64,000 bases of DNA from Candidatus Obscuribacterales bacterium (lineage in GTDB: Bacteria > Cyanobacteriota > Vampirovibrionia > Obscuribacterales > Obscuribacteraceae), in the NCBI GenBank assembly GCA_019744775.1, contig JAIETZ010000004.1:434001-498000 (forward strand). Direction: 5' to 3'. A program made the translations under genes and the position numbers. Under the pieces are notes generated by a model. The model saw nothing but the letters and a program-made list of their open reading frames with translations, searched no databases and was not told the origin of the DNA. Shown piece after piece: positions 1 to 64,000 of this stretch. How positions within the stretch are numbered: position 1 is the stretch's first letter; each line of letters starts with the position of its first letter.

Positions 1-390
1 TTAGAAGGCGCATTGAAACTCAAGGAAATATCTTACATCCACGCCTCCGGCTACGCTGCAGGCGAATTGAAGCACGGCCCAATCGCTGTGTTGGATGCGA
101 AGGTTCCTGTAGTAACTATTGTTGTGCCGGGTAAAGTCTATGAGAAGACCATTTCCAACGCACAAGAAGCTAAAGCACGCAATGCTCAGATGATTGCCGT
201 AGCTGTAGAGGGTGATAAGACTGCCGAAGGAATCTTCGATACGATTCTCACTATCCCACAAGTTGATGAGTTGTTTAGCCCGCTTATAACCGTGTTGCCG
301 TTGCAGTTGATGTCTTACTTCATCGCTGATTATCTCGGCAAAGACGTAGATCAGCCGCGCAACTTAGCCAAATCGGTAACCGTAGAATAA
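1..390 (+). CDS. glmS: Glutamine-fructose-6-phosphate aminotransferase, C-terminal part (cut by window start)
   Basis: This is the 3' end of an open frame that enters from the left edge; about 129 residues are visible. The family converts fructose-6-phosphate and glutamine to glucosamine-6-phosphate, the first step towards UDP-GlcNAc for peptidoglycan and lipopolysaccharide. The visible part is the end of the second SIS (sugar isomerase) domain. The stretch EISYIHASGYAAGELKHGP is a hallmark of GlmS, and the protein ends in KSVTVE, the usual GlmS C-terminus in which the last residues close the isomerase site. The N-terminal glutaminase domain lies outside the window. The stop codon is followed after 9 bases by a dispersed 24-bp inverted repeat that may act as its 3' hairpin. 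Confidence 0.95.
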   Translation, partial: LEGALKLKEISYIHASGYAAGELKHGPIAVLDAKVPVVTIVVPGKVYEKTISNAQEAKARNAQMIAVAVEGDKTAEGIFDTILTIPQVDELFSPLITVLPLQLMSYFIADYLGKDVDQPRNLAKSVTVE

Positions 391-534
391 TCCGCCAACG
401 GGCGCATGCAATGCGCCCCTACACAAGCAACAGCGGAGCGAAGGGCAGCGATAGAGCTGTCCGGAGCGAGAGCGTGGATTGCGAGCAGCTAGCGAAGGCG
501 ATGGCTCTGCATTGCCGGAGCGTTATATAAAAGG
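391..534. other. Intergenic region between convergent glmS and secretin genes
   Basis: No gene is supported here. It begins with one copy of the 24-bp inverted repeat (400-423). It continues with a GC-rich stretch (about 431-522) in which GGAGCGA, AGCGAAG and CCGGAGCG words recur several times at irregular spacing. This looks like a degenerate small repeat or MITE-like remnant next to the inverted repeat, but no terminal repeats or target duplication could be defined. Confidence 0.4.
400..423 (-). repeat. 24-bp dispersed inverted repeat, copy 1
   Basis: Read on the minus strand it starts TGTAGGGGCGCATT and ends GCATGCGCCC. Its core forms a perfect 8-bp stem (GGGCGCAT / ATGCGCCC) around a 3-base loop. 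Identical copies occur at 31956-31979 and 48327-48350. This copy lies 9 bases past the glmS stop and could serve as a 3' mRNA hairpin. No U-tract follows on the plus strand, so it is not a standard terminator by itself. Confidence 0.85.
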
Positions 535-3210
535 TTACATCACCTTTTGCTCAGTGCCTTCTACTAGTGTTGGTGGCTCTTCTTCGACGATTTTCGGCGT
601 GATTAGGAGCATCAACTCAGTACGTCTACGGCCTTTAAGAGTGTTGCGGAAGAACGTACCTAATATGGGTGTTTCTGCTAAGTATGGTACTTTGCCTAGC
701 TGTGCTTCTTCTCTTTCTGAAAAGAGTCCGCCGATAACAAGTGTCTGCCCGTCCTTAACACGCACGTTTTGAGATAAGATTTCGCGGATGCTTAAAGGCG
801 TTACAACAACGGTGTCGTCAGCAAAGCTCTGCTGCGGCAATGGTGTTGATACTCTAGGTCTGAGACGCATGGTAATGAATCCGTCGTCACTGACTTTAGG
901 CACTACGTCTAAGAAAATTCCGGCTTTTTCCAATTCAACGTTGGTTGTAACAACGCCCAACGATACGGTGGTTGTTACTTTGTGAACAACTTCATCCGCA
1001 ATTACAATCAACGCTTCCGTGTTATCCATAACTACAACGGACGGGTTAGCGACAAGCTTGGCTTTATTCGTCTGAAGCAACAAGTTTAAGCCCAGGTTCA
1101 AACCGGCAGGCATAGTTGCAATGTTGGCTCTGCCGCCGGCTTTCTTACCGAGAGTCAAGAAGTTGAAACTGCTGAATGAAGTACTTCTGGGAGCAACAGC
1201 AGCTGCAGCCGGAAGAATTGTTGGAACCAAGTTACCCAAAATACCTTGGAATGTTCCGTTAGTCAGCATTCCCAAAGCCGTTGAAGTAGTATCCGTCGGT
1301 TGCGACCGTAAGTTGTTTACCTGGTAACCAACAGTAGAACCGACTGGAGGACTGACTGCTGTACCTGACGTACTCGAATTCAAAGCCGAGAAGATTTGAC
1401 CGACTCCAGGAACCGCTTGAGTAATTAAGTTGGCAATACTTGAAGCTGTCGGGAATCTAGCAACAGAGTTAATCGGAGAAGTTGTAGTGACTGTTCCGCC
1501 AACCGTATATCCTGTCGGACCACTAATAGGACCAGGACTGCCCATACCTGGTAAGAATTGCACCATGGGAGCTCGCGCGTTACCCAATACGGTGGCGCTG
1601 GCGCCTTGCCCTTGCACACCGATAGTCGCACCAATTTGACGAATACCTTCGTTGGTAATTTCCAAAAGTGATGATTGGATATGCACTTCCGGGGGACGTC
1701 TGTCCAACAAACGGATGGCTTCGGAGGCCAACTGCACATCTTCCTGCGTACCAACAACCAACACTTGGCGGTTTCTCGAATCAGGTATACAGATAGTACC
1801 GCCACCATTTTGTTCAACCGCATAATCCACGGCCACTTCTTGAGTCGAACGAATTTGCTGTGATCCGGGATCTGTTGCCGAGTTTTGGAAACCTTGACCT
1901 TCAGTAGGTGTGGCCTTAGTTTGAGATTTTACGTTGCGGATATTATCAAGCTTGCTCGTGAATTTTAATTCCGAGGTCATGTCGTCAACTTCACCGGCGG
2001 CATTGTCGTGAGTTTTAGTTTCAACTTGACTGGTGTCTTTGTCGCCGCCAAATTCACCCGGAGCACGCATTTTTGATGCGCTGGACTCTTTGCTTACTCT
2101 ACCCACCTTTTCAGAACCGGTGTTTGCCGTCTTCTTAACCATGGCTGAAGTGAAGTCAGGTAGGAAGCCACGGTTGAAAACGGAGGCGTGCAGAATCTGA
2201 GCAACATCATAAGGATGTGCGTAACTAAGGTGAAACGCCTTAGCCGTAGTTCTGTTCAATCCCAACAACGTAAAAGCATTTTGCGTAGCAATCATTACCG
2301 TATTGCCCGGCAATACGCGTGTTTGCAAACCGGCTGCTGATAATACGTTGGTCATTGCTTCGTTCAAAGTGACATCGTGTAAGTCACCCGTGATTTTTCC
2401 AACAACGGACTTATCAACCAAAATGTTCAAATTGCCTCGACGGGCAATTTCAGCAATTACTTCACGAACAGGAGTTTCACGGAAGCTCAAATTGTGGATT
2501 ATCTCTTCACGAGCAAATAATTTGAACGGTCGCTTAATTTGCACTTCACCAGGACTACCTGGAATGGAAGGACGCTTGAGAGATTCAGGACGTGCGCCTT
2601 GAGCTACTTGCTCGCCGTCGGACTTGGCGGCAATACTGGTGGCAGCAGTTTCTTCGTCGCCTAAGGTGGAAGCTTCAGAGCTTGCGGTTTCTTCTGATTC
2701 AGTCGCGCCTTTACCGGGTCTTATTGAAGAAGTTGTTGGTGTCGAAGGTGCTGATGTTGCAACCGGTGCCGGCTGAACATCGGACATATCCGCCTCAGAA
2801 TCAATTGAATCGTTAGCAACTGGCGCCGGCTCAGGCATTTTTACTTGCAATGGCTGAGCAACCGGTGCTGCCGAAGGCGGTGCAACAATTCTTGTCGGTG
2901 GCGCACTTGTCTTCTCGGCGACGCCACCACTTTCGGTGCCTGATGCATTATCAGCCGGTGCAATAAGTGTCATCGGCGGTGCTTTTCTATCTGTTTCAGT
3001 ACTAGTTGGTGTAAAGCTCAATCCGGAAGTTGGCGCTGTCGTTAGGTTGGCAGCAATTTCAGGCGACACCAGAGTTGCGGATACCGGCAGTGGTATCAGC
3101 GTTTTAACCGGAACAGACGATTGACCATCTTCAGCCCAAGCAGCCTGGGCACCTAAGAGCCACGCAGATAAGAGAATAAGAGCTTTGGATTTCTCTGAGC
3201 GAATAACCAT
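535..3210 (-). CDS. Secretin (GspD/PilQ family) with STN domain
   Basis: This 891-residue protein has a signal peptide (cleavage near AWA/ED, residue 27) and a long Pro/Ser/Thr-rich linker to about residue 225. An STN-type domain (about 238-310) follows, then N1-like and N-domain segments around 310-520. The C-terminal secretin domain contains the typical block NPSVVVMDNTEALI and, near the end, VKDGQTLVIGGLF, which leads into the VPYLAETPILGTFFRN signature. Such proteins form the outer-membrane ring of type II secretion or type IV pili, so the cell must be diderm. The 310-520 region is interrupted by a charged low-complexity insert. A TPR protein lies upstream on the same strand; no other pilus or T2SS gene is nearby. 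Whether it is a PilQ or a GspD cannot be decided from the sequence. Confidence 0.92.
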   Translation of the reverse strand: MVIRSEKSKALILLSAWLLGAQAAWAEDGQSSVPVKTLIPLPVSATLVSPEIAANLTTAPTSGLSFTPTSTETDRKAPPMTLIAPADNASGTESGGVAEKTSAPPTRIVAPPSAAPVAQPLQVKMPEPAPVANDSIDSEADMSDVQPAPVATSAPSTPTTSSIRPGKGATESEETASSEASTLGDEETAATSIAAKSDGEQVAQGARPESLKRPSIPGSPGEVQIKRPFKLFAREEIIHNLSFRETPVREVIAEIARRGNLNILVDKSVVGKITGDLHDVTLNEAMTNVLSAAGLQTRVLPGNTVMIATQNAFTLLGLNRTTAKAFHLSYAHPYDVAQILHASVFNRGFLPDFTSAMVKKTANTGSEKVGRVSKESSASKMRAPGEFGGDKDTSQVETKTHDNAAGEVDDMTSELKFTSKLDNIRNVKSQTKATPTEGQGFQNSATDPGSQQIRSTQEVAVDYAVEQNGGGTICIPDSRNRQVLVVGTQEDVQLASEAIRLLDRRPPEVHIQSSLLEITNEGIRQIGATIGVQGQGASATVLGNARAPMVQFLPGMGSPGPISGPTGYTVGGTVTTTSPINSVARFPTASSIANLITQAVPGVGQIFSALNSSTSGTAVSPPVGSTVGYQVNNLRSQPTDTTSTALGMLTNGTFQGILGNLVPTILPAAAAVAPRSTSFSSFNFLTLGKKAGGRANIATMPAGLNLGLNLLLQTNKAKLVANPSVVVMDNTEALIVIADEVVHKVTTTVSLGVVTTNVELEKAGIFLDVVPKVSDDGFITMRLRPRVSTPLPQQSFADDTVVVTPLSIREILSQNVRVKDGQTLVIGGLFSEREEAQLGKVPYLAETPILGTFFRNTLKGRRRTELMLLITPKIVEEEPPTLVEGTEQKVM

Positions 3211-3249
3211 TAAGTACCCAAGTTAAACTACAGCTAATGATTCTTGTTT

Positions 3250-3277
3250 ATTCTACAAGCCTAGAATTAAATTGCAA
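3250..3277 (-). promoter_or_regulatory. Putative sigma70-type promoter for the secretin gene
   Basis: On the minus strand TTGCAA (3272-3277) and TAGAAT (3250-3255) are separated by 16 bases and lie about 40 bases before the secretin start. Both boxes are near consensus and the region is AT-rich. It would allow the secretin to be transcribed separately from the upstream TPR gene. This is a by-eye prediction. Confidence 0.35.
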
Positions 3278-3315
3278 TAAATATATATCCGCCATATATA
3301 CAGCAATTACTGACG

Positions 3316-4314
3316 TTACTGATTCGGTTTTTTTGTGCCGGCAAAACCGTACACGGCAATTTCCAAATTGTTGCGCGCGGCTATCAACTTTGGATTTAAA
3401 CGCAGAGCTAAACGATACTCGTTGATTGCTGAAGCAAAATCTCCTGAGCCGTAAAAAGCGTAACCAAGATCGTTATGCGCTTGCGCGGAGAGCGGATCCA
3501 AATTGACGGCTGCTTTAAACTCTTCAACCGCGTTTGTCGTCTCACCATTTGCATACAAACTTCTGCCCATTGCTAAATGAGATGCAACAGCATCCGGAGC
3601 AAGTAAGACAGCTTGCTTGGCAGTTACCAGCGCCGCTTGTTTTTCACCAACTTCCAACAAAGCAGCAGTCAAGGCAACTTGTGCGCGCGCGAGACTTTTA
3701 TCGAGTGATACCGCTTTACGCGCCGAGCGCAGACTTCCTTGCACATCGCCGGTTGCTAGCAAAGCCTCGGATAATCCGGCAAGATATAAAGCAGGCTCTG
3801 CCGGGTCGTTTGCACTGCCGGAAATGTTGACTGCACGCCTGTATTCGTTGATTGCTTCGGGAACATTGCCGCCGCATTTTAGCGACTCGGCAAACAAAAA
3901 GTGAATCTCTGCATTATTTGGCGCAATCTCTACAGCGCGACGAAATTGTTTCAACGCTTCTGAATGTTCGCCTACGAAATCCAAAACTTTAGCCAACTGC
4001 GCGTGTGAATACGGATCAAGTGGTGCAATTGAAATTGCCTTTTTGAGTTCAACACCGGCTCCTTCGTAGTCACCAGCCAAGTACAAATAAGTCCCCAACT
4101 TAAAGCGCAACGCAGCTCTGTCCGGATTGTCGGTAATTTGTCTGCGCAAATCGATAATGGAATCACCAAGCAACTTCAAATCCAACTGAGATTTATCTAG
4201 TCTCAAAAGGTCAGCCGGCGTCGTATCCAGCGCCATGGCCGCAAACGGCTGGCAAAAGGTCAGTACCAATGCCAGTTTTGCTATGTTTTTGCTGTTGTAT
4301 AATTGGCTTTTCAT
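3316..4314 (-). CDS. Secreted TPR-repeat protein
   Basis: A 332-residue protein. I chose the ATG at 4314 because MKSQLYNSKNIAKLALVL opens a signal peptide ending near AMA/LD. The longer reading from 4344 would add ten residues before it and has no better ribosome site. At least six consecutive TPR units follow, with typical A-x-Y-x-x-A and P-x-x-A spacing (for example LDPLSAQAHNDLGYAFYGSG near the C-terminus). TPR arrays bind other proteins. Its position just upstream of the secretin on the same strand suggests a role as a pilotin-like or assembly partner, by analogy with PilF/PilW, but this is inference. The gene start lies 60 bases from the divergent hemW start, so both promoters must lie in or near that short gap. 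Confidence 0.82.
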   Translation of the reverse strand: MKSQLYNSKNIAKLALVLTFCQPFAAMALDTTPADLLRLDKSQLDLKLLGDSIIDLRRQITDNPDRAALRFKLGTYLYLAGDYEGAGVELKKAISIAPLDPYSHAQLAKVLDFVGEHSEALKQFRRAVEIAPNNAEIHFLFAESLKCGGNVPEAINEYRRAVNISGSANDPAEPALYLAGLSEALLATGDVQGSLRSARKAVSLDKSLARAQVALTAALLEVGEKQAALVTAKQAVLLAPDAVASHLAMGRSLYANGETTNAVEEFKAAVNLDPLSAQAHNDLGYAFYGSGDFASAINEYRLALRLNPKLIAARNNLEIAVYGFAGTKKPNQ

Positions 4315-4373
4315 AGTTAATGCAGGACTGTTTGCAGCAACCATACAGACAGTCCAGCGACCCTGTCAAGCCA

Positions 4374-5486
4374 ATGCCTAAAAGCGCTTACATCCACATC
4401 CCATTTTGCGCGCACAAATGCGATTTTTGCGACTTCGCGGTGGTGACCAACCTGGAAGCTCGCATTCCCGAGTACTGCCGCACCGTGGTCAAAGAAATCG
4501 AGCATCGAGTAAACTCGAAATCACCCCTAGAAACTGTGTTTTATGGAGGCGGCACACCAGGCTACATTGACACAAAAGAGTTAGCGCTTATTCACAAGAC
4601 TCTGAAAGAAACAGCAGGCATAAGCGATGACGCAGAAGTATCTCTGGAAACGACTCCTAACGCTATTTCTACTGAAAAGGCATCTGCCTGGCTGGAGATG
4701 GGCATCAATCGTATTTCCATTGGAATTGAATCCGTCAACGATCACGAACTCACGGCCATGGGTCGCGATCACACTCGCGCTCAAGCGTTTGCCGGAGTGA
4801 AAGCCGCCCAAGAAGCCGGTTTTAAAAATATTGCCGTTGATCTCATGTACGGACTGCCTGAGCAAACTTTAGATAGCTGGCAAAGCTGCCTGGACGAAAC
4901 TTTGTCTCTAGGGCTGCCCCACTTGTCCGCTTATGCAATGACATTGGCCACAAATTCGCCTTTGCTCAGGCGCTATCCCATGGGAAGCCCACAAATGCCC
5001 GATGATGATTTGGCTGCATCCATGTACGAAATGCTGGTCGCCTCTGCGGAAAAGGCTGGACTTAAGCAATACGAAGTCTCTAATTTTTCGAAAGCCGGCT
5101 ATGCCTCTAAGCACAATTTGACCTACTGGCACAACGACGAATACTACGGATTTGGCTTGTCCGCCCACAGATATGTGGACGGCGTAAGAAGCCACAACTG
5201 GCGTTCTTTCAATCGTTATCTGGACGACTACACAGGTCATGAAAATCTAGAAGTTATAGATGCTGAAACCCGCATCAAAGAAGCCATAATTCTCGGTTTG
5301 CGCACAACCGAGGGAATAGATTTTAGCCAATTCAAAAAACGCTATGGCGTTGACCTGCTCACCAAATTTGGTCAAAAGATAGACAAATTCGCAGATCAGG
5401 GACTTTTCGCCGCATCCAGAAGCCACCTTAAACTGACAAGCAAGGGCATGCTTTTAAGCAATTTGGTCTTAGCAGAGTTCATCTAA
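4374..5486 (+). CDS. hemW: HemW-like radical SAM protein (heme chaperone / coproporphyrinogen oxidase family)
   Basis: A 370-residue radical SAM enzyme. The ATG at 4374 is preferred because family members begin a few residues before YIHIPFC; an upstream ATG at 4320 would add 18 atypical residues. The 4Fe-4S cluster motif is C-x3-C-x2-C at residues 12, 16 and 19 (FCAHKCDFCDF), followed by GGGTPG as the SAM-binding glycine motif. The C-terminal HemN-type domain ends at about residue 365. HemW proteins bind heme and deliver it to respiratory enzymes; they differ from true HemN in lacking the N-terminal extension, as here. The usual G-V-Q-S after NRISI is I-E-S here, a small deviation. The gene is divergent from the TPR gene and has its own transcription unit. 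Confidence 0.88.
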   Translation: MPKSAYIHIPFCAHKCDFCDFAVVTNLEARIPEYCRTVVKEIEHRVNSKSPLETVFYGGGTPGYIDTKELALIHKTLKETAGISDDAEVSLETTPNAISTEKASAWLEMGINRISIGIESVNDHELTAMGRDHTRAQAFAGVKAAQEAGFKNIAVDLMYGLPEQTLDSWQSCLDETLSLGLPHLSAYAMTLATNSPLLRRYPMGSPQMPDDDLAASMYEMLVASAEKAGLKQYEVSNFSKAGYASKHNLTYWHNDEYYGFGLSAHRYVDGVRSHNWRSFNRYLDDYTGHENLEVIDAETRIKEAIILGLRTTEGIDFSQFKKRYGVDLLTKFGQKIDKFADQGLFAASRSHLKLTSKGMLLSNLVLAEFI

Positions 5487-5596
5487 GTCAAGCTCCAAAG
5501 GCTCTGCCTGTTGAGGTTTAGAGCATTTCATCTACCTACAAATTTAGTTTAATTAGAGCTTGTCACGGGTATGGAACAAGAGACAGGAGAACGCCC

Positions 5597-7150
5597 GTGA
5601 AACTTTGTCCTGAATGCTATTCAGAATTTGAGGACAACCTGACGCAGTGTCCGGAAGATAAGATCGCGCTTGCCACTCTAGATTCCGACCCGCTGGTGGG
5701 CACCAGACTTGCTGATCGCTACACTATCCTTTCCATTATCGGTCGTGGCGGCATGGGCGTCGTCTACAAGGCACGCCACGAAATGATGGACAGAACCGTT
5801 GCCATAAAAATGCTGCATGCCCATCTTGTTACGGACACGGAAGCCATGAAGCGCTTTCACAGAGAAGCGAAAGTTGTCTCCCGCGTTCAACACCCGCACA
5901 GCATCACGCTTTATGACTTTGGTGTATCCAGCTCGGGCCAGCCCTATATCGTCATGGACTTTGTGCAGGGGATAAGTCTTAAGACCCTAATTAAAGAGCA
6001 AGGAGCGCTGCCCTTAGAACGCGTGCGTTATATATTCACTCAAGTAGCGGACACACTCAAATGCGCACACGCTCAAGGTGTAATTCACCGTGACTTAAAA
6101 CCGGAAAACATTATGCTCACCACTCATGGCGACAATAAAGACTGGGTGCAAGTGGTAGACTTCGGCATCTCCAAACTGGTATCAACATCAGGTGACAAAG
6201 ATCAAAAAATAAGCCGCATCACGCGAATAGGTGATGTCTGCGGATCGCCACCATACATGAGCCCGGAACAATGCATTTCCGCGCTCAACATCGACAGCAG
6301 AACAGATATATATTCGCTTGCCGTAGTTGTTTACGAGGCACTTACAGGACGTTTACCATTTCTAGCTAAATCAGCAATTGAAATGATCGACTGCCATCTT
6401 TATGGACAACCGACATCTCTTAAGATTGCCAATCCGGAACTTTCTCTTTGCGATAGTTTGAATAACTTATTCAACAAAGCACTGCAAAAAGAACCGCAGC
6501 GGAGACACCAAACAGTTGAAGAATTTGGTTATGAACTTTCAGAAGCTATCAAACAAGACGCATTGCGAATGCGGTCGTTGAGACAGCGGGTCGAAGTCAG
6601 TCAATTTAAAAAACTAGTCGATGAAGCAGAAGGCAATGTCGACACAGAACCAAAAATGAATCGCGCCGAAGGCAGAAGCGGCTATCTATCGAACATTCCA
6701 GTGAAAGTAATTGGAGATACCGGCAACCAGAAGGTGGGTATCCTGGATAGATTGAAAGCACTTGTTTTGGGTGCGCCAGAGCAAGAGGAAGATGCTGGAT
6801 TTGTCTTATCCGAATGTCCCTACTGCGGAAAGCCAACCGATCCGCAAGTGAATTTTTGTCTGGACTGCGGCAGGCATTTGGCTACTCCACAAGAAGTTGC
6901 GTCATTACGATCAGCCCAACAGGTTTTTGTATATCCAAAGTATCAAAAGAAAAAGGAACAAAAATCCCCACACTTCAGCCGCAAGGCAAAAGTTGCAAGC
7001 GCCAATACCAGTAGCATTTCAATTGGCTCATTTCTTGTGGTTATTGTTCTCTTTCTTTGCTTAATGCACTTTGCCAGCGGCGGCAAAGCTTTCAAGGGCA
7101 TAGTCAACCAAGTAAACGAATTTATCGAACACTCAACTACAACCAAATAG
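5597..7150 (+). CDS. Membrane-anchored Ser/Thr protein kinase with two zinc ribbons
   Basis: This 517-residue protein starts at a GTG with AGGAGA six bases upstream. It has a short N-terminal Cys cluster (C4, C7, C18), then a PknB-type kinase domain (about 42-320). The glycine loop is GRGGMG (49-54), the ATP lysine is K71 in AIK, the catalytic loop is HRDLKPEN (164-171), and DFG is at 188-190. All catalytic residues are present, so an active kinase is likely. A second zinc ribbon, C-x2-C...C-x2-C, lies at about 407-424 (CPYCGK ... CLDCGR). One membrane helix (about 475-492) follows near the C-terminus, leaving a short extracytoplasmic tail. The kinase therefore sits in the cytoplasm anchored by its C-terminus. 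The double zinc-ribbon layout differs from PASTA kinases, and the ligand is unknown. Confidence 0.9.
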   Translation: MKLCPECYSEFEDNLTQCPEDKIALATLDSDPLVGTRLADRYTILSIIGRGGMGVVYKARHEMMDRTVAIKMLHAHLVTDTEAMKRFHREAKVVSRVQHPHSITLYDFGVSSSGQPYIVMDFVQGISLKTLIKEQGALPLERVRYIFTQVADTLKCAHAQGVIHRDLKPENIMLTTHGDNKDWVQVVDFGISKLVSTSGDKDQKISRITRIGDVCGSPPYMSPEQCISALNIDSRTDIYSLAVVVYEALTGRLPFLAKSAIEMIDCHLYGQPTSLKIANPELSLCDSLNNLFNKALQKEPQRRHQTVEEFGYELSEAIKQDALRMRSLRQRVEVSQFKKLVDEAEGNVDTEPKMNRAEGRSGYLSNIPVKVIGDTGNQKVGILDRLKALVLGAPEQEEDAGFVLSECPYCGKPTDPQVNFCLDCGRHLATPQEVASLRSAQQVFVYPKYQKKKEQKSPHFSRKAKVASANTSSISIGSFLVVIVLFLCLMHFASGGKAFKGIVNQVNEFIEHSTTTK

Positions 7151-7217
7151 ACAAGCTACACACACTAAAACATGTTATAAATAACCCAGATCTACATTTC
7201 CGCAAGGAGCTTTACCT

Positions 7218-7424
7218 ATGAACTTCAAATTACTAGCAGCTGTGGCCGTATTTGCTATGGTCGCCTCAACACCAGCTTTTGCAGCCGATGATTGCAAAGC
7301 CAAAGAGTGCGCCAAGAAGATCGGCAAAGGAGTTATGTGGGCACCTAAAAAGGTTGCTTCGGGCACCAAGAAGGGCGTGCAAGCAATGGGCCGCGGCGCT
7401 AAGAAGGTTATTGGCAAGGACTAA
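7218..7424 (+). CDS. Small secreted basic protein (68 aa precursor)
   Basis: The frame is supported by a clean AAGGAG ribosome site (7204-7209) eight bases before the ATG and by a TATAAA-like box around 7175. The first 22 residues form a signal peptide ending in AFA/AD. The mature chain of about 45 residues is strongly basic (13-14 Lys plus Arg) with two cysteines (DCKAKEC) and several short GAKK/GTKK-like motifs. A rho-independent terminator follows 26 bases after the stop. I do not recognise a family. The composition would fit a cell-envelope or nucleic-acid-binding peptide or an antimicrobial-type peptide, but nothing proves any of these. Confidence 0.75.
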   Translation: MNFKLLAAVAVFAMVASTPAFAADDCKAKECAKKIGKGVMWAPKKVASGTKKGVQAMGRGAKKVIGKD

Positions 7425-7450
7425 TAATCCTGGCTCAATAAATTCAGATG

Positions 7451-7477
7451 GGGCAGGTAAAACTGCCCTTTTTCTTT
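7451..7477 (+). terminator. Rho-independent terminator of the small secreted protein gene
   Basis: A 6-bp stem GGGCAG / CTGCCC (7451-7456, 7463-7468) with a 6-base loop is followed directly by a T-rich run TTTTTTCTTT. It ends the 7218-7424 transcript. The T-run overlaps the stop codon of the convergent aat gene. Confidence 0.8.
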
Positions 7478-8102
7478 AGGCAAACCGGCAATCAAGAGCC
7501 AAAGCATGGCTTAGACATCTGACGTATTCGTCTCTAGAAATCATCTCAGCACCAAACCGCGCCAGGTGGTCCGTGTGATATTGACAGTCCAATAACGTAA
7601 ATCCTCTTTGCTTGAGACGTTCCACCAGAAAGACTACGCAAACTTTGGAAGCATCCGTTTGCCAATGAAACATTGATTCACCCATAAAGGCGCCACCCAA
7701 AGAGACTCCGTAGAGCCCGCCGGCAAGCCGTCCATCTAAATAGGCTTCCACACTATGCGCCAGTCCCAATCTATGCAATTCACTGTAAGCCTCGATTATT
7801 TCCTCGCTTATCCAAGAGCTTCTGTGAACCAACACATTGCCAAACTCATCGGTGTCTTTTCTTTCCGTCTCGGCACAGGCTCTAATTACCGTTTCAAAGT
7901 CTCCATCTACCTTCAATTCAAAGCCACCGTGCTTATAAGTTCTCATCAAGGTATGTGAAGCGTGAAAATTATCGAGATCAATTATGCATCGCGGATCCGG
8001 GCTAAACCAAGCAATTTTTCCCTCCACAGACATGGGGAAAATTGCTTGACTGTAGGCCTTCACCAGTAATTCCGGCGTAAGCTTCAGATCACTTTCCGGC
8101 AT
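7476..8102 (-). CDS. aat: Leucyl/phenylalanyl-tRNA-protein transferase
   Basis: A 208-residue member of the Aat family, which moves Leu or Phe from aminoacyl-tRNA to proteins with N-terminal Arg or Lys and thereby marks them for ClpAP (N-end rule). Recognisable blocks are WFSPDPR near residue 32, GGLYGVSLGGAFMGESMFH (about 127-145) and LLDCQYHTDHLARFGA (about 166-181), all typical. The length is slightly below the E. coli protein. It is the last gene of the thyA-folA-cytochrome c-aat run; its ATG lies 14 bases inside the cytochrome gene, so the two are probably translationally coupled. The pairing with a cytochrome gene has no obvious metabolic logic. Confidence 0.95.
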   Translation of the reverse strand: MPESDLKLTPELLVKAYSQAIFPMSVEGKIAWFSPDPRCIIDLDNFHASHTLMRTYKHGGFELKVDGDFETVIRACAETERKDTDEFGNVLVHRSSWISEEIIEAYSELHRLGLAHSVEAYLDGRLAGGLYGVSLGGAFMGESMFHWQTDASKVCVVFLVERLKQRGFTLLDCQYHTDHLARFGAEMISRDEYVRCLSHALALDCRFA

Positions 8103-8436
8103 TTGCTGATTTGGGCGTCAAAGAACGAATATATGCGATCAAATCGCACATATCAGCCGGCGGGATTTTCTTCTCATTGAAGCCGCGCATCGGAGTACCT
8201 GTTACACCGGTGCGAATCTTCGCTTCCAGTGTTTTATCGTCTTTAAATTCTTCAGCAAACTCTGCGCCCTTGATAGGCTTTTTTGGATTGACGTCATTGC
8301 CGCCTTTTGCGTGACATTCAACACAGTCGTTTTTCTTGAAGACCTTGAGTCCGCGTTGAACGTCCCCTTCGGCAAGTGCCGCCTGTGAGACTAGAAATAT
8401 GCTGCTTAGACTAAGCAACCAAGCCTTACGATGCAT
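8089..8436 (-). CDS. Secreted monoheme cytochrome c
   Basis: A 115-residue precursor. I chose the ATG at 8436 because it has a strong AAGGAG site and opens a signal peptide (cleavage near ALA/EG, residues 20-24); longer readings run back through folA. One heme site CVECH (C38, C41, H42) and a likely distal ligand Met83 in GTPMRGF define a class I cytochrome c, ending with a C-terminal helix ADMCDLIAYIRSL. It would act as an electron carrier on the outer side of the cytoplasmic membrane and needs the System II heme ligation pair encoded at 33-35.6 kb. The start overlaps the end of folA by 11 bases and its end overlaps aat by 14 bases. Confidence 0.92.
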   Translation of the reverse strand: MHRKAWLLSLSSIFLVSQAALAEGDVQRGLKVFKKNDCVECHAKGGNDVNPKKPIKGAEFAEEFKDDKTLEAKIRTGVTGTPMRGFNEKKIPPADMCDLIAYIRSLTPKSANAGK

Positions 8437-8980
8437 TCGGATCTCCTTCTTTTTTCTTGCGCAGTATTCTGAATTTGTAACTAAGACCGTTTTCGTTATG
8501 AGGTTGAGACTGAAAAATCTCCTCGAAAGCGCTTTCGTAATCCGGTAAAAACGTATCACAATCGAACTCAGCGTCAACTTCCGTCAAATACACCTTGCGC
8601 AGGCGATTGTCCCTCAAGCAAAGGTCATAAATCTGCCCACCACCGATAACAAAACAAGTCTCCACAGGAAAATCTTGAAGTAGTTCCAGTGCATCATCCA
8701 GCGAAGCCACTTTCAAAACTCCGTTAGGCACTTTGTAGTCCGCGTCTTTTGTCAGCACAACATTCAACCTATCATTCAACGGTCTGTGCTTAAGTGGTAT
8801 CGATTCCCAAGTTTTGCGACCCATTATTACGGCATTCTGATAGCTGCCCGTTTTGGTTGTACTTGTAAGTTTGCGAAAATATTTCAGATCGCCCGGCAAA
8901 TGCCAGGGCAAACGGCCTTCTTTACCAATGCCTCGTTTTCTATCAGCAGCAACAACAATGTCAAAATCTATAACCATCAA
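8426..8980 (-). CDS. folA: Dihydrofolate reductase
   Basis: A 184-residue DHFR, which reduces dihydrofolate to tetrahydrofolate with NADPH. The N-terminal block with GIGKEGRLPWHLPGDLKYF contains the substrate and Met20-loop residues, VIMGRKTWESIP is the NADPH-binding signature, and FVIGGGQIYDLCL is the second nucleotide motif. The C-terminal half, YLTEVDAEFDCDTFLPDY, is also canonical. It lies one base downstream of thyA, which makes dihydrofolate, so the pair forms the usual thymidylate cycle. Translation may begin at 8980 or at the next codon (8977), since both are Met. Confidence 0.97.
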   Translation of the reverse strand: MMVIDFDIVVAADRKRGIGKEGRLPWHLPGDLKYFRKLTSTTKTGSYQNAVIMGRKTWESIPLKHRPLNDRLNVVLTKDADYKVPNGVLKVASLDDALELLQDFPVETCFVIGGGQIYDLCLRDNRLRKVYLTEVDAEFDCDTFLPDYESAFEEIFQSQPHNENGLSYKFRILRKKKEGDPNAS

Positions 8981-8981
8981 T

Positions 8982-9791
8982 TTACACAGCGACAGGGAAT
9001 TTGATAAAGCCTTGCGGCTGGTAGTTTTTCAATTGAATATCTTCAAAGCATAAATCGAAAATTGACTTGTCGGCAATTTCAACCGTTGGTAAAGGTCCCG
9101 GCTGTCTGGTGAGTTGCTCTTTGATGCCGTCCAAATGATTCAAATAAATATGAGCGTCACCTAGCGTATGCGTGAAAATGCCCGGCGTGAGATTGCATTC
9201 TTTTGCCACCATCATCATCAACAATGCATAACTGGCAATGTTGAAAGGGACTCCTAATGCCATGTCAGCCGATCGCTGGTAAAGCTGGCAATCAAGACGT
9301 CCATTGATTACATAAAACTGGAAAAGCAAATGGCAGGGAGGCAAAGCCATCTTGTCAATATCAGCCACATTCCAAGCACTAACCAAGAGGCGACGGGAAT
9401 CCGGATTGGTCTTGATTAGGTCAATGACCTGCTGAATCTGATCTATATATTCTTTGCGGTACTGTCCGTCAACTTCGACAAATTTTGGCCAACTGCGCCA
9501 TTGATAACCATATATAGGTCCAAGATTACCCTCTTCATCCGCCCAAGCGTCCCAAATAGGCGTGTGTTGGGTTAGATCGTCGTTTATGTTGGTCGAACCC
9601 CTTAAAAACCAGAGCAGTTCACGCACAACGGCGCTAAACAAGACTTTCTTGGTTGTGATGAGGGGAAAACCCTCGCGCAGGTCGTATTTTGCCTGGGCTC
9701 CAAAGATGGAAATAGTGCCGACACCTGTGCGGTCGTCACGTCTTTCACCGTTGTCGAGAATATGGCGAACTAGGTCAAGGTATTGCTTCAT
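8982..9791 (-). CDS. thyA: Thymidylate synthase
   Basis: A 269-residue ThyA that methylates dUMP using methylenetetrahydrofolate. Signatures are DDRTGVGT (19-26, with the phosphate-binding Arg21), the catalytic Cys153 in [25 protein letters not shown] (169-188) and the H-x-Y motif DAHIYLNH (212-219). The length is close to the 264 residues of the E. coli enzyme. It is the first gene of the four-gene operon with folA, cytochrome c and aat. The region to the divergent rocA start (98 bases) must carry both promoters; no strong consensus boxes were seen there. Confidence 0.98.
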
Positions 9792-9889
9792 AAAGTCAGA
9801 TTATAGCGTCTTTCAAAATCGTTAAGGCACGGCTATTTTAGGCAATATCACCGGATAATTGATGCACTACCTACCACAAGGGGATGCTC

Positions 9890-11467
9890 ATGATCACTGA
9901 ATCCAGAGTGAAAGAATTTGTCAACGAACCCTTCACAGATTTTTCCAAGCCGGAAAACAAACAGGCTATGGAAAAGGCAATCGAGACGGTCAGATCGACT
10001 TTCGGGCAAAAGTACCCCCTCATAATTGGCGGCAAAGAAATTATGGCGAAGGGCGATGATTTTATCGTCTCGACAAACCCGGCCGATCCAAAAGAAGTAA
10101 TTGGTTATTTCACCAAAGCAACACAACAAGATGCTGACGCAGCGATGCAAGCAGCTCTCACCGCTTTTGAAAGTTGGAAAAAGGTAAGTCCTGAAAAGCG
10201 TGCTGACTATGTATTCAAAGCAGCGGAAATTATGCGCAAGCGTAAATTTGAATTATCTGCTTGGCTCACTCAGGAAATAGGCAAAAGTTATGCTGAAGCG
10301 GACGGCGATGTTGCAGAAGCAATTGATTTTTGCGAATTCTACGCTCGCGAAATGTTGCGCTTTGCAGGCAAGCAACCAGTGACACCATATCCTGGTGAAG
10401 ACAACAAACTCGTTTATATTCCATTGGGTGTCGGACTTGTAATTCCACCTTGGAATTTCCCTCTGGCAATTCTTGTCGGCATGACGACAGCTTCAATTGT
10501 CGCCGGCAACACGGTAATCCTCAAGCCATCATCCGACACTCCGGCAATTGCCTATCAATTCATTCGCATTATGCAAGAAGCAGGATTACCCGCAGGCGTA
10601 ATCAACTTCATGCCGGGACCAGGCGCGTCAGTTGGTGACTATCTGGTTACACATCCGAAGACTCGCTTCATCTCCTTTACCGGCTCGAAAGAAGTCGGCT
10701 TGCGCATCAATGAATTGGCAGCCAAACCGAACAAGGGACAAATTTGGATTAAGCGCGTCGTTGCGGAAATGGGCGGCAAGGATTCAATTATTGTCGACAA
10801 AGATGCTGATGTAGAAGAAGCGGCACAAGGCATTGTTTCCTCAGCATTTGGTTTCCAGGGACAAAAGTGTTCAGCCTGCTCCAGAGCAATCGTGCATAAA
10901 GACATCTACGACAAAGTGCTGGAAAAAGTTGTAGAAAAAACCAAAAAGCTAAGCATCGGCAAAATTGAATCTTCCGATGTATTCATGGGACCAGTCGCAT
11001 CGAAATCAGCTTACGAATCGATTCTCAAATACATTGAAGTCGGCTCGAAAGAAGGACGTGTATTAGCCGGCGGCAAAGCGCATCAAACACCAACCAATGG
11101 TTATTTCATTGAGCCTACGGTTATCGCCGATGTTGATCCAAAAGCAACTATCGCTCAAGAAGAAATCTTTGGACCAGTACTTGCATTCATTAAAGCGGAC
11201 AGCTGGGAAAATGCCATTGAAATCGGCAATAACACTGAATTTGGTTTGACCGGTGCCGTTTATTCCAACAACCGCGAGCACTTAAAGGAAGCATCCGAAG
11301 ACTTCCATGTCGGCAACTTGTACTTGAACCGCAAGTGCACAGGCGCTTTGGTTGGTGTTCACCCATTCGGTGGCTTCAACATGAGCGGGACCGACTCGAA
11401 GGCAGGTGGCAGAGATTATCTGCTGCTGTTTATGCAAGCAAAGTCCATAAGCGAAAAAATTAAATAG
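9890..11467 (+). CDS. rocA: L-glutamate gamma-semialdehyde (1-pyrroline-5-carboxylate) dehydrogenase
   Basis: A 525-residue aldehyde dehydrogenase of the RocA/PruA type, which oxidises glutamate semialdehyde from proline or arginine breakdown to glutamate with NAD. I start it at 9890 because the AAGGGG site (9878-9883) is six bases before that ATG and directly abuts the alternative ATG at 9884. Motifs are VIPPWNFPLAI near residue 185, FTGSKEVGLRI near 263, the general-base Glu in AEMGGKD near 293, and the catalytic Cys at about 327 in GQKCSACSR. The last two blocks, including the double-Cys context, are typical of RocA rather than of general ALDHs. No proline dehydrogenase is nearby. Confidence 0.92.
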   Translation: MITESRVKEFVNEPFTDFSKPENKQAMEKAIETVRSTFGQKYPLIIGGKEIMAKGDDFIVSTNPADPKEVIGYFTKATQQDADAAMQAALTAFESWKKVSPEKRADYVFKAAEIMRKRKFELSAWLTQEIGKSYAEADGDVAEAIDFCEFYAREMLRFAGKQPVTPYPGEDNKLVYIPLGVGLVIPPWNFPLAILVGMTTASIVAGNTVILKPSSDTPAIAYQFIRIMQEAGLPAGVINFMPGPGASVGDYLVTHPKTRFISFTGSKEVGLRINELAAKPNKGQIWIKRVVAEMGGKDSIIVDKDADVEEAAQGIVSSAFGFQGQKCSACSRAIVHKDIYDKVLEKVVEKTKKLSIGKIESSDVFMGPVASKSAYESILKYIEVGSKEGRVLAGGKAHQTPTNGYFIEPTVIADVDPKATIAQEEIFGPVLAFIKADSWENAIEIGNNTEFGLTGAVYSNNREHLKEASEDFHVGNLYLNRKCTGALVGVHPFGGFNMSGTDSKAGGRDYLLLFMQAKSISEKIK

Positions 11468-11689
11468 CTTAGTTTCGGTAGGAATTTTAAACTCCTAGCT
11501 TAAATTCTAGTTTAAGGATGTCAAGGGACGGGTAAGTAAGTCCTGAAGACGTGTTGGCGGTCTGATTTTCGGAAATGCTTTTGCTAGGTATTGCTGGCTT
11601 GAGCACAATCTCCTCATTGGCTTCACGGGCGAACTAGGGAACGGCGAGAATCGCACGGGTCAGCGGCACGTTAATTAAGGACGTGTAGT
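11468..11689 (+). promoter_or_regulatory. Leader region of the giant repeat-protein gene
   Basis: This 222-base gene-free stretch lies between rocA and the giant gene. It has two small AT-rich inverted repeats directly after rocA: TAGGA/TCCTA at 11479-11497 and CTTAAA/TTTAAG at 11499-11516. The second half (about 11520-11670) is GC-richer and could fold, but I recognise no riboswitch. A ribosome site AAGGA (11677-11681) precedes the TTG start by eight bases. Promoter boxes are not clear by eye. Confidence 0.4.
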
Positions 11690-14600
11690 TTGAAGGTGCC
11701 TAAACTACTTATTTGCTTGCTAACCCTGCAGTTCGCTGTGGGGCAGTTGTGTCTCCCGGCGTCAGCGCAAGACGCACCGGCAGCTCCGCCGACAAATAAT
11801 CTCGACCTTGGTTCCGCTGACAAAACTGTCGCGGCATCGACAGTTATACAACCAGCAGCTCAAGCAACGATCAATCTTGGAGCGAACGCGGTTACCTATA
11901 CTTCAACAGACATGTTGACGGCAGCGGAAATGGTCGCTGTCCGTCAGGTACTTGCTACAGGCACACAATATCTCCAATTGAACGATCAAGGTGTCGCCGT
12001 CGGGGGCGGACTGCATTTACATTACTATGCCAATAACCTAAACAACTTGGTCATTCCGGAAGGCGTGCGCGCTTCGCAAAATGCCGCCGTACTGAGTTCG
12101 TTGAACCTAACAGGCAATCTAGCAAATTCAGGCACGTTGAATATTTTCTCCAATAATCCGGCTGTAACAGCAGCAACCATCAACGCCAACAACATCTACA
12201 ACAATGTTGGAGGACTCATCAATTCCAGTCTGGCGACATTGAATGTGAATGCCGTCAACAACATCGTCAATAATGGCACGATTATGAGCGCCGGTAATTT
12301 GAATATGACTGCCGGCGGTAGCATCGTAAATACGGCCGTTATGCAAGCCATGAGCGCAATAAATCTCGCATCAGGCGCTGGTAACATCGTCAATTCCGGA
12401 CTTATCTCATCACTTACGAGCAATATAAGCGTAAGCACGCAGACTATAAATAACCTGCTCGTCAATAACACAGGCGGCGTCATGCAAGCACTCAACGGCA
12501 GCATCAACGTGCGTGATGTTTTGTACAACGCTAAATCGAACACGTCATTAACAGGTGGCGATTGGTTGTCACAAACATTGAATACACATTCCGGCAATGG
12601 CATCGTTGATATAAACGTGGATAAACTAACCGGCAAGTTGAACGTCTATGCCGGTGAAGTGCATGTGCAGGCGGCAACAGACAATTTGCTCTTAGGGGAC
12701 ATGATAATCATTGGTGACCCCACTTATTACAACACTTTGGGCGACGTGACCATTGGCGGTAGCTTAAGTTTTTCCGGACAAGCTCTGGCAATTGTGGCCA
12801 ATCAGAATATCGTCACGACTTCCGGAGCAGGCGCAATAGATACAAGTTCAGCTACAAGCAATGGCGGCAGAATACTCATGTATGCCGGAGTGGCATTTAC
12901 ATCGAATGGTCCAGCGCAAGCAAATAACGACACAACATCGACACTGGCAATTACAGGTGTCTCAAGCACTGGCGGAAAAATCGATCTCAATACAGGAAGT
13001 GCAATTACTTCATTGACTTCACGAGGCGCAACCTCTTCAGGAAATGGCAACGGTGGCGCCATTCAACTGGCAGCATTTAAAGGCAGCAATTCAGATTCAG
13101 GAACAATAACACTGCCTTCAGCAGTAACAATCACATCAGGCGGTGGCGGGTCAGGCACTAACGGCCTTGTGCAAATGCTGGCTGAAGCAACAAGTGGTGT
13201 AGGTATAAGCGTAGGCGCAATAGATACGACCGGTGGCACAGGCACTGCTTCCGGTGCCGGTGCAATTACGCTGCATGCTGATGCAGCAGCATTCGGAATG
13301 TTTCCCACTTCCATCACCAACGGAGTCGGTGGCAGTATCGGAACAGTTTCAGATTTAGGCACTTCAACAGCTTCTGTAATTACAGGCGCGCTAACGACAA
13401 TCTCGACAGGAGCAAACTCAGCTCCCATAAGTATCGTCTCTGGCGGCAATGTCTTCATTAACGGCAACGTTACCATGAACAGTCTTGCCAGTACGACAGC
13501 GTCCAACAGCTTCTCAGTCAAGCTAATCAGCTCATCAGCATTTACCATCGGTGCAGGCGCATCCGGAACCGGCATTAACGGAAGTATTACATCTACTCCA
13601 GGAACTTCTGCTCCTGGAGCTTTGGTAAGTGTGACGAACAGCGGAACGGGCGGTATCACACTAAGTAATCCAGCCAATATCAGCAAAGCTGCAACTTCCG
13701 GTGCCGGCGGTAACTTAACGCTATCAGCACTACAAGGTCCTTTGTCCATTGGAGCAGGGACATTATCAACCAACGCTGCGGTATCCGGCACAGCCGGCAC
13801 CATGACTCTATACGGCACGACAATCACTGTGACCGGTGGTGGTGTTCTCAACCTCAATGCTAACAGCGTTGGAGCAGGGACAGGCGGCGTGGTAAATATT
13901 ACAGCGAGCGGGGCTGGTTCTTCATTGACTTTCGCCAACGTTGGCGGAGGCATGATTGTCCAAGCAACAGGTGGCGCAACCAGTGGTGGTGGCGGTACAG
14001 TAACAGCTTCTGCGGGAGGCAATATCACTTATAACGCTGCAATCACAATCGCTCCTAATGCTACTAATGGAGCAGGCGGCAACGTTACACTGAAGGCTGG
14101 TACGGCAGGAGCAGGTACCTTAAGCATCTCCAATGGATTATCTGTTAGCGCCAACGGTTCCGGAGCTGCTGGCACCCTTATACTTCAAGCTAGTTCACAA
14201 AGTGCGCTGACTATTGGAAACAACTTAACGGCATCTGGCGGTACCGGTGGCACCATTAAAATTGCTAACATCGGTATCGGCGGAATCGACTTCACAATTA
14301 CCAATGCTCTAACGGCAACTGCAACTGGTTCAAGTGGGGCAGGAGGCACAATTATCGTCGACGCAGGAGTTTTAGGAGGAATTACTGCGGTCTCCGGGAC
14401 ATGGTCCGCAAGTGCAAGTACAACAGGAGGCGCAAGTGGAGCCGGTGGAACGATTACAATCAACAGCGCGGCTCTTGTCGTTAGTGGCGGCGCACTTACC
14501 ATCAGTGCTAATGGTGCGCAGTCTGGTGCGACGAGTAAGGGTGGAACTATCTCAATTACTAACACTGCCGCAACAGCAAACTTCACAGTGGGCTCCGGCT

Positions 14601-17600
14601 CCGGTCAAGTAATTATTTCAGCAGTTAGTGGAAACGCCTCACTTGCCGCTGGTGGCATAGTGACAATTTCAACCTCACGAAACCTGACAATCGATCCTGC
14701 GTCGCTAACTGTAGTAAACAATGGAACTGAAGTTACGGGCGGTATTCTGACACTTTCTGCAGGCACGGCAGGACAAGGCAATTTATACATTAACGGCAGT
14801 TTGAATGTCAGTCCGTTTTCTTGCTCGTGTGGTTCAAATGGTGGCACTATCACTTTAAACTCAAACAGTAGTACCACTTTCACAGTAGGAGCAGGTGCTA
14901 CAACCAATGGTGTTAACGGGACGCTAACATCAAATGCGGGTAATATCGGCAGCACGGCTGGAACAATCAATATAACCAACCTGGGAACTGGCGGTATAAC
15001 AATTCTCGATCCGGCAAATTTGTTAGTAGGCTCCAATCTTGCCGGAGCAGGTGGCACAATTAAGTTAGAGGCACCAAACGGGCCACTAGCATTCTCCACT
15101 GGTGGAACACTTTATGCCAGTTCAAGTTCAGCAAGTACACCTAATGGCGGATTCATTACTCTTTATGCACAAACCATAAGCGTGTCGGGAGGAACAGCAC
15201 TTACCGTAGCTGCTAATGCTGGTGGTGGCACAGGCGGCATTGGCGGCACAATATCCATGACGGCGCTAAATCCGACTGCCAGTCTTACAATTGGTTCTGC
15301 CAGCGGTCAGTTTATCGTATCAGCAATAGGCTCAGGAGCCTCCGGCGCAAAAAATGGCGGAATAGTCACTATCTCCTCAGGCGGCAACTTAACCATTAAT
15401 ACCGCGAACCTGACTGCTGAGGGCACCGCGAATGGCGCAGGACCTCAACTTACATTTACGGCAGGGACCGGCGGTTCAGGCAATCTATTTATCAACGGTA
15501 CATTGAATGCGCGCGGTAACGGCTCAGGTACTGGTGGCACCGTCATTCTCAATTCCAGCAGCAGTACGACTTTCAATATGGTTTCAGGCGCTACGACTAA
15601 CGGCGTAAATGGAGCCGTAAATGTACAGTCTCAATCAAGCGGTGCCGGCGGCACGCTGCGTGTGAGAAACTTTGGGTCTGGTGGCATTTCAGTTGGCGGT
15701 ACAAGTAGCTTCAACTTAGCAGCCGTATCAGGAGCTGGCGGCACACTAGAATTAAATGCCGGTACGGGCACTCTCAACTTCGCCGCAAATACCATAATGG
15801 ACGTAAATGCTGCAAGCAGCGGGCTTGGCGGCACAATAACTCTTACAGCAGGAAATATTACAGGCTCAGGCAACATGGATTTACGAGCTGACGGAGCAAG
15901 TTCAAGCAATGGCGGAAACGTTACAATAACGACAACCAACGCAGGAAGTGCTTTAACAATTGGAACGGGAACCGCAGAATTCCAAGTTACGGCTCGGTCT
16001 GGTACATCCGGTGGAAACGGCGGCGTGGTCAACTTTTCCGCTGGCGGCAACGTTACAGGTGCCACCGCTTCGCTCACCATTGGACCTCGCGGCACCAACG
16101 GAAACGGCGGACAACTGACACTTACAGGCGGCAGCAACGGCTCTGGCAATGTATTCCTAGACAATTCCTTTAGCGCCACAGGCAATGGAACTGGAAACGG
16201 TGGTTCAATTACAATTAGTTCCAATAGCAGTACAGCTTTCACCTTAAGCAACGGTGCAACCGTTAACGGAGTTGGCGGCGGCTCTCTAACTGCAACTGAC
16301 GGTTCAACCGGAAGTGGTACTACACTGGGAGGCACCATTTCAATTACCAACCGCGGCACTGGCGGTATCACTTTTACTGCGACAGGCTCCGTGACCGTAA
16401 ACCAAGGAGCAGGTTCCGCCAAAGGTGGAACGATCACGTTGAATGCCGGCCCTGGTGTTCTGACAGTCCCTGGGGGAACAACTATATCAGCCAATGGTAC
16501 AGGTACGTCGTCAAATGGTTTTAACGGCGGGACGATTACAATTACAGCGTCGTCTCTATCCATATCCGGCGGCACACTGACACTACAGGCAAACGCTAAT
16601 TCCGCAGGTTTGAGTCCGGGTGGAACGATAAACGTCACAACCACAAGCAGCGCTTACGACATCGTGGTCGGCAGCGCAACCGGAAATTTGGTATTACAAG
16701 CAATTGCCAGCAATTGCTCCGGATGCTCAGGTATTGCCCGTGGTGGCAATGTTAGCCTCACATCAGCTTCAGATATAACTATAGCCCCCGCCTCACTAAA
16801 TATAAACACTACCCAATCAGGCAGCGGCGAAGGCGGTACTCTCAGTCTTGTTGCAGGGACTTCAGGGATGGGCAACGTATTCATTAGCAGCGGACTGTCA
16901 GTGGATGGACATAATGCCGGTGGCGGCGGCACAATCACAATTGTCACCAATAGTGCATCACCATTCACCGTGGGCACCGGAGCTTCTACCAATGGTATTA
17001 ACGGAGTCCTCAGCGCTCAATCCGGCACTTTAGGCGGCAACCAATGGGGCGGTGGAACAATTTCAATTACAAATAATGGAAATGGTGGCATAACACTGGT
17101 CAGTACAAGTAGTTTGACAGTAGCCGGTAACGGTTCAAACGCATATGGCGGAAATTTAACTCTGAATGCAGGACAAGGCATCTTTACCACACCCACAGGC
17201 ACACTCTCAGTCAATGCTATCGGCAATTCATTCGGCAATCCTGGTGGAACAATAAGCATTACTGGCTCTCATCTCAATGTAACTGGTGGTGCTCTTACAC
17301 TTACTGCCAATGCCGGTAGCAATGGATTCGGCGGTACGATCACACTGACGCAAACAAGCAACACATTAGATCTAGCCATAGGAACCGGCACTGGACAATT
17401 CATCCTTTCAGCAACAGGAGCGAGCACATCAGGTCAAGGCGGCACCATCAATCTCTCCTCCGGAAGGAACCTAACAATCTCAACAGGATCCATAACAGCA
17501 AATCCAGGCACAAACGGAAAAGGCGCTACTTATTCGTTTACAGCCGGTGCTACCGGCTCAACCGGTAATCTATATATCAATGGCAGCCTCTCTGCCAACG

Positions 17601-20600
17601 GTGTGGGTTCATTGGGACAAGGTGGTTCTGTTACCTTAGTATCGCGTAGCTCGACAACCTTCAATGTCGCAGGCGGCGCTACAACTAATGGAGTAGCTGG
17701 ATCGATTTCAGCTGACAACAGCAGCTCATCGGCAACACCCGGAACAATTTCAATAACCAACAATGGCACGGGCGGCATTACTCTTGGCGCCCTCTCAAAT
17801 TTATCCGTCAATGCAGCAGGGGTAACAGCGGACGGCGGCAGCATTACATTGAATGCAGGCAGTGGCACGCTAACTCTTCCAAGCGGCACACTTTCCGTCA
17901 GTGCTATCGGAAGTTCAACAACTAATGATGGAGGCACACTAAACCTTACAGCTCAGCAGTTAGCTATTACTGGCGGTAATCTTTCTTTGACAGCCGACGG
18001 TCAATTGGCAGGCAATGGTGGAACCATATCCGTAACCACAGCCAGCTCCACATATGACATTGTTGTAGGCTCAGGCAGCGGACAGATTTCGATATCAGCA
18101 ACCGGGGGAGACATTGGAAGCAGCAGTGGCAATGCAGGAACCGTCACCATATCTTCCGGAAATGATCTAACCATTACCCCCTCCAGCCTTGTAGTCACAT
18201 CCTACAGTTATGGCACAACAGGCGGCACCCTGAATCTGACCGCAGGCACCGGAGGAACGGGTAATCTCTTTGTCAATGGAAGTCTCAGCGCATCCGCAGG
18301 CTCGGTCTTATTTGGAGCTGGTGGTGGCACAATAAATATCACCTCACGAAGCTCGACTGCCTTCACGATTAATGCCGGCGCAACAACGAATGGTATCAAT
18401 GGTACGCTAACGGCATCAGCCGGAATACAAGGCAATGGCGGAACAATTTCCGTCGTCAACCTCGGTACAGGCGGTGTAACCGTCACATCGTTAGCGAATA
18501 TTTCTGTTGCCGCAGGCGTTCTTACCGGTAATGGCGGCTCATTAACTTTGAATGCCGGATCAGGAACTCTGACTGTAGCATCCGGAACAATCTCCGTATC
18601 CTCAGCCACAGGAAATGGTGGCACCGTTACTCTATATGGCACCCCAATTACAATTACCGGCGCAAGCGCACTCACAATAATGGCCAATGCCGGCGGGACA
18701 GGCAACGGCGGACAAATATTTGTTACTACCTTGGGCGCAACTACTGATGTGACGACTGGCACAGGCACGGGACAATACTTCCTTTCCGCCAACGGCGGAT
18801 CGCCATTTTCGGCATCCGGCAATGCCGGCAGTATTGTATTGATTGCTGGCAGAAACGTTACTAGTGCGAATGATTCAATTGTGGCACAGCCATTAGGGCT
18901 GAGTGGAAACGGAGGAACACTTAGTCTTACAGGTACAGGGAATGTATATGTTGGCAATACCCTATATCAAATAGGCAAGGGTACCGGCAACGGAGGAACC
19001 ATCTCTCTATCAAGTACTAGTTCGACTGTCTTCAATATTGCATCAGGAGCAACTACAAATGGCGTCAATGGCTCACTCGTTGCAGGTGCGGGTATTACAT
19101 CGGGAGATGGCGGAGCAGTCATCGTTCGTAATTTGGGATCCGGTGGTGTGACGCTCAGCGACACAAATAATTTCACAGTTTTACCATCGTATGGAGGCGG
19201 TGCGGGAGGGACGCTAACCTTACAAGCCAGCGGAACCTTAACGCTTCCCGGCACTACAACAGGTGCCTATTTTGTCAGCGCAACAGGCACCGGCAATAAA
19301 TCCGGCGGAAGTGTCACCCTTATTGGCGCACCAATCACTCTTACATCCAGCAGCCAACTCTCAATTCGCGCCGATGCCAGAGGGACAGGAGCCGGTGGCA
19401 CAATTACAATTACATCAGGTGGTAGTACATCCGATCTCACAGTAGGTGCTGCAAATATTTTCTTGTTGTCCGCAATGGGCGGTTCGGCAAATTCAGCAAG
19501 CGGCTCAGGTGGATCTGTAACAGTTACAACCGGCAGAAATCTTACGGTAGATCCAGCGTTAATTACCTACAATCCGCAAGGACTAAACGGAAATGGCGGT
19601 CAAATTTATTTGCAATCTGGTCTATCCGCCTCAGGAAATCTTGTAATAAGTTCATCGATATCAGCCAACGGCAAAGGCACGTCCTTAGCGGGAATAGTTT
19701 CCTTGACTACGAATAGCTCAACTACATTCAATATCGGTACCGCCGGCACAAGTGGTTTAACTGGAACAATTTCAGCCAATTCGGGATCCTTCGGCGGCAG
19801 CGGGGGCACAGTCTATGTACAGAATTCCGGTACCGGCGGCATAACACTTCCTTCTGCTGTTAATATATCGGTTAATGCATTAGGAACTGGAGGAGCTGGC
19901 GGAGGTATCACCTTAAGGGCAGACTCGGGAGCCCTTACATTGACTTCGGGTGTATTGTCGGCCAACGCAGCAGGCACAGGCAACTACGACGGTGGCACGA
20001 TATTACTGCGTGCTAACTCATTCTCCATTTCCGGAGGCGCCTTCACAGCAAACGCCAACGGTGTTAATAGCGGAAATGGCGGATTCATCACAGCAACGAC
20101 CTTATCGTCCACAGCAAGCGGTGCTATAACAATTGGCTCAGGCAGCGGCAATTTAGTCTTGAATGCAACAAGCGGAAGCGTTGGAGGAGGTGGCGGCAAA
20201 GTCACCGTCACCGCCGGACAAAATCTCAATGTCAACACTGGCTCTCTTTCGGTAGCCACCCTCGGTCCCAATGGCAATGGTGGAACTATCACGCTTACAA
20301 CAAGTGCCGGACTAATGTTAATCACCGGCACACTTTCAGCCAATGGTGTTGGTACAGGAAATGGCGGTTCTATAACTTTGAATATTCACAATAGTAGCAG
20401 CACATACTTTGTAATTGGCGGCGCATCAACCAATGGCATCACCGGAAATCTAACAGCAAATGCAGGCTCCAATTATGGCAATGGTGGTTCAGTAACAATT
20501 AACGACTATCAAAATTGGGGCTCACAACTGACGGCAACGTCAAATATTTCCGCGGCTGCTTCAGCAGGTGGTGGCAACGGCGGCACGATTAAGATTATAG

Positions 20601-23600
20601 CTTTCGGCACAAGCGATCTACAACTTCCCACTGGCACGCTATCAGTTGACGGACAAGGCAATGGAAATGGTGGCACAATCGAATTCAATACATTCTACTT
20701 TAGCGGAACTCCAACCACAACTCTTTTCGCAAATGGCGATGGCTACGGTAATGGTGGTTCTATTAGCCTGACTGAAACACAGGGAGGTAGTCGATTTATT
20801 ACTGTAGGTCCAAGTGGATTTACAATTGCCGCCAATAGCGGTGCATCCGGCGGCAATGGCGGCACTGTCTATCTTAATGCGGCCGGCTCAGCGCTTACAG
20901 TCAACATGTTGTGGCTAACTGCTGATCCTTTAGGCACAAACGGCAACGGTGCAAACTATACTTTCATAAACGGAAGTAGCGGATCACTCGGCGCACTGCA
21001 AATAACGGGAGACGTCAATGCAAATGGCGTCGGCAATGGCAACGGCGGCTCAGTAACAATCATTTACTCAGATGCCACCAATCCGTTTACCGTTGGCACA
21101 ACAAGCAGTCAATTCGTCTCAGGGGATATATTTGCCAACGCACCGACTACCGGCAATGGTGGCTCTATTTCAATTACAAATACTTATGCTACTGGTCCTC
21201 TCACTGTAAACATGACGGACAACATTACTGCCAATTCCGGCAGCGGCACGCTGGGCACAGTGACCTTCAACAAGTCCGGACAAGCGGTGTCAGTAACAGG
21301 TAGTGGTCAATTGATAGGCAATGTAATAGCAACAGGAGCATCAGTAACCTTATCTCCACAATCAGGACTAACGGCAAAAACGATAACATCATCAGCCGGC
21401 AATATCTTGTTATCTGTTAACTCCGGCGCCCTCGCACTAGCAAGCTCTGCAGCACTGTCAGCCACTCAGGGTAGCATAACTATCCAAAACAACGACACTA
21501 CGACAGGAACCATAGCGATTGGTGCAAACTCCACTATCTCTGCAACCTCTACCACTTCCGGACAGGGCAGAGTCAATATAGTCATAGGCTCTGTTCCTGG
21601 CTCACCTGTTGCAGGCATTCAGCCTAGCAATTTCACAGCAAATCTAACCAATGCCGGAACAATCTATTACGGCAGTCCTAACTTTACGTCAAATTCCCCA
21701 ACCAACACGGCCAACGTAGATGGTGGAAGAGTCCTCTTCAACAACACGGGCAGCATCGGTGCAACCGCAGTTACTTTGAATGGTGGCGTTGTCATCAATT
21801 CAACTGCACCTGGACTTCCAGTCTTAACCAGTCTTGACCTTACAGATCCTTCCATCACATCGTACATACAAACTCAACAAGGATTGGGCACACTCGGTGG
21901 TACTCTCATTCTTTCCAGCGGCGTCGCGCAACCAGGCAGCACACTTACAATTCAACCCGGCAATTTGTCAGCGTCACTTTCGTCATTTAACATCCCAGCT
22001 GGTGTCGTCGTCACAATGGACTCCTTCACCGGCTCCAATACAATCACCATCGACATAACTGGTAGCAGCTTCACCACACAAGCAACCCTCACCGGAACAA
22101 CCGCATTCGGCTCCGGCTCCGGCACCCTCGTAATCAACTCCACACAAGCCGGCAATGCATTCCTAATCAACTCCGCTGGTGTCCTAAGCAGCACAGCAAC
22201 TCTCGACATTTCAACGAACAGAAGTGCAAGTATCGCCGGCACAATTACAGCTACAACACTAAATATCACCACAACTGCAAACAACGGCGCCATAAGCGTA
22301 ACGGGAAGCATCACAGGTTCTGCCGGAGTCAACCTAACAACTAATGGCACCGGTAACGTCACCAGCGGTGTATCGTCGTCTATTCTAGCAACCAATAATC
22401 CAATTACAATTACTGCAAATGACGTTGCTTTCTCCGGCTCCGTAAATGCTGGAACAGGCACAGTGACTCTGAAACCAAACAGCACGCAAACCATGTCTCT
22501 GAACGGAGCTGGCGGAACATTCTCAGTGCTTTCGACTGATTTAAACAACATCATTGCCGGGACAATGGTCCTTGGCTCCAACACCAATTCAGGAACTATC
22601 ACTCTTGCAGGCGCACTAACACTGCCAGGATCAGGCTCAGCTGGAACGACCGCCGGTCTCTACAATCTGGAACTCAGAAGCGGAGCTGCCGGTGGCACAT
22701 ATTCAGCCGGTTCAAATGCATTGAATGTCAGAGGACAAAACCTAACAATCAACGTTGCCGGTAGTGCCAATACAGGAAGCGGCGGAATCTCCGGAACCTC
22801 CGGCACCGTAGCAATCACCGGTGGTGGCGTGACTCTTGGTGCAGCAATCACATTATCCGGCAACGGCACAATCAACCTTACTGCTACAGGCAGCACTAAT
22901 CTCACCATGAATGGCAATGTTCAAACTGCATCGGGCGGGCAAATCTTGTTAAACACCGGAACTGGGGGATTCAGTCAGGGTGCCAATATCTCGACGGGCA
23001 GCTTAGTCTTTACCAGCACAAGCGGCTCCGCATCCCTGAATACAACCGTTAGCAACTTTACAGCCAACACAACCGGCAGCATCAACCTAACAAATACAGG
23101 TGCTCTAATAATTGGCCCGGCAGGGACTACTAGCACAGCCAACACCTTCACCGTATCGAATAATCAAACAATCACTGTGAACGGTGGCATTACAGCAAGT
23201 TCTATTTCCGGTGTATCTCTGACAACAACTGCCAACAGCGGCAATATAGACGTCAACGCCGATGTTACAGGAGGCGGTATTACATTCAGCACCAATGGCA
23301 ATGGCATAGTGACAAATGCTGCCTTAACAGATATCGAAGCAACTAATGGAACACTGCAGATAACAGCCAGCAACGTACTTTTCAACGGCACCCTGACTGG
23401 TCCTAACGATGTCCTACTTCTCGCCAATGGCAGTATTCCAGTGGTTATAGGCGGTACCAGCGGTACTTTCAACGTTACAAGTTCTGTGATAAATGCTGTA
23501 ACCGCTAACAACCTACTAATCGGTTATGGTTCGAGCATGACCGTAGTCGGTCCTGTGGATGTCTCAAGTGCAAACTTCAACGGATTCTACCTTCAACCGA

Positions 23601-26600
23601 CCGGAAGTTACTCGGCTAACGGACAAACGATGACAATTGGTGGCAAGACATTGAGTGTTCAAAATTTAGGGTCAGGAAGCATCGATACCGGAGCGGTTAC
23701 CGGCAACAGCAGTTCTAGTATTACCTTCAGCGCTTCTTTGTCTTTAACAGTCTCAGGAGCTATTACTGGCGGCGACATGCAATTCTCTAACAGTTCTGGA
23801 AACATGACATTTGCAGCAGGCGTATCAGGCACTTCAATAAACACCAACAGCCCCGGTGAAATAATTCAAAGTTCGGGAACTATTGCAGGAACAAGTCTAA
23901 ATCTTAATGCCACCAATGGTATTGGACTTCTAAGTCCTATTCAAACGGCTATTACTTCGCTCATAGTGAATACGGGGTCATCTTCTAGCGCTTTCATTTC
24001 TAACGCTGGAGCATTACAGATAAATTCATCCACCGTCGGAAATCAATTCCAAGTAGCCACAACAGGAGCAAGCGCAAACATTACAGTGAGCGGTACAGTA
24101 ACTGCAACCAATGGACAGCTTCAACTAAGCGCAAATGGCAATATAACCACCAATGCCGCAATTTCCGGAAACACCTTGACTCTCCAAACGTTAACCGGCA
24201 CCAACGGTACTATTGCTCTTAACCATAACGTAACCGGAACTAATGGAGTTACGATCACCACAAACGGAAATGGGAACGTCACAAACGCAGTTACTCGCTC
24301 AATAACCGCTACAAACGCTTCAATTTCCATCACCGCTAATGATGTAATTTTTAGCGGTTCGGTCAACGCGGGCACAAGCGGATCAGTTTCACTGATACCA
24401 AATGGTGCTAAAGCTATTACCGTCGGCGGAGGCGCTGCAACTTTCAATGTCAGCTCCACAGAGCTTGCTGCGATTACTGCTGGCACTTTAACGATCGGCA
24501 CAACGGCTCAAGTAGGCGGCTTCACCGTAGGTGGCAATTTGAATGTTTCCGGCGCAGGTCCAGCCGGTGCTTACAACTTGGTGTTCAACAATGGCGGCAA
24601 TTACACAGCAGCTGGTCGAACAATCACGTTGGGTACTAAGACGCTGACAGTCAATGCTCTAGGCACTGTAACTACCGGTACAGTGACAGGTGGCAATACA
24701 ACAGTACTGATTACATCAGGTACCGGAACTACCGTTTCGAATGCTGTGACTGTCACCGGTGGCACAGTTACTCTTAATACGACCAACAATGGAAGCATTC
24801 TCATTACTGCCAACGTAGGCGGCGGCGCAACTACTAATATAGATGTGCACGGTTCTGGCAATATCGATCTGGCAGGCAGTGGCTACAACGTTACAGGTAC
24901 CACAGTAAATCTTTCATCGGATAACGGCATCATAGGCACAACCGGTGGTGGAGTACCGACAATAGCCGGCACGTTGACAATAAACGGCGGCAGTGACGCA
25001 CTGGTTACAAATACCGGAGACGTAATACTCGGCACCTCGGCTACCGGTGGTTATCTGAGACTAATTACTGCAACAGCCGGTTCAGACATCAGCACGTCAG
25101 GGACAGTAGCCGCGACTGGTGCACTTATATTGGAAGCAACAGGCAACGTCACAACAAGCAATCCAATCTCCGGCGATGAGGTAAGAGTAACATCCAATGA
25201 TGTATCATTTGGCGCCACCGTTACTTCACCTAACCTCATTTGGCTTCAACCGTCAGGCAGTCAGTCAATCTCCATCGGTGGAGCAGGGGGTACGTTCAGC
25301 GTATTGAATTCGGACTTGGCACAAATGAGTGCGCCGAGAGTGATTATTGGGTCGAACACAACTCCTGGAAATATTACTGTAACGGCAGGCGTAAATATTT
25401 CAGCCCGGAATTACGACTTACAAATAGAAACCGCCGGAACTTATTCTGCTGCTGGTCAAACGGTGACTCTCGGCGCAAATGACCTTAGCGTAACCTCTAC
25501 CGGTACACTCAATGCCGGCACAGTAACCAGCACAGGTGGTCAAATATCCCTGACAGGGGCAACCGTTACCGCCGCTGATTTAACAACGGCAAACAATGGC
25601 AGTGGCTTCTCCGGTAACGTTTCTATTGTCTCTGGTGGCACTGTCACGGTGTCGGATATCTCTACGGGCTCCACTTCAACAGCTATTGCAGGCGGCATTT
25701 ATATAACCGCTGTCGGCGCAATCACTACGGACACACTGAGCACAAATACCAATTTAAATGGCGTTGGAAATCCTAACGCATCGGGAAGTGCCGGCGGTGA
25801 GATTCAACTGGAAAGCAACAGCGGCACCTTCAATCTCAATTCCATAAATACATCCAGTGGTGGCAGCACCGCAGGCGAATTGACATTTTCGCAAAACGGT
25901 AGTGTGTTAACAACGCCGACTGTAACCTTTGCTACAAATTCCAACATCACCATGAAGAGTGTCAGTTCCAGCACCGGACCGTCTGTATCAATTAACTTAG
26001 CCAACGCAAATACACTTGGAAGCATAGATACATCAAACAATGGCAGCGGTGTCTCGGGCAATGTAAATTTGACGTCCGCCAGCTCTATAACTTTAGTAGA
26101 CATTCATACTGGATCTGTCGGCACAGCTCAAGCCGGTACCATTACGATCAATTCCGGCGGTGCGGTTAACGTAAGAGACCTATGGGCAAGTACTAGTACC
26201 AATGGAGTCGGAAATCCCAACGTGGTAGGCGGTGCAAGCAACAACATATTAGTGATCGCCACCACATCTATCACCACACGCGACCTTAACGCCAATGTAG
26301 CAGGCTCTAATGCAGCCGGTACTGTCACCTTATCCGCAGGCGGCGCGATTATCACAAGTGATGTTTTCACTGGCTCCACAGGCAGTGGAGTCGCCGGCAC
26401 CATCACCATGACTGCAGGTGGCTCTATCACAACAGACACCCTTAACACAAATACGAACTTAAACCCAGTCGGAAATCCTAACGCCTCTGGTAGTGCCGGT
26501 GGTGACATCACGTTGGACAGCAGCACCGCCACCTTCAGCCTTAATTCCGTTAACACGGCTAGCGGCGGCAGCACAGCCGGAGCCTTGATATTCAAGCAAA

Positions 26601-29600
26601 ACGGTGTTGTGCTGGGAACGCCGACCGTCACTATGGCTACAAACTCAACAATCACCATGAGCAGCGTCAGCTCCTCTAGTGGACCTTCTCTATCACTTAA
26701 CCTAGCCAACTCCAATACACTCGGAGCCATAACCACATCCAACGCTGGCACCGGTGCAGCAGGTGACCTTACCTTGACCTCCAGCGCATCAATCACGACG
26801 GGAGCTCTAACTGCCACTTCAGGAGGCGCTCTGGGTGGTGATATAACCGTCACATCAACAACTTCTACGGTAGCCACAGGAGCGATCACAACAAGCAATG
26901 CGGCAGTGACGATTACTGCCAGCGACGTGTCCCTAACTAGTGCAGTCAATGCCGGTACTGGTACCGTCAGCCTCTTGCCAAATAGCGCATTGTCGATATC
27001 AGTTGGTGGATCAGGAGGCAGCTTCTCCGTACTCGCAACTGATTTAGCAAACATCACTGCAGGCACTCTAGTTGTCGGCACTACATCTCTAGCCGGTGAT
27101 TTTACAGTGGCAGGCAATCTTAATGTCTCAGGAACAGGCGCCGGCAAGTACAATCTAGAGTTTAATACTGGTGGTAACTACACGGCCGTTGGTCAGACAA
27201 TTACTCTAGGCACCAAAACGCTCACTGTTGCCGCGCTAGGCACATTGAATACAGGAACAGTGACCGGCGGAAATTCGACAGTGCAACTAACTGGTGGCAC
27301 AGGTATGACTGTGTCGGGCGCAATTACATCGACAGGTACTGTAAATCTCGACACCACCAACAGCGGCTCCATCTCCATTGGTGCCAATATTTCTGCACCT
27401 ACGTTGGATGTAACTGCTGATGGTGCAGGAACAATTACCCGCTCTGGTAATTTCACATTGACGGCTACTACGTTGACGCTGGCTTCGACCTCCGGTGACA
27501 TTGGTCAATTCGGCACTCCGCTTCTGACTGATTCCACTTCGATTACAGCTTCGACAGCCGGCTCCATTTACATTACAGAAACCGGGAACGTAAACCTATC
27601 TTCATTTACTGTCGGTTCGGGTAAAACTCTTCAGCTTTCGACAACCGCTGGTGGTTCGATCATTGTTGACACCAATTTGACGACGGCAAGCACAATTTTT
27701 CTTGATGCTGATGGAGCCGGAACAATTACACGGTCTGGTAATTTCAACTTGTCGGCTACCTTGATCACGTTAAGTTCAGACACCGGCAATATTGGTCAAG
27801 CAGGAACACCATTGAAAGCTGACGCTGTCGTACTTATCGTCTCTACAGGCGGTTCAATATACTTAAATAGCAGTACAGATTTGGCTACAAGTTCATTTAC
27901 TGTTGGTGCCAATCAGACACTCGATCTTTCAACTTCAGCCAACGGCTCTATATTGGTTGACACAGATGTCACTGCCGACACAATTCGACTGTCGACCGCT
28001 GGTAACGGTGATATCACACGCGCGGGCAATGTTACTCTCACTGCCAACACTATCGCCTTGAGCACGTCGTCAGGTAATATTGGTGACTTTGGCACAGAAC
28101 TTCAAACCAATGCCGGCACTCTAACGATTTCGACCGGTGGATCCGCTCTTATCAATGAAGCCGATTCGGTCAATCTTGGTGCTTCAAACATTAGCGGCAC
28201 GCTTGAATTAACTACAACTGGCAACGACGGTAGTATCACCGTAACGGGCAATGTCTCAGCCACAAGCATGCTTCTGTCCACCGATGGTGTCGGAGAAATT
28301 CAGCGTTCGGGCAACTTTACTCTCAGCGCAACAGCCGTAATCAACTTAGGTTCAGACAACGGCAATATAGGAACATCATCGTCGCCACTGCTAATTGATA
28401 CAAACACGATAACCATTCAGACAGGTGGTTCAGTCTTACTCAGAGAAGACGATAGCATCAACCTTGGTTTTACAAATGTCGGTGGCACGCTTGAACTCAC
28501 AACTCTAAATGGTGGTGATATTGTCTTATCAAGCACGATAACAGCCACATCAATGACGCTCACTGCCAATGGCGCCGGCTCAATTCTCGACGGCGGTAGT
28601 GGCTCTTTGTCAGCTACATCTGTAATCAATCTCGCTTCAACATCCGGCGATATTGGTGCATCGGGCAACGAGATAAACACCAGCACAAGTACCCTCACTG
28701 CTAACACCTCGGGCAACATATACATAATCGAAGTCGATAGCGTTAATCTCGGATTTACTAATGCAGGCGGAGTACTGGAACTTACAACAACTGCCAACGG
28801 CACTATCACTCTGTCGGATCAAGTTACAGCCACAACAATGATACTAACAGCTAACGGAACAGGCGAAATTCTCCGTGGCGGTACGCAAACAATTTCCGCC
28901 AACACTATGACGCTAAGTTCGACACTGGGCAATATCGGTAGCCCAACGACTCCAATACTTACAGATGCCGGCGTACTGACAGTAAATACAGCTGGACATT
29001 CCTATGTCGTCAACACCAACAGCTTGACCCTAGCTAATTCCAACGTAGGCGGAACACTTTCACTATCAACCAACGGAACCTTGACCACGTCAACCGCCAA
29101 CAGTGCTCAAACGCTCGATTTGACCGCTGCTTCAGTAAACAATAGCGCAACTCAAACAGCTACCGGTCCGACAGGAACCATAACAATAACTGGAGCAGGC
29201 GGTTCAAGCGTTACGATAACCGGAGGCGGTACACTAGCCGGCGCAGGCGGTATAAACATCAACGCTACCACCAACGATGTGATTTTCGCAGGCAGTCAAA
29301 CTTTTAACGGCAATGCATTTATAGATGCAACTGGTACTTCTGGTGATGTGATTGCAGCCAACGGAGTGACCGTATTCAGCAATGCCAACATGACTGTTAA
29401 CAGCACAACACCAGTTGTAAACACGGCAGCTTTCGGCGCAGCAGGAACTCTTTCAATCAATGCTGGTCCTCCTGTACCGCCGACGCCTCCTACGCCAACT
29501 TCTGAAGAAACCACAAGCCCGACTTTAATAGCAATAGTTGCTGATGCGTCCAGCGCCAGCACATCGGCTTTCCAAACAAGAAATGATCCCATTGTAATTT

Positions 29601-31393
29601 CAACAGACCAAAACCAAGGCATCGCCGGCAACAGCTTGTCACAAGCCTTGCTTAACAACGTTACCAACGGACTATCAACAATCTTGTTCGGCGGCGGCGG
29701 TTCTACAGCTGCACCAAGCAGCACCATATTGAACAGCAACGTCATTTCCAATGCTCCAAATCCCGGACCGATAACAGGTAGCAGCATCAACAATTCAACT
29801 AACAGCAACACCATCGTAACAAGCGATGTCGATCTCACACCATTTGCCGATTTGTTGCCTACTGGAGACACGACTGTCAGCGGGCAAATTGTTGACAGCA
29901 AAACAGGAAATATAACTGCCGGAAATTTGCCAAATGAACTATCAGCGACACCTGGCACAATAGTTCCATCACGTAGTCCATCCGACAACCAGAGCGGACA
30001 GAGCAATCCTCTAAGTTCGCTGGGTGAGATGTTCAAGGTTGGCGAAACACGCACAAATTTAGTCATGTTCACGATGGCGAACCAAGTATTCTCCGGATTC
30101 ATCGGCGGCAATAACGACACTATGGTCAGCGGCACACCAGGAACCATATTCAGCACTGACAAAAATACTGTTGTTCTACATACCGGCCACATGCTAACCG
30201 ACAACGGGAAGCAAGGCATGACCGTATTCACAAATCAAGCTGCCGTAATGATTGGAGCAGATGCCGCAGCAGTTGTTGATGTTCATCCAGGCTCTCCTAC
30301 TCGTGTAATGGCTGTTGCCGGACAGGGAAGTTCATCGACCACAGTGCGCACGAGAGACGGTTTGGTTATTCCATTAGCGGCCGGGCAAGAGGTGATCATC
30401 GGACAAACAGACTTGTCCGATGAAGACCTCATTCCGGTCGATGGCATGGATCGTGAATTCGTCTCCGGCGGAATCCAGGTCGCTAGCCGTAAAGTCGCTA
30501 AGGACAATTTCTCGCTCGATGAATTCATGGACAAGGAAATCATGGTTGCGGGAGTTCCTGTAAGACTAGGCGGCAACAACAAGAGATTGCATGGAAAGAT
30601 TAGCGCTGCCGCCAAGAGAGCACGCAACACAAATATTGCCGCCAATTACCGCAAGAAGAAAAAAGGCGATGACGACAGCGAAGATGAAGAAAAGAGCGCC
30701 CCAATCATAACCAAGGCTCCGGATGGGCAAGATGTTGTTGAAGAGTCCAGCGAACCAGCTAGAGTACTAGCCGAGAAAGAAACGCAATTCAGTCTGACAC
30801 AGCCGGGAAGAATGCAGTTACTTAAAGGCTCTCTATTCATGCACAATGCTGACCCTACTATTGTCGATACCCCATTAGGTCAGGTCCGCGGCGTCAAAGA
30901 TTCTATGTTCAAGGTATCCTCCGGCGACGGCACGACACGCGTCCAAGCTATGTCTGGTCCTGACGAAGTATCTGTTATTGCCGGCAAACGTCTGATACCT
31001 CTCAATTGCGGCAAAGAAGTCTTTATAACTGATCACAAACCGAATCAGTCGGAATCCGTTCCGGCTGACGGGGTAGGACGTAGAGGAATGTCGGCATTTT
31101 CTCTCGATGGAGCATTGAGTGCAATTGTTGGTGACTTCTCGATGGTCACATTGCTTAACAGCACACAATTCTTGAATCCACTGAAACACCCAGTGTCTCA
31201 AAGTGATCAACAATTACATGAACAAATAGTCAAGGCTGCTGCTGTTATTCAGCACGTACTCGGCAATCGCGGACGCTATTACATTGCTCCCAAGGAGCGA
31301 GCCTCACTGCCAATTCCCGAGTGGGTGATAAAGACGACTGGCAGCAAGCAGGACAGCACGCAGTTATTGAAGGCAATGCTAAACGCCCAGTAA
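11690..31393 (+). CDS. Giant secreted repeat protein, filamentous-haemagglutinin-like, with C-terminal FecR-like modules (6567 aa)
   Basis: One uninterrupted frame of 6567 codons, starting at TTG. A signal peptide (residues 1-26, ASA/QD) is followed by a haemagglutinin/TPS-like N-terminal region (about 30-330, with LTAAEMVAVRQV and the NSG/NNG-rich turns of beta-helices). Three repeat zones follow: about residues 600-3150, 3570-5140 and 5240-5800, each rich in Gly, Thr, Ser, Asn and Ala with almost no Cys or Trp. These predict a very long right-handed beta-solenoid. A Pro-rich linker (about 5926-5944) leads to two FecR-like modules (about 6113-6238 and 6365-6448) separated by a Lys/Asp/Glu-rich segment, and then a basic C-terminal tail. 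Such proteins act as adhesins or surface filaments. No TpsB transporter, beta-barrel or LPXTG anchor is seen, so the export route past the inner membrane is unknown. Confidence 0.88.
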   Translation: MKVPKLLICLLTLQFAVGQLCLPASAQDAPAAPPTNNLDLGSADKTVAASTVIQPAAQATINLGANAVTYTSTDMLTAAEMVAVRQVLATGTQYLQLNDQGVAVGGGLHLHYYANNLNNLVIPEGVRASQNAAVLSSLNLTGNLANSGTLNIFSNNPAVTAATINANNIYNNVGGLINSSLATLNVNAVNNIVNNGTIMSAGNLNMTAGGSIVNTAVMQAMSAINLASGAGNIVNSGLISSLTSNISVSTQTINNLLVNNTGGVMQALNGSINVRDVLYNAKSNTSLTGGDWLSQTLNTHSGNGIVDINVDKLTGKLNVYAGEVHVQAATDNLLLGDMIIIGDPTYYNTLGDVTIGGSLSFSGQALAIVANQNIVTTSGAGAIDTSSATSNGGRILMYAGVAFTSNGPAQANNDTTSTLAITGVSSTGGKIDLNTGSAITSLTSRGATSSGNGNGGAIQLAAFKGSNSDSGTITLPSAVTITSGGGGSGTNGLVQMLAEATSGVGISVGAIDTTGGTGTASGAGAITLHADAAAFGMFPTSITNGVGGSIGTVSDLGTSTASVITGALTTISTGANSAPISIVSGGNVFINGNVTMNSLASTTASNSFSVKLISSSAFTIGAGASGTGINGSITSTPGTSAPGALVSVTNSGTGGITLSNPANISKAATSGAGGNLTLSALQGPLSIGAGTLSTNAAVSGTAGTMTLYGTTITVTGGGVLNLNANSVGAGTGGVVNITASGAGSSLTFANVGGGMIVQATGGATSGGGGTVTASAGGNITYNAAITIAPNATNGAGGNVTLKAGTAGAGTLSISNGLSVSANGSGAAGTLILQASSQSALTIGNNLTASGGTGGTIKIANIGIGGIDFTITNALTATATGSSGAGGTIIVDAGVLGGITAVSGTWSASASTTGGASGAGGTITINSAALVVSGGALTISANGAQSGATSKGGTISITNTAATANFTVGSGSGQVIISAVSGNASLAAGGIVTISTSRNLTIDPASLTVVNNGTEVTGGILTLSAGTAGQGNLYINGSLNVSPFSCSCGSNGGTITLNSNSSTTFTVGAGATTNGVNGTLTSNAGNIGSTAGTINITNLGTGGITILDPANLLVGSNLAGAGGTIKLEAPNGPLAFSTGGTLYASSSSASTPNGGFITLYAQTISVSGGTALTVAANAGGGTGGIGGTISMTALNPTASLTIGSASGQFIVSAIGSGASGAKNGGIVTISSGGNLTINTANLTAEGTANGAGPQLTFTAGTGGSGNLFINGTLNARGNGSGTGGTVILNSSSSTTFNMVSGATTNGVNGAVNVQSQSSGAGGTLRVRNFGSGGISVGGTSSFNLAAVSGAGGTLELNAGTGTLNFAANTIMDVNAASSGLGGTITLTAGNITGSGNMDLRADGASSSNGGNVTITTTNAGSALTIGTGTAEFQVTARSGTSGGNGGVVNFSAGGNVTGATASLTIGPRGTNGNGGQLTLTGGSNGSGNVFLDNSFSATGNGTGNGGSITISSNSSTAFTLSNGATVNGVGGGSLTATDGSTGSGTTLGGTISITNRGTGGITFTATGSVTVNQGAGSAKGGTITLNAGPGVLTVPGGTTISANGTGTSSNGFNGGTITITASSLSISGGTLTLQANANSAGLSPGGTINVTTTSSAYDIVVGSATGNLVLQAIASNCSGCSGIARGGNVSLTSASDITIAPASLNINTTQSGSGEGGTLSLVAGTSGMGNVFISSGLSVDGHNAGGGGTITIVTNSASPFTVGTGASTNGINGVLSAQSGTLGGNQWGGGTISITNNGNGGITLVSTSSLTVAGNGSNAYGGNLTLNAGQGIFTTPTGTLSVNAIGNSFGNPGGTISITGSHLNVTGGALTLTANAGSNGFGGTITLTQTSNTLDLAIGTGTGQFILSATGASTSGQGGTINLSSGRNLTISTGSITANPGTNGKGATYSFTAGATGSTGNLYINGSLSANGVGSLGQGGSVTLVSRSSTTFNVAGGATTNGVAGSISADNSSSSATPGTISITNNGTGGITLGALSNLSVNAAGVTADGGSITLNAGSGTLTLPSGTLSVSAIGSSTTNDGGTLNLTAQQLAITGGNLSLTADGQLAGNGGTISVTTASSTYDIVVGSGSGQISISATGGDIGSSSGNAGTVTISSGNDLTITPSSLVVTSYSYGTTGGTLNLTAGTGGTGNLFVNGSLSASAGSVLFGAGGGTINITSRSSTAFTINAGATTNGINGTLTASAGIQGNGGTISVVNLGTGGVTVTSLANISVAAGVLTGNGGSLTLNAGSGTLTVASGTISVSSATGNGGTVTLYGTPITITGASALTIMANAGGTGNGGQIFVTTLGATTDVTTGTGTGQYFLSANGGSPFSASGNAGSIVLIAGRNVTSANDSIVAQPLGLSGNGGTLSLTGTGNVYVGNTLYQIGKGTGNGGTISLSSTSSTVFNIASGATTNGVNGSLVAGAGITSGDGGAVIVRNLGSGGVTLSDTNNFTVLPSYGGGAGGTLTLQASGTLTLPGTTTGAYFVSATGTGNKSGGSVTLIGAPITLTSSSQLSIRADARGTGAGGTITITSGGSTSDLTVGAANIFLLSAMGGSANSASGSGGSVTVTTGRNLTVDPALITYNPQGLNGNGGQIYLQSGLSASGNLVISSSISANGKGTSLAGIVSLTTNSSTTFNIGTAGTSGLTGTISANSGSFGGSGGTVYVQNSGTGGITLPSAVNISVNALGTGGAGGGITLRADSGALTLTSGVLSANAAGTGNYDGGTILLRANSFSISGGAFTANANGVNSGNGGFITATTLSSTASGAITIGSGSGNLVLNATSGSVGGGGGKVTVTAGQNLNVNTGSLSVATLGPNGNGGTITLTTSAGLMLITGTLSANGVGTGNGGSITLNIHNSSSTYFVIGGASTNGITGNLTANAGSNYGNGGSVTINDYQNWGSQLTATSNISAAASAGGGNGGTIKIIAFGTSDLQLPTGTLSVDGQGNGNGGTIEFNTFYFSGTPTTTLFANGDGYGNGGSISLTETQGGSRFITVGPSGFTIAANSGASGGNGGTVYLNAAGSALTVNMLWLTADPLGTNGNGANYTFINGSSGSLGALQITGDVNANGVGNGNGGSVTIIYSDATNPFTVGTTSSQFVSGDIFANAPTTGNGGSISITNTYATGPLTVNMTDNITANSGSGTLGTVTFNKSGQAVSVTGSGQLIGNVIATGASVTLSPQSGLTAKTITSSAGNILLSVNSGALALASSAALSATQGSITIQNNDTTTGTIAIGANSTISATSTTSGQGRVNIVIGSVPGSPVAGIQPSNFTANLTNAGTIYYGSPNFTSNSPTNTANVDGGRVLFNNTGSIGATAVTLNGGVVINSTAPGLPVLTSLDLTDPSITSYIQTQQGLGTLGGTLILSSGVAQPGSTLTIQPGNLSASLSSFNIPAGVVVTMDSFTGSNTITIDITGSSFTTQATLTGTTAFGSGSGTLVINSTQAGNAFLINSAGVLSSTATLDISTNRSASIAGTITATTLNITTTANNGAISVTGSITGSAGVNLTTNGTGNVTSGVSSSILATNNPITITANDVAFSGSVNAGTGTVTLKPNSTQTMSLNGAGGTFSVLSTDLNNIIAGTMVLGSNTNSGTITLAGALTLPGSGSAGTTAGLYNLELRSGAAGGTYSAGSNALNVRGQNLTINVAGSANTGSGGISGTSGTVAITGGGVTLGAAITLSGNGTINLTATGSTNLTMNGNVQTASGGQILLNTGTGGFSQGANISTGSLVFTSTSGSASLNTTVSNFTANTTGSINLTNTGALIIGPAGTTSTANTFTVSNNQTITVNGGITASSISGVSLTTTANSGNIDVNADVTGGGITFSTNGNGIVTNAALTDIEATNGTLQITASNVLFNGTLTGPNDVLLLANGSIPVVIGGTSGTFNVTSSVINAVTANNLLIGYGSSMTVVGPVDVSSANFNGFYLQPTGSYSANGQTMTIGGKTLSVQNLGSGSIDTGAVTGNSSSSITFSASLSLTVSGAITGGDMQFSNSSGNMTFAAGVSGTSINTNSPGEIIQSSGTIAGTSLNLNATNGIGLLSPIQTAITSLIVNTGSSSSAFISNAGALQINSSTVGNQFQVATTGASANITVSGTVTATNGQLQLSANGNITTNAAISGNTLTLQTLTGTNGTIALNHNVTGTNGVTITTNGNGNVTNAVTRSITATNASISITANDVIFSGSVNAGTSGSVSLIPNGAKAITVGGGAATFNVSSTELAAITAGTLTIGTTAQVGGFTVGGNLNVSGAGPAGAYNLVFNNGGNYTAAGRTITLGTKTLTVNALGTVTTGTVTGGNTTVLITSGTGTTVSNAVTVTGGTVTLNTTNNGSILITANVGGGATTNIDVHGSGNIDLAGSGYNVTGTTVNLSSDNGIIGTTGGGVPTIAGTLTINGGSDALVTNTGDVILGTSATGGYLRLITATAGSDISTSGTVAATGALILEATGNVTTSNPISGDEVRVTSNDVSFGATVTSPNLIWLQPSGSQSISIGGAGGTFSVLNSDLAQMSAPRVIIGSNTTPGNITVTAGVNISARNYDLQIETAGTYSAAGQTVTLGANDLSVTSTGTLNAGTVTSTGGQISLTGATVTAADLTTANNGSGFSGNVSIVSGGTVTVSDISTGSTSTAIAGGIYITAVGAITTDTLSTNTNLNGVGNPNASGSAGGEIQLESNSGTFNLNSINTSSGGSTAGELTFSQNGSVLTTPTVTFATNSNITMKSVSSSTGPSVSINLANANTLGSIDTSNNGSGVSGNVNLTSASSITLVDIHTGSVGTAQAGTITINSGGAVNVRDLWASTSTNGVGNPNVVGGASNNILVIATTSITTRDLNANVAGSNAAGTVTLSAGGAIITSDVFTGSTGSGVAGTITMTAGGSITTDTLNTNTNLNPVGNPNASGSAGGDITLDSSTATFSLNSVNTASGGSTAGALIFKQNGVVLGTPTVTMATNSTITMSSVSSSSGPSLSLNLANSNTLGAITTSNAGTGAAGDLTLTSSASITTGALTATSGGALGGDITVTSTTSTVATGAITTSNAAVTITASDVSLTSAVNAGTGTVSLLPNSALSISVGGSGGSFSVLATDLANITAGTLVVGTTSLAGDFTVAGNLNVSGTGAGKYNLEFNTGGNYTAVGQTITLGTKTLTVAALGTLNTGTVTGGNSTVQLTGGTGMTVSGAITSTGTVNLDTTNSGSISIGANISAPTLDVTADGAGTITRSGNFTLTATTLTLASTSGDIGQFGTPLLTDSTSITASTAGSIYITETGNVNLSSFTVGSGKTLQLSTTAGGSIIVDTNLTTASTIFLDADGAGTITRSGNFNLSATLITLSSDTGNIGQAGTPLKADAVVLIVSTGGSIYLNSSTDLATSSFTVGANQTLDLSTSANGSILVDTDVTADTIRLSTAGNGDITRAGNVTLTANTIALSTSSGNIGDFGTELQTNAGTLTISTGGSALINEADSVNLGASNISGTLELTTTGNDGSITVTGNVSATSMLLSTDGVGEIQRSGNFTLSATAVINLGSDNGNIGTSSSPLLIDTNTITIQTGGSVLLREDDSINLGFTNVGGTLELTTLNGGDIVLSSTITATSMTLTANGAGSILDGGSGSLSATSVINLASTSGDIGASGNEINTSTSTLTANTSGNIYIIEVDSVNLGFTNAGGVLELTTTANGTITLSDQVTATTMILTANGTGEILRGGTQTISANTMTLSSTLGNIGSPTTPILTDAGVLTVNTAGHSYVVNTNSLTLANSNVGGTLSLSTNGTLTTSTANSAQTLDLTAASVNNSATQTATGPTGTITITGAGGSSVTITGGGTLAGAGGININATTNDVIFAGSQTFNGNAFIDATGTSGDVIAANGVTVFSNANMTVNSTTPVVNTAAFGAAGTLSINAGPPVPPTPPTPTSEETTSPTLIAIVADASSASTSAFQTRNDPIVISTDQNQGIAGNSLSQALLNNVTNGLSTILFGGGGSTAAPSSTILNSNVISNAPNPGPITGSSINNSTNSNTIVTSDVDLTPFADLLPTGDTTVSGQIVDSKTGNITAGNLPNELSATPGTIVPSRSPSDNQSGQSNPLSSLGEMFKVGETRTNLVMFTMANQVFSGFIGGNNDTMVSGTPGTIFSTDKNTVVLHTGHMLTDNGKQGMTVFTNQAAVMIGADAAAVVDVHPGSPTRVMAVAGQGSSSTTVRTRDGLVIPLAAGQEVIIGQTDLSDEDLIPVDGMDREFVSGGIQVASRKVAKDNFSLDEFMDKEIMVAGVPVRLGGNNKRLHGKISAAAKRARNTNIAANYRKKKKGDDDSEDEEKSAPIITKAPDGQDVVEESSEPARVLAEKETQFSLTQPGRMQLLKGSLFMHNADPTIVDTPLGQVRGVKDSMFKVSSGDGTTRVQAMSGPDEVSVIAGKRLIPLNCGKEVFITDHKPNQSESVPADGVGRRGMSAFSLDGALSAIVGDFSMVTLLNSTQFLNPLKHPVSQSDQQLHEQIVKAAAVIQHVLGNRGRYYIAPKERASLPIPEWVIKTTGSKQDSTQLLKAMLNAQ
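13541..21130 (+). repeat. Repeat zone A of the giant protein: about 229-residue unit, 12 landmarks
   Basis: A short landmark of the form F-[T/N]-x4-GATTNG-[V/I]-NG recurs in frame. The codons for its first residue lie at 13541, 14207 (a reduced form), 14879, 15572, 16238, 16964, 17660, 18362, 19031, 19727, 20408 and 21086. The spacings are 666-726 bases (222-242 residues; mean about 229). Between landmarks the order of sub-motifs is conserved: GGTI-type strands, GTGGIT, NAGSGTL, ISGG-LTL-NA, then VGSGSG and GNLFINGSLSA. DNA identity between units is visibly lower than protein similarity, so the units are old. They do not look like recent recombination products. Confidence 0.85.
22421..27105 (+). 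repeat. Repeat zone B of the giant protein: about 290-320-residue unit, 5 landmarks
   Basis: A second landmark (N-D-V-x-F/L, then a SGSVNAGT-like strand and a GGxGGTFSVL segment) recurs in frame, with its Asp or Asn codon at 22421, 23372, 24341, 25199 and 26924. The spacings are 317, 323, 286 and 575 residues, the last probably two units with one landmark lost. Inside it, 25730-26050 and 26435-26755 (offset 705 bases) are a clear internal duplication sharing NPNASGSAGG and a following GGSTAG segment. Confidence 0.8.
27400..29080 (+). repeat. Repeat zone C of the giant protein: about 96-residue unit, 6 landmarks
   Basis: Short units are marked by S-x-[S/D]-x-G-[D/N]-I-G, with the D/N codon at 27497, 27788, 28076, 28364, 28649 and 28931. 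The spacings of 291, 288, 288, 285 and 282 bases (94-97 residues) are much more regular than in zones A and B. Each unit also carries a TRSGNF/QRSGNF-like strand before the landmark and a VNLG/FTVG strand after it. Confidence 0.85.
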
Positions 31394-31415
31394 ATCCACA
31401 AATCACCCCCTCCTG

Positions 31416-31427
31416 ACAAGCGCTTGT
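31416..31427. other. 12-bp perfect palindrome between the giant gene and ylqD
   Basis: ACAAGCGCTTGT lies 23 bases after the giant gene's stop and about 80 bases before the ylqD start. It could be an operator half-site pair or a weak 3' hairpin; no T-run follows. A TTGTCA box (31449-31454) downstream may belong to the ylqD promoter, but the -10 match is poor. Confidence 0.3.
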
Positions 31428-31507
31428 TGATACGTTTCGGGCGACACGTTGTCAGTAAATTTATTCTGCTAAACTAGATGGGCTGTTTAGCAGGTTCAGG
31501 AGGTTCT

Positions 31508-31945
31508 ATGGTCGAGTCCATTCAACTCATGCGTCAAGTATCCGTCCGCGCAATAGTCACGGAAAATTTCAAGAACCAGGTCGCCGGTGAGATAAGCAAA
31601 AACCTAGCGCAAATTGATGCTGAACTGCAACAGCTTGAGTTCAAAGCAAAGCGCGCCGTTGCCGATATAGAAAAGCGCGCCATCAGCCCAATGAGTAATG
31701 ACACTAAAGCTCAGGTTGAAGCCATTCGCCAACAAGTTGAAACTGAAAAGATGCGCTTGGCACAACTCAAGGAAGAGATGACCGGCCAAAACCAGGCACT
31801 AAATGAATTGCCGGTTGGCAGCGTCGTCACTCAATTCACCTTAGAAAATCCAGTTGAAGTACGCGTCGGCGAAAACATCTTCCAGCGCCTTGAAGGCGGA
31901 GAAATCCTCGTCAAAGACGGCGTCATTCAGGAAATTAGACTCTAA
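31508..31945 (+). CDS. ylqD: YlqD-family protein
   Basis: A 145-residue protein. The ATG at 31508 is chosen because an AGGAGG site precedes it by four bases; an upstream ATG at 31478 has none. The N-terminus (SIQLMRQVSVRAIVTENFK) and the central coiled coil (about 30-95, heptad-like with many Gln, Lys and Glu) match the YlqD family found in Firmicutes and Cyanobacteria. The C-terminal beta domain has PVEVRVGENIF and ends EIRL. The function of the family is not established. It stands alone, convergent with the sigma factor gene; the two stops are separated by 39 bases holding copy 2 of the dispersed repeat. Confidence 0.8.
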   Translation: MVESIQLMRQVSVRAIVTENFKNQVAGEISKNLAQIDAELQQLEFKAKRAVADIEKRAISPMSNDTKAQVEAIRQQVETEKMRLAQLKEEMTGQNQALNELPVGSVVTQFTLENPVEVRVGENIFQRLEGGEILVKDGVIQEIRL

Positions 31946-31955
31946 CCATTAATGT

Positions 31956-31979
31956 TGTAGGGGCGCATTGCATGCGCCC
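31956..31979 (+). repeat. 24-bp dispersed inverted repeat, copy 2
   Basis: Identical to copies 1 and 3. It sits between the convergent stops of ylqD and the sigma factor gene. On the plus strand it is followed by TTATTTTAATT, so here the hairpin plus T-rich run could end ylqD transcription. Relative to the sigma gene it lies 5 bases past the stop, in the same orientation that copy 1 has relative to glmS. Confidence 0.85.
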
Positions 31980-31984
31980 TTATT

Positions 31985-32947
31985 TTAATTGCCCAGATAA
32001 TCTTTAAGTTTGGAAGTTTCTTCCGACTGCCGCAAATTGCGTAGCGCTTTAATTTCTATTTGACGTGTACGTTCGCGCGTAATACCGACCATGCGTCCGA
32101 CTTGTTCAAGCGTCTTCGGCAAGCCATCGTTTAAACCATAGCGCAGCATGAGAATGTCACGTTCACGAGGCGTGAGCAATGACAGCGCATCACGCACATC
32201 GGCAGACATCAAATGAGACTCTGTCTTATCGTCAGGAGAAACAAGGTTTTCATCTTCAACCAATTCGGCAAGTGAATTATCTTCGTCTTCGCCATAAGGT
32301 GTATCCAATGACAAAGGCGTACGCGTAGCAGCCAGAATGTCCTTTACTTTCTGGATATTGACGCCTAACGACTTAGCAAGTTCTTCCAAAGTAGGTCTGC
32401 GACCTAATTCTTGCGAGAGTTTGCGTGTTGTTTTACGTAAGTTGTTTATGGTTTCAACCATATGCACCGGCACGCGAATTGTGCGTGACTTATCGGCCAA
32501 CGCTCTTGTAATTCCCTGGCGAATCCACCAGGTGGCGTAGGTAGAAAACTTAAATCCACGTTCCGGATCAAATTTTTCCGCTGCACGAATTAAGCCCATG
32601 TTTCCTTCTTGAATAAGATCAAGAAATGGCAATCCACGACCTTGATATTTTTTAGCAACGCTAACAACCAAACGCAAGTTAGATTGAATCAAGCGTTTTT
32701 TAGCGACTTTATCACCATGACCAATTCTGCGCGCCAAATCAATCTCTTCGGCTGCAGTCAGCAGTTTGATGCGACCAATGGCTCGCAAGTAGACTTGCAC
32801 AGAATCTTCAGCTTGAACCTTCTCAGGCTCTTCTTCAACTTCTTGCGGTTCTTCATAGTCTGCACCACCAAAAGCTGCAGCAGAAAATCCTGGAATCAGT
32901 TCATCCAGGTTTATATCGTCAACAGTAGTTGTGTATTGTCTAGTCAT
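31985..32947 (-). CDS. RNA polymerase sigma factor, SigA/RpoD family (primary or group 2)
   Basis: A 320-residue sigma70-type factor. I chose the ATG at 32947 because the longer reading begins at a TTG (33013) with no ribosome site. It has region 1.2 ([21 protein letters not shown]), region 2 ([21 protein letters not shown] through [15 protein letters not shown], covering -10 recognition and melting), region 3 (about 190-260) and region 4 ([15 protein letters not shown] ... [11 protein letters not shown]), the -35 binding helix-turn-helix. There is no long acidic region 1.1, only an acidic N-terminus. The size fits cyanobacterial group 2 factors as well as small primary sigmas, and the window cannot tell which. 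The 227-base leader upstream holds several hairpins. Confidence 0.92.
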
Positions 32948-33174
32948 AAAGTTGCCGTTCTTTCCGGTTTTTGGAGTTAAAAACGTGCTGTAACCTGTAT
33001 CTCCCGATGGCAAAGCGGAGGTCTATTAATTAACCTCGTTAGCCTGGTGTGTAAGACGCCTACCTCAATTAAAAGGTTCCTAGGCAAGAACCTTAATAGG
33101 GTTAACCCTGGATTTAGGCGTTCCTAAATCCATCGTAGCCGCTCGCCCCCACGGGACTTAAGGAATCTACCTTT
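32948..33174 (-). promoter_or_regulatory. Structured leader/terminator region between ccsA and the sigma factor gene
   Basis: Read on the minus strand it holds in order a perfect 9-bp hairpin with 4-base loop (33110-33131, GGATTTAGG / CCTAAATCC), a 12-bp palindrome AGGGTTAACCCT (33098-33109), and a 7-bp hairpin AAGGTTC / GAACCTT with 8-base loop (33073-33094) followed by TTTTAATT. The last could terminate the ispB-resB-ccsA transcript. The others may be leader structures of the sigma gene or operators. Sequence closer to the start (32948-33060) shows no clear promoter boxes. Confidence 0.5.
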
Positions 33175-34167
33175 TTATTTAAATTTTCCGTAGCTATGGA
33201 GCCCGCCAAAGCCCAAAGAATTGAAGCCCAGATAGGTCAGTAACGTTAAAAGCATGCCCACAACGGCTACCAGAGACAGCTTTTCGGCTGAACATTCCCG
33301 GTGGATTCTAAGATGGATATAGGCGGCAAAGGACAACCAGGTGACTAGAGCCATGGACTCTTTGGGGTCCCAGGACCAGTACGTGCCCCAGGCGTGGTTA
33401 GCCCAGAGACCGCCTGTAATAATGCCGATTGTTAGAAGAGGGAAGCCAATCATGATGGCGCGGTAGGAGACTTCATCATATAAGGAAGCCTTTTCCTCGT
33501 TGGCAATAGCCGTATTGACCGATTTAAGATTCCACCAGGCGAGGCTTACACCGACAAGACTACCGCCGACAAAAAGTATTTGCAGCCAGTAGCTATCTAT
33601 CGGCGTGTATGTGCCCAGACCAATTGCAAGTGAACTCAAAAGTAGTGCAACAACGGCACAAGCTAATGAGCGCAAACGTCCTGCTTGCCACAACTGCAAT
33701 AAGCCGGATGTGCCGGACAAGAAAAACATTGCATACGAAACAATCAATGGTGGCACATGAATCTGTCGCCAGTAGCTAACCAATGCCGGCACCAGCGGTG
33801 TGATTTGGTGTTGCGATGACGGCAACCAACTTCCGTACAAAAACATGGTGGCAGCTACCAGGCTGGCCAGCCATCCGAGTTGTTTGACGCCATATGTTTT
33901 TTCCAGCAAGAGAAAACAGCCCATTGTTGCCCAAGCAAACCAGAGAAGAGATTCATACAAGTTAGCCAGAGGAAAACGTTGCGCTTCAATTCCTCTATCA
34001 ACGATCGCTGCAGTCAGCGTGAGAAATCCTATCATCGTCACAATGACGCCTATCTTTTGCATGGCGTCCTTGCGGCGGGCAAAGGCGTTCGCGATAACAA
34101 ACACCCAAAACGAAACGATGGTTGAAATACCTGCCGTATTCGTGAGCGTCAACTGCAAATCAGACAT
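33175..34167 (-). CDS. ccsA: Cytochrome c biogenesis protein CcsA (ResC family)
   Basis: A 330-residue polytopic membrane protein with about eight hydrophobic segments. The tryptophan-rich WWD-type motif is seen as WANHAWGTYWSWDPKES (about 257-273), and conserved His residues lie in flanking loops. Together with ResB it forms System II, which carries heme across the membrane and attaches it to CxxCH apocytochromes such as the one at 8089-8436. The start overlaps the resB end by 8 bases, so the two are translationally coupled, as expected for subunits of one complex. Confidence 0.95.
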   Translation of the reverse strand: MSDLQLTLTNTAGISTIVSFWVFVIANAFARRKDAMQKIGVIVTMIGFLTLTAAIVDRGIEAQRFPLANLYESLLWFAWATMGCFLLLEKTYGVKQLGWLASLVAATMFLYGSWLPSSQHQITPLVPALVSYWRQIHVPPLIVSYAMFFLSGTSGLLQLWQAGRLRSLACAVVALLLSSLAIGLGTYTPIDSYWLQILFVGGSLVGVSLAWWNLKSVNTAIANEEKASLYDEVSYRAIMIGFPLLTIGIITGGLWANHAWGTYWSWDPKESMALVTWLSFAAYIHLRIHRECSAEKLSLVAVVGMLLTLLTYLGFNSLGFGGLHSYGKFK

Positions 34168-35554
34168 TTACCTTTTCCTCTGTCACTGAATGTTTGGGAT
34201 TACCCAGTCCTTCAACTATTTGATTGAGACTTTTCTCGAATGCTCTTTTGGCTTTCATGCTGTGTCCGCCGACGGACAATTCGCAACATTCTTCAGGGTT
34301 GTTGCCGTCTACGTTTTTTGCGCTTGCCCATAACTGTCTATGGGGAATTGCCGCCAACATAACGCCGGCAATGATGAAGGCAAACGCCACATATGTAATT
34401 GGAAGACCAGGGTCACATTTGTATTGCAAACCAGTTATTGCGAAAACCTTTTGGTAGCCAACTTCAACGCCACCTAATTTAGCCGAACCACCCAAAGGAA
34501 TTTCCGTCAATAGTTTCGGTCCAGCCCAGCCATCAGTCTTAGCAAAGACGCGCAATGGTTTTACCTGGTCTCGCACGGAAAATAGAAGAATCGTCTTCTC
34601 GTCTAATGGCATGAAAGCGGCATACAACTTGCCCATCGGTCTTAGGTTGAGAACTCTAACAGTGTCATTAAAGGTTAGGACTACGCGATCAAGTCCCCAA
34701 CTCGATTGATAAATATCAACATCACCATAAGTGAGTGGATTGTTGACCGAAATCTGCTGCCGTTTCAAAACCTTGCCGCCGGGCTCTACAACAGCCAGGT
34801 CTGTATACCACTGTTTTACGTCACCACTTGGATAATCTTCGCGCCAACTCTTTTCTGCTTTCACAGACCACTTCGGCAATTTTCCAATCCACAATTTGCT
34901 GTGTTCGGAAGATTCGAAATCCATGAAGCTTCCAACAGGAATAGGTTGAAATCCGGTGAAGCCGGTCCATGAGGTTATGGTGACGCCAAGCAATAAAGTC
35001 AAAAGCCCGATATGCGTAACAGTCGGAGCAAGCTTGCCTACTTTGCCGAATTCAGCCGTCAGTCCGGTGCCTTCTTTCCTAACTGTGTAGCCTTTGCGCT
35101 TAAGCTTCTCGGTAAGCCTGTGCAAAGCTGTCTCAGGATGCACATTGAGAACGACCTTCTTAGAAGCTGCCAGCTTGTCTATTGCTTCACTTTTCAAATA
35201 CGGCATCACTTGCTTTAAGGAGCGTACTTTGGGAAATACTCTTTGCACACTGCAAGCAATCATATTGATTGTCAAAAATCCAATCAAGGACAAAAACCAT
35301 GATGAATGGAAAATGTCCGTTATGCCGACTTTGCTGAACAATAATGCCGTCTCTTCACCGAACTGGTCGATGACTTTCTGGATTCCACCTTGACTCTCTT
35401 GTGGGCACCAGGCACCAATAAGAACAGTCAGGGCGATCAAAGTGAGCAAGAGCACTGTCAATTTGACAGAAGCCCAAGGCGTCCAAAAACTACCCGCCTT
35501 GTTAGGAGTGGGTTTTGGCTTTGCTGTTTTCTCTTGTGTTACCGTTTGCGTCAA
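34160..35554 (-). CDS. resB: Cytochrome c biogenesis protein ResB (Ccs1 family)
   Basis: A 464-residue ResB/Ccs1 protein, the partner of CcsA in System II heme ligation. I place the start at the TTG (35554) that overlaps the TGA of the upstream prenyl synthase gene as TTGA; an earlier in-frame TTG (35623) would overlap that gene by 73 bases. Three N-terminal membrane helices (first near residues 30-50, SVKLTVLLLTLIALTVLIG, ending in W-C-P-Q) are followed by a large extracytoplasmic domain and a last helix near residue 400 (VAFAFIIAGVMLAAIPH), the usual ResB layout. A cytoplasmic tail follows. Confidence 0.9.
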   Translation of the reverse strand: MTQTVTQEKTAKPKPTPNKAGSFWTPWASVKLTVLLLTLIALTVLIGAWCPQESQGGIQKVIDQFGEETALLFSKVGITDIFHSSWFLSLIGFLTINMIACSVQRVFPKVRSLKQVMPYLKSEAIDKLAASKKVVLNVHPETALHRLTEKLKRKGYTVRKEGTGLTAEFGKVGKLAPTVTHIGLLTLLLGVTITSWTGFTGFQPIPVGSFMDFESSEHSKLWIGKLPKWSVKAEKSWREDYPSGDVKQWYTDLAVVEPGGKVLKRQQISVNNPLTYGDVDIYQSSWGLDRVVLTFNDTVRVLNLRPMGKLYAAFMPLDEKTILLFSVRDQVKPLRVFAKTDGWAGPKLLTEIPLGGSAKLGGVEVGYQKVFAITGLQYKCDPGLPITYVAFAFIIAGVMLAAIPHRQLWASAKNVDGNNPEECCELSVGGHSMKAKRAFEKSLNQIVEGLGNPKHSVTEEKVNV

Positions 35555-36552
35555 TTTGTTCTTACCAATAGGTAATCTGCTATTGCAGCAAGTGAATCCT
35601 TGTATGTTGAAGGCGACAAGCAATCGAGATTTTGCTTAGCTGCCTGCGCATACTTAGTAGCCAGTTGAACCGTCTTTTCAACGCCGCCTGCCTGATTGAT
35701 GATAGATAAAGCTTCCGCCAGTCCATCTGGTTGGGAGACAGCACGAGTGTTAATAAGTTCTTTCAGGCGATTTGCATTAGCGTCATTTTGCTCTAATACG
35801 AACAAAGCAGGAGCTGTTACAACTCCGTTGGCGAGATCACTGCCGGCAGCTTTGCCCAACTGATCCGTATTGCCTGTAACATCCAAAAGATCATCTACTA
35901 TCTGGAAGCAGACTCCTAAATTGACGCCGTAAGACTTAAGCGATGCTACAACGTCCTCGTCTCTTCTGTTCAATATCGCACTTGATTGGCAGCCCGCGGC
36001 AAAGAGCGATGCTGTTTTATTTACGGATTTTTGAATATACGTATCCCAGTCAACGGAAGTTGAGAATTGTTGACGCATCTGTTTAATTTCGCCGGCGCAT
36101 AGATCGCCGAGTACTTGTCCATAAATACCGACAATCTGCGGGTTCATCAAGCGTGCCAAGCAAATTGAGGCTTGCGCAAAGAGCAAGTCGCCGATAAGCA
36201 CAGCAAGTTTGTCGTTCCATTTTTTGTTTACTGTTGACTCACCACGACGCAGTGAAGCCTGGTCAATTACGTCGTCGTGAACAAGGCTGGCTGTGTGAAT
36301 AAGCTCAGTCAAAACCGCAAGAATTATGTGCAGGCGCGAAATCTCATCGCCTTCTTTCAAACTGGCTTTCGATGCAAGTATCGTTAATGCCGGACGAAGG
36401 CGTTTGCCGCCCGCTTTGAATACCTGCGAGAGCAAATCGGAAACAAAATTATTGTCGTCAATGAGGTTACTAGTAAGCCAAGTATCCACGAGCTGCATCT
36501 CCGGCTTTATCGGCGCGAGCAATTGATTTAAATCGACAATGGTACTTTGCAT
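35551..36552 (-). CDS. Long-chain trans-prenyl diphosphate synthase (IspB/PreA type)
   Basis: A 333-residue E-type polyprenyl synthase. Both Asp-rich Mg-binding motifs are intact: DDVID at 93-97 and DDLLD at 220-224. The residues before the first motif (HTASLVHDD) and GGKRLRP at 48-54 match enzymes making octaprenyl to nonaprenyl chains rather than farnesyl diphosphate synthases, which have bulky residues there. The likely product is the side chain of a respiratory quinone. It is the first gene of the ispB-like/resB/ccsA operon, linking quinone tail synthesis with cytochrome c maturation. Chain length cannot be read reliably from sequence. Confidence 0.9.
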   Translation of the reverse strand: MQSTIVDLNQLLAPIKPEMQLVDTWLTSNLIDDNNFVSDLLSQVFKAGGKRLRPALTILASKASLKEGDEISRLHIILAVLTELIHTASLVHDDVIDQASLRRGESTVNKKWNDKLAVLIGDLLFAQASICLARLMNPQIVGIYGQVLGDLCAGEIKQMRQQFSTSVDWDTYIQKSVNKTASLFAAGCQSSAILNRRDEDVVASLKSYGVNLGVCFQIVDDLLDVTGNTDQLGKAAGSDLANGVVTAPALFVLEQNDANANRLKELINTRAVSQPDGLAEALSIINQAGGVEKTVQLATKYAQAAKQNLDCLSPSTYKDSLAAIADYLLVRTN

Positions 36553-36723
36553 TGACTCTTAGTTTTTCGTCAGCAATAAAAGCGTGAATGTTGAGACAAA
36601 GGTTAGTAGAATAGGTAAGCATAACGTCTAAGTTATTATTCAAATGAGGCCTTACTTGAATTCTTAACCTTAGGTTATGGTAATCTCGGGCAGAACACCC
36701 GGAAATGGAGCCAGGTCTGGGAC
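36553..36723. promoter_or_regulatory. Divergent promoter region, prenyl synthase / dapL
   Basis: A 171-base AT-rich spacer between divergent starts. It includes the palindrome TAACC-TTA-GGTTA (36665-36677) and a TTGAAT box (36656-36661) that might be a -35 for dapL, although no good -10 at the right distance was found. The dapL start is preceded by GGAG at 36707-36710, rather far upstream. Confidence 0.35.
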
Positions 36724-37911
36724 ATGGAAATATCAAATAGAATTAAGTCAATTCCTCCTTATGTTTTCGCAGCCCTCGACAAGAAGCGCCAGGCAGCGAT
36801 TGAGCGCGGGGTAGATGTCATCAACCTAGGTATTGGCGACCCTGACCAGCCAACTCCCAAACACGTCCTTGAGGCAATGCACAAGGCGATAGACGAGCCG
36901 GCCAATCACCGTTACCCACCATTTGGCGGAATGAAGGAATACAAGCAAGCCGCAGCCGAGTGGTGTCACAAACGTTTCGGCATTGATATTGATCCCGATT
37001 CGGAATTAACTTCACTTATAGGCACCAAAGAAGGGCTTCACCATACCGTTTTAGCTATGGTTGATCCGGGCGATGTTACGTTAATTCCTGATCCTGCTTA
37101 TCCTGTTTATCGCACATCAACAATACTCGCAGGCGGCATTCCGCACTTCATGCCGTTGCGTCCGGATTTTGATTTTACGCCGGACCTGGAAGCGATACCA
37201 GATGCGGTGGCAGACAAAGCGAAGTTGTTGTTTATCAATTATCCAAACAACCCGACTGCCGGATTTGCCGACATGGCGTTTTTGGAAAAAGCAGTTGCCT
37301 TTTGCAAAAAGCACGACATTCTTTTGTGTTCCGATTTAGCTTATTCGGAAATGACTTTTGACGGCAATGTCGCACATTCCATTTTTGAAGTTCCTGGAGC
37401 CAAGGATATTGCTATTGAATTCCACAGCTTATCCAAGGGCTTTAACATGACCGGCTGGCGAGTCGGCTATGCCTGCGGCAACAAAGAAGCAGTGAAAGCT
37501 TTGGCTCAAATAAAGGCCAATGTCGACACTGACATTTTCCGCGCAATTCAAATTGCAGCTATTGCCGCATTCAAAGGGCCAAGAGATCATATCGATGCTT
37601 GCAACAAGTTATACAAAGAGCGTCGCGACCTGGCCGTCACGGCATTGTCCAGTCTCGGCTGGCCTGTAAAACCAAGTAAAGCGACTTTCTACATGTGGTT
37701 GCCTGTACCAAAAGGCATGACCTCAGCCACCTTCAGCGAGCGCATGCTGGAAGAAGCAGGCATTATGGTTCCTCCGGGCACCGCTTACGGACCATCGGGC
37801 GAAGGTTATTTCCGCCTGTCTTTGTGTGCCGACAAGAATCGCTTGCAAGAAGCTTTCAATAGAATGAAGGCGCACAACATTGTGTTCGAGCCGGCTAAAG
37901 CTACGGTCTAA
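36724..37911 (+). CDS. dapL: LL-diaminopimelate aminotransferase
   Basis: A 395-residue class I/II PLP aminotransferase that converts tetrahydrodipicolinate directly to LL-diaminopimelate, a one-step bypass in lysine and peptidoglycan synthesis. The PLP lysine is K238 in HSLSKGFNMTGWR. The PLP-anchoring blocks LLFINYPNNPTAGF (168-181) and DLAYSEM (204-210) are present, and the N-terminus IPPYVFAALDKKR resembles DapL of cyanobacteria, Chlamydiae and plants. The size fits the family. This pathway variant is a taxon hint pointing to the cyanobacterial side. The stop lies two bases from the convergent stop of the next gene. Confidence 0.92.
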   Translation: MEISNRIKSIPPYVFAALDKKRQAAIERGVDVINLGIGDPDQPTPKHVLEAMHKAIDEPANHRYPPFGGMKEYKQAAAEWCHKRFGIDIDPDSELTSLIGTKEGLHHTVLAMVDPGDVTLIPDPAYPVYRTSTILAGGIPHFMPLRPDFDFTPDLEAIPDAVADKAKLLFINYPNNPTAGFADMAFLEKAVAFCKKHDILLCSDLAYSEMTFDGNVAHSIFEVPGAKDIAIEFHSLSKGFNMTGWRVGYACGNKEAVKALAQIKANVDTDIFRAIQIAAIAAFKGPRDHIDACNKLYKERRDLAVTALSSLGWPVKPSKATFYMWLPVPKGMTSATFSERMLEEAGIMVPPGTAYGPSGEGYFRLSLCADKNRLQEAFNRMKAHNIVFEPAKATV

Positions 37912-37913
37912 AA

Positions 37914-39317
37914 TTATCGCTGGGCTTGCGAGGCGGGCTTCAGTCCTGGTTGTGCAGGCAAGGGCAACGGTTGAATATTTGATGTCGTTGGTTGCGTTTC
38001 GGATTGAGCCAGATCCAATGCCTTTTGATAGTCATTGTCCGTTCCACCGAGCGACATGAACAATTGCCGTTCGTTGGTCAACATGTTATTTAGACGCGCA
38101 CGTCGTTCTTTCAATACTTTCTCTTGCTTGTCTTTTCGCTGACCTGCCGGATCACCTGGTCCGGGTCCTGTATTTTTCAGCGTAGCTAGACGCTTATCGA
38201 TTGCAATCAAACGCCTCTTCAATCTCGTGATGTCACCTAGATTTGTTTGTCGTACAAGATTCACAAAATTACTGTCGCCGACATATTCTTCCGAACCTGG
38301 TGCTCCCGGCAAATTCGGCAATATACGCACATCAACAAGAAATGGCACCGGCTCCTTAACTTGTATATCGACAGCCACCAAATTTCTTTCACCACCGGGT
38401 GTAAGCACGCTGGATACGGTAGGCAACGTAGAGCTACCCGGCATAGACAAATTGACAATGTGCGGAAAGCGATTTTCAATTTCTAGAAGACAGGGGAAGT
38501 TAGTACCAATGACTTGAATTCGACCATGGTAAATTGCGCCTGGCTCAAGCGCTGTTTCCCGATAGATAAGCTCAGCATTTGCCACATCCACTTCGCGAGC
38601 AGTTGATGGATCATCACCCACTTTGACAAATATTTCTTTCAACGGACCGATGCCTGTACGAGTCGGCACCATGCAAAGGCACGAGACAGGCGATGACGAC
38701 ACAACAGGAATACTCACTCCGTCCAGAATGACTTGCACATCTTCCGGATTTGCAGAAAGATTGTGACCAATTATCATAAGCTCCAACCCCGGAGCAGTGA
38801 CTAATGGTGCATAGATTAGCGTCGGCGCATTGCCTGCAGGCGGACTGGCATCCAATAACCTGCTTATCAATGAACCACTCAAAGGCTGAGCAACCAATTT
38901 GCCGGCGGATGCAACATATTTGCGCTCATAGAGAACTTTGTGCGTGGCATCCATCAGCGAAAGCGTAAGTCCACCTGAATCAGGTGCAGTAAATACAGCC
39001 AAGCCTTCCAAGTCAGTGTTTACGGGCATGCCATTGACCATAACAGACACATCGGCAGCAGCCCTATTGCGCGAATTCACAGCTGTAACAAACACAGACT
39101 GTCCGGGAAGCAAAACGGGCACGCAGGCAATTCTTGTACCTGGGGTTGCCGGTTTGAACTGAGCCCCTATGGCTACAAGCCTATTCCATGGGCGCGCGGT
39201 CTCTTCTTTGTTGGGATAAACAGGGGCTGCCAAAGCACGACAAAAGCAGATCGCACTGACCAAGGTCAGAGCGGCCAAAACAAAACTATAGAAACGATCG
39301 TGCTCTCTTATCTGCAC
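37914..39317 (-). CDS. Secreted protein with IPT/TIG-like domain, function unknown
   Basis: A 467-residue protein with an N-terminal signal peptide or anchor (about 10-30, FYSFVLAALTLVSAICFCRA). Residues 55-140 look like a carboxypeptidase-regulatory or Ig-like fold (SVFVTAVNSRNRAAADVSV). Residues 165-260 resemble an IPT/TIG domain (LELMIIGHNLSANPEDVQVI), and a third beta-rich part spans 265-360. A basic coiled-coil segment follows (about 370-430), then a Gln/Pro-rich tail. These folds mediate binding at the cell surface or periplasm; no catalytic residues are evident. The gene stands alone, convergent with dapL and divergent from the hydrolase. I do not recognise a specific family. Confidence 0.75.
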   Translation of the reverse strand: MQIREHDRFYSFVLAALTLVSAICFCRALAAPVYPNKEETARPWNRLVAIGAQFKPATPGTRIACVPVLLPGQSVFVTAVNSRNRAAADVSVMVNGMPVNTDLEGLAVFTAPDSGGLTLSLMDATHKVLYERKYVASAGKLVAQPLSGSLISRLLDASPPAGNAPTLIYAPLVTAPGLELMIIGHNLSANPEDVQVILDGVSIPVVSSSPVSCLCMVPTRTGIGPLKEIFVKVGDDPSTAREVDVANAELIYRETALEPGAIYHGRIQVIGTNFPCLLEIENRFPHIVNLSMPGSSTLPTVSSVLTPGGERNLVAVDIQVKEPVPFLVDVRILPNLPGAPGSEEYVGDSNFVNLVRQTNLGDITRLKRRLIAIDKRLATLKNTGPGPGDPAGQRKDKQEKVLKERRARLNNMLTNERQLFMSLGGTDNDYQKALDLAQSETQPTTSNIQPLPLPAQPGLKPASQAQR

Positions 39318-39446
39318 CTCTGCGAGGCCTTAATAGCTAGTGTCCAATTTGGGATTACTCCCGCCCACTTTGATTGTACCCACGGAGCCGATTTGACGAT
39401 AGCCAGGGCCGTGCTAAGCTGTGCCTCCGGGGGTATTTTGGCGATT

Positions 39447-40178
39447 ATGGGTCTCAAATTGGCAGTCGAAAGCCTTAAAACTGACCTGGGCAATATGCCT
39501 GTTTTTACGACTGGGCCAAACGACGAAAGAAAATACCCTGGTCTGATAATCATTCACGAAATTTTTGGACTCGACGACCACATTAAAGATCTTGCGCAAC
39601 GCTTTGCCAGACTGGGTCTTCGGGTTTGGGCCCCGGACCTGTTTTGGCTGGCTGCTGAACAAGGTCTAGACCGCAGTAATTTGGACCAAATGCGCTCATT
39701 TTTCTTCTCTCTGGAAGACAACCAAGTTGTCTCACTGATGAAGACAGTCTTCAACTCTGCTCAGCAAAACCCGGGCGTAATAGCCGATAAAATTGGTGCC
39801 GTCGGTTACTGCATGGGTGGCGCACTGGCATTTATGCTCGCCGGACGAGAAAATCTCGCTTTTGTAATCGACTATTACGGAAGAGTCTTATATCCTGAGA
39901 CTTCCGAGAAAAAACCGCTCAGTCCAATTGAGTACGCAGACGGAGTTAAGTGCCCGGTTCTTGGTCTATACTCCGGAATTGATCCAATCATTCCGCTAGA
40001 CCAAATCAAATTATTTGAGAAGAAACTCCAAGAACTAAAAATTACTTATGAGCTAAAAGTCTACGACGACGCTGAACATGCATTCTTCAACGATCGGCGT
40101 CAGCATTACAATAAAGAAGCGGCAGAAAATGCTTGGGCACTTACTACCGCATTTATCGACAAACATACGCGCATATGA
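39447..40178 (+). CDS. Dienelactone hydrolase family protein
   Basis: A 243-residue alpha/beta hydrolase. I use the ATG at 39447, since the upstream part of the longer frame (from 39300) has no family resemblance and overlaps the divergent gene. Motifs are the oxyanion region IIIHEIFGLDDHI, the nucleophile elbow G-Y-C-M-G-G with Cys in place of Ser, an Asp in GLYSGIDPIIP, and the catalytic His in AEHAFFND near the C-terminus. Together they form the Cys-His-Asp triad of dienelactone hydrolases. The natural substrate is unknown; many homologues act on carboxymethylene-type lactones or esters. Its TGA overlaps the ATG of the downstream methyltransferase (ATGA), so the two are co-translated. Confidence 0.9.
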   Translation: MGLKLAVESLKTDLGNMPVFTTGPNDERKYPGLIIIHEIFGLDDHIKDLAQRFARLGLRVWAPDLFWLAAEQGLDRSNLDQMRSFFFSLEDNQVVSLMKTVFNSAQQNPGVIADKIGAVGYCMGGALAFMLAGRENLAFVIDYYGRVLYPETSEKKPLSPIEYADGVKCPVLGLYSGIDPIIPLDQIKLFEKKLQELKITYELKVYDDAEHAFFNDRRQHYNKEAAENAWALTTAFIDKHTRI

Positions 40179-42808
40179 CAGGCTCGGTAAAAAGGAAAAA
40201 TTCACCACTAGCCTATTTGCGGCAGATAGTTAGTACTCTGCCTGTAAATAGCGATAATTCTTCTTTGGTTCTTTACTTAAGTGCGTTGACTTTTTTGCAT
40301 CGCAACAACAGGCTCAAGCATTTAGCAAAAGTTCCGGTAAAGTTTTCCAGTTCGGGACTCAGGCAACTAGTAGAAGTACTCCACGACCAACTAAATGCGT
40401 TTTCCGTCACAACCGCGTCTTTGGAATTTGCTCATGCAGATGATGAAGTTTGGACGACAATTTGGCAAAAGTTGCAAACCAAACAATTAGACAACCTATG
40501 GTTGGATGAAACGACATTAGGCTATGTCCATCAATTTCTTTGCTTGCCGCAAAGATCCCTATCAATCGATAGATTGTCTCAATCCGACAAGACTATTGAC
40601 ACGCAAACACTTGTAGCCTTCACTCAGTTGTACACGCCCCACTGGGTCGCGGATTTTCTGCTGGAAAGCACAATCTTGCCTCAATGGCGTGAAAAGATTC
40701 CCGCCGAGAAATTAACGGTTATGGACCCAGCCTGCGGCGCTGGAAATTTTCTTTTGAAAGCATTTGATTTACTAAACAGACTCTATCTTGAAGAAGGTGC
40801 AACAGAAAAAGAAGCCTGCAAGAAGATTCTGGAAAAGAATCTCCACGGCGTGGATATTGATGAAAGATCACTTTCTGTTACTGCTCTTGCGCTACTCACA
40901 AAAGTCCTCAAGACAGGTGCAGTCGAAAGCCTGCAAATAAAGAATCTGCAAGCGGCAATTAAAACTGATCCAACAGAAAATATCCTTGGCAGTCTAAATA
41001 GACATTGGTCAGAAGATCACCTTTTAGCTGGTCGTTATCGTGTTGTTGTGGCTAACCCGCCATATATTGGACGAAAGCTTATGGATAGATCGCTCAAGCA
41101 CGCGCTTAAAGTCAATTATCCAAATTCACACAACGATCTAGCCGGTGCATTTCTGGAGCGCTCAATTGAATTGGCTGAACCAGACGGCATGGTGGGTCTT
41201 ATCACGCAATCTTCAATTATTTCATTGCCTAGCTATACAAAGCTACGAAATGCTCTCCTGGAGAAAACTAGTATTGATACTTGTGTCGAGTTAGGTCCTG
41301 GTGTATTCCCGCTGCAAGGAGGCGAGAAGATAAACAGTCTCTTGCTTATCTTAGCCAACAAGCCTTTTAAAACAGGAAGCAAGATAATGTCCAGATTTAT
41401 AGATCTGACATCAAGCAAGGACAAAGAAGTTGACCTCGCGCAAGTTGATACGGCGAAGGCTTATTCGGTTTCACAAGAGACACTCAAACAGAACACCAAC
41501 TTTGTTTTCAATTACCGTTGTCCGGAAATAGTTTCGCATTTACTAAAAGGGGCCTTACCGCTTGCCGATATTGCTGACGTACGTCAGGGGCTGGCAACCA
41601 CTGACAATGAACGATTTTTGCGCTACTGGTGGGATGTAGATGCCAACGAAATCGGACAGCGCTGGTTTCCCTATGCAAAAGGAGCGGGAGTAAAGCGTTG
41701 GCACAACCCCATCAAGTATGTTGTTAATTGGCAAAACGACGGGCAAGAGATAAAAGAAGCAGTCACACAGGCTTATCCCTATTTAAACGGCAATAGCGCC
41801 TGGGTAGTAAAAAATGAACAATACTATTTCCGGCAAGGACTGACATTTTCCTTCATCGGCGGCCACGATTTTTCCGTGCGCTACCTGCCTGCCGGATGTA
41901 TTTTTGATGTAGCCGGGTCAGCCATTTTTGTAGACGAGCAATCTATATTTTGGTATTTGGCTTACTTGAATTCACATTTCATTCGAGCGATTGCCCAGAA
42001 TTTAAATCCGTCAATCAACTTTCAAGTGGGCGACTTAAAAAAGCTTCCTGTCATTCAATTTCTACCGACGGAAAAGACTACGCTTGACTCACTTGCCAAA
42101 CAATGTTTTGCCATCAAAGAATGGCTTAACGGATTTGATCCAACCATATACTCACAAGACCTTCCAGAGGAATTGCAGAAGATAGTCAGCGGCAATTCCA
42201 TTGAAACAAGCTGGAAAAGCTACTCCAACAAATATCAGAACTTAAGTACCGAACTTGTCCAATTGGAAAATTCAATCGATGAAATTGTTTTGACTGCTGT
42301 AGAAAGACAGTGGCAATTGAACAAGCCGGATTTGAAAATGCTCACAGACTGGATATATCAAGTTTGTCAACCAAGCAATCAATACGAAAATCCAACTGCC
42401 GCATCGTTCGCCAAAACCAGCTTGCATCACTTGATGCGGCATTATTTAAAAGACCATGCTTTCCTATCGGTTGCGCTAAGCGAGAACCAAAATGATTTAG
42501 CTCTGAACGAGGGCGATCTCAATTGGCTATCGAGCGAACTCAATCAACCGCTCAATAAATATCTCGTTGAGAAATTCAGTCTCGATCAAGCTAAGCAATT
42601 CCATGGAAGTCCACAACTATTCTGCCGGCAATTAGAAGGCAACGGACACGCCATAGTATTTTCCACTCAAACCCTGCGGAATATCGGACGCAAGAAGCTG
42701 CCTATGGAAAGCACGACTGAGGTTAACATGCTAAATAACCTTGCGGCAAAAATGTCCCATGTAAAAGACTGGACCGGCAAACACTTCCTTGGCTCAACCG
42801 GCGTTTAG
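40175..42808 (+). CDS. PglX-like/Eco57I-type adenine-specific DNA methyltransferase (orphan)
   Basis: An 877-residue enzyme. The ATG at 40175 overlaps the hydrolase stop as ATGA; a longer reading from 40133 is less likely. A helical N-terminal domain is followed by an N6-adenine methyltransferase core with motif I DPACGAGNFL starting at residue 184 and motif IV NPPY at 294-297. The C-terminal half has the block GLATTDNERFLRYWW followed by WFPYAKG and YVVNWQNDG, features I associate with the target-recognition part of BREX PglX and type IIG enzymes. It is shorter than a typical PglX (about 1200 residues), and no PD-(D/E)XK nuclease motif was found. None of the BREX partners (BrxA, BrxB, BrxC, PglZ, BrxL) is encoded nearby. 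It could be a stand-alone modification or epigenetic methylase, or a remnant. Confidence 0.85.
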   Translation: MTGSVKRKNSPLAYLRQIVSTLPVNSDNSSLVLYLSALTFLHRNNRLKHLAKVPVKFSSSGLRQLVEVLHDQLNAFSVTTASLEFAHADDEVWTTIWQKLQTKQLDNLWLDETTLGYVHQFLCLPQRSLSIDRLSQSDKTIDTQTLVAFTQLYTPHWVADFLLESTILPQWREKIPAEKLTVMDPACGAGNFLLKAFDLLNRLYLEEGATEKEACKKILEKNLHGVDIDERSLSVTALALLTKVLKTGAVESLQIKNLQAAIKTDPTENILGSLNRHWSEDHLLAGRYRVVVANPPYIGRKLMDRSLKHALKVNYPNSHNDLAGAFLERSIELAEPDGMVGLITQSSIISLPSYTKLRNALLEKTSIDTCVELGPGVFPLQGGEKINSLLLILANKPFKTGSKIMSRFIDLTSSKDKEVDLAQVDTAKAYSVSQETLKQNTNFVFNYRCPEIVSHLLKGALPLADIADVRQGLATTDNERFLRYWWDVDANEIGQRWFPYAKGAGVKRWHNPIKYVVNWQNDGQEIKEAVTQAYPYLNGNSAWVVKNEQYYFRQGLTFSFIGGHDFSVRYLPAGCIFDVAGSAIFVDEQSIFWYLAYLNSHFIRAIAQNLNPSINFQVGDLKKLPVIQFLPTEKTTLDSLAKQCFAIKEWLNGFDPTIYSQDLPEELQKIVSGNSIETSWKSYSNKYQNLSTELVQLENSIDEIVLTAVERQWQLNKPDLKMLTDWIYQVCQPSNQYENPTAASFAKTSLHHLMRHYLKDHAFLSVALSENQNDLALNEGDLNWLSSELNQPLNKYLVEKFSLDQAKQFHGSPQLFCRQLEGNGHAIVFSTQTLRNIGRKKLPMESTTEVNMLNNLAAKMSHVKDWTGKHFLGSTGV

Positions 42809-43461
42809 TTTTCTTTGACACGCTCATAGTCATTCTTGACCCAGGTATATCCTGGATTGACATTGCGTCCGGCGACATAGTCAGCCTGATACGTCACAAC
42901 CTGTCTGCGTGAACCTGAAGGGAAGGTCAAACCTGAGTTACCATTTAGACTTTCAATTGAAGCTAGAAGTCCACTATTGAATGCCGGCGTGCCCGTGCTG
43001 TTCAAAATGTCAGCCTGGATACTATGATTTTTGGTCACCGTAATTTTTACAGTTGCCACGCCAGGATATCTAGCTACATCACTCCAGCGATCATAAATAG
43101 CACCAGATAGTTGTTTATGCCAACGCTCCCAAGCAAGGATCATTTCACGAGACTTGTCCTCATCCAAATTTGCTTGCGCAGGAAGACCTTTTGTAAAGTC
43201 AGAATCGTTCAAAAGACCTTTAAGCGGATTGCCTGAGTCTTGAGCACGTCCTGCTAGTGGAGCCTGTCCACGATCCACTGAACCTTGTCCGTAATTAAAA
43301 CGCGGTTGCACCGGTCGCGATATACGCATGGAATCATTATTGTCTAGATCATGATCTAGTTTTACGCCACCTTTAAGTGGAGCGGCTTGAGCAGCACTTA
43401 AGAGCTGCCCCATTAACAAAGCAACAGCCATCATTCTCGTTAAATTACTAAAGCTCGCCAT
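42805..43461 (-). CDS. Secreted protein with TonB-C-like domain
   Basis: A 218-residue protein with a signal peptide (about 1-26, AQA/AP), a Gly/Asp/Arg-rich linker, and a C-terminal domain (about 115-195). That domain resembles the TonB C-terminus: helix, WSDVARYPGVATVKITVTKN strands, then the conserved ending in which a hydrophobic residue and Phe-Pro precede the last strand. In TonB this domain contacts outer-membrane receptors or envelope partners. There is no N-terminal membrane anchor in the TonB style and no ExbB/ExbD nearby, so it is not a classical TonB. It follows the TPR/glycine-zipper gene after 10 bases and overlaps the convergent methyltransferase end by 4 bases. Confidence 0.78.
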   Translation of the reverse strand: MASFSNLTRMMAVALLMGQLLSAAQAAPLKGGVKLDHDLDNNDSMRISRPVQPRFNYGQGSVDRGQAPLAGRAQDSGNPLKGLLNDSDFTKGLPAQANLDEDKSREMILAWERWHKQLSGAIYDRWSDVARYPGVATVKITVTKNHSIQADILNSTGTPAFNSGLLASIESLNGNSGLTFPSGSRRQVVTYQADYVAGRNVNPGYTWVKNDYERVKEN

Positions 43462-43471
43462 GGTGCATCAC

Positions 43472-44554
43472 CTACCTTCCTGAAAATCCACCGAGCATTA
43501 AACCAAGGGCACCACCGTAAACAGCACCACGTAAGGCACCGCCACGGCGATCATACTTATTTGTAAAACCACCCATCAGGGCTCCCAATGCAGCACCTGC
43601 CGCACTGGCTCCCACAGCTTTTACCAATCGTCTTTTCTTATCTTGTGTCTTCCAGCGACCAATTGGTTCTTCACTTCCCATTCCACCTGAATTCATCGGC
43701 ACGATATCGCCAGGCGGCAAACTAGAATCAGCAACTTGATCCTGGTCGCTGGCGCAGCTGGTTTCTTGGTTAAGGGAGGCATAAGCTCTTTTGTAAGTTT
43801 CATTATTAGGATCAAGAGCCATAGCATTGGTCAAATGATAACGAGCTTGTCCAAGATTTGATTTTGCTTTGTAGGCTTGCGACAAACCGAATTCAACATC
43901 AGGATCTTTGACATTGGAGTTTGATATAGAACTCAACTTCTGAATCGCTTGATCATAATTGCCTGATTGGAAGGCAGTCTTAGCATCAAGTGCTGCTTGT
44001 TTCATTTGCTGATTTTGTTGTTGAGTAGCAGCTTGCTGTCTTTGCTGCTGTTGAACAGCCTCCGCTTTGGCCGTTTGCAGTCTGGAGGCGACAGCTTGGT
44101 AGGCTTCAAGAAAATCCTTGTCTTGCGGATTAGCCTTGGCTGCAGCTTGGTAATGATTCAATGCTTCCGGCAGATTTCCTTGCTGCTCGGCAATAGCGCC
44201 CAAATTGTAGTGAGCATCGCCATTGTTTGGATTTATCGCCAGAACCTTTTGGAAAAGCGAAGCAGCTTCTTGGACATTGCCGGCTGAATATGCCTGTACG
44301 GCCTTTTGGAGAACTGACTTGCTGGCGTCGGGAGCTTCATTGACTGATTCAGGATCGTCGCCATAGTTGTTGGCTGCGCTATCCGGAGCCTGTGACGGCT
44401 CCAGATAGTCGAGCTGTGGCGCTAGGGGCATAAGTTTGGCCACCGACTGAGAACCTGGTATAGGAGCGGAAGCAGAAGCCGGAACAACCGGTACAACGCT
44501 CGCGATAAGGGCGATTGCTACTAACCTGACTGAATAATCCCTCAAAAGCCTCAT
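43472..44554 (-). CDS. Secreted TPR protein with C-terminal glycine zipper
   Basis: A 360-residue protein with GGGGAAG before its ATG and a signal peptide (about 1-29). Two TPR pairs lie around residues 82-150 (SAGNVQEAASLFQKVLAINP is typical) and 195-265, separated by a Gln-rich coiled stretch (about 165-190). The C-terminus (about 312-358) is a glycine zipper with AAGAALGALMGGF and GGALRGAVYGGALG, the type that inserts into or packs against membranes. Such proteins often help assemble envelope complexes. It probably shares a transcript with the TonB-C protein 10 bases downstream, so the two may work together at the outer membrane. Confidence 0.8.
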   Translation of the reverse strand: MRLLRDYSVRLVAIALIASVVPVVPASASAPIPGSQSVAKLMPLAPQLDYLEPSQAPDSAANNYGDDPESVNEAPDASKSVLQKAVQAYSAGNVQEAASLFQKVLAINPNNGDAHYNLGAIAEQQGNLPEALNHYQAAAKANPQDKDFLEAYQAVASRLQTAKAEAVQQQQRQQAATQQQNQQMKQAALDAKTAFQSGNYDQAIQKLSSISNSNVKDPDVEFGLSQAYKAKSNLGQARYHLTNAMALDPNNETYKRAYASLNQETSCASDQDQVADSSLPPGDIVPMNSGGMGSEEPIGRWKTQDKKRRLVKAVGASAAGAALGALMGGFTNKYDRRGGALRGAVYGGALGLMLGGFSGR

Positions 44555-44670
44555 AGGCTTCCCCTTTATGCATTTTTAGTACGCCATGAGCCACCAGCTA
44601 GGGCAATAGCTAGGATGGTCCGCTATGCAGGTTGACGGAGGGGGGAGGGGAATGTTCCTGAGAAAGTGGC

Positions 44671-45852
44671 TTAAATTAGCTTTTTATGTCCGGCAAAAAC
44701 GTATCTTTTAAGCAGGGGGGCAGGGCGGAAGCGTTCTCCGTACTTTTCAAACAGGCTCTGCATTTGCTTAAGGCAATTATCCAGACCCATATCACCGGCC
44801 AGCTCAAGCGGGCCTTTGCGCATGCCGAGACCTGCCTTAAGAGCCGGATCCAAATCCTCGGCTCGGCAAATCTTTTCCTGCAAAGCTAAAAACGCCTCGT
44901 TAATCATCGGCAAAAATAGTCTCTCCGCATTTAGAGAACCGTTGGCGGAAGATGCACCCTTCACCACGGATGAAAGCTCCGGGTTGATACCTGCCTTTTT
45001 CTTGGTCTCGGAATCATAGGTGTAAAAGCCACGACCGGTTTTTTGTCCAAGCCAATTGTTGGTCACCATTGACTCCAAAATTCCCGGTACGGCAAAACGT
45101 GGTCCATATTCTTGGAAGTTAAATCGGGCAACAGCCAAACCAATGTCGCAGCCGTTCATATCGCGCAGGGTGAAAGGACCAACCGGCATGACGTAGTCGC
45201 AAACCGCTTGGTCAATTTGCTCGACATTACCCAGTCCTTCCTCCAGGCAGAACAAAGACTCGTTCATATAACGTCCAAGCAAGCGGTTAACCAAAAACGA
45301 AGCGCACTCTTCAACACGCACCGGCATCTTGCCTAACTTTCGCGCAAAATCCATGGCGGCTTCCACCGTGGACTCGTTGGTATCCAAACCCGGTATCACT
45401 TCGACAAGCTTCATCAAATGCGCCGGATTGAAAAAGTGCAAACCGACTACCTTGTCGGGGCGTTTAGTAAATCGAGCCAATTGCGATATCGGCAGGCTGG
45501 ATGTGTTTGTGGCAATTATGACACCCGGCTTGAGAACCGCATCAAGCTCGGACAAGACTGCTTCCTTTATATGGAGTTGTTCGGGCACGACTTCAATGAC
45601 AAAGGAAGCGTCGGCAATGTCTTTGATTTCTGTCGTCCCCGTGATAAGCGCGCGACGTTTTGCCGCATCACTTTCCGACAAACCTTTGCGCACTTGCGAC
45701 GCAATCATCTTCTCAATGCGCTTAATACCATTATCAACAGCTTTACTATCTACATCCTTCAAAACGACCGGCAGTTCACTCATTGCCACCGCAAGAGCAA
45801 TTGACGAACCCATGGTGCCCGCACCAACAACTGCCACCGTATTTAATGTCAT
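44671..45852 (-). CDS. 3-hydroxyacyl-CoA dehydrogenase
   Basis: A 393-residue NAD-dependent dehydrogenase that oxidises 3-hydroxyacyl-CoA (beta-oxidation, or butyrate/PHB-type metabolism). I begin at the ATG at 45852, with GAGGA nine bases upstream. The Rossmann motif is VGAGTMGSSIA (about 8-18). The catalytic His lies in HFFNPAHLMKLVEVI, and the family signature with Glu follows in it. Both C-terminal 3HCDH domains are present (first with DMNGCDIG, second from about 310 to the end), so it is the duplicated long form rather than the 280-residue Hbd form. No hydratase or thiolase is nearby; substrate length cannot be read. Confidence 0.93.
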   Translation of the reverse strand: MTLNTVAVVGAGTMGSSIALAVAMSELPVVLKDVDSKAVDNGIKRIEKMIASQVRKGLSESDAAKRRALITGTTEIKDIADASFVIEVVPEQLHIKEAVLSELDAVLKPGVIIATNTSSLPISQLARFTKRPDKVVGLHFFNPAHLMKLVEVIPGLDTNESTVEAAMDFARKLGKMPVRVEECASFLVNRLLGRYMNESLFCLEEGLGNVEQIDQAVCDYVMPVGPFTLRDMNGCDIGLAVARFNFQEYGPRFAVPGILESMVTNNWLGQKTGRGFYTYDSETKKKAGINPELSSVVKGASSANGSLNAERLFLPMINEAFLALQEKICRAEDLDPALKAGLGMRKGPLELAGDMGLDNCLKQMQSLFEKYGERFRPAPLLKRYVFAGHKKLI

Positions 45853-46123
45853 TATCGCTTTATCCTCATTTAACAAACTTTGCAGCCAGCACTCCAAGTG
45901 CTGAATATATCTACTGGTTGTCTATTCAGCCCCCTAAATTACCAGACGTGACCGATAAACGTGAGATTTAACCACTTGGGTTCCGATAAAAGCTTAAAAA
46001 CCATAGCTTTTTTGTAACCAATCGTTAAAATGACATCAAGTTTAATCCTCACTTAATTGTTGACCTCTACAACTCAATACACAAGTTTCAACCTCAGCAA
46101 CAGGCACAGCCTGGGGGTAGTCC
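45853..46123. promoter_or_regulatory. Divergent intergenic region with AT-rich hairpin
   Basis: A 271-base spacer between the dehydrogenase and the small membrane protein gene. A 7-bp stem AAAAGCT / AGCTTTT with 10-base loop (45988-46011) is followed by TT on the plus strand; since both genes point away it is not their terminator. A TTGACC box (46060-46065) may be a -35 for the plus-strand gene. Nothing else is recognised. Confidence 0.35.
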
Positions 46124-46480
46124 ATGCTCATGTATTTAATCATCATCCTTGAACTGGCATTCTTATATGCTGCGTTCTGGTACATATATCTACGTGAACC
46201 AAAGCCCCGCAAAATTACAGGCAACCCTTGGGGCAACTATGCCAGCCCAATAACCGGTAAGCAGTATGCAACGCGTGCCGTTGATCCATCACTGCCACCA
46301 ATCGGTCAGCCGGTATTAATTGACAAGCAACCAGGTACTCGCACCTGGCAAGTACAAAATCCAGGATTTACCAACATAGTGCCGGCGACAGCCAGACAAT
46401 CAGGTGAAGGTCAGTTAGTTATCGACTTTCTTTCCAATTTGAAGCAATCAGTTAACCGCTTATCGGTCAAACTGCCATAA
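46124..46480 (+). CDS. Small single-pass membrane protein, function unknown
   Basis: A 118-residue protein with one strong N-terminal membrane helix (residues 3-22, [20 protein letters not shown]) followed by a basic stop-transfer (LREPKPRK), so most of the chain should lie on the cytoplasmic side. The body is Pro/Gly-rich ([18 protein letters not shown]) and the C-terminal 30 residues could form an amphipathic helix. A GGGGG-rich ribosome site precedes the ATG at 46124. It is four bases upstream of oppF on the same strand, so the two are probably co-transcribed. I recognise no family. Confidence 0.65.
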
Positions 46481-46484
46481 AATA

Positions 46485-47483
46485 GTGGCGATGAATACGC
46501 CAACCATCTTACTAAAAGTCAAAAACCTCAAGAAACACTTTCCGATTCGAAAGGGCTTCTTCAACCGTCAAGTGGGAGCGGTGCGCGCTCTTGATGGTAT
46601 CAACCTGGAAGTCTTTGCAGGCGAGACACTTGGTCTTGTCGGCGAATCCGGTTGCGGCAAGTCCACTTTGGGTCGCGTTATCTTGCGACTACTTCCTGCC
46701 ACCGAAGGTGATGTCAACTTCTCAGGCGTCGATGTCTTTGCTGCCGACAACAAGCAAATGAAAGCACTGCGTCGTGAAATGCAGGTTGTCTTCCAAAATC
46801 CATACGCCAGTCTTGACCCGCGCATGAACGTAGCGCAAATTATCGGCGAGCCTTTAACAGTCCACAAAGTTGCCTCAGGCAAAGACTTGCACAAGCGCGT
46901 CCAACACCTGATGAACCTAGTTGGTCTTTCACCCGAGATGATGGACCGCTACCCTCACGAATTTTCCGGCGGACAACGCCAGCGAATCGGCATCGCTCGC
47001 GCGCTGGCATTGAATCCAAAACTAATTGTTGCTGATGAGCCGGTATCGGCACTTGATGTAAGCGTACAAGCACAAATTCTCAACTTGCTAGCCGACCTTC
47101 GCAAAGAATTCAATTTGACCTATGTATTTATCGCACACAACTTAGATGTAGTGCGTTATATAAGCGACCGTATCGCTGTTATGTATCTCGGCAAGATTGT
47201 TGAACTGGGCACAACCAAGGAAGTTTATAGCCAGCCTCTGCATCCTTATTCGCAGGCACTGATAAACGCAGCACCAATTCCGGATCCGACAGCCAATCGT
47301 GAAGATCGTGTAATTCTAAAAGGTGATTTGCCAAGCCCGGCTAATCCACCTGCCGGATGCTCATTTCACACTCGTTGCCCAATTGCTCGCGAAAAGTGTA
47401 TGAGTGAGACGCCGCCATTGCGCGAAGTAATTCCCGGACACTTCTCCGCATGTCACTTTGCCGAAGAACTACTTAGGTCGTAA
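46485..47483 (+). CDS. oppF: Oligopeptide/dipeptide ABC transporter ATP-binding protein (OppF/DppF type)
   Basis: A 332-residue ABC ATPase. Walker A is GESGCGKST, the Q-loop lies in [14 protein letters not shown] (a hallmark of OppF/DppF), the ABC signature is FSGGQRQR, and Walker B with catalytic Glu is [12 protein letters not shown]. The C-terminal oligopeptide-transporter extension carries a Cys cluster (GCSFHTRCP, then KC and ACHF), which in this family binds an iron-sulfur cluster or a metal. Starts at GTG 46485 and ATG 46491 are both possible. No OppA, B, C or D partner is present in the window, so it must pair with subunits encoded elsewhere. Its end overlaps the convergent gene by 15 bases. 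Confidence 0.95.
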
Positions 47484-48269
47484 TTCGGACACAGTGCCAT
47501 CGGCTCTAAACCAGCGCGCCGACAAAATTCCCTTTTCCATAATTTCCGAAAAGTTGGCAAAAACACATTTGCCGGCACCGACTCCACTTGCCTTGAGCAT
47601 AGGCAATGTCCACTCTTGCAGAGTGCGAACGCGGTTTTCGTTATTTGCCACCACCCAAATTGGGTTGCCCGTAAAAAGGAAATTGACTATCTTTGGCTCC
47701 CACTGTTTCGTTTGTCTAAAATTCCCTGTATCCAACTCCAAAAGAATTACCATCGGCTCTCCTTTTGGATAGGCAAAAGAAACTACAGCATCAGGACACT
47801 CTGTCATAGTGGCGCCGTTATTTTCCGCCCACTTCATAGCAAAGTCTTCGCCCTGCATCCAAGCAAAATTTCGAATTTGCCCGGCATCTTCGGCATCTTG
47901 CAATGAAATGCGTATGTCAGCCAGTTTTAAAAAATGCTCTTTGTGATAAGTATGCGCCGGACCTGTCGGAATCTCTCGCCTATCTAAACTACGCCTCTGC
48001 TCAAGCACATTGGCTCCATGCTGCGTCAAGTAATAGATAAGCTCAGGGCGTCCTCTTTCCTCACTTCTTTCAGATGATGCACATCCTATTAGATTACTCT
48101 GCATCAACCTACGCATCCGCTTGCGCGCAGTCTCGTAACTTATATCCCGGAAGGTTAATTGAGCCAGTTGACCTGAAGTAAGCGTACGGTGAACATAGAG
48201 CTGATAGAGAGACTCAACGTCTCTATCCATCACTACGAGTCCTTTTTTCTTCACTTTAGTAGTGCGCAT
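47469..48269 (-). CDS. Replication-relaxation (Replic_Relax) family-like protein
   Basis: A 266-residue protein with an N-terminal winged-helix-like part (about 15-85: [26 protein letters not shown], then [13 protein letters not shown]) followed by the region around [16 protein letters not shown], a pattern I associate with Replic_Relax proteins. In Firmicutes and Actinobacteria these occur on plasmids and conjugative elements and are linked with replication or transfer initiation. Here it lies 124 bases downstream of the T4SS cluster on the same strand, so it may be its DNA-processing or regulatory component. No HUH relaxase motif was seen. The alternative reading is a chromosomal winged-helix regulator. 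Confidence 0.65.
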
Positions 48270-48326
48270 TAAATCAACCGCTTTGGCCTACCCCATAAAT
48301 ATTCTAGTAGATACGCCCACAATATT

Positions 48327-48350
48327 TGTAGGGGCGCATTGCATGCGCCC
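48327..48350 (+). repeat. 24-bp dispersed inverted repeat, copy 3
   Basis: Identical to copies 1 and 2. It lies between the TadG-like gene stop (48394) and the Replic_Relax start (48269), both minus strand. Read in the direction of transcription it has the same orientation as copy 1 has after glmS. No T-run follows on the minus strand. Confidence 0.85.
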
Positions 48351-48393
48351 GCTTGAAAATATGAACGCAAGTATTGCTGGACTATTTACAAGT

Positions 48394-51207
48394 TTACGTA
48401 TGCCATGGCAACGGAAATGGCACGCAGTATGTGGTCTCTATGAAAGTGCGACTTTTGAAGTCGCCCCATTTGGTGTGTACGGTGAAGCCGCTAGGGTCAA
48501 CAGCGGAGCCAAAGAATGGCGCGCAAATTGCTTGTGCGTTAGTGCCTTCGCTTACTTGCTGAATAGTCACTGCTTTTTCGCCGGCTATGCCGTGATAGAA
48601 GCCGTGATAGGTTAGCTGTAATTTTGGCATCCAGCATTCAACGTTAGGTTGCACAATTGGACAAGATACCGACCAAGCGGCAGACAAATTAGGATGTTCA
48701 CCGTATTCAGTAAAGTAATGCGCAGCGTCGCCAGGTTTAGATGCTTGCTCGGTGCTTGTCTCAGGATATGCGCTAGCAGCTAAATCTTTAGCTTGCACTT
48801 GATAAAGCACTCTAGGCACACAATTGCCTGCCGGTGTATCTCCAAAGGCAGTTAGGTTCTGATAGAGATACTGTCCTTTTGGTGTCGGTACGGTTGCGTA
48901 ACGATCAGCAGGGACTTGAGCAATCTGTACATTTTGCTCACCTGATCCGGCAGTTGGATTAGCTACCTGGAAGCTAAAGCTAAACAATGAGAATGGTGGT
49001 TGAGAGCTTTGGGCCAATACAGGCTGCAAATAATCATGACTTTCAATTTGAATGCGCTCACCAATAATCGGCTCACTTGTACGCTTATATATATTGATTT
49101 GACTAACGGCCATGCCATTTTCATTTTTAACCAGGTTGCCCAAGTAATTCGGACCAACTGATATTGGTCCTGGATGTATACCTACCAGATTGTAATTGAA
49201 TGTCTTGGGGTAGAAATCAGCACCGGCCAAAATGTAGTGACCTAGTTGTTCATAAGGCACCCATACGCTTACAGGCGGTACCGAGTGCACGCCATTGCCT
49301 GTAAGCACCTTCATGTTTTGCACAATGGTGTAACAGACTTCCATCATGTATGTCGTATTTACAATTGTCGAAAACACATATGGATTGTTGTCGAAATATC
49401 TTCCCATTGCTTCAAATTTAGCTTTGGTCAATTGCGCTTCTACAACATCAATGTCAGCTTGTGTGGAGGTTCCTTGATTCAGCCTTTTTTTCAAAGTATC
49501 TATCTGTCCATTCAGTTGTTTTACAACAGAATCGTTTTTGACCCCATTATCCATGACGGTGATAGCGCGATTGTATTGCTCACAAGCAACCCAATCTGTG
49601 TAAATCAAGTCACGCAAGAAAAATTGCAAATTGAGAATGTGAAATCCATCAGCTGTTTTTAGTTGTCCGTTACAGTCTTTTAGCGCCATTAGTGCAGTCG
49701 GCTTGATATTGCCGTCTGCCGGAGTGTACTTCCACATATTTATTTGTTGGCGCTCGTAAGCAACAGGATCTTTGTAGAAGTTTTCTAGCGAACGTGGATC
49801 ATCACCAGCCATACCAGGATAAACAGTTAATACCGGCGTCGAAGCAGCACAGTTATTTGCGGCCGCAGCATAGACAGGCTGCATAAACAATTGATTGGAA
49901 CTGGTGAAGATTTTTGGGCTTGATGGCGGGTTTGCCTTGAGATCATAAGACAGCGCATCGATTACCGACCGCATATTCGGACGAGTACCCAAAGTTTTCA
50001 ACCAGTCATAAACTACAAACGAAAGGGCTACACTTGGATCGTCATTGTTTGATTTGCCGCCAATACCTTTGAAAGGACGAGCTGTCAGACTGTTGACGTT
50101 GTTTGAGACACTTCCACCAAAATCACCACCTTGAGGCACATACCAGGTGCCCTTACTACCTTTATCCCAGCCTGTATATGGACTTGATGGATCAGTCTGT
50201 CCAGGAGCAATTTGAGAAGCATTCATTATTGATTTGACGCTTTTGAATGAAATTGCCGGCGTGTCCTCCGGAAACCCACCGTTGAATCCGACATTGAGAG
50301 CACTGGAGTTCCCCGAAGTCATTGAGCGCCCACCTACTTGCGCGGTGGAGACTACATGCATAACTTGAGAAGTGTTATTACGGCGCGTCACGTCAACTAT
50401 AGGTTGATCGCAGGAGACTTGAGCAAGGACTGGTGCAGCGCTTGCACTCAATGCACCAAAATCAGCGGCGCTAGCCAATGTTGGGCTTGAACCAACTGCT
50501 GCAAAAGACACTGTCTTTGTCAATCCAGCCAGAGGAAAGGCGAAATTAGGACGGTAATAGCGAACGCTGCCGACCATATACGAATTATTATTCGTGTAGT
50601 TAGTATCATCGAGATTTGCCGGACTTGGAGTTGGTACTTGCGTTGTACCGTTGCCTGTGCCCACGAAAGCTCCAATAGCAATAGCAAATTTTTCCGGTGG
50701 CTTACTTGTGCCGGACATGCGCACTGAATTGTTTACATAGGCGTTGTAGGCATCGCTTTTTATTGTTACCGGCTTACCATGCTTGTCGAAGGCACCACTG
50801 TCACTAGATGCCGACGACAGAATACGTTTTTGCAAAAGATCAGTCGCCTTGGACAACAGTGTTGCATCGTTATCGACCAGATAGAGCATTGTCGTATTGC
50901 CTAATTTGTTAGCAATGATGGCATCAATTCTCAACGTGGCAGCAACAGTATTTATACCTAAAACAGGATAAGGCGAATCACCGCTTGGGTCATCGACAAG
51001 TGCCATGCGTCCAAGAGGTCCGTCAACGACAATTCGACTCATGTCTTTAGCGGCTTCAAGCGCTGCGGAATCTATTGCCGACATTGCCTGCTTATGCGTG
51101 CCTATCGTCTGGTTGTAGAACAAGACAAACATAGCGATTAAAAAAACAAGCGCCCCTAGAGCCGCCGCCATAAGTGCCAAAGTATTGCCATGCTGGCTGG
51201 TACGCAT
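48394..51207 (-). CDS. Very large TadG-like surface protein associated with the T4SS cluster
   Basis: A 937-residue protein. I start at the ATG at 51207 (GAGG nine bases upstream); the longer reading begins at a TTG with no site. The N-terminus (HGNTLALMAAALGALVFLIA) is a basic-then-hydrophobic segment followed by SAIDSAALEAAKDM, the pattern of TadE/TadG pseudopilins, which are held by one N-terminal helix and exposed outside. The rest (about 60-937) is a long extracytoplasmic region rich in Asn, Ser, Thr, Pro and Tyr with few Cys; no von Willebrand MIDAS motif was found, though TadG often carries one. The gene follows the coupling ATPase after a hairpin and its own likely promoter. It may be a minor pilin or adhesin displayed with the T4SS, which is inference. 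Confidence 0.7.
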   Translation of the reverse strand: MRTSQHGNTLALMAAALGALVFLIAMFVLFYNQTIGTHKQAMSAIDSAALEAAKDMSRIVVDGPLGRMALVDDPSGDSPYPVLGINTVAATLRIDAIIANKLGNTTMLYLVDNDATLLSKATDLLQKRILSSASSDSGAFDKHGKPVTIKSDAYNAYVNNSVRMSGTSKPPEKFAIAIGAFVGTGNGTTQVPTPSPANLDDTNYTNNNSYMVGSVRYYRPNFAFPLAGLTKTVSFAAVGSSPTLASAADFGALSASAAPVLAQVSCDQPIVDVTRRNNTSQVMHVVSTAQVGGRSMTSGNSSALNVGFNGGFPEDTPAISFKSVKSIMNASQIAPGQTDPSSPYTGWDKGSKGTWYVPQGGDFGGSVSNNVNSLTARPFKGIGGKSNNDDPSVALSFVVYDWLKTLGTRPNMRSVIDALSYDLKANPPSSPKIFTSSNQLFMQPVYAAAANNCAASTPVLTVYPGMAGDDPRSLENFYKDPVAYERQQINMWKYTPADGNIKPTALMALKDCNGQLKTADGFHILNLQFFLRDLIYTDWVACEQYNRAITVMDNGVKNDSVVKQLNGQIDTLKKRLNQGTSTQADIDVVEAQLTKAKFEAMGRYFDNNPYVFSTIVNTTYMMEVCYTIVQNMKVLTGNGVHSVPPVSVWVPYEQLGHYILAGADFYPKTFNYNLVGIHPGPISVGPNYLGNLVKNENGMAVSQINIYKRTSEPIIGERIQIESHDYLQPVLAQSSQPPFSLFSFSFQVANPTAGSGEQNVQIAQVPADRYATVPTPKGQYLYQNLTAFGDTPAGNCVPRVLYQVQAKDLAASAYPETSTEQASKPGDAAHYFTEYGEHPNLSAAWSVSCPIVQPNVECWMPKLQLTYHGFYHGIAGEKAVTIQQVSEGTNAQAICAPFFGSAVDPSGFTVHTKWGDFKSRTFIETTYCVPFPLPWHT

Positions 51208-51291
51208 AATGTGATGCCTCGATATTAGTAAGAAAATGATGGCGATAAGCAATATCTGCCCCAAAAGAAGGTAGGCAGAGCGTTTACAAAG

Positions 51292-51297
51292 ATTATA
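51292..51297 (-). promoter_or_regulatory. Candidate -10 box upstream of the TadG-like gene
   Basis: A perfect TATAAT on the minus strand lies 85 bases before the TadG-like start in an AT-rich stretch. The -35 at 17 bases is poor (GGATAG). It suggests the gene can be transcribed independently of the upstream T4SS genes. Confidence 0.4.
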
Positions 51298-51346
51298 TAA
51301 GTGTAATGTTGATCCTATCCGGACAATTGAACCCTGTCAATGCCGT

Positions 51347-51376
51347 ACTGGTGCAGGCTCAACATCCTGCACCAGT
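51347..51376 (-). terminator. Strong hairpin after the coupling-protein gene
   Basis: A perfect 11-bp stem (ACTGGTGCAGG / CCTGCACCAGT) with an 8-base loop lies 29 bases past the stop of the VirD4-like gene. No U-run follows on the minus strand, so it may work as a 3' mRNA stabiliser, a Rho-dependent site or an attenuator rather than an intrinsic terminator. Confidence 0.55.
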
Positions 51377-51405
51377 GAATAGCTTAATTCGCGGCTGCTA
51401 GTTGT

Positions 51406-54400
51406 CTAGAATTCGACGTTCTTGCTTTTATCTTCGGCACCGAACCAGACATTGCCTGGATAGCCGACTTGTTCCGGCTTCGGCAAGTCTACTGGTGGCT
51501 GTGAAAGACCAGGCGTTGCTTCACGTCGAGGTATGCGACGAAATGGATCTTCGTGCAGACTCTTGAGTGGTGCTCGTCTTTCTTCACCAGGTGCGGTGGC
51601 TACTGGTGCAGCTGTCTTTTTCTCGACGGCAAATCCTGGATCGCTCACCGGGTTGGTTGTTGAGGCTGGAAAGCGTGAAGCCGTTGGCGGCTGCGCTGGA
51701 ATCTTCAGTTGCCTTAGAGTGTCGGATAGATCTAGTGCCGACAAACCAGTGTTGCCTTTGTCCGGCATTCCCAATTCTTTGCCGCACTCGATGCAGAAAC
51801 GTCCTTTTCCGGCTTGCTTGGAGCAATACGGACAAACACGTCCTTTGGAAGGCTCCTTAGCTTTCGGCTTCGGAGCTTCAGTTGCAGCAGTTTCGGCAAT
51901 CACCTTTGCGCCGGCGTCTTCAGCAACAGCTTTGTCGAGAAGCTCAGCTTTGACTGCCAATTCCGCATCATCAGTTTTAGCAGGTTCCTCTTTGGGAGGC
52001 TCTTGCTTGCGAATTGGGGTCTTCAAATGCTCGGCAATATTCTCAATTGAGTGTGCTGCCTTGGAAAGACCTTCAGCTGTTTTGTGCGCAGCTTCTTCTG
52101 CCACAACTGCCGCTTCACCTTTGATAATTGACATTATGTCGTTTGCCATTGGTGGAGTTGGTGCCGTAGCACCAGCAAACATCGGCAATACATCAGCTGA
52201 CTCAGAATAAGATTCTTCGTCTGCCGGCGTCGGTGCAGCTGATTCAGGTCCGGGCTTGTTGGATACGTTATGCAACAAGTGCAAGCGTGCAATTTCTTCA
52301 ATACCACGCAAGTCGACCATGAGCGGTTTGGTTTCGCCAAATTCGCTGTCACCGGCTGGAGCCATAAAGACAAGCGCGTGATGTTTTTCCATACGCTTGA
52401 TGGAGTCAGAATCCACACGGGCGACAACTTGCTGACTGTGAATACGTCTCCAAGCTACAGGGAATATCGAATCACCCGTAAATTGGTCGGCAATACCCGG
52501 GACTATAACGGCATGTTTGCCGATTTCATCCGAGAAGAAGCGAGAAGTGGATTCATCCGCGTTGTGCAAACAAATGCGCACTGCCGAGTTAGAGAAGATG
52601 GTCTTCAACTCAGCACCACCGGATGATGTCGGATCACCCGACATTTTGCCGGCAATCTGCGTGATGTTCTGCAGAATAACGGCCAATCCACCATTGGCAC
52701 CACGAACGATAGCTGAAAGTTTTCCAGCTATGTCGATATTCAATGTTTGATACTCATCGAAGAAGGCAAACAATGGAAGTACCGACGCAGTTCCGTATCT
52801 TGTGTGCAACGCTTGTTCTAACTGGTAGACAAAGCAAGCAGACAAGGATTCAGCATCAGGTCCCAATGATGCCGGAGCACCAAAGATGAATACAGTCGGC
52901 TTGTGCATTGAACCACGCACATCGACGTTGGATTCTTCAGTGACACGCAAAATATTGGCATTCTTGAACATGCGCAAACGTCCACGCACCCCTTGAATGT
53001 TTTTATCCCAATCGCTGTCTGTACGGATGATTGAAGAAAGAGTTTGCGTTAGCTCATTCAATTCGGCCGGGTCAACATCAGGATTGTTTTTCAAATTGCG
53101 CAGAGACTCGACAATGTTGCGTCTATTGTTAACCAGGCGCATCAAACCACGTGGATTGCACGGTAAGGTCATTATCTCAGTCGGCACGCCATTTTCATCT
53201 TCACCGGATACTTGTACGGCACCCCACTTAAGCAAGGTGGCCAATCCGGCAATGTAGCCGTGGTCACGTTCTGCCCAGTGCTGTTCTTCCGGCGGCAAAG
53301 AGTTAACATCTCGCACGATGGAGGAAGCAAACACCAACGGTTCAAGATCCAATGGATTCCAATGAATGGAATTAGCATCTAACGGGTTGAAATAGAGCGT
53401 TTCAAAACCAGCTTGCTGGGCTTCCGGCAAGATTGTGTATTTGAAGCCTTCTCTTCTTTCGTCCAAATCCGGATCGTTAGCTTTAGCTTCCAAGGCAATA
53501 ATGACGCAAGGCTTGGCTAACATGGCTTTGATAATGGCACGCATCAAGGTTGTTTTACCGGAGCCGGATGGAGCAACCATGAACATGTTTTTGTTAGGCA
53601 AGCGACCCAAAGGTACTGTAATCGGCAAGTGCGTGCGGGCAAGGAAACCAAACGGCAACACTATACCGTCTTCTTCTGTCCAAGTTGCATTTGGATTGCG
53701 CTTACCCATGCGACCATGCTTACGCAAGTTAGGAGGGCAAAGGAAAGATCTTTCATATTCACGAGGGGTCATCAAACCGGATGGCGGGTTAAACGTGCGC
53801 ACGGTTTGCCACGGGAATAATCTCTTCTTGTGAGCCGCCGCAATGATGATAGCCAAAATGACCAATGTCGGGATCATCAAAGCAACTGATGTAGCATCGA
53901 TAAAGCCTTTTGGTTTGTAGGATTGGTTACCATGCTGCTGAGCCGGCTGGAAGAACATATTCGAATTTGCGGCTGGAGTAGAATTTGACTCTAAGCGCAA
54001 GTTCTGTCCTGTCGTGCCGACATTATTTATAGGTTGTCCCTGCTGAGGTTGTGCTTGAGGAGCAGCGGCCATTTGCTGACCTTGCTGTCCGCTCGCCATC
54101 TGAGCACCATTTTGAATTAATGGGCTCGTACCAGGATGTGCCGGATAAGCCGAAGTCGATTGCACAACCATGCCATTTGGCTGGACGACTTGTTGCGGAA
54201 CAACAGGATAGCCGCCACCGTTCGGCACATAAACGCCATTTTCGTTTACGTGTCCGCCGGCAGGCGCAACCGTCATTTGCGGCATTGCCGAGCCGGGAGC
54301 AAGTAGATATTGATTATCCTGCATTTGCAGTCGACGTTCGTATTCTTTGGCGGTGATGGTCTCACCGGTATCCGTATTGCGGTACCGGGCGACAACGCCA

Positions 54401-54429
54401 CGATCGTTCATTTGTGCTCTCCAGGTCAT
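51406..54429 (-). CDS. virD4: VirD4/TraG-type T4SS coupling ATPase with C-terminal zinc ribbon
   Basis: A 1007-residue protein. An N-terminal Gln/Pro/Gly-rich region (about 30-170) precedes one membrane helix (about 180-205). The ATPase domain has Walker A APSGSGKTT (about 285-293) and Walker B LFAFFDEYQ (about 553-561). It includes a long insert and a TraG/TraM-like C-terminal ATPase lobe ending near residue 730. A Pro/Ala/Glu-rich tail carries a zinc ribbon C-x2-C...C-x2-C (about 864-882, CPYCSK ... CIECGK). Such proteins recruit DNA or protein substrates to the T4SS channel. Most relatives have two N-terminal helices; one is seen here. The ATG overlaps the VirB8-like stop by one base (TAATG), and an alternative ATG follows at 54411. 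Confidence 0.88.
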   Translation of the reverse strand: MTWRAQMNDRGVVARYRNTDTGETITAKEYERRLQMQDNQYLLAPGSAMPQMTVAPAGGHVNENGVYVPNGGGYPVVPQQVVQPNGMVVQSTSAYPAHPGTSPLIQNGAQMASGQQGQQMAAAPQAQPQQGQPINNVGTTGQNLRLESNSTPAANSNMFFQPAQQHGNQSYKPKGFIDATSVALMIPTLVILAIIIAAAHKKRLFPWQTVRTFNPPSGLMTPREYERSFLCPPNLRKHGRMGKRNPNATWTEEDGIVLPFGFLARTHLPITVPLGRLPNKNMFMVAPSGSGKTTLMRAIIKAMLAKPCVIIALEAKANDPDLDERREGFKYTILPEAQQAGFETLYFNPLDANSIHWNPLDLEPLVFASSIVRDVNSLPPEEQHWAERDHGYIAGLATLLKWGAVQVSGEDENGVPTEIMTLPCNPRGLMRLVNNRRNIVESLRNLKNNPDVDPAELNELTQTLSSIIRTDSDWDKNIQGVRGRLRMFKNANILRVTEESNVDVRGSMHKPTVFIFGAPASLGPDAESLSACFVYQLEQALHTRYGTASVLPLFAFFDEYQTLNIDIAGKLSAIVRGANGGLAVILQNITQIAGKMSGDPTSSGGAELKTIFSNSAVRICLHNADESTSRFFSDEIGKHAVIVPGIADQFTGDSIFPVAWRRIHSQQVVARVDSDSIKRMEKHHALVFMAPAGDSEFGETKPLMVDLRGIEEIARLHLLHNVSNKPGPESAAPTPADEESYSESADVLPMFAGATAPTPPMANDIMSIIKGEAAVVAEEAAHKTAEGLSKAAHSIENIAEHLKTPIRKQEPPKEEPAKTDDAELAVKAELLDKAVAEDAGAKVIAETAATEAPKPKAKEPSKGRVCPYCSKQAGKGRFCIECGKELGMPDKGNTGLSALDLSDTLRQLKIPAQPPTASRFPASTTNPVSDPGFAVEKKTAAPVATAPGEERRAPLKSLHEDPFRRIPRREATPGLSQPPVDLPKPEQVGYPGNVWFGAEDKSKNVEF

Positions 54430-55070
54430 TAGCTTGATTGACCTCCCTCGCTAATACCAACTATTTTCATGCCGTCAGGCGTGTTCTTAACCATGTACTC
54501 CAATTTCACCGGACGGGCTGTTTGGCCTTTTCCAGGAATTTGAAGCGTCTGCATGCCATCAACGAAAACAACTATGGCACCGTCATGCGAACCGCCGGCA
54601 AAAACCCTGTCAGCTTTGAAGCTGCTCTTAACACCGGAACCTTCAATTTGTTCAGCCAATTCCGGCGACCAGACATTCTTACGATATGTCGCTGCAACAT
54701 CAGGCGTCATGAAGGCAATGGCTTTTTCTTGAGATGATCTGGCTGTTGCGGCAGACAAATCCCAAGCCAGAGGCAGCCAGGCAATAATCATCGATTTTGC
54801 TTGATCAGCATCTGTTGATGAACCTGACTGGGCTTGTGGTGGAGCAGCTGCTCCTTCAACCATGCGATTACCACTACGCATGGAGCCCTGCCCATCTCCT
54901 CCTCTGCCTGTCACATCAGGATCGCTCATCCATTTTTGATAAGCCACCTTGCGTTCAGGAGCAGGAGTCGGCATCAGAAGAATAGTCAAAAATATTCCGG
55001 CCAAAAATCCCACGGCAGCGACCATGATAAGGGTCAGGCGATATTTTTCTCCAGCTTGATAATCAAACAT
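54429..55070 (-). CDS. VirB8/TraE-like membrane protein
   Basis: A 213-residue protein with a strong GGAGGTGAT ribosome site. One N-terminal membrane helix (about 13-33, LTLIMVAAVGFLAGIFLTILL) is followed by a Gly/Ser-rich linker. The C-terminal domain (about 90-210) has the alpha-beta pattern of NTF2-like VirB8/TrbF domains (AWLPLAWDL helix, then SFKADRVFAGGSHDGAIVVFV and LEYMVKN strands). VirB8 proteins are inner-membrane scaffold parts of T4SS. Sequence similarity is not strong enough to be certain, but the layout and its position between VirB4 and VirD4 support the call. Confidence 0.65.
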   Translation of the reverse strand: MFDYQAGEKYRLTLIMVAAVGFLAGIFLTILLMPTPAPERKVAYQKWMSDPDVTGRGGDGQGSMRSGNRMVEGAAAPPQAQSGSSTDADQAKSMIIAWLPLAWDLSAATARSSQEKAIAFMTPDVAATYRKNVWSPELAEQIEGSGVKSSFKADRVFAGGSHDGAIVVFVDGMQTLQIPGKGQTARPVKLEYMVKNTPDGMKIVGISEGGQSS

Positions 55071-55086
55071 CTTTTATCACCTCCAC

Positions 55087-57900
55087 CTAACTCGCCTGCG
55101 CATGCGGTTGTTGCACAGTCTCAGGGCTGATACCCTGAGCAAGCAAATGGCATGCCATGCGTATGTCGCCGTTGCAAGCTTCAATCATACGAGCGCGCAA
55201 TGGCTGATCGTTGTTTGGCTCTGTGGTGGCAACCCAATACATAAAGCGCGGTACAACCAATTTGACGACGCCGCGCGACATCTTGTGATAGATGAGAAAC
55301 GCTTCTGAGTATTCACGGTTTTTGCGCGTTAAGTGTCCAATCGAGGACATCTCTTGCGGAGTTAAACCGCAAGCATCCTTAATCAAATCAAAGTTAGCCG
55401 GGTCATTACCTAGAATGACTTTTATCGCACTGTTGCTGGCAAGAGTTCTTGCTCTGTCATCTTTCAGCAGATCGTTCAACTCCTGAGATATGCCGATGAA
55501 CAATAGACCTAAGTGTCGGCTTGTACGTGATGCATCTTCTACAAGAGTTTTGCCACCCTCGTAACGCAATAGTCTCCACAACTCGTCTATACAGAACACA
55601 AACCGTGCCGGTTTGCCTTTTGCCATTTGCTCCATCTTGTGTTGATGAGCGCGTCTCAAGACAAAGTCGGATACGAAAAGTGTGACGACCGCTTCCAATG
55701 TTTTGTCATGGGCAAGATCGGCGGTATCAAATACCATCAACTGCGAATCCATTGGGATGGAAGTTTGTCCGTCAAATAATTTACCAAAAATGGCTCCGCG
55801 ACAATACAAGCCCAAACGGTTAGCTAGATCTTCGGCAACCTCGCCTCGGCGATAGCCTTTGTTTGCTTCTGCTTCTTTCTTCAGCCAGGCAACCAAATCG
55901 GATTCGACTGGAATTCTGCCTTCAGCAGCACAGCTCTTATAAATTGCTTGAATGCCCTGCATAAGGATAGGTTTTTCATCCTTGGTCATGGCTTGCTCAC
56001 CACGCTCGCCTAACATGACGGAGTGGAAATTGAGCAGTTTGATGATATGCGACTCTGGTGGATTAGCCGGATCAATAGGCTTACCGTCAGAAGTAGCAAA
56101 AGGTAAATCATAAAGGTTGATACAAACTGATCCGTCAGGACCGAGTCTAATGTATGCAGCATCATCATAAACATCGGTTAGCACCTTGTAGGAGCCCGAA
56201 CGGTCAATGATAACGGACTTGGCGCCAGCCAGAGTTTTCATTTGAATGATTTGTTGGGCGACCATAGATTTACCTTCACCAGGCTGACCGAAAACAATGG
56301 CCAGGGCGTTAGGTAGTCTTTCATCGTACGGATTCAAGAATACAGGCTCCAAAGTCTCTTTGGAAAAACCAAGCCAGTCGCCTTGTTCCGAACCCAATTG
56401 TGCATGCACAAACGGGAATGAATTGCGCACTGTCGGTGTTCTTACAGCTTTGCCGCGACGGGTGACATCAAGTCCCAATCCAGGCAAGCTGCCGACAAAC
56501 AATTGCTTTTGTTCATGGAAGCCGACTACAAAGCGAGCACCACGGCATTGTGGAGCAGCGCTACGCACTAGTTCCGTATTGCGGTTCAAGTCTTCCAAGC
56601 TGTCGGCATTCAAAGTGAAGTAAACAGCGTAGTTGAATATTTCCATGTTGGTTGTATACAACTCGGAGCCGATGTGGGCAGCTTCTTGAGCCTTTTCCGC
56701 TTCTTCCTGGTTAGGTGCGGAGCGCTGTCCCAAAATGCCTTGATATGTGTTGGCTGTTGCTTGTGATTGCTTGCGCTGTAATCTCTTGCGGAATACTTCC
56801 TTGTCCAACTTGTGAGCAAAGATATTCATGCGCCATTCGCAGTTAAGTCTCAATAGCGGCGACAACCACAAAGGACCAGTACGTTCCGGCAGACGTGACA
56901 TGTACAAGCTGCGCACATATTTGCCTGTCGGCTTTGTCATATCTTCTGATTCGGACAAGTCGCTAATCAAAGCATAGTCCGAATGTGTAAAGTCATATAC
57001 GGACTCCGCCAATTGTTCGCGCAGAGTTGCCGGCTCCATATCCGGGAATATGGCACGCAAGTCAGGAGTCATAGATGCTGTCTGCGGTCTTATCGGGTGC
57101 GGCAGCCTTTCTGATGAAACAGTGCTTGCTGCCGGATTGAGCTCTTTATAAAGCATCTGGAAGTATTCAACGCCGCCAATTGGACGACCGCTCATACCAC
57201 AGTGATTCAACTGCGCAACATGCCCCATTGATCTCTGAACAAGAGTCTGAACATTTTTCAGGTGATGCTCTTTGCTCTGGCTGGCAGCCTTATTTGTAAA
57301 TACATCTATGATGTGACCAACAGTGCTTTCAATGAAGGACTGTTTTGCCGGCTTTTCTTTGGGTGGTCTGAAGCAGAAAGTTACGTAAAACTTCAATTCC
57401 GGAATGAAGTTTTTCGACATCAAGAATGCTTCGTCATTTTCCACACCACGAGCAACGTACTTGAGAAACTCATCGTCGACTACATCAACCGGGTGACGCA
57501 AGAAGTACTCGCGCTTGGTGATGTTGTGACAGACAATCGTTAATTGAACCGAGGTGTCAACACTATTCAAGAATCCAGTGAAGTGTTGCATAAGTGAGCC
57601 AAGACGTACTTCATCAAAACCGGATACGTGTACGCCATCAACTTCAAAGCAGCAGCGGTAGCTGCCATCTTTCAAAACAACAATGCCTAATCCTGATGCT
57701 TCATCGTGGAAGAGATCCCACAGCGGAACAAGTCCGGCTGCCGATGGATTAGTGCGCGGCACAGCAGCAGAAGGCAATTTAGATAAACGAGACTTGCGCA
57801 TCTGACGATCTAAGTCTTGAGCGCTCGACTTTTGTCCTCTGCCCAGGAATCCCAGGAGGCTATTTTCAGCTAGATTTGAGCGGGATAGTGATGAATCCAT
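55087..57900 (-). CDS. virB4: VirB4/TraC-type T4SS ATPase
   Basis: A 937-residue VirB4 family ATPase that energises T4SS assembly and substrate transfer. A CagE/TrbE/VirB-like N-terminal domain spans about 50-430. The C-terminal P-loop domain has Walker A GQPGEGKS (about 538-545) and Walker B FVFCIDELWRLL (about 765-776), followed by the Gln/Arg-finger region HLGLLFIGISQ. The length is somewhat above the usual 800 residues, with a basic N-terminal extension. It lies 9 bases downstream of the VirB3-like gene, as in many T4SS operons where VirB3 and VirB4 interact or are fused. Confidence 0.93.
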   Translation of the reverse strand: MDSSLSRSNLAENSLLGFLGRGQKSSAQDLDRQMRKSRLSKLPSAAVPRTNPSAAGLVPLWDLFHDEASGLGIVVLKDGSYRCCFEVDGVHVSGFDEVRLGSLMQHFTGFLNSVDTSVQLTIVCHNITKREYFLRHPVDVVDDEFLKYVARGVENDEAFLMSKNFIPELKFYVTFCFRPPKEKPAKQSFIESTVGHIIDVFTNKAASQSKEHHLKNVQTLVQRSMGHVAQLNHCGMSGRPIGGVEYFQMLYKELNPAASTVSSERLPHPIRPQTASMTPDLRAIFPDMEPATLREQLAESVYDFTHSDYALISDLSESEDMTKPTGKYVRSLYMSRLPERTGPLWLSPLLRLNCEWRMNIFAHKLDKEVFRKRLQRKQSQATANTYQGILGQRSAPNQEEAEKAQEAAHIGSELYTTNMEIFNYAVYFTLNADSLEDLNRNTELVRSAAPQCRGARFVVGFHEQKQLFVGSLPGLGLDVTRRGKAVRTPTVRNSFPFVHAQLGSEQGDWLGFSKETLEPVFLNPYDERLPNALAIVFGQPGEGKSMVAQQIIQMKTLAGAKSVIIDRSGSYKVLTDVYDDAAYIRLGPDGSVCINLYDLPFATSDGKPIDPANPPESHIIKLLNFHSVMLGERGEQAMTKDEKPILMQGIQAIYKSCAAEGRIPVESDLVAWLKKEAEANKGYRRGEVAEDLANRLGLYCRGAIFGKLFDGQTSIPMDSQLMVFDTADLAHDKTLEAVVTLFVSDFVLRRAHQHKMEQMAKGKPARFVFCIDELWRLLRYEGGKTLVEDASRTSRHLGLLFIGISQELNDLLKDDRARTLASNSAIKVILGNDPANFDLIKDACGLTPQEMSSIGHLTRKNREYSEAFLIYHKMSRGVVKLVVPRFMYWVATTEPNNDQPLRARMIEACNGDIRMACHLLAQGISPETVQQPHAQAS

Positions 57901-57909
57901 AATTACACC

Positions 57910-58251
57910 CTAATCAATGAAGTCAGGCAAGTCTTCGTCGGATATAAACCGCTTCGGACTTGGATCTGGTCCAGGGACATAAACAGAAGGAGAAAAGAAT
58001 GACTCAATCATTGGCTCAAGCGAAGCTGTTGGTCCGGCCAATGTAATAAGTGCATAAGCAGGTCCGATGATCATGACAAAGATGGTCAAATCCAAGCGCA
58101 GATCATGACCTAAAAACGGTATCGGGTTGAGCCACGAATAAAGCTGCGAACCAAGCAACAAGGAAATGAGCACAGCAATAAGCTGGTCATAACGCATACC
58201 AAATAACTTTGGTTGGTCTTCTAGGTTTAGTGGTGTGATATCTTCCATCAT
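57910..58251 (-). CDS. VirB3/PrgI-like small membrane protein
   Basis: A 113-residue protein with two membrane segments close together (about 25-42, LIAVLISLLLGSQLYSWL, and 54-73, LTIFVMIIGPAYALITLAG) flanked by short hydrophilic ends, the typical VirB3/TrbD/PrgI plan. It lies immediately upstream of virB4, its usual partner, which is the strongest argument. Translation may begin at either of two consecutive ATG codons (58251 or 58248) after an AGGA site. The C-terminal tail is Pro/Asp-rich. Confidence 0.75.
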   Translation of the reverse strand: MMEDITPLNLEDQPKLFGMRYDQLIAVLISLLLGSQLYSWLNPIPFLGHDLRLDLTIFVMIIGPAYALITLAGPTASLEPMIESFFSPSVYVPGPDPSPKRFISDEDLPDFID

Positions 58252-58261
58252 TTCCTTTTAC

Positions 58262-58939
58262 CTAGACCTTTGCACCTTGATCAACAAACATCAGTTCAAC
58301 CAAATGAGAAGGCATAACTGCAGGATCGCAGTCTCCAGAAATAGCCAAAACCTTTTGTCTATCTAGAAGCTCTTGCGGAATATTGGCAATTGGTGTCACT
58401 TTTTCAAAATGCAGTATTGCTGCCTTGAAGTCTCTCAACTGACGGCAGATTTCACCCATCACGTAGTGGTAGTAGCCACGGCTACCTTCCCAATCGTCTA
58501 ATTTGAGGGTGTTGTCCATCTCGTGATGGGCAAGCTCCAAGAAGCGTATCTCGGGGTTTCCGGCTTCACGGCTGCACCAGTAGCCATTTAGAGCTAAAAG
58601 AGCCAAATCGAGGCTGTGGGAGCCACTTGAGCGCCCTGTTAGGACGGCATGGGCAAAGCGCTTGGGATACTCCAAGCTAAGTGGTTTAGGTAGGAGCTTG
58701 CTGTCGAAAGGATGGGTCTTAAAAGCTTGTACCCACCAGGCATAGCCACAGGCAGGGCACATAGCCACAAAAGCCGCTCTTAATGCCGGGTCCGGCAATA
58801 CTCTATGCAAGTCGGCTTCTACAGTGGTCTCAGCAGTTATATCAGGCGAGGCAACCAGCGTCTTAGTACCGAACATGGAATTACATGTTGGGCAAAGAAG
58901 CGTCGTATCTCTTAGAACAAATTCTTTCATAACCTGCAT
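58262..58939 (-). CDS. DUF2225-type zinc-ribbon/TPR-like protein
   Basis: A 225-residue protein with two CxxC pairs: CPTC at residues 16-19 and CPAC near 61-64. Together they would form a zinc site of the DUF2225 type, and a helical TPR-like C-terminal half (about 95-205) follows. DUF2225 proteins are widespread in Firmicutes and Cyanobacteria, and their function is not established. Here the gene lies inside the T4SS operon, 10 bases before the VirB3-like gene, so it may help assemble or regulate the apparatus. An alternative ATG exists at 58930. No signal peptide is present, so the protein is cytoplasmic. Confidence 0.75.
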   Translation of the reverse strand: MQVMKEFVLRDTTLLCPTCNSMFGTKTLVASPDITAETTVEADLHRVLPDPALRAAFVAMCPACGYAWWVQAFKTHPFDSKLLPKPLSLEYPKRFAHAVLTGRSSGSHSLDLALLALNGYWCSREAGNPEIRFLELAHHEMDNTLKLDDWEGSRGYYHYVMGEICRQLRDFKAAILHFEKVTPIANIPQELLDRQKVLAISGDCDPAVMPSHLVELMFVDQGAKV

Positions 58940-59004
58940 CGTGCCTACCAGAAGGGAAGCTCTAATGCATATAGCTTAGGGATAAATAAGCCCCAGGTAA
59001 ATCG

Positions 59005-59036
59005 GGGGAACTCCCATTCTCGTGGGAGTATTCCCA
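59005..59036 (-). promoter_or_regulatory. Competing hairpins in the T4SS operon (attenuator-like)
   Basis: Between the VirB6-like stop and the DUF2225 start, complementary words alternate on the minus strand: TGGGA (59032-59036), CTCCCA (59023-59028), TGGGAG (59011-59016), then CCCCC. Pairing of the middle two gives a 7-bp stem (59010-59016 / 59023-59029). It excludes the stem formed by the first two (59023-59027 / 59032-59036). No U-run follows. This resembles a switch that could tune expression of the downstream virB3-virB4-virD4 genes. Confidence 0.4.
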
Positions 59037-59066
59037 CACTTTTGATTAAGTCTTAGAGCGCTGGAT

Positions 59067-62000
59067 TCAGGGGTTTCTGCCCTTGGGTCCTCTATTGCCG
59101 AGCATGCTGTTTACAGCAGACATGCTAGGTATTCCGCCGTTATTTAATATGGTTTCGGCAGCTCGCAATTGCTGAGCGTTGATACGGCTTACATCCCAGT
59201 TCTGGGTACGCATAGCGTTGACTGTGTAAGCGGTGTTCACTGTTGTGTCTCCGGCGCCCAATACCTTTGCGCTGACAGCAAGATCCGGAATTATCTCCGT
59301 CTCATTATTAGCCGTGAAGTTATCTATTAGTTTGCCTACTTCGACCATGTCTTTGTGTTGGAGCTGCATTTCACTCATGCCGGCGTCGCGAGCGGCTTGA
59401 ATGAAATTCACTCCAGCTTCAATGCGCGATCTGACAGTAGACTTGCCGGAGTAGCTACCTAGAATTGAATAAGCTGTGCCGGCTTGTCTTATATGTCCGC
59501 TACTGGTCAGAGTCTGAATGCCTGCCTTAATATCTTGATTGAGTGTCGGCAATTCAGCGCCGTTCGACTTGACGTAGACTTGCGTGATCACGTCCACATC
59601 TTGAGCATCTAGACTGTTGGACAAATTTCCAAGCGTCGAACTTAGCTCGGCACCTTCCAATCCGGCAACGCCAGGTTGTGCTTGTATATAAGCAGATACT
59701 GCTCTAATAGCTTTTGCTTGCTGACCTTTGTTCATGGACATAATCCATGGATTGCCTGCGGCAGCTCTATTCTGAACGGTTGGTTTCATAGCAAGCGAAG
59801 ATAAGTTATCACCGACGGTGCCATAGGATGCATTCCATGGTGAATCAGGTCTTTGAGTATCAACCATCATCGAGTCGACATCAGCCTGTCTGTCGCCGCT
59901 CCAATCGCCGTGCATTTGCCTGAGCATCGCAGTATAGTCGTTGCCCTTCTCATTGCGATAATAAGCCTCGGCACCTTCAACGGCATAACGCTGCGCACCC
60001 TCACGTGCACGGAATTTACCGATTGTAGATTCTTTATAGTCTTTGCCTTCGATATTTGCTCTCTGTAAGTCACCGGATTGCGGAGCATCGTATCCCATTT
60101 TCTGGGAACCATGTTCAGCTGTGTGCTTAGCCAAATCATTGCTATTAATAAGTCTAGCGCTGGCGCCGACAAGAACACGTCTACCGATGTCTTCCTGGCT
60201 TGAGCCTTGCGGAATATTTATTTGCTTCAAATCACTCTTACTGTCAAAGACGTAACCTGCCTTATCATTTTCACCATAAGCAATTCCAACATCGCCATCC
60301 GCGATATCACCGACGAAGCTACCGATGTCATTCTTGAATTTGGTCTTCGGTCCAAAGATATCAGCGGCATTGAAAGCTGTTTGAGCTTGTTTGCCAGGCG
60401 GCATTGCGCCTGCACCTACGCCTCCAGGTCCGCCACCAATAGTTGGTCCTTGTCCTGTAAGCGGAGTACCTGTAGCACCAGCTGAAGCAGTTGTCGCACC
60501 CGCGCTTGAGAAAGTAGCGCCACCACCACCAAGTCCCGGTGTCGGTCCCGGAGTTGGATTGGGTCCACCGCCTGGCGTTCCTGGAGCAGAAGGTCCACCC
60601 AATCCAAGTATTCTCGGACCAGGCAATCCCAGAGGTTGCCCAGGCGTATTAGTTGCAGCAGCGGATCCGGCAGTTGCAAGAGCAGGTCCGGTACCACCAG
60701 CGGCGGCACCAGCCGGCATAGCCTGATTGGCACCGTAAGCGGCAAATGCCGGCGAAGCACTGGCATTAATTGTGCTGGAAGATGGTACTGGTGTAGGTCC
60801 GCCTTGCACGCCTTTCCACAGGCTGGAAACAGCACCGGCAGCTACTCCTGGAACACCTCTAACTTTATCGATAATGTCTTTTGCATCAAGGAAAGAAAGT
60901 TTTGGTTCAATCGAGCCGGACATCATGAATGCCGGCCCTTGAATCATCAATTGCAAAATTCCAAGCACAAGCAAAATTTTGCCCCAAGGATTATTTGCTG
61001 AATTCAAGACAATAATGAGCAGCCTAAATAATGCAAGCCAGACAAAAGTCCAGAGACTTACAATCACGAAGCTGTACATGTACTTAACTGTAAAGCTTTC
61101 AGTGTCAGGCACTGCGAAAAATACAATGAACAAAGGCGCGAACATATATTGAGCAATGAGAATTGCTGTTTGAACTGCCTTGAGCATGAGAATTACAAGC
61201 AATTGCCCAATGATGATTGCTGTTAAAAGACCAAAAATAAGTTCGGCGGCAAATGAAACCGTACCGCCTACCGCACCTAATACCCAACCGCCGAAGCCGA
61301 CGTTGGTACCCACTGTACCCATGACTGGCGCCAAGGCTGAAACCAATCCGGCTGCAGTGTCAACCAGACCTGCTTTGATGATGGTGACTATAGCTTGATC
61401 AAATTCAGCCATGCTGTCTGCAGTGTTAAACCAAATAGCTTTGATCATCTGGTTGGCTAATTCAGTAACGAATGAATAGACGGTCGGCCAAGCAAGCAAT
61501 ACGCCGGCAGTAGAGATGAGGCGCATGACAGAACCCATCGGGTTGAGCATGCCTCTCCAATTAGCTTCTGCCCAATACTTCCAAATACAAAGTATGAACA
61601 GCAAGAGCAAAAGATCTATGGCGATGGACATCATGATGTCGGCCATCTTGTGCACCGACAATGAGATGTCGTCTTTCCCTTGCGCAACGTTGTTGGCAAT
61701 ATTTGGGTTCAAAACGAATGTAGCAAGAGCTCCTGTAAGGAAGCGCACTACGTCGCACATCCATCCAGTAATAAACTCATAAAGCCATTTGCCGAATAGT
61801 TGACCAATGCCTGCAAACAGGTTATCGAAAATGTCATCTGTGTACCACTGGTGCAAGCCGTTGTAGACGTCATTGCCCATGCCCATTGGATTGGTTAAGT
61901 CCCAAGTGACTTTCCAGTCCATGTTTTGTTCAGCAGCCTGCTGAGCTAAATTTGTCGCCTCACCATGACCTTGCGGAAAATTAGGCACATTGTGGTCATA

Positions 62001-62246
62001 TGGTTTTGGTGGCGTTGTTTCGTAAGCCGGATCACTCGAGTCACTGCTGGTGCCTGAGCTGCCACCGGCAGATGGATTTTGACTGTTGATTGGATCGTTC
62101 CAAGAACTTTGCACACCTGGTTTTGTTTGCGCCAAACATGAAGAGGCAAAAACAAAATAAGGGGCACACACCAACAAAAGCATAACTAGAGCAGAAGCTT
62201 GGCGCTTCCACCCTGTCAATTTCGTGTGTATTCCTGGAAATTTCAT
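59067..62246 (-). CDS. VirB6/TrbL-like polytopic T4SS protein with long C-terminal extension
   Basis: A 1059-residue protein. A signal peptide (about 1-40, ending SCLAQ) and a Ser/Pro-rich stretch precede six to eight hydrophobic segments between residues about 140 and 460. One of these is MMSIAIDLLLLLFILCIW; another is LLTAIIIGQLLVILML. This is the plan of VirB6/TrbL channel proteins. A Gly/Ala/Pro-rich linker (about 480-620) follows, then a hydrophilic domain of roughly 430 residues (about 625-1059) that I do not recognise. VirB6 proteins form the inner-membrane part of the translocation path. The long soluble extension is unusual in length and might be an effector-like or regulatory part. 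The ribosome site is weak. Confidence 0.8.
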   Translation of the reverse strand: MKFPGIHTKLTGWKRQASALVMLLLVCAPYFVFASSCLAQTKPGVQSSWNDPINSQNPSAGGSSGTSSDSSDPAYETTPPKPYDHNVPNFPQGHGEATNLAQQAAEQNMDWKVTWDLTNPMGMGNDVYNGLHQWYTDDIFDNLFAGIGQLFGKWLYEFITGWMCDVVRFLTGALATFVLNPNIANNVAQGKDDISLSVHKMADIMMSIAIDLLLLLFILCIWKYWAEANWRGMLNPMGSVMRLISTAGVLLAWPTVYSFVTELANQMIKAIWFNTADSMAEFDQAIVTIIKAGLVDTAAGLVSALAPVMGTVGTNVGFGGWVLGAVGGTVSFAAELIFGLLTAIIIGQLLVILMLKAVQTAILIAQYMFAPLFIVFFAVPDTESFTVKYMYSFVIVSLWTFVWLALFRLLIIVLNSANNPWGKILLVLGILQLMIQGPAFMMSGSIEPKLSFLDAKDIIDKVRGVPGVAAGAVSSLWKGVQGGPTPVPSSSTINASASPAFAAYGANQAMPAGAAAGGTGPALATAGSAAATNTPGQPLGLPGPRILGLGGPSAPGTPGGGPNPTPGPTPGLGGGGATFSSAGATTASAGATGTPLTGQGPTIGGGPGGVGAGAMPPGKQAQTAFNAADIFGPKTKFKNDIGSFVGDIADGDVGIAYGENDKAGYVFDSKSDLKQINIPQGSSQEDIGRRVLVGASARLINSNDLAKHTAEHGSQKMGYDAPQSGDLQRANIEGKDYKESTIGKFRAREGAQRYAVEGAEAYYRNEKGNDYTAMLRQMHGDWSGDRQADVDSMMVDTQRPDSPWNASYGTVGDNLSSLAMKPTVQNRAAAGNPWIMSMNKGQQAKAIRAVSAYIQAQPGVAGLEGAELSSTLGNLSNSLDAQDVDVITQVYVKSNGAELPTLNQDIKAGIQTLTSSGHIRQAGTAYSILGSYSGKSTVRSRIEAGVNFIQAARDAGMSEMQLQHKDMVEVGKLIDNFTANNETEIIPDLAVSAKVLGAGDTTVNTAYTVNAMRTQNWDVSRINAQQLRAAETILNNGGIPSMSAVNSMLGNRGPKGRNP

Positions 62247-62295
62247 TAGTTAAAAAACTTTTGTCGCCTTAAGTGGGGAAAACCGCCTTAAAGGC

Positions 62296-62330
62296 ATCGG
62301 GCCGGTACCAGCTTTTGATACCGACCCGAT
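62296..62330 (-). other. Stable hairpin between the small secreted protein and the VirB6-like gene
   Basis: An imperfect 12-bp stem (ATCGGG, one mismatch, CGGTA against TACCG, CCCGAT) with an 11-base loop lies 11 bases past the stop of the 143-aa gene. A GCCTT/AAGGC hairpin (62285-62295) adjoins it. No U-run follows. It may protect the upstream small-protein message or reduce read-through to virB6. Confidence 0.5.
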
Positions 62331-62341
62331 TGGGAAACGGT

Positions 62342-62773
62342 TTAGAGACCGCCGCCCAGTCCGCCGAAGTTGTTGATGGCGAACGTGCCAATTAAGTGGA
62401 CGGCAGTAGGACCGCCGAAACCGATACCGAGACCTTTGGCGACGTTCATGGCAGATTCACCACCATCACGGCTACCGAAGGCAACCTTCATACCAGCGAC
62501 GGATGAAGGAATTGTCGATAAAGCAGTTGAAACTCTGGAGATGTCTCTTGCGGAGTCATATCCGAAGTCGGCCAACTGACCCACTTCATTGGACTGCCCG
62601 TAGCGAGGGTCTACCGGGGGACCCACTAGTCCTTGCGCATGGGCTACTTGATCGTAGACACCAATTGCAATTAGGAGCAGTTGAGGGGCCAGTAGAAAGC
62701 CCACGCGACAGGCAACCTTGAAGGCGCGCGAAGAAGTTACCTTCTTCGTTATTGCTGTTACTTTAGGAACCAT
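62342..62773 (-). CDS. Small secreted or membrane protein of the T4SS cluster (possible VirB2-like pilin)
   Basis: A 143-residue precursor with an excellent AAGGAGG site six bases before ATG. A basic N-terminus and hydrophobic core form a signal peptide (about 18-47, ending AHA/QG). The mature part (about 96 residues) has a helical middle and a Gly-rich hydrophobic end (GLGIGFGGPTAVHLIGTFA, then GGLGGGL). Its position just before the VirB6-like gene and the stable hairpin after it fit a pilin subunit, but the usual pair of VirB2 helices is not clear, so this is tentative. The GIGFGG motif also appears at the C-terminus of the protein at 63431. Confidence 0.6.
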   Translation of the reverse strand: MVPKVTAITKKVTSSRAFKVACRVGFLLAPQLLLIAIGVYDQVAHAQGLVGPPVDPRYGQSNEVGQLADFGYDSARDISRVSTALSTIPSSVAGMKVAFGSRDGGESAMNVAKGLGIGFGGPTAVHLIGTFAINNFGGLGGGL

Positions 62774-62824
62774 TTGTAACCTCCTTGTTTAGGTTGATGT
62801 GTCCTGTAGCGTCTGGAATAAAAC

Positions 62825-63427
62825 TTAGTTTTTCAAAACCTTGCCGTGTACATCGGCATTTCTCTGGTAGCCGTCACTAGCCGAAGTTGGCAGATAGGTT
62901 CCCGGAGCGTAACCGACGTTCTTGTCATAGCTAGCCAATTGAGCCGGAGTTGCATCAAGCGCACTTGGTGCTTTCTTTCTCATTAGCTTGGCATTGACAG
63001 AAGTTGTATGGTGCCCACGATGCGCAATAATCGGACGAGCCGTCAGCGGCTTCGATTTAGCTTGCGCCATCATTGGTTTTACTTCGGCAGGCGGAATAGC
63101 CGGCTGACCAAAGGCACTGTTAAACTCTACTTTCGGAGTGACCGTTGTGAATGCCGGACGCGCAGCTACTTGCTCACGGCTCTTCGGCTTTTCCAACATG
63201 CTTGGATCAAGACCCAAGAAGTTGGCACCTTTCGGTACGCTGCCGCTTTGTACGGCATGACTCATTTGAGGAACCTTCGGCTCTTCCGTTTTGTAATAGT
63301 TGGGAGCAAAACTGAAGCGAGCTCCAGCTCTTTGTTGAGCATTAGCCGGATTGACTGCTATCAACATAGCTGTCAACGCCAGTGCACTCATTGCAAAATA
63401 TTTGATGTTCATATTTGTCTTACTCAT
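62825..63427 (-). CDS. Secreted protein of unknown function in the T4SS cluster
   Basis: A 200-residue protein with a signal peptide (about 6-31, ending ANA/QQ). The mature chain is rich in Pro, Ala, Lys and Ser with no membrane helix, several His-rich stretches (IAHRGHHTT) and few hydrophobic runs, so it is probably extended or periplasmic. It starts 3 bases after the upstream gene's stop and is likely translated with it; an alternative ATG is at 63412. No family is recognised. Its place at the head of the T4SS cluster suggests an envelope-spanning or VirB7-like helper role, but this is only context. Confidence 0.7.
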   Translation of the reverse strand: MSKTNMNIKYFAMSALALTAMLIAVNPANAQQRAGARFSFAPNYYKTEEPKVPQMSHAVQSGSVPKGANFLGLDPSMLEKPKSREQVAARPAFTTVTPKVEFNSAFGQPAIPPAEVKPMMAQAKSKPLTARPIIAHRGHHTTSVNAKLMRKKAPSALDATPAQLASYDKNVGYAPGTYLPTSASDGYQRNADVHGKVLKN

Positions 63428-63430
63428 GGA

Positions 63431-64000
63431 TTATCTTCCGCCCCCTGCGATTCCGCCAAAGCCAATGCCAGGTCCAAGAAATGTTGTTGGTATTTTCAGG
63501 AGTCCTGGAATCGAGCTGAAGGCATTAGAAGCTCCGCCGCGACGTGTATCACGTCTGACTATTGGATTGGTCGAACCACCAGTTAGTGTTTGTGACTGAC
63601 CAAAGCCAGGACCATCACTAATTGGGGAATTGACCGCCACCATACCTTGGTTGACCATATTTTGTGCGGCTTGGTTCGGTATCGGGTTGGTGCCCATAGG
63701 AACCAAATATGGATTAGTTCCGCCCATGTTGGCGTTGATTTGATTCAGTTGCGCTTGGTTGTTTGGAAAAGCCGGCATTGCAGCTCTTCCATGCATTGAA
63801 TCATTCATTGCCTTTTGCATTTGCTTATAAGGATTGTTGTTTGCACCGGCTTGATAGTCAGGCACTAGTCCAGGCACATTTGCCGAATCCGGTGTTGTGT
63901 CAAAACTAGATTGACTGTGCGATTGGTTGCGAGCCATTCTTGCAGCCACTGCCGGATCAACAGGCACAACTTCTGGGGGAAGAAGTGAATCTTGATCCAT
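63431..64000 (-). CDS. Asn/Pro/Gln-rich protein of the T4SS cluster (may continue past window end)
   Basis: At least 189 residues. An ATG sits exactly at the window edge, so the true start may be there or further upstream. The chain is low in hydrophobic residues and rich in Asn, Gln, Pro and Met (for example MGGTNPYLVPMGTNPIP). No signal peptide is visible in the part seen. The C-terminus has a short hydrophobic Gly-rich end (FLGPGIGFGGIAGGGR) that resembles the end of the 143-aa protein encoded at 62342. I do not recognise a family. It is the first visible gene of the leftward T4SS operon. Confidence 0.65.
   Translation of the reverse strand: MDQDSLLPPEVVPVDPAVAARMARNQSHSQSSFDTTPDSANVPGLVPDYQAGANNNPYKQMQKAMNDSMHGRAAMPAFPNNQAQLNQINANMGGTNPYLVPMGTNPIPNQAAQNMVNQGMVAVNSPISDGPGFGQSQTLTGGSTNPIVRRDTRRGGASNAFSSIPGLLKIPTTFLGPGIGFGGIAGGGR

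Follow-up and report, generated by a model that had tools for sequence, protein, structure and literature searches.

Results

A stop-free frame of 6567 codons

We analysed a 64-kb stretch of DNA (hereafter, the window) from a genome of the order named Candidatus Obscuribacterales in the NCBI taxonomy. Positions 11690-31393 of the window hold a single frame of 6567 codons without a stop (Table 1), opened by a TTG codon with an AAGGA motif 7 bases upstream. Shuffling bases within codon position led us to expect ~117 in-frame stops, against 0 observed, which bears out the first claim of an earlier, sequence-only reading of this DNA: a frame that stays open for 19.7 kb. The encoded protein starts with a signal-peptide-like stretch, and AxA-type ends of this kind are similar in most complete members of the paralogous family described below. 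Its composition is uneven, charged residues making up 4% of residues 1-5900 and 22% of the C-terminal module.

Table 1. Position of the giant ORF and its parts in the window (residues are those of the 6567-aa protein).
Feature	Residues	Window position	Strand	Evidence
Giant ORF, 6567 aa		11690..31393	+	TTG start, AAGGA RBS, orthologue L048:3-7985
Signal-peptide-like N-terminus, ending ..PASAQDA	1-27	11690..11770	+	Sequence, hydrophobic stretch
Conserved N-terminal domain, predicted beta-helix with capping strands and one helix	28-420	11771..12949	+	A1 profile; AF2
Zone A, 12 tandem units of ~229 aa	581-3300	13430..21589	+	HMM domains, E 1e-47 to 1e-72; 11-12 copies in three C6 paralogues
Zone B, 5-6 units of ~304 aa	3574-5344	22409..27385	+	HMM domains; last unit overlaps zone C start
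Unit D, single direct duplication of 236 aa inside zone B	4625-5073	25562..26908	+	HMM, periodicity
Zone C, six units of ~96 aa	5233-5796	27386..29077	+	HMM; amplified internal segment of unit B
Low-complexity linker	~5930-6109	29477..30016	+	Sequence; low pLDDT
First FecR-like copy	~6110-6250	30017..30439	+	A2 twice in L048; paralogue matches
Second FecR-like beta-domain and conserved helical tail	6357-6567	30758..31390	+	Alignments/profile A2, AF2, Foldseek

Three repeat zones and three unit types

Repeat units were placed by iterated profile HMMs, for which shuffled-sequence controls gave no domain below E 0.01. Periodicities of ~229, ~280-320 and ~95-97 residues stand far above shuffled controls in this protein and, together with the HMM units, confirm the repeat zones with units of ~229, 290-320 and 96 residues that had been proposed from the letters of the DNA. 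The zones are hence real, but they do not amount to three separate repeat classes, as had also been proposed. When profiles built from non-overlapping units were compared, the ~96-residue unit fell on columns 171-244 of the longer unit B, at 92.6% and E 4.6e-7, whereas a reversed control reached 0.2%. By this comparison, zone C is an amplified internal third of unit B, not a class of its own. Units A and D show no detectable relation to B in the profile comparison (with B built from other units). Taking zones A and B as versions of one unit was tried and rejected, profile support reaching only 24.7% at best. At the level of profiles, the independent unit types are three: A, B and D.

The 236-residue duplication that constitutes unit D, as well as the N-terminal and C-terminal modules, had been missed by the sequence-only reading. 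That reading also had unit length falling towards the C-terminus; along the protein it actually goes from 229 to 304 and then to 96 residues. The contrast it drew with FHA as a protein with one repeat class is weak, since FHA itself has more than one repeat type.

Old repeats in a frame under purifying selection

Long repeats are well known to mislead assemblers, and two frames of the family run into contig ends, so that one can easily suspect an assembly artefact, a chimera or a decaying frame. Several observations speak against it. The units share a mean amino acid identity of ~37-42% and a DNA identity of at most ~59%, with synonymous differences near saturation, and are too diverged to have been collapsed in the assembly; TRF found no long-unit array either. 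Besides, an orthologue (L048:3-7985) with the same organisation is present in an independent metagenome assembly, that of Obscuribacterales bacterium D3_Bin_14. The alignment spans zone B from residue 3915 through the C-terminus and covers 2,648 residues at 89.6% identity, with indels of 1-3 residues only and an unchanged repeat number. The dN/dS between both genes is 0.097 overall and 0.06-0.12 zone by zone, indicating that the giant ORF is under strong purifying selection. Synteny is also kept, with a YlqD-like gene, rpoD and cytochrome-c-biogenesis-like genes near the orthologue. For residues 3915-6565 the L048 orthologue refutes the artefact, which we consider extremely improbable for the frame as a whole; zone A comes from one assembly, no orthologue of this zone having been recovered from the fragmented same-genus genomes G129 and G140.

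D3_Bin_14 additionally carries a shrunken giant (L048:8165-10104) between the orthologue and the YlqD-like gene. Its N-terminal domain is intact, its frame ends at ~611 residues, and a fragment of the C-terminal tail lies in another frame. It has no counterpart in the window, where 85 bases occupy this place.

The same data bear on how the array arose. The sequence-only reading spoke of a stepwise-built filament, which in any recent sense is not supported, given the near saturation of synonymous sites, the constant copy number over the 2,648 residues compared with the orthologue, and the presence of the same 11-12-unit zone A in three paralogues on contig C6. Among these paralogues, the zone A units at the two ends of the array tend to cluster by position and those in between partly by protein, which indicates that the array predates at least some of the gene duplications and has been remodelled since.

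Conserved modules at both ends

Searches of Pfam and NCBIfam with all parts of the 6567-residue protein gave no meaningful match, Pfam matched none of 18 N-termini and 25 C-termini of the family, and a search of PDB sequences with both end profiles returned nothing convincing. In the AlphaFold model of residues 29-810 the chain forms a beta-helix, with pLDDT mostly >90 over residues ~38-400. Foldseek against the PDB gave non-significant matches for this model (best E 0.12, TM 0.13-0.25), the four best of which are secretion domains or exoproteins of two-partner secretion (TPS) systems (8cpk, 4rm6, 2odl).

A second AlphaFold model has low confidence over repeats and linker, and pLDDT values of about 50-86 over the last ~210 residues (76-86 over most strands). 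This C-terminal module has the FecR/PupR fold, which takes Foldseek ranks 1 to 4 with probability 1.00 and E values of 8e-4 to 8e-3 (4m0n, 6ovk). The profile of the module (A2) matches the L048 orthologue twice (E 2.7e-8 and 1.2e-60), which indicates that the C-terminal end consists of two FecR-like copies followed by helices. The modelled fold is thus that of FecR/PupR signalling domains, yet the module differs from them in two respects. It has no Pfam FecR match (PF04773 in none of the 25 C-termini, and only sub-threshold hits in the genome search, in two paralogues), and it ends giant repeat proteins, as two copies plus a helical tail, instead of standing behind a membrane anti-sigma segment.

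A family occupying about a tenth of the genome

Searching the genome (4,104,983 bases in 13 contigs) with both ends of the protein revealed a family of 20 frames of 1,728-25,007 residues, totalling 125,921 residues or 9.2% of the genome. Two parts define the family: a beta-helix domain at the N-terminus and, at the C-terminus, a FecR-like module that ends in a helical tail. The 6567-residue protein carries both (profiles A1 and A2). Four of the frames lie head to tail on C6 (20890-105525) and the others are mostly dispersed. The longest, G000:C2:174643-249666 (L023-L026), spans 75 kb and 25,007 codons, has the same ends as the rest of the family and contains 0 stops against ~474 expected after within-position shuffling. 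Frames G000:C4:1-5585 and G000:C5:1-18378 hit contig ends and may be a single giant that the assembly cut in two. The FecR-like module also stands alone, as six small signal-peptide-like proteins of 230-580 residues (L042, L043, L044, L045, L046 and L047) carry it without long rods. None of the papers searched was found to describe these genes or this family in Obscuribacterales; one undescribed protein family occupies about a tenth of the genome.

In a fragment search, nearly all giants are similar to some paralogue over 95-100% of their length (69% in the shortest). In a tree of the N-terminal domain, two related genomes supply 1:1 orthologues of several paralogues, which indicates that the family is old and that its members are individually maintained. 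Rod length can still change, as judged from several indels of 70-200 residues between the protein at C1:229701-238727 (L018, 3008 aa) and its orthologue L052 (3431 aa). L018 also holds, at residues ~1084-1800, an internal duplication of recent date (92% identity at an offset of 516 aa), whereas the repeats in the 6567-residue protein are old.

Distribution

The N-terminal profile found matches in 40 of 382 sampled genomes of the class, all of the same order, and the C-terminal profile in 49 of 365. Matches are confined to the family of the window and one sister family of this order, while ~310-330 other genomes of the class have none. Across a sample of 386 genomes of the phylum, only the window's own genome matched. 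A conserved peptide pattern was also run against 84,980 species genomes and retrieved 22 loci, in bins titled Obscuribacterales or Melainabacteria and two others, one of them titled Chloroflexi. The SBAT01 contigs of that MAG (Chloroflexi bacterium Bin_14_1_1) contain close orthologues (L049, L050, L052, L054, L061, L067 and L068), and its title looks like a mislabel. Judged by profile matches, both end modules are restricted to Obscuribacterales in the sampled genomes. Other genera also have frames of 9,500-12,580 residues.

Route of export

The N-terminus is of Sec type and the protein has 0 copies of the RTX motif GGxGxD, a combination at odds with RTX/type I secretion. Nor does it end like an autotransporter (type V a/c): in place of a C-terminal barrel, the model has a small beta-domain plus helices, with no Pfam match. 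We found no secretion partner beside or within the giant ORF, and among 89 genes neighbouring the giants only TPR and housekeeping families recur, 2-4 times each.

The giants could be TPS exoproteins of the FHA/HMW1/HxuA type, whose TPS domain has diverged and whose exporting TpsB has gone unrecognised. The N-terminal beta-helix behind a Sec signal is of the type expected of such an exoprotein, and the best PDB matches of the N-terminus, though non-significant, point the same way. However, Pfam detected the TPS domain PF05860 in none of the 18 N-termini, nor in the genome (a search whose control was silent), the motifs NPNG(I/V/L) and NPNL are absent from every N-terminus of the family, and ShlB has no match in the genome. 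The sole POTRA_2 match and the sole Omp85 match of the genome, in searches whose controls worked, fall in one BamA-like ORF (C1:27-29 kb). Since this single Omp85 is BamA-like, ShlB and TPS matches are lacking and no partner gene recurs beside the giants, two-partner secretion is disfavoured and, to us, quite unlikely. The genome encodes two secretins (C4:434583 and C11:185706). The first, at window positions 535-3210 on the minus strand, is a candidate outer-membrane gate, with no link to the giant.

Discussion

Giant repetitive surface proteins are an already known kind (PMC12863079, PMC10066038), and PMC12057145 cites giant genes of up to about 85,800 residues; the end modules of Obscuribacterales match no Pfam or NCBIfam family. 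A close likeness in architecture is that with Giant1-5 of Apilactobacillus kunkeei, paralogous giant surface proteins of 3,000-8,000 residues that take up 6% of a 1.5-Mb genome, stand several per genome in consecutive genes and, in Giant1-4, have N-terminal beta-solenoid domains (PMC12863079). Their host is Gram-positive and belongs to an unrelated clade; the comparison is one of architecture. In contrast to them, the genome analysed here has 20 mostly dispersed frames in 9.2% of 4.1 Mb, of up to 25,007 residues, in which repeats form the bulk of the length and the C-terminus is FecR-like. With FHA, HMW1, HxuA and EtpA the giants share a signal peptide, a beta-helix domain right behind it and a long body of repeats, but they have no recognisable TPS domain, NPNG/NPNL motifs or genomic TpsB, are several-fold longer and have a conserved FecR-like C-terminus. 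Giant ORFs of Omnitrophota are likewise common across a whole clade, with few annotated domains and a presumed surface role (PMC10066038). Poor conservation is reported for those ORFs, which often contain transmembrane helices (PMC10066038), whereas the Obscuribacterales giants keep both ends throughout the order, and strong purifying selection acts on orthologues.

Our preferred reading, to which we give a probability of about 0.6, is that the 6567-residue protein is one of a family of giant envelope proteins specific to Obscuribacterales, which are exported by Sec and anchored to the envelope as beta-solenoid fibres or adhesins. The chain, for the most part uncharged, would leave the cytoplasm by the Sec route, and its N-terminal beta-helix domain would cap it or nucleate its folding. 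The repeat zones would then stack into a continuous beta-solenoid, a rod some 100-150 nm long if each coil takes ~20-30 residues and rises by 4.8 Å, and the charged FecR-like module with its helical tail would remain at the envelope as an anchor or retention module. Paralogues, placing different rods on shared ends, would yield fibres that vary widely in length and surface. The likeliest use of these is in adhesion, aggregation or biofilm; they may also serve as a coat. The very long surface filament of the sequence-only reading survives as a long repetitive exported protein, probably a rod, as supported by the signal-like N-terminus, the beta-helix model and the purifying selection; its location at the surface is plausible.

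A cell-surface fate is not the only one conceivable. The giants may be retained as a structural scaffold, whether in the periplasm or in the space that separates peptidoglycan from outer membrane, their FecR-like C-terminus acting as in periplasmic signalling domains. The C-terminal domains of FecR and PupR are periplasmic, and no dedicated outer-membrane exporter was found, both in keeping with a scaffold. Yet rods this long must lie flat in the periplasm, and lengths as different as 1,728 and 25,007 residues are easier to explain outside the cell, which makes a scaffold unlikely. A role in attacking prey or host cells, or in attaching to them, by analogy with what has been proposed for the giant ORFs of Omnitrophota, draws on the predatory or host-associated habit of other bacteria rich in giant ORFs (PMC10066038, PMC11573180). 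Analogy is the sole tie to lifestyle, however, and no part of the 6567-residue protein matches a catalytic or carbohydrate-binding family; we consider such a role very unlikely.

A more specific form of the envelope-fibre reading can be put forward tentatively. The giants may form an order-specific surface-fibre system, a modular multigene family in which rods of 1,700 to 25,000 residues are held between a fixed N-terminal cap and the FecR-like module, crossing the outer membrane by a route that is neither TPS, type I nor autotransporter, with the C-terminal module as sorting or anchoring signal.

Short-read assemblies break inside giant genes, and the family is therefore probably under-reported. 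The end modules are present in most sampled genomes of the order, and the host is a non-photosynthetic relative of the cyanobacteria; the giant family offers a handle on how these little-known relatives build their cell surface. Its shared ends pose the question of which end sends the protein to the envelope or holds it there, and its rods are a natural series for studying how beta-solenoids grow when units are duplicated in whole or in part.

Follow-up and report, generated by a model that had tools for sequence, protein, structure and literature searches.

A giant, apparently exported protein of Candidatus Obscuribacterales ends in two FecR/PupR-fold modules and belongs to a lineage-specific family

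Candidatus Obscuribacterales is an order of non-photosynthetic relatives of cyanobacteria. The window analysed here, a stretch of 64,000 nucleotides from one genome of this order, contains a giant ORF that is read without interruption and encodes a product of about 631 kDa before processing (Table 1). The most hydrophobic 19-mer of the entire protein lies within the signal-peptide-like N-terminus, which is followed by PASA-QD. Charged residues are scarce in the shaft (K/R/D/E about 4%) and residues 401-5900 hold only four cysteines; by its composition, the shaft is probably a long beta-solenoid. A syntenic orthologue in genome G140 (89% identity across 2,658 aa) yields a dN/dS of 0.099 over 2,650 codons, by which measure the giant ORF is evolving under purifying selection, and constraint is stronger on the two C-terminal modules (dN/dS 0.032 for D1 and 0.050 for D2) than on the shaft (0.111). 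A gene for a housekeeping-like sigma factor with regions 1.2, 2, 3 and 4 (31985-33013) lies beside the giant ORF.

Table 1. Features of the giant ORF (window coordinates).
Feature	Position	Strand	Basis and remarks
Giant ORF	11690..31393	+	single open frame, 6,567 aa, TTG start
Signal-peptide-like N-terminus	11690..11770	+	hydropathy and inspection by eye
Conserved N-terminal domain, TPS-secretion-domain-like fold	11768..12919	+	AF2 model; VIA; common to 16/16 intact-start giants
Beta-helix core of N-terminal domain	about 12035-12697	+	AF2 model
Shaft, G/S/T/N-rich, predicted beta-solenoid	12920..29450	+	composition
Module 1 (D1)	30047..30628	+	AF2 model, Foldseek, VIA, profile-profile; boundaries approximate
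D1 FecR/CJM-fold beta core	30047-30556	+	hairpin and helices follow the core
Module 2 (D2), C-terminal signature of the family	30704..31258	+	AF2 model, profile-profile, C-terminal family comparison; boundaries approximate
D2 FecR-like beta core	30704-31030	+	followed by GRR, hairpin and helical tail
C-terminal extension, about 40 residues	31259..31390	+	end gap versus other family members

Two homologous modules, accompanied by a hairpin and a helical tail, make up residues 6120-6523; each has the periplasmic-subdomain fold of FecR/PupR. An AF2 model computed for residues 6101-6567 (pLDDT 76.9, pTM 0.49) shows the two similar modules; with it, Foldseek returned E < 0.001 only for PupR 6ovk and BDI_1681 4m0n/4m0h (best E 3.6e-5); the VIA Z-scores of 6ovk, 4m0n and 4m0h were 14.7, 14.6 and 14.4 over 129-130 residues, the next, unrelated row reaching 6.2. 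This structural match is located on D1 (130 residues, 16% identity to 6ovk), and D2 was assigned by its homology to D1 (profile-profile score 97, probability 98%) and by hhalign. Against a reference profile of 30 FecR sequences, taken from loci above the Pfam cut-off, D2 scored 39.2 (P 1.8e-5) and D1 32.6, in either case roughly double the highest score among 100 column shuffles (17.8 and 17.6). Sequence comparison by itself gives a weak FecR signal: the Pfam family FecR (PF04773) aligns to D2, which holds both VDTPLGQVRG (30863) and FKVSSGDGTT (30908), with E 0.049 and 14.5 bits, below the curated cut-off of 24, gives no match to D1 and is reported for one of 23 family members at E <= 1. The match to PupR stops at PupR residue 251, from where the hairpin and helices take over in the AF2 model; the available text of PMC7186176 places the STN subdomain of PupR at residues 250-324, and neither structure alignment nor the AF2 model revealed a C-terminal STN subdomain behind the FecR-fold core. 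Residues 5901-6567 contain no membrane-spanning candidate (best 19-residue hydropathy 1.34). The initial annotation had seen two FecR-like segments, at about 30030-30400 and 30785-31030, terminating a giant haemagglutinin-like beta-solenoid; the segments and their setting within one long frame, that of a probably beta-helical, exported protein, were borne out, and the boundaries are revised to those of Table 1.

At least 23 genes of the source genome terminate in this FecR-fold module, which lies at the extreme C-terminus in all 23 (end gap 0-36 aa). They comprise 17 giants of 1,728-25,007 aa, which occupy 8.3% of the genome, and six short secreted proteins that are otherwise unlike. The C-terminal extension of the giant ORF is longer than that of the other 22 members (end gap 36 versus 0-20). 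That the giant ORF shares its tail with these genes had escaped the initial annotation. Among the sampled genomes, the family is confined to the order Candidatus Obscuribacterales. The giant ORF falls within this lineage-specific family, whose giants are apparently exported envelope proteins; the tail probably serves to keep a surface filament fixed in the envelope.

Of the 17 giants, 16 have an intact start, and every one of these bears a hydrophobic N-terminal stretch and shares the N-terminal domain. The top five VIA rows for the model of this domain are TPS domains (Z 18.6-21.6, with 21.6 to EtpA and HMW1 and 20.4 to HxuA), followed by a tailspike (16.5) and a pectinase (15.6), while the Foldseek E-values against TPS structures are weak (0.56-9.7). 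The TPS family in Pfam matched none of the 16, and a PDB-sequence profile search with the domain returned no match. The domain resembles TPS domains in predicted structure only, few sequences underlying the model and beta-helices being mutually alike; because its N-terminus appears TPS-like in fold, the term haemagglutinin-like, under which the protein had been annotated, would have structural content.

At the sensitivity used, known translocators were not detected in the source genome, which is 97.8% complete. It has no match to ShlB-type TpsB (the control matched four of 14 genomes, none above cut-off), none to the autotransporter barrel and none to Plug, the sign of a TonB-dependent receptor (control positive in 3/14 genomes). 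Its sole Omp85, with BamA-type POTRA repeats and one POTRA_2 match, looks like BamA; an Omp85 with POTRA domains is a sign of a diderm envelope. SprA/Sov, the type IX pore, gave no matches either, but the control genomes were equally silent, which makes this search uninformative. The LPXTG sortase motif is absent from the giant ORF and from the C-terminal 80 aa of all 17 giants. The absence of a TpsB, an autotransporter barrel and a sortase signal, initially noted for the window, agrees with these wider searches. The further claim that the protein lacks a transport partner may be wrong for the family, because an uncatalogued (Pfam-less) barrel-like protein of about 400 aa directly adjoins family genes in several other genomes.

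In a survey beside homologues, 6 of the 20 loci sampled first carried this gene and none of 20 in a second sample did, so that the linkage is only suggestive (pooled, 6/40 family loci versus 0/20; Fisher p 0.077). Twelve full-length genes for the barrel-like protein were encountered, and 11 of them are separated from a family gene by about 0-212 nt; these 11 include the one at L159, whose neighbour is identified by frame coordinates only, and the sole barrel-like gene that turned up in the random control of 680 kb, which adjoins a family gene too. The beta-amphipathicity of these proteins (93rd-100th percentile) is suggestive of a candidate outer-membrane barrel, on composition alone. No such gene lies beside the giant ORF of the window.

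The TPS exoproteins FhaB, HMW1 and HxuA share with the giant ORF an N-terminal signal, a TPS-like beta-helix and a long shaft (predicted in the giant), whereas the giants have no detectable TpsB in the genome, a tail of unrelated fold, many paralogues per genome and no sequence match to TPS families. The beta fold of the CJM subdomain in the PupR/FecR periplasmic region (6ovk; 4m0n/4m0h) is common to D1 and, by homology, D2. Unlike FecR/PupR regulators, however, the giant ORF has no transmembrane helix with an N-terminal cytoplasmic anti-sigma domain and no STN, but a hairpin and helical tail, and it carries two copies, below the Pfam FecR cut-off, at the C-terminus of a giant, apparently exported protein. 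Its C-terminus also differs from that of autotransporters (type Va) in being a FecR fold, not a barrel. In giant adhesins of the LapA/SiiE type, too, a periplasmic retention module at one terminus keeps a giant filament in the envelope, but these use type I secretion and N-terminal retention and are not known to have a FecR fold. Very long extracellular-type proteins are also the subject of PMC11573180, in whose main text, as far as available, the terms cyanobacter, Melainabacteria and FecR are absent.

We infer, with a probability of about 0.5 for the full scheme of export, filament and FecR-fold anchoring, that the family is akin to periplasm-retained TpsA proteins. The N-terminal signal would direct Sec export, the TPS-like beta-helix would initiate outer-membrane crossing and the solenoid would extend outward as a surface filament, until the C-terminal FecR-fold modules, folded beforehand in the periplasm, would stop the transfer and dock on a periplasmic or outer-membrane partner, thereby holding the filament. 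A C-terminus that stays in the periplasm, for which TPS exoproteins and giants appear alike suited, has precedent in the available parts of PMC5422565 and PMC8263021. The translocator would be something other than a Pfam-recognisable Omp85/TpsB; the barrel-like protein is the best candidate for a channel or docking site and would act in trans for most members, the giant ORF among them. Anchoring at an outer-membrane machine, as initially proposed, is our best guess. The initial interpretation thus holds for the FecR-related ends and the absent translocators, while nothing supports its peptidoglycan anchor and the missing partner is doubtful for the family.

It is unlikely that the C-terminal module is instead a sorting signal, like the type IX C-terminal domains, that delivers giants and small cargo to a dedicated outer-membrane exporter and is maybe removed or attached at the surface. 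Type IX domains too are single conserved C-terminal modules on many unlike secreted proteins, just as one module here ends 17 giants and six unlike short proteins, and a barrel-like neighbour of several family genes would suit an exporter; but their fold differs from the FecR-fold module, the giants additionally share an N-terminal domain that would be superfluous for a purely C-terminal signal, D1 is internal and some relatives bear 5-6 modules. Rather improbable is a structural mesh of giants remaining in the periplasm or wall, with the modules binding envelope partners and no crossing of the outer membrane: the undetected translocators and the periplasmic location of FecR relatives (PMC7186176, available text) are consistent with it, but shafts of proteins up to 25,007 aa are difficult to fit into a periplasm, and the secretion-domain-like N-terminal domain argues against it. 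The FecR fold itself might point to signalling, the filament sensing surface contact and addressing a sigma-factor pathway; this is very improbable, given that no second hydrophobic segment could span the membrane toward an anti-sigma domain, the structural match stops short of the STN subdomain, and the neighbouring genes form no pair of ECF sigma factor and TonB-dependent transducer, the adjoining sigma factor having the regions of a housekeeping sigma and Plug being absent. Giants are of low complexity and MAG assemblies can err, but that the ORF is repeat DNA in decay or wrongly assembled, its FecR-like end due to chance, is a negligible prospect in view of the unbroken frame, the constrained syntenic orthologue and profile-profile scores far above shuffles.

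For TpsA-like giants retained by their FecR-fold tail, we tentatively raise a more specific, somewhat doubtful possibility, namely that Obscuribacterales possess an undescribed outer-membrane display in which such proteins, of up to 25,007 aa, dispense with an Omp85-type TpsB and dock their tail on a new Pfam-less barrel family. If true, the pairing of FecR with an outer-membrane barrel, familiar from cell-surface signalling, would have been re-used as a mechanical anchor.

The giant ORF ends in 467 residues that differ from its long middle part, the shaft, in composition (22% vs 4% charged residues). The initial annotation had described FecR-like modules there, and both motifs it quoted, at 30863 and 30908, fall within module 2. 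Pfam FecR matches module 2 only, with E 0.049 and a bit score of 14.5 where the cut-off is 24, so that the FecR claim could not stand on sequence alone. For profile comparison, FecR domains were represented by 30 sequences whose loci exceed the Pfam cut-off, and module 2 by 23 copies drawn from the window and elsewhere in its genome. The module 2 profile aligned in register with the FecR profile over 91 columns with a score of 39.2, while reversed profiles gave a probability of 0.2-0.4% and 100 column shuffles did not exceed 17.8. The module 1 profile scored 32.6 against FecR (shuffles up to 17.6) and 97 against module 2.

Coordinates of the window gene, its modules and other loci (G000, the window's own genome; G140, another genome; C, contigs; L, individual loci)
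Feature	Position	Strand	Observation
Giant ORF	window 11690-31393	+	one uninterrupted frame, 6,567 aa
Module 1	window 30047-30628		
Module 2	window 30704-31258		C-terminal signature of the family
Secretin	window 535-3210	-	adjoins TPR protein
DNA methylase	window 40133-42808	+	Eco57I/N6-type
Cluster with T4SS coupling-protein and TraG/VirB4-like ATPases	window 48394-62246	-	ATPases at 51406-54429 and 55087-57900
Four giants	G000 C6:20890-105525 (L026-L030)		85 kb
Longest giant	G000 C2:174643-249666 (L015-L018)		outside the window
Six-module protein	L080:1-4986		
Five-module protein	L081:1623-8495		
Giant with DUF2345	L032 (G000 C1:179611-191295)		3,894 aa
FecR protein over Pfam cut-off	G000 C5:219 kb (L140:5094-9171)		adjoins CHASE2 histidine kinase
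631-aa frame	L133 4547-6439 (G140)		between the orthologue of the window gene and YlqD

The AF2 model of residues 6101-6567 (14 sequences, pLDDT 76.9, pTM 0.49) contains two similar modules, each with some twelve strands plus a hairpin and helices. Searched against the PDB with Foldseek, it reached E < 0.001 only for PupR (6ovk) and the putative anti-sigma factor BDI_1681 (4m0n, 4m0h), for which structure comparison by VIA gave Z scores of 14.7, 14.6 and 14.4, the next row being 6.2. The match spans PupR residues 111-251, the CJM subdomain as delimited in PMC7186176; the STN subdomain, placed there at 250-324, has no counterpart in the window protein. The predicted fold is that of FecR, with module 1 giving the search match and module 2 assigned by homology. 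Profile comparison with its controls, AF2 model, Foldseek and VIA thus bear out the FecR-like modules at the end of the giant. No known fold appeared for the helical tail among the VIA rows, which are not informative on whether such a fold exists. Pfam and NCBIfam searches with whole thirds of the ORF gave nothing convincing, phmmer against PDB sequences nothing relevant, and profiles of both ends no matches.

The C-terminal 467 residues belong to a large family: the window's own genome, 97.8% complete at 4.10 Mb in 13 contigs, contains 29 matches to them in 23 genes. Seventeen of these encode giants of 1,728-25,007 aa, one truncated at a contig end, which sum to 113,403 aa or 8.3% (a twelfth) of the genome; the products of the other six are short, at 230-580 aa, and by eye most of them begin like a signal peptide. 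Module 2 is C-terminal in all 23 genes, 0-36 residues before the stop, and module 1 was detected in seven. Four giants (5,780, 7,414, 3,947 and 10,865 aa) lie head to tail on one strand, and the 25,007-aa frame, uninterrupted and with the family N- and C-terminal domains, has hardly any repeated 30-mers and is hence not a simple tandem array. DUF2345 is over cut-off at residues 2786-2896 of another giant. The genome holds one FecR protein over the Pfam cut-off. Two relatives, at the loci L080 and L081, carry six and five FecR-like modules with the family tail on the last only.

Of 146 genomes searched across the class, 48 contain the module: 45 of the same family and three of another family in that order, with none outside the order; 16 genomes have at least 21 copies each. 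In a phylum-wide sample, it occurred in the window's own genome and in 0 of 385 others. Eleven of 14 named matching loci are titled Candidatus Obscuribacterales or Melainabacteria. The remaining three (L069, L070 and L077, SBAT01 records) are close family members from a MAG titled Chloroflexi, a label that is probably wrong; the MAG more likely belongs to the window's genus. Viral contigs yielded no relative, and the only plasmid match was a weak one (E 0.5), to the N-terminal domain, with none to the tail. Elsewhere in the window, the tested neighbours in the T4SS cluster were without Pfam match, and the methylase is possibly a restriction-modification enzyme.

The window gene is under selection. 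Its orthologue in G140 is syntenic, with YlqD and sigma genes downstream as in the window, and shares 89% identity across 2,658 aa; dN/dS is 0.099 over 2,650 codons. Among the parts compared, modules 1 and 2 are under the strongest constraint (0.032 and 0.050, vs 0.111 for the shaft). Decaying repeat DNA is rejected by the uninterrupted frame, the syntenic orthologue and this dN/dS. The 631-aa frame beside the orthologue carries the family N-terminal domain and resembles a paralogue that is shortened or broken.

The N-terminal domain that precedes the shaft is common to all 16 giants whose start is intact; over the aligned stretch, the window's copy shares 30-58% identity with those of the other 15. 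Pfam offers no convincing family for it. AF2 (four sequences) predicts a beta-helix with pLDDT 66.5, a core near 90 and pTM 0.70. Foldseek returned weak matches (best E 0.56), mostly proteins of two-partner secretion (TPS), in which a transporter, TpsB, exports a TpsA protein. In a VIA comparison with 25 chains supplied by Foldseek, the top five were the secretion domains of EtpA, HMW1 and HxuA (Z 21.6, 21.6, 20.4, 20.0 and 18.6), with a tailspike at 16.5 and a pectinase at 15.6 coming next. Because the set was limited to these chains and beta-helices are mutually alike, we regard the predicted fold as TPS-like and do not call it TPS.

Retention in the envelope is the economical and most likely reading of the tail, based on the TpsA-like layout and on a tail fold known from a barrel-binding periplasmic module. 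The C-terminal prodomain of FhaB stays periplasmic (PMC8263021), and in HMW1 and HxuA a small anchor at the C-terminus is kept in the periplasm (PMC5422565); the giants have the same layout, but their tail differs. For PupR, PMC7186176 describes the CJM and STN subdomains as jointly binding an outer-membrane barrel at its periplasmic domain. The filament would leave with its N-terminus leading; the FecR-type modules, already folded, would stop and hold it.

As to the carrier, no ShlB-type TpsB was found in the own genome; the ShlB control matched in 4 of 14 genomes, in none over cut-off. Since that control never passed the cut-off and POTRA_2 lay outside the genome-wide search, the genome may encode a divergent TpsB. 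There is a minority chance that the family represents a new display system. Literature searches at the level of titles and abstracts, with most subscription journals outside coverage, gave no description of the tail family, and full-text searches nothing linking Obscuribacterales with an adhesin, or a FecR domain with an adhesin and filamentous hemagglutinin. The own genome has one Omp85, with BamA-type POTRA repeats, and two secretins, and no TonB-receptor plug was found; the SprA search was uninformative and is left out of the argument. One secretin lies within the window, with a sub-cut-off STN match (E 0.0016), and was rejected as exit pore: it is ~8.5 kb from the giant, with unrelated genes between and no tie to it. 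A sensor role of the modules was rejected for want of a membrane anchor, an STN subdomain and a receptor. An autotransporter was rejected, as no autotransporter barrel was found in the own genome, and so was a sortase substrate.

In the own genome, no obvious partner stood out by eye among the genes next to family members. Clustering of these neighbouring genes revealed a repeated family of ~360-410 aa with a signal-like start and no convincing Pfam, NCBIfam or PDB match. Its beta-amphipathicity ranks at the 93rd-100th percentile against 281 background ORFs, compared with the 97th for the Omp85 barrel of the own genome. For the conserved partner that the initial annotation had suggested surveying relatives for, a candidate emerged in one set of loci and not in a second. 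This barrel-like family flanks 6 of 20 module-2 genes sampled from other genomes, each of the six in a different genome, and occurs in 0 of 20 random 14-kb control stretches, and clustering of all ORFs made it the commonest neighbour family missing from controls. The replication set gave 0 of 20 loci, with less power as 10 of its 40 stretches were ≤ ~2 kb, and is counted as a failure to replicate despite that reduced power. Pooled, the sets give 6 of 40 loci vs 0 of 20 controls (Fisher p 0.077). Twenty further random 20-kb stretches from the positive genomes contained one copy, 103 nt from a short module-2 gene; by bases, the combined counts are six copies in 491 kb vs one in 680 kb of control (p 0.024). 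Adjacent barrel-like genes at the module-2-centred loci L067 and L122 are excluded from the 6/40 and by-bases counts. Eleven of 12 full-length copies have a family gene at a distance of ~0-212 nt, and the twelfth is 3 kb away from one; the neighbour at L159 is assigned by frame coordinates only. The barrel-like gene directly adjoins a short module-2 gene on the same strand in G109 and G001; the window gene has no such neighbour. We consider the barrel-like protein a good lead as partner of the family, not a result.

Should the tail serve as a retention module, it would represent a new way to hold very large filaments in a diderm envelope, and the FecR fold would gain a structural role outside signalling. 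The tail family makes it testable what carries TpsA-like proteins across the outer membrane without a recognisable TpsB, and the barrel-like neighbour provides a concrete first candidate for that carrier.
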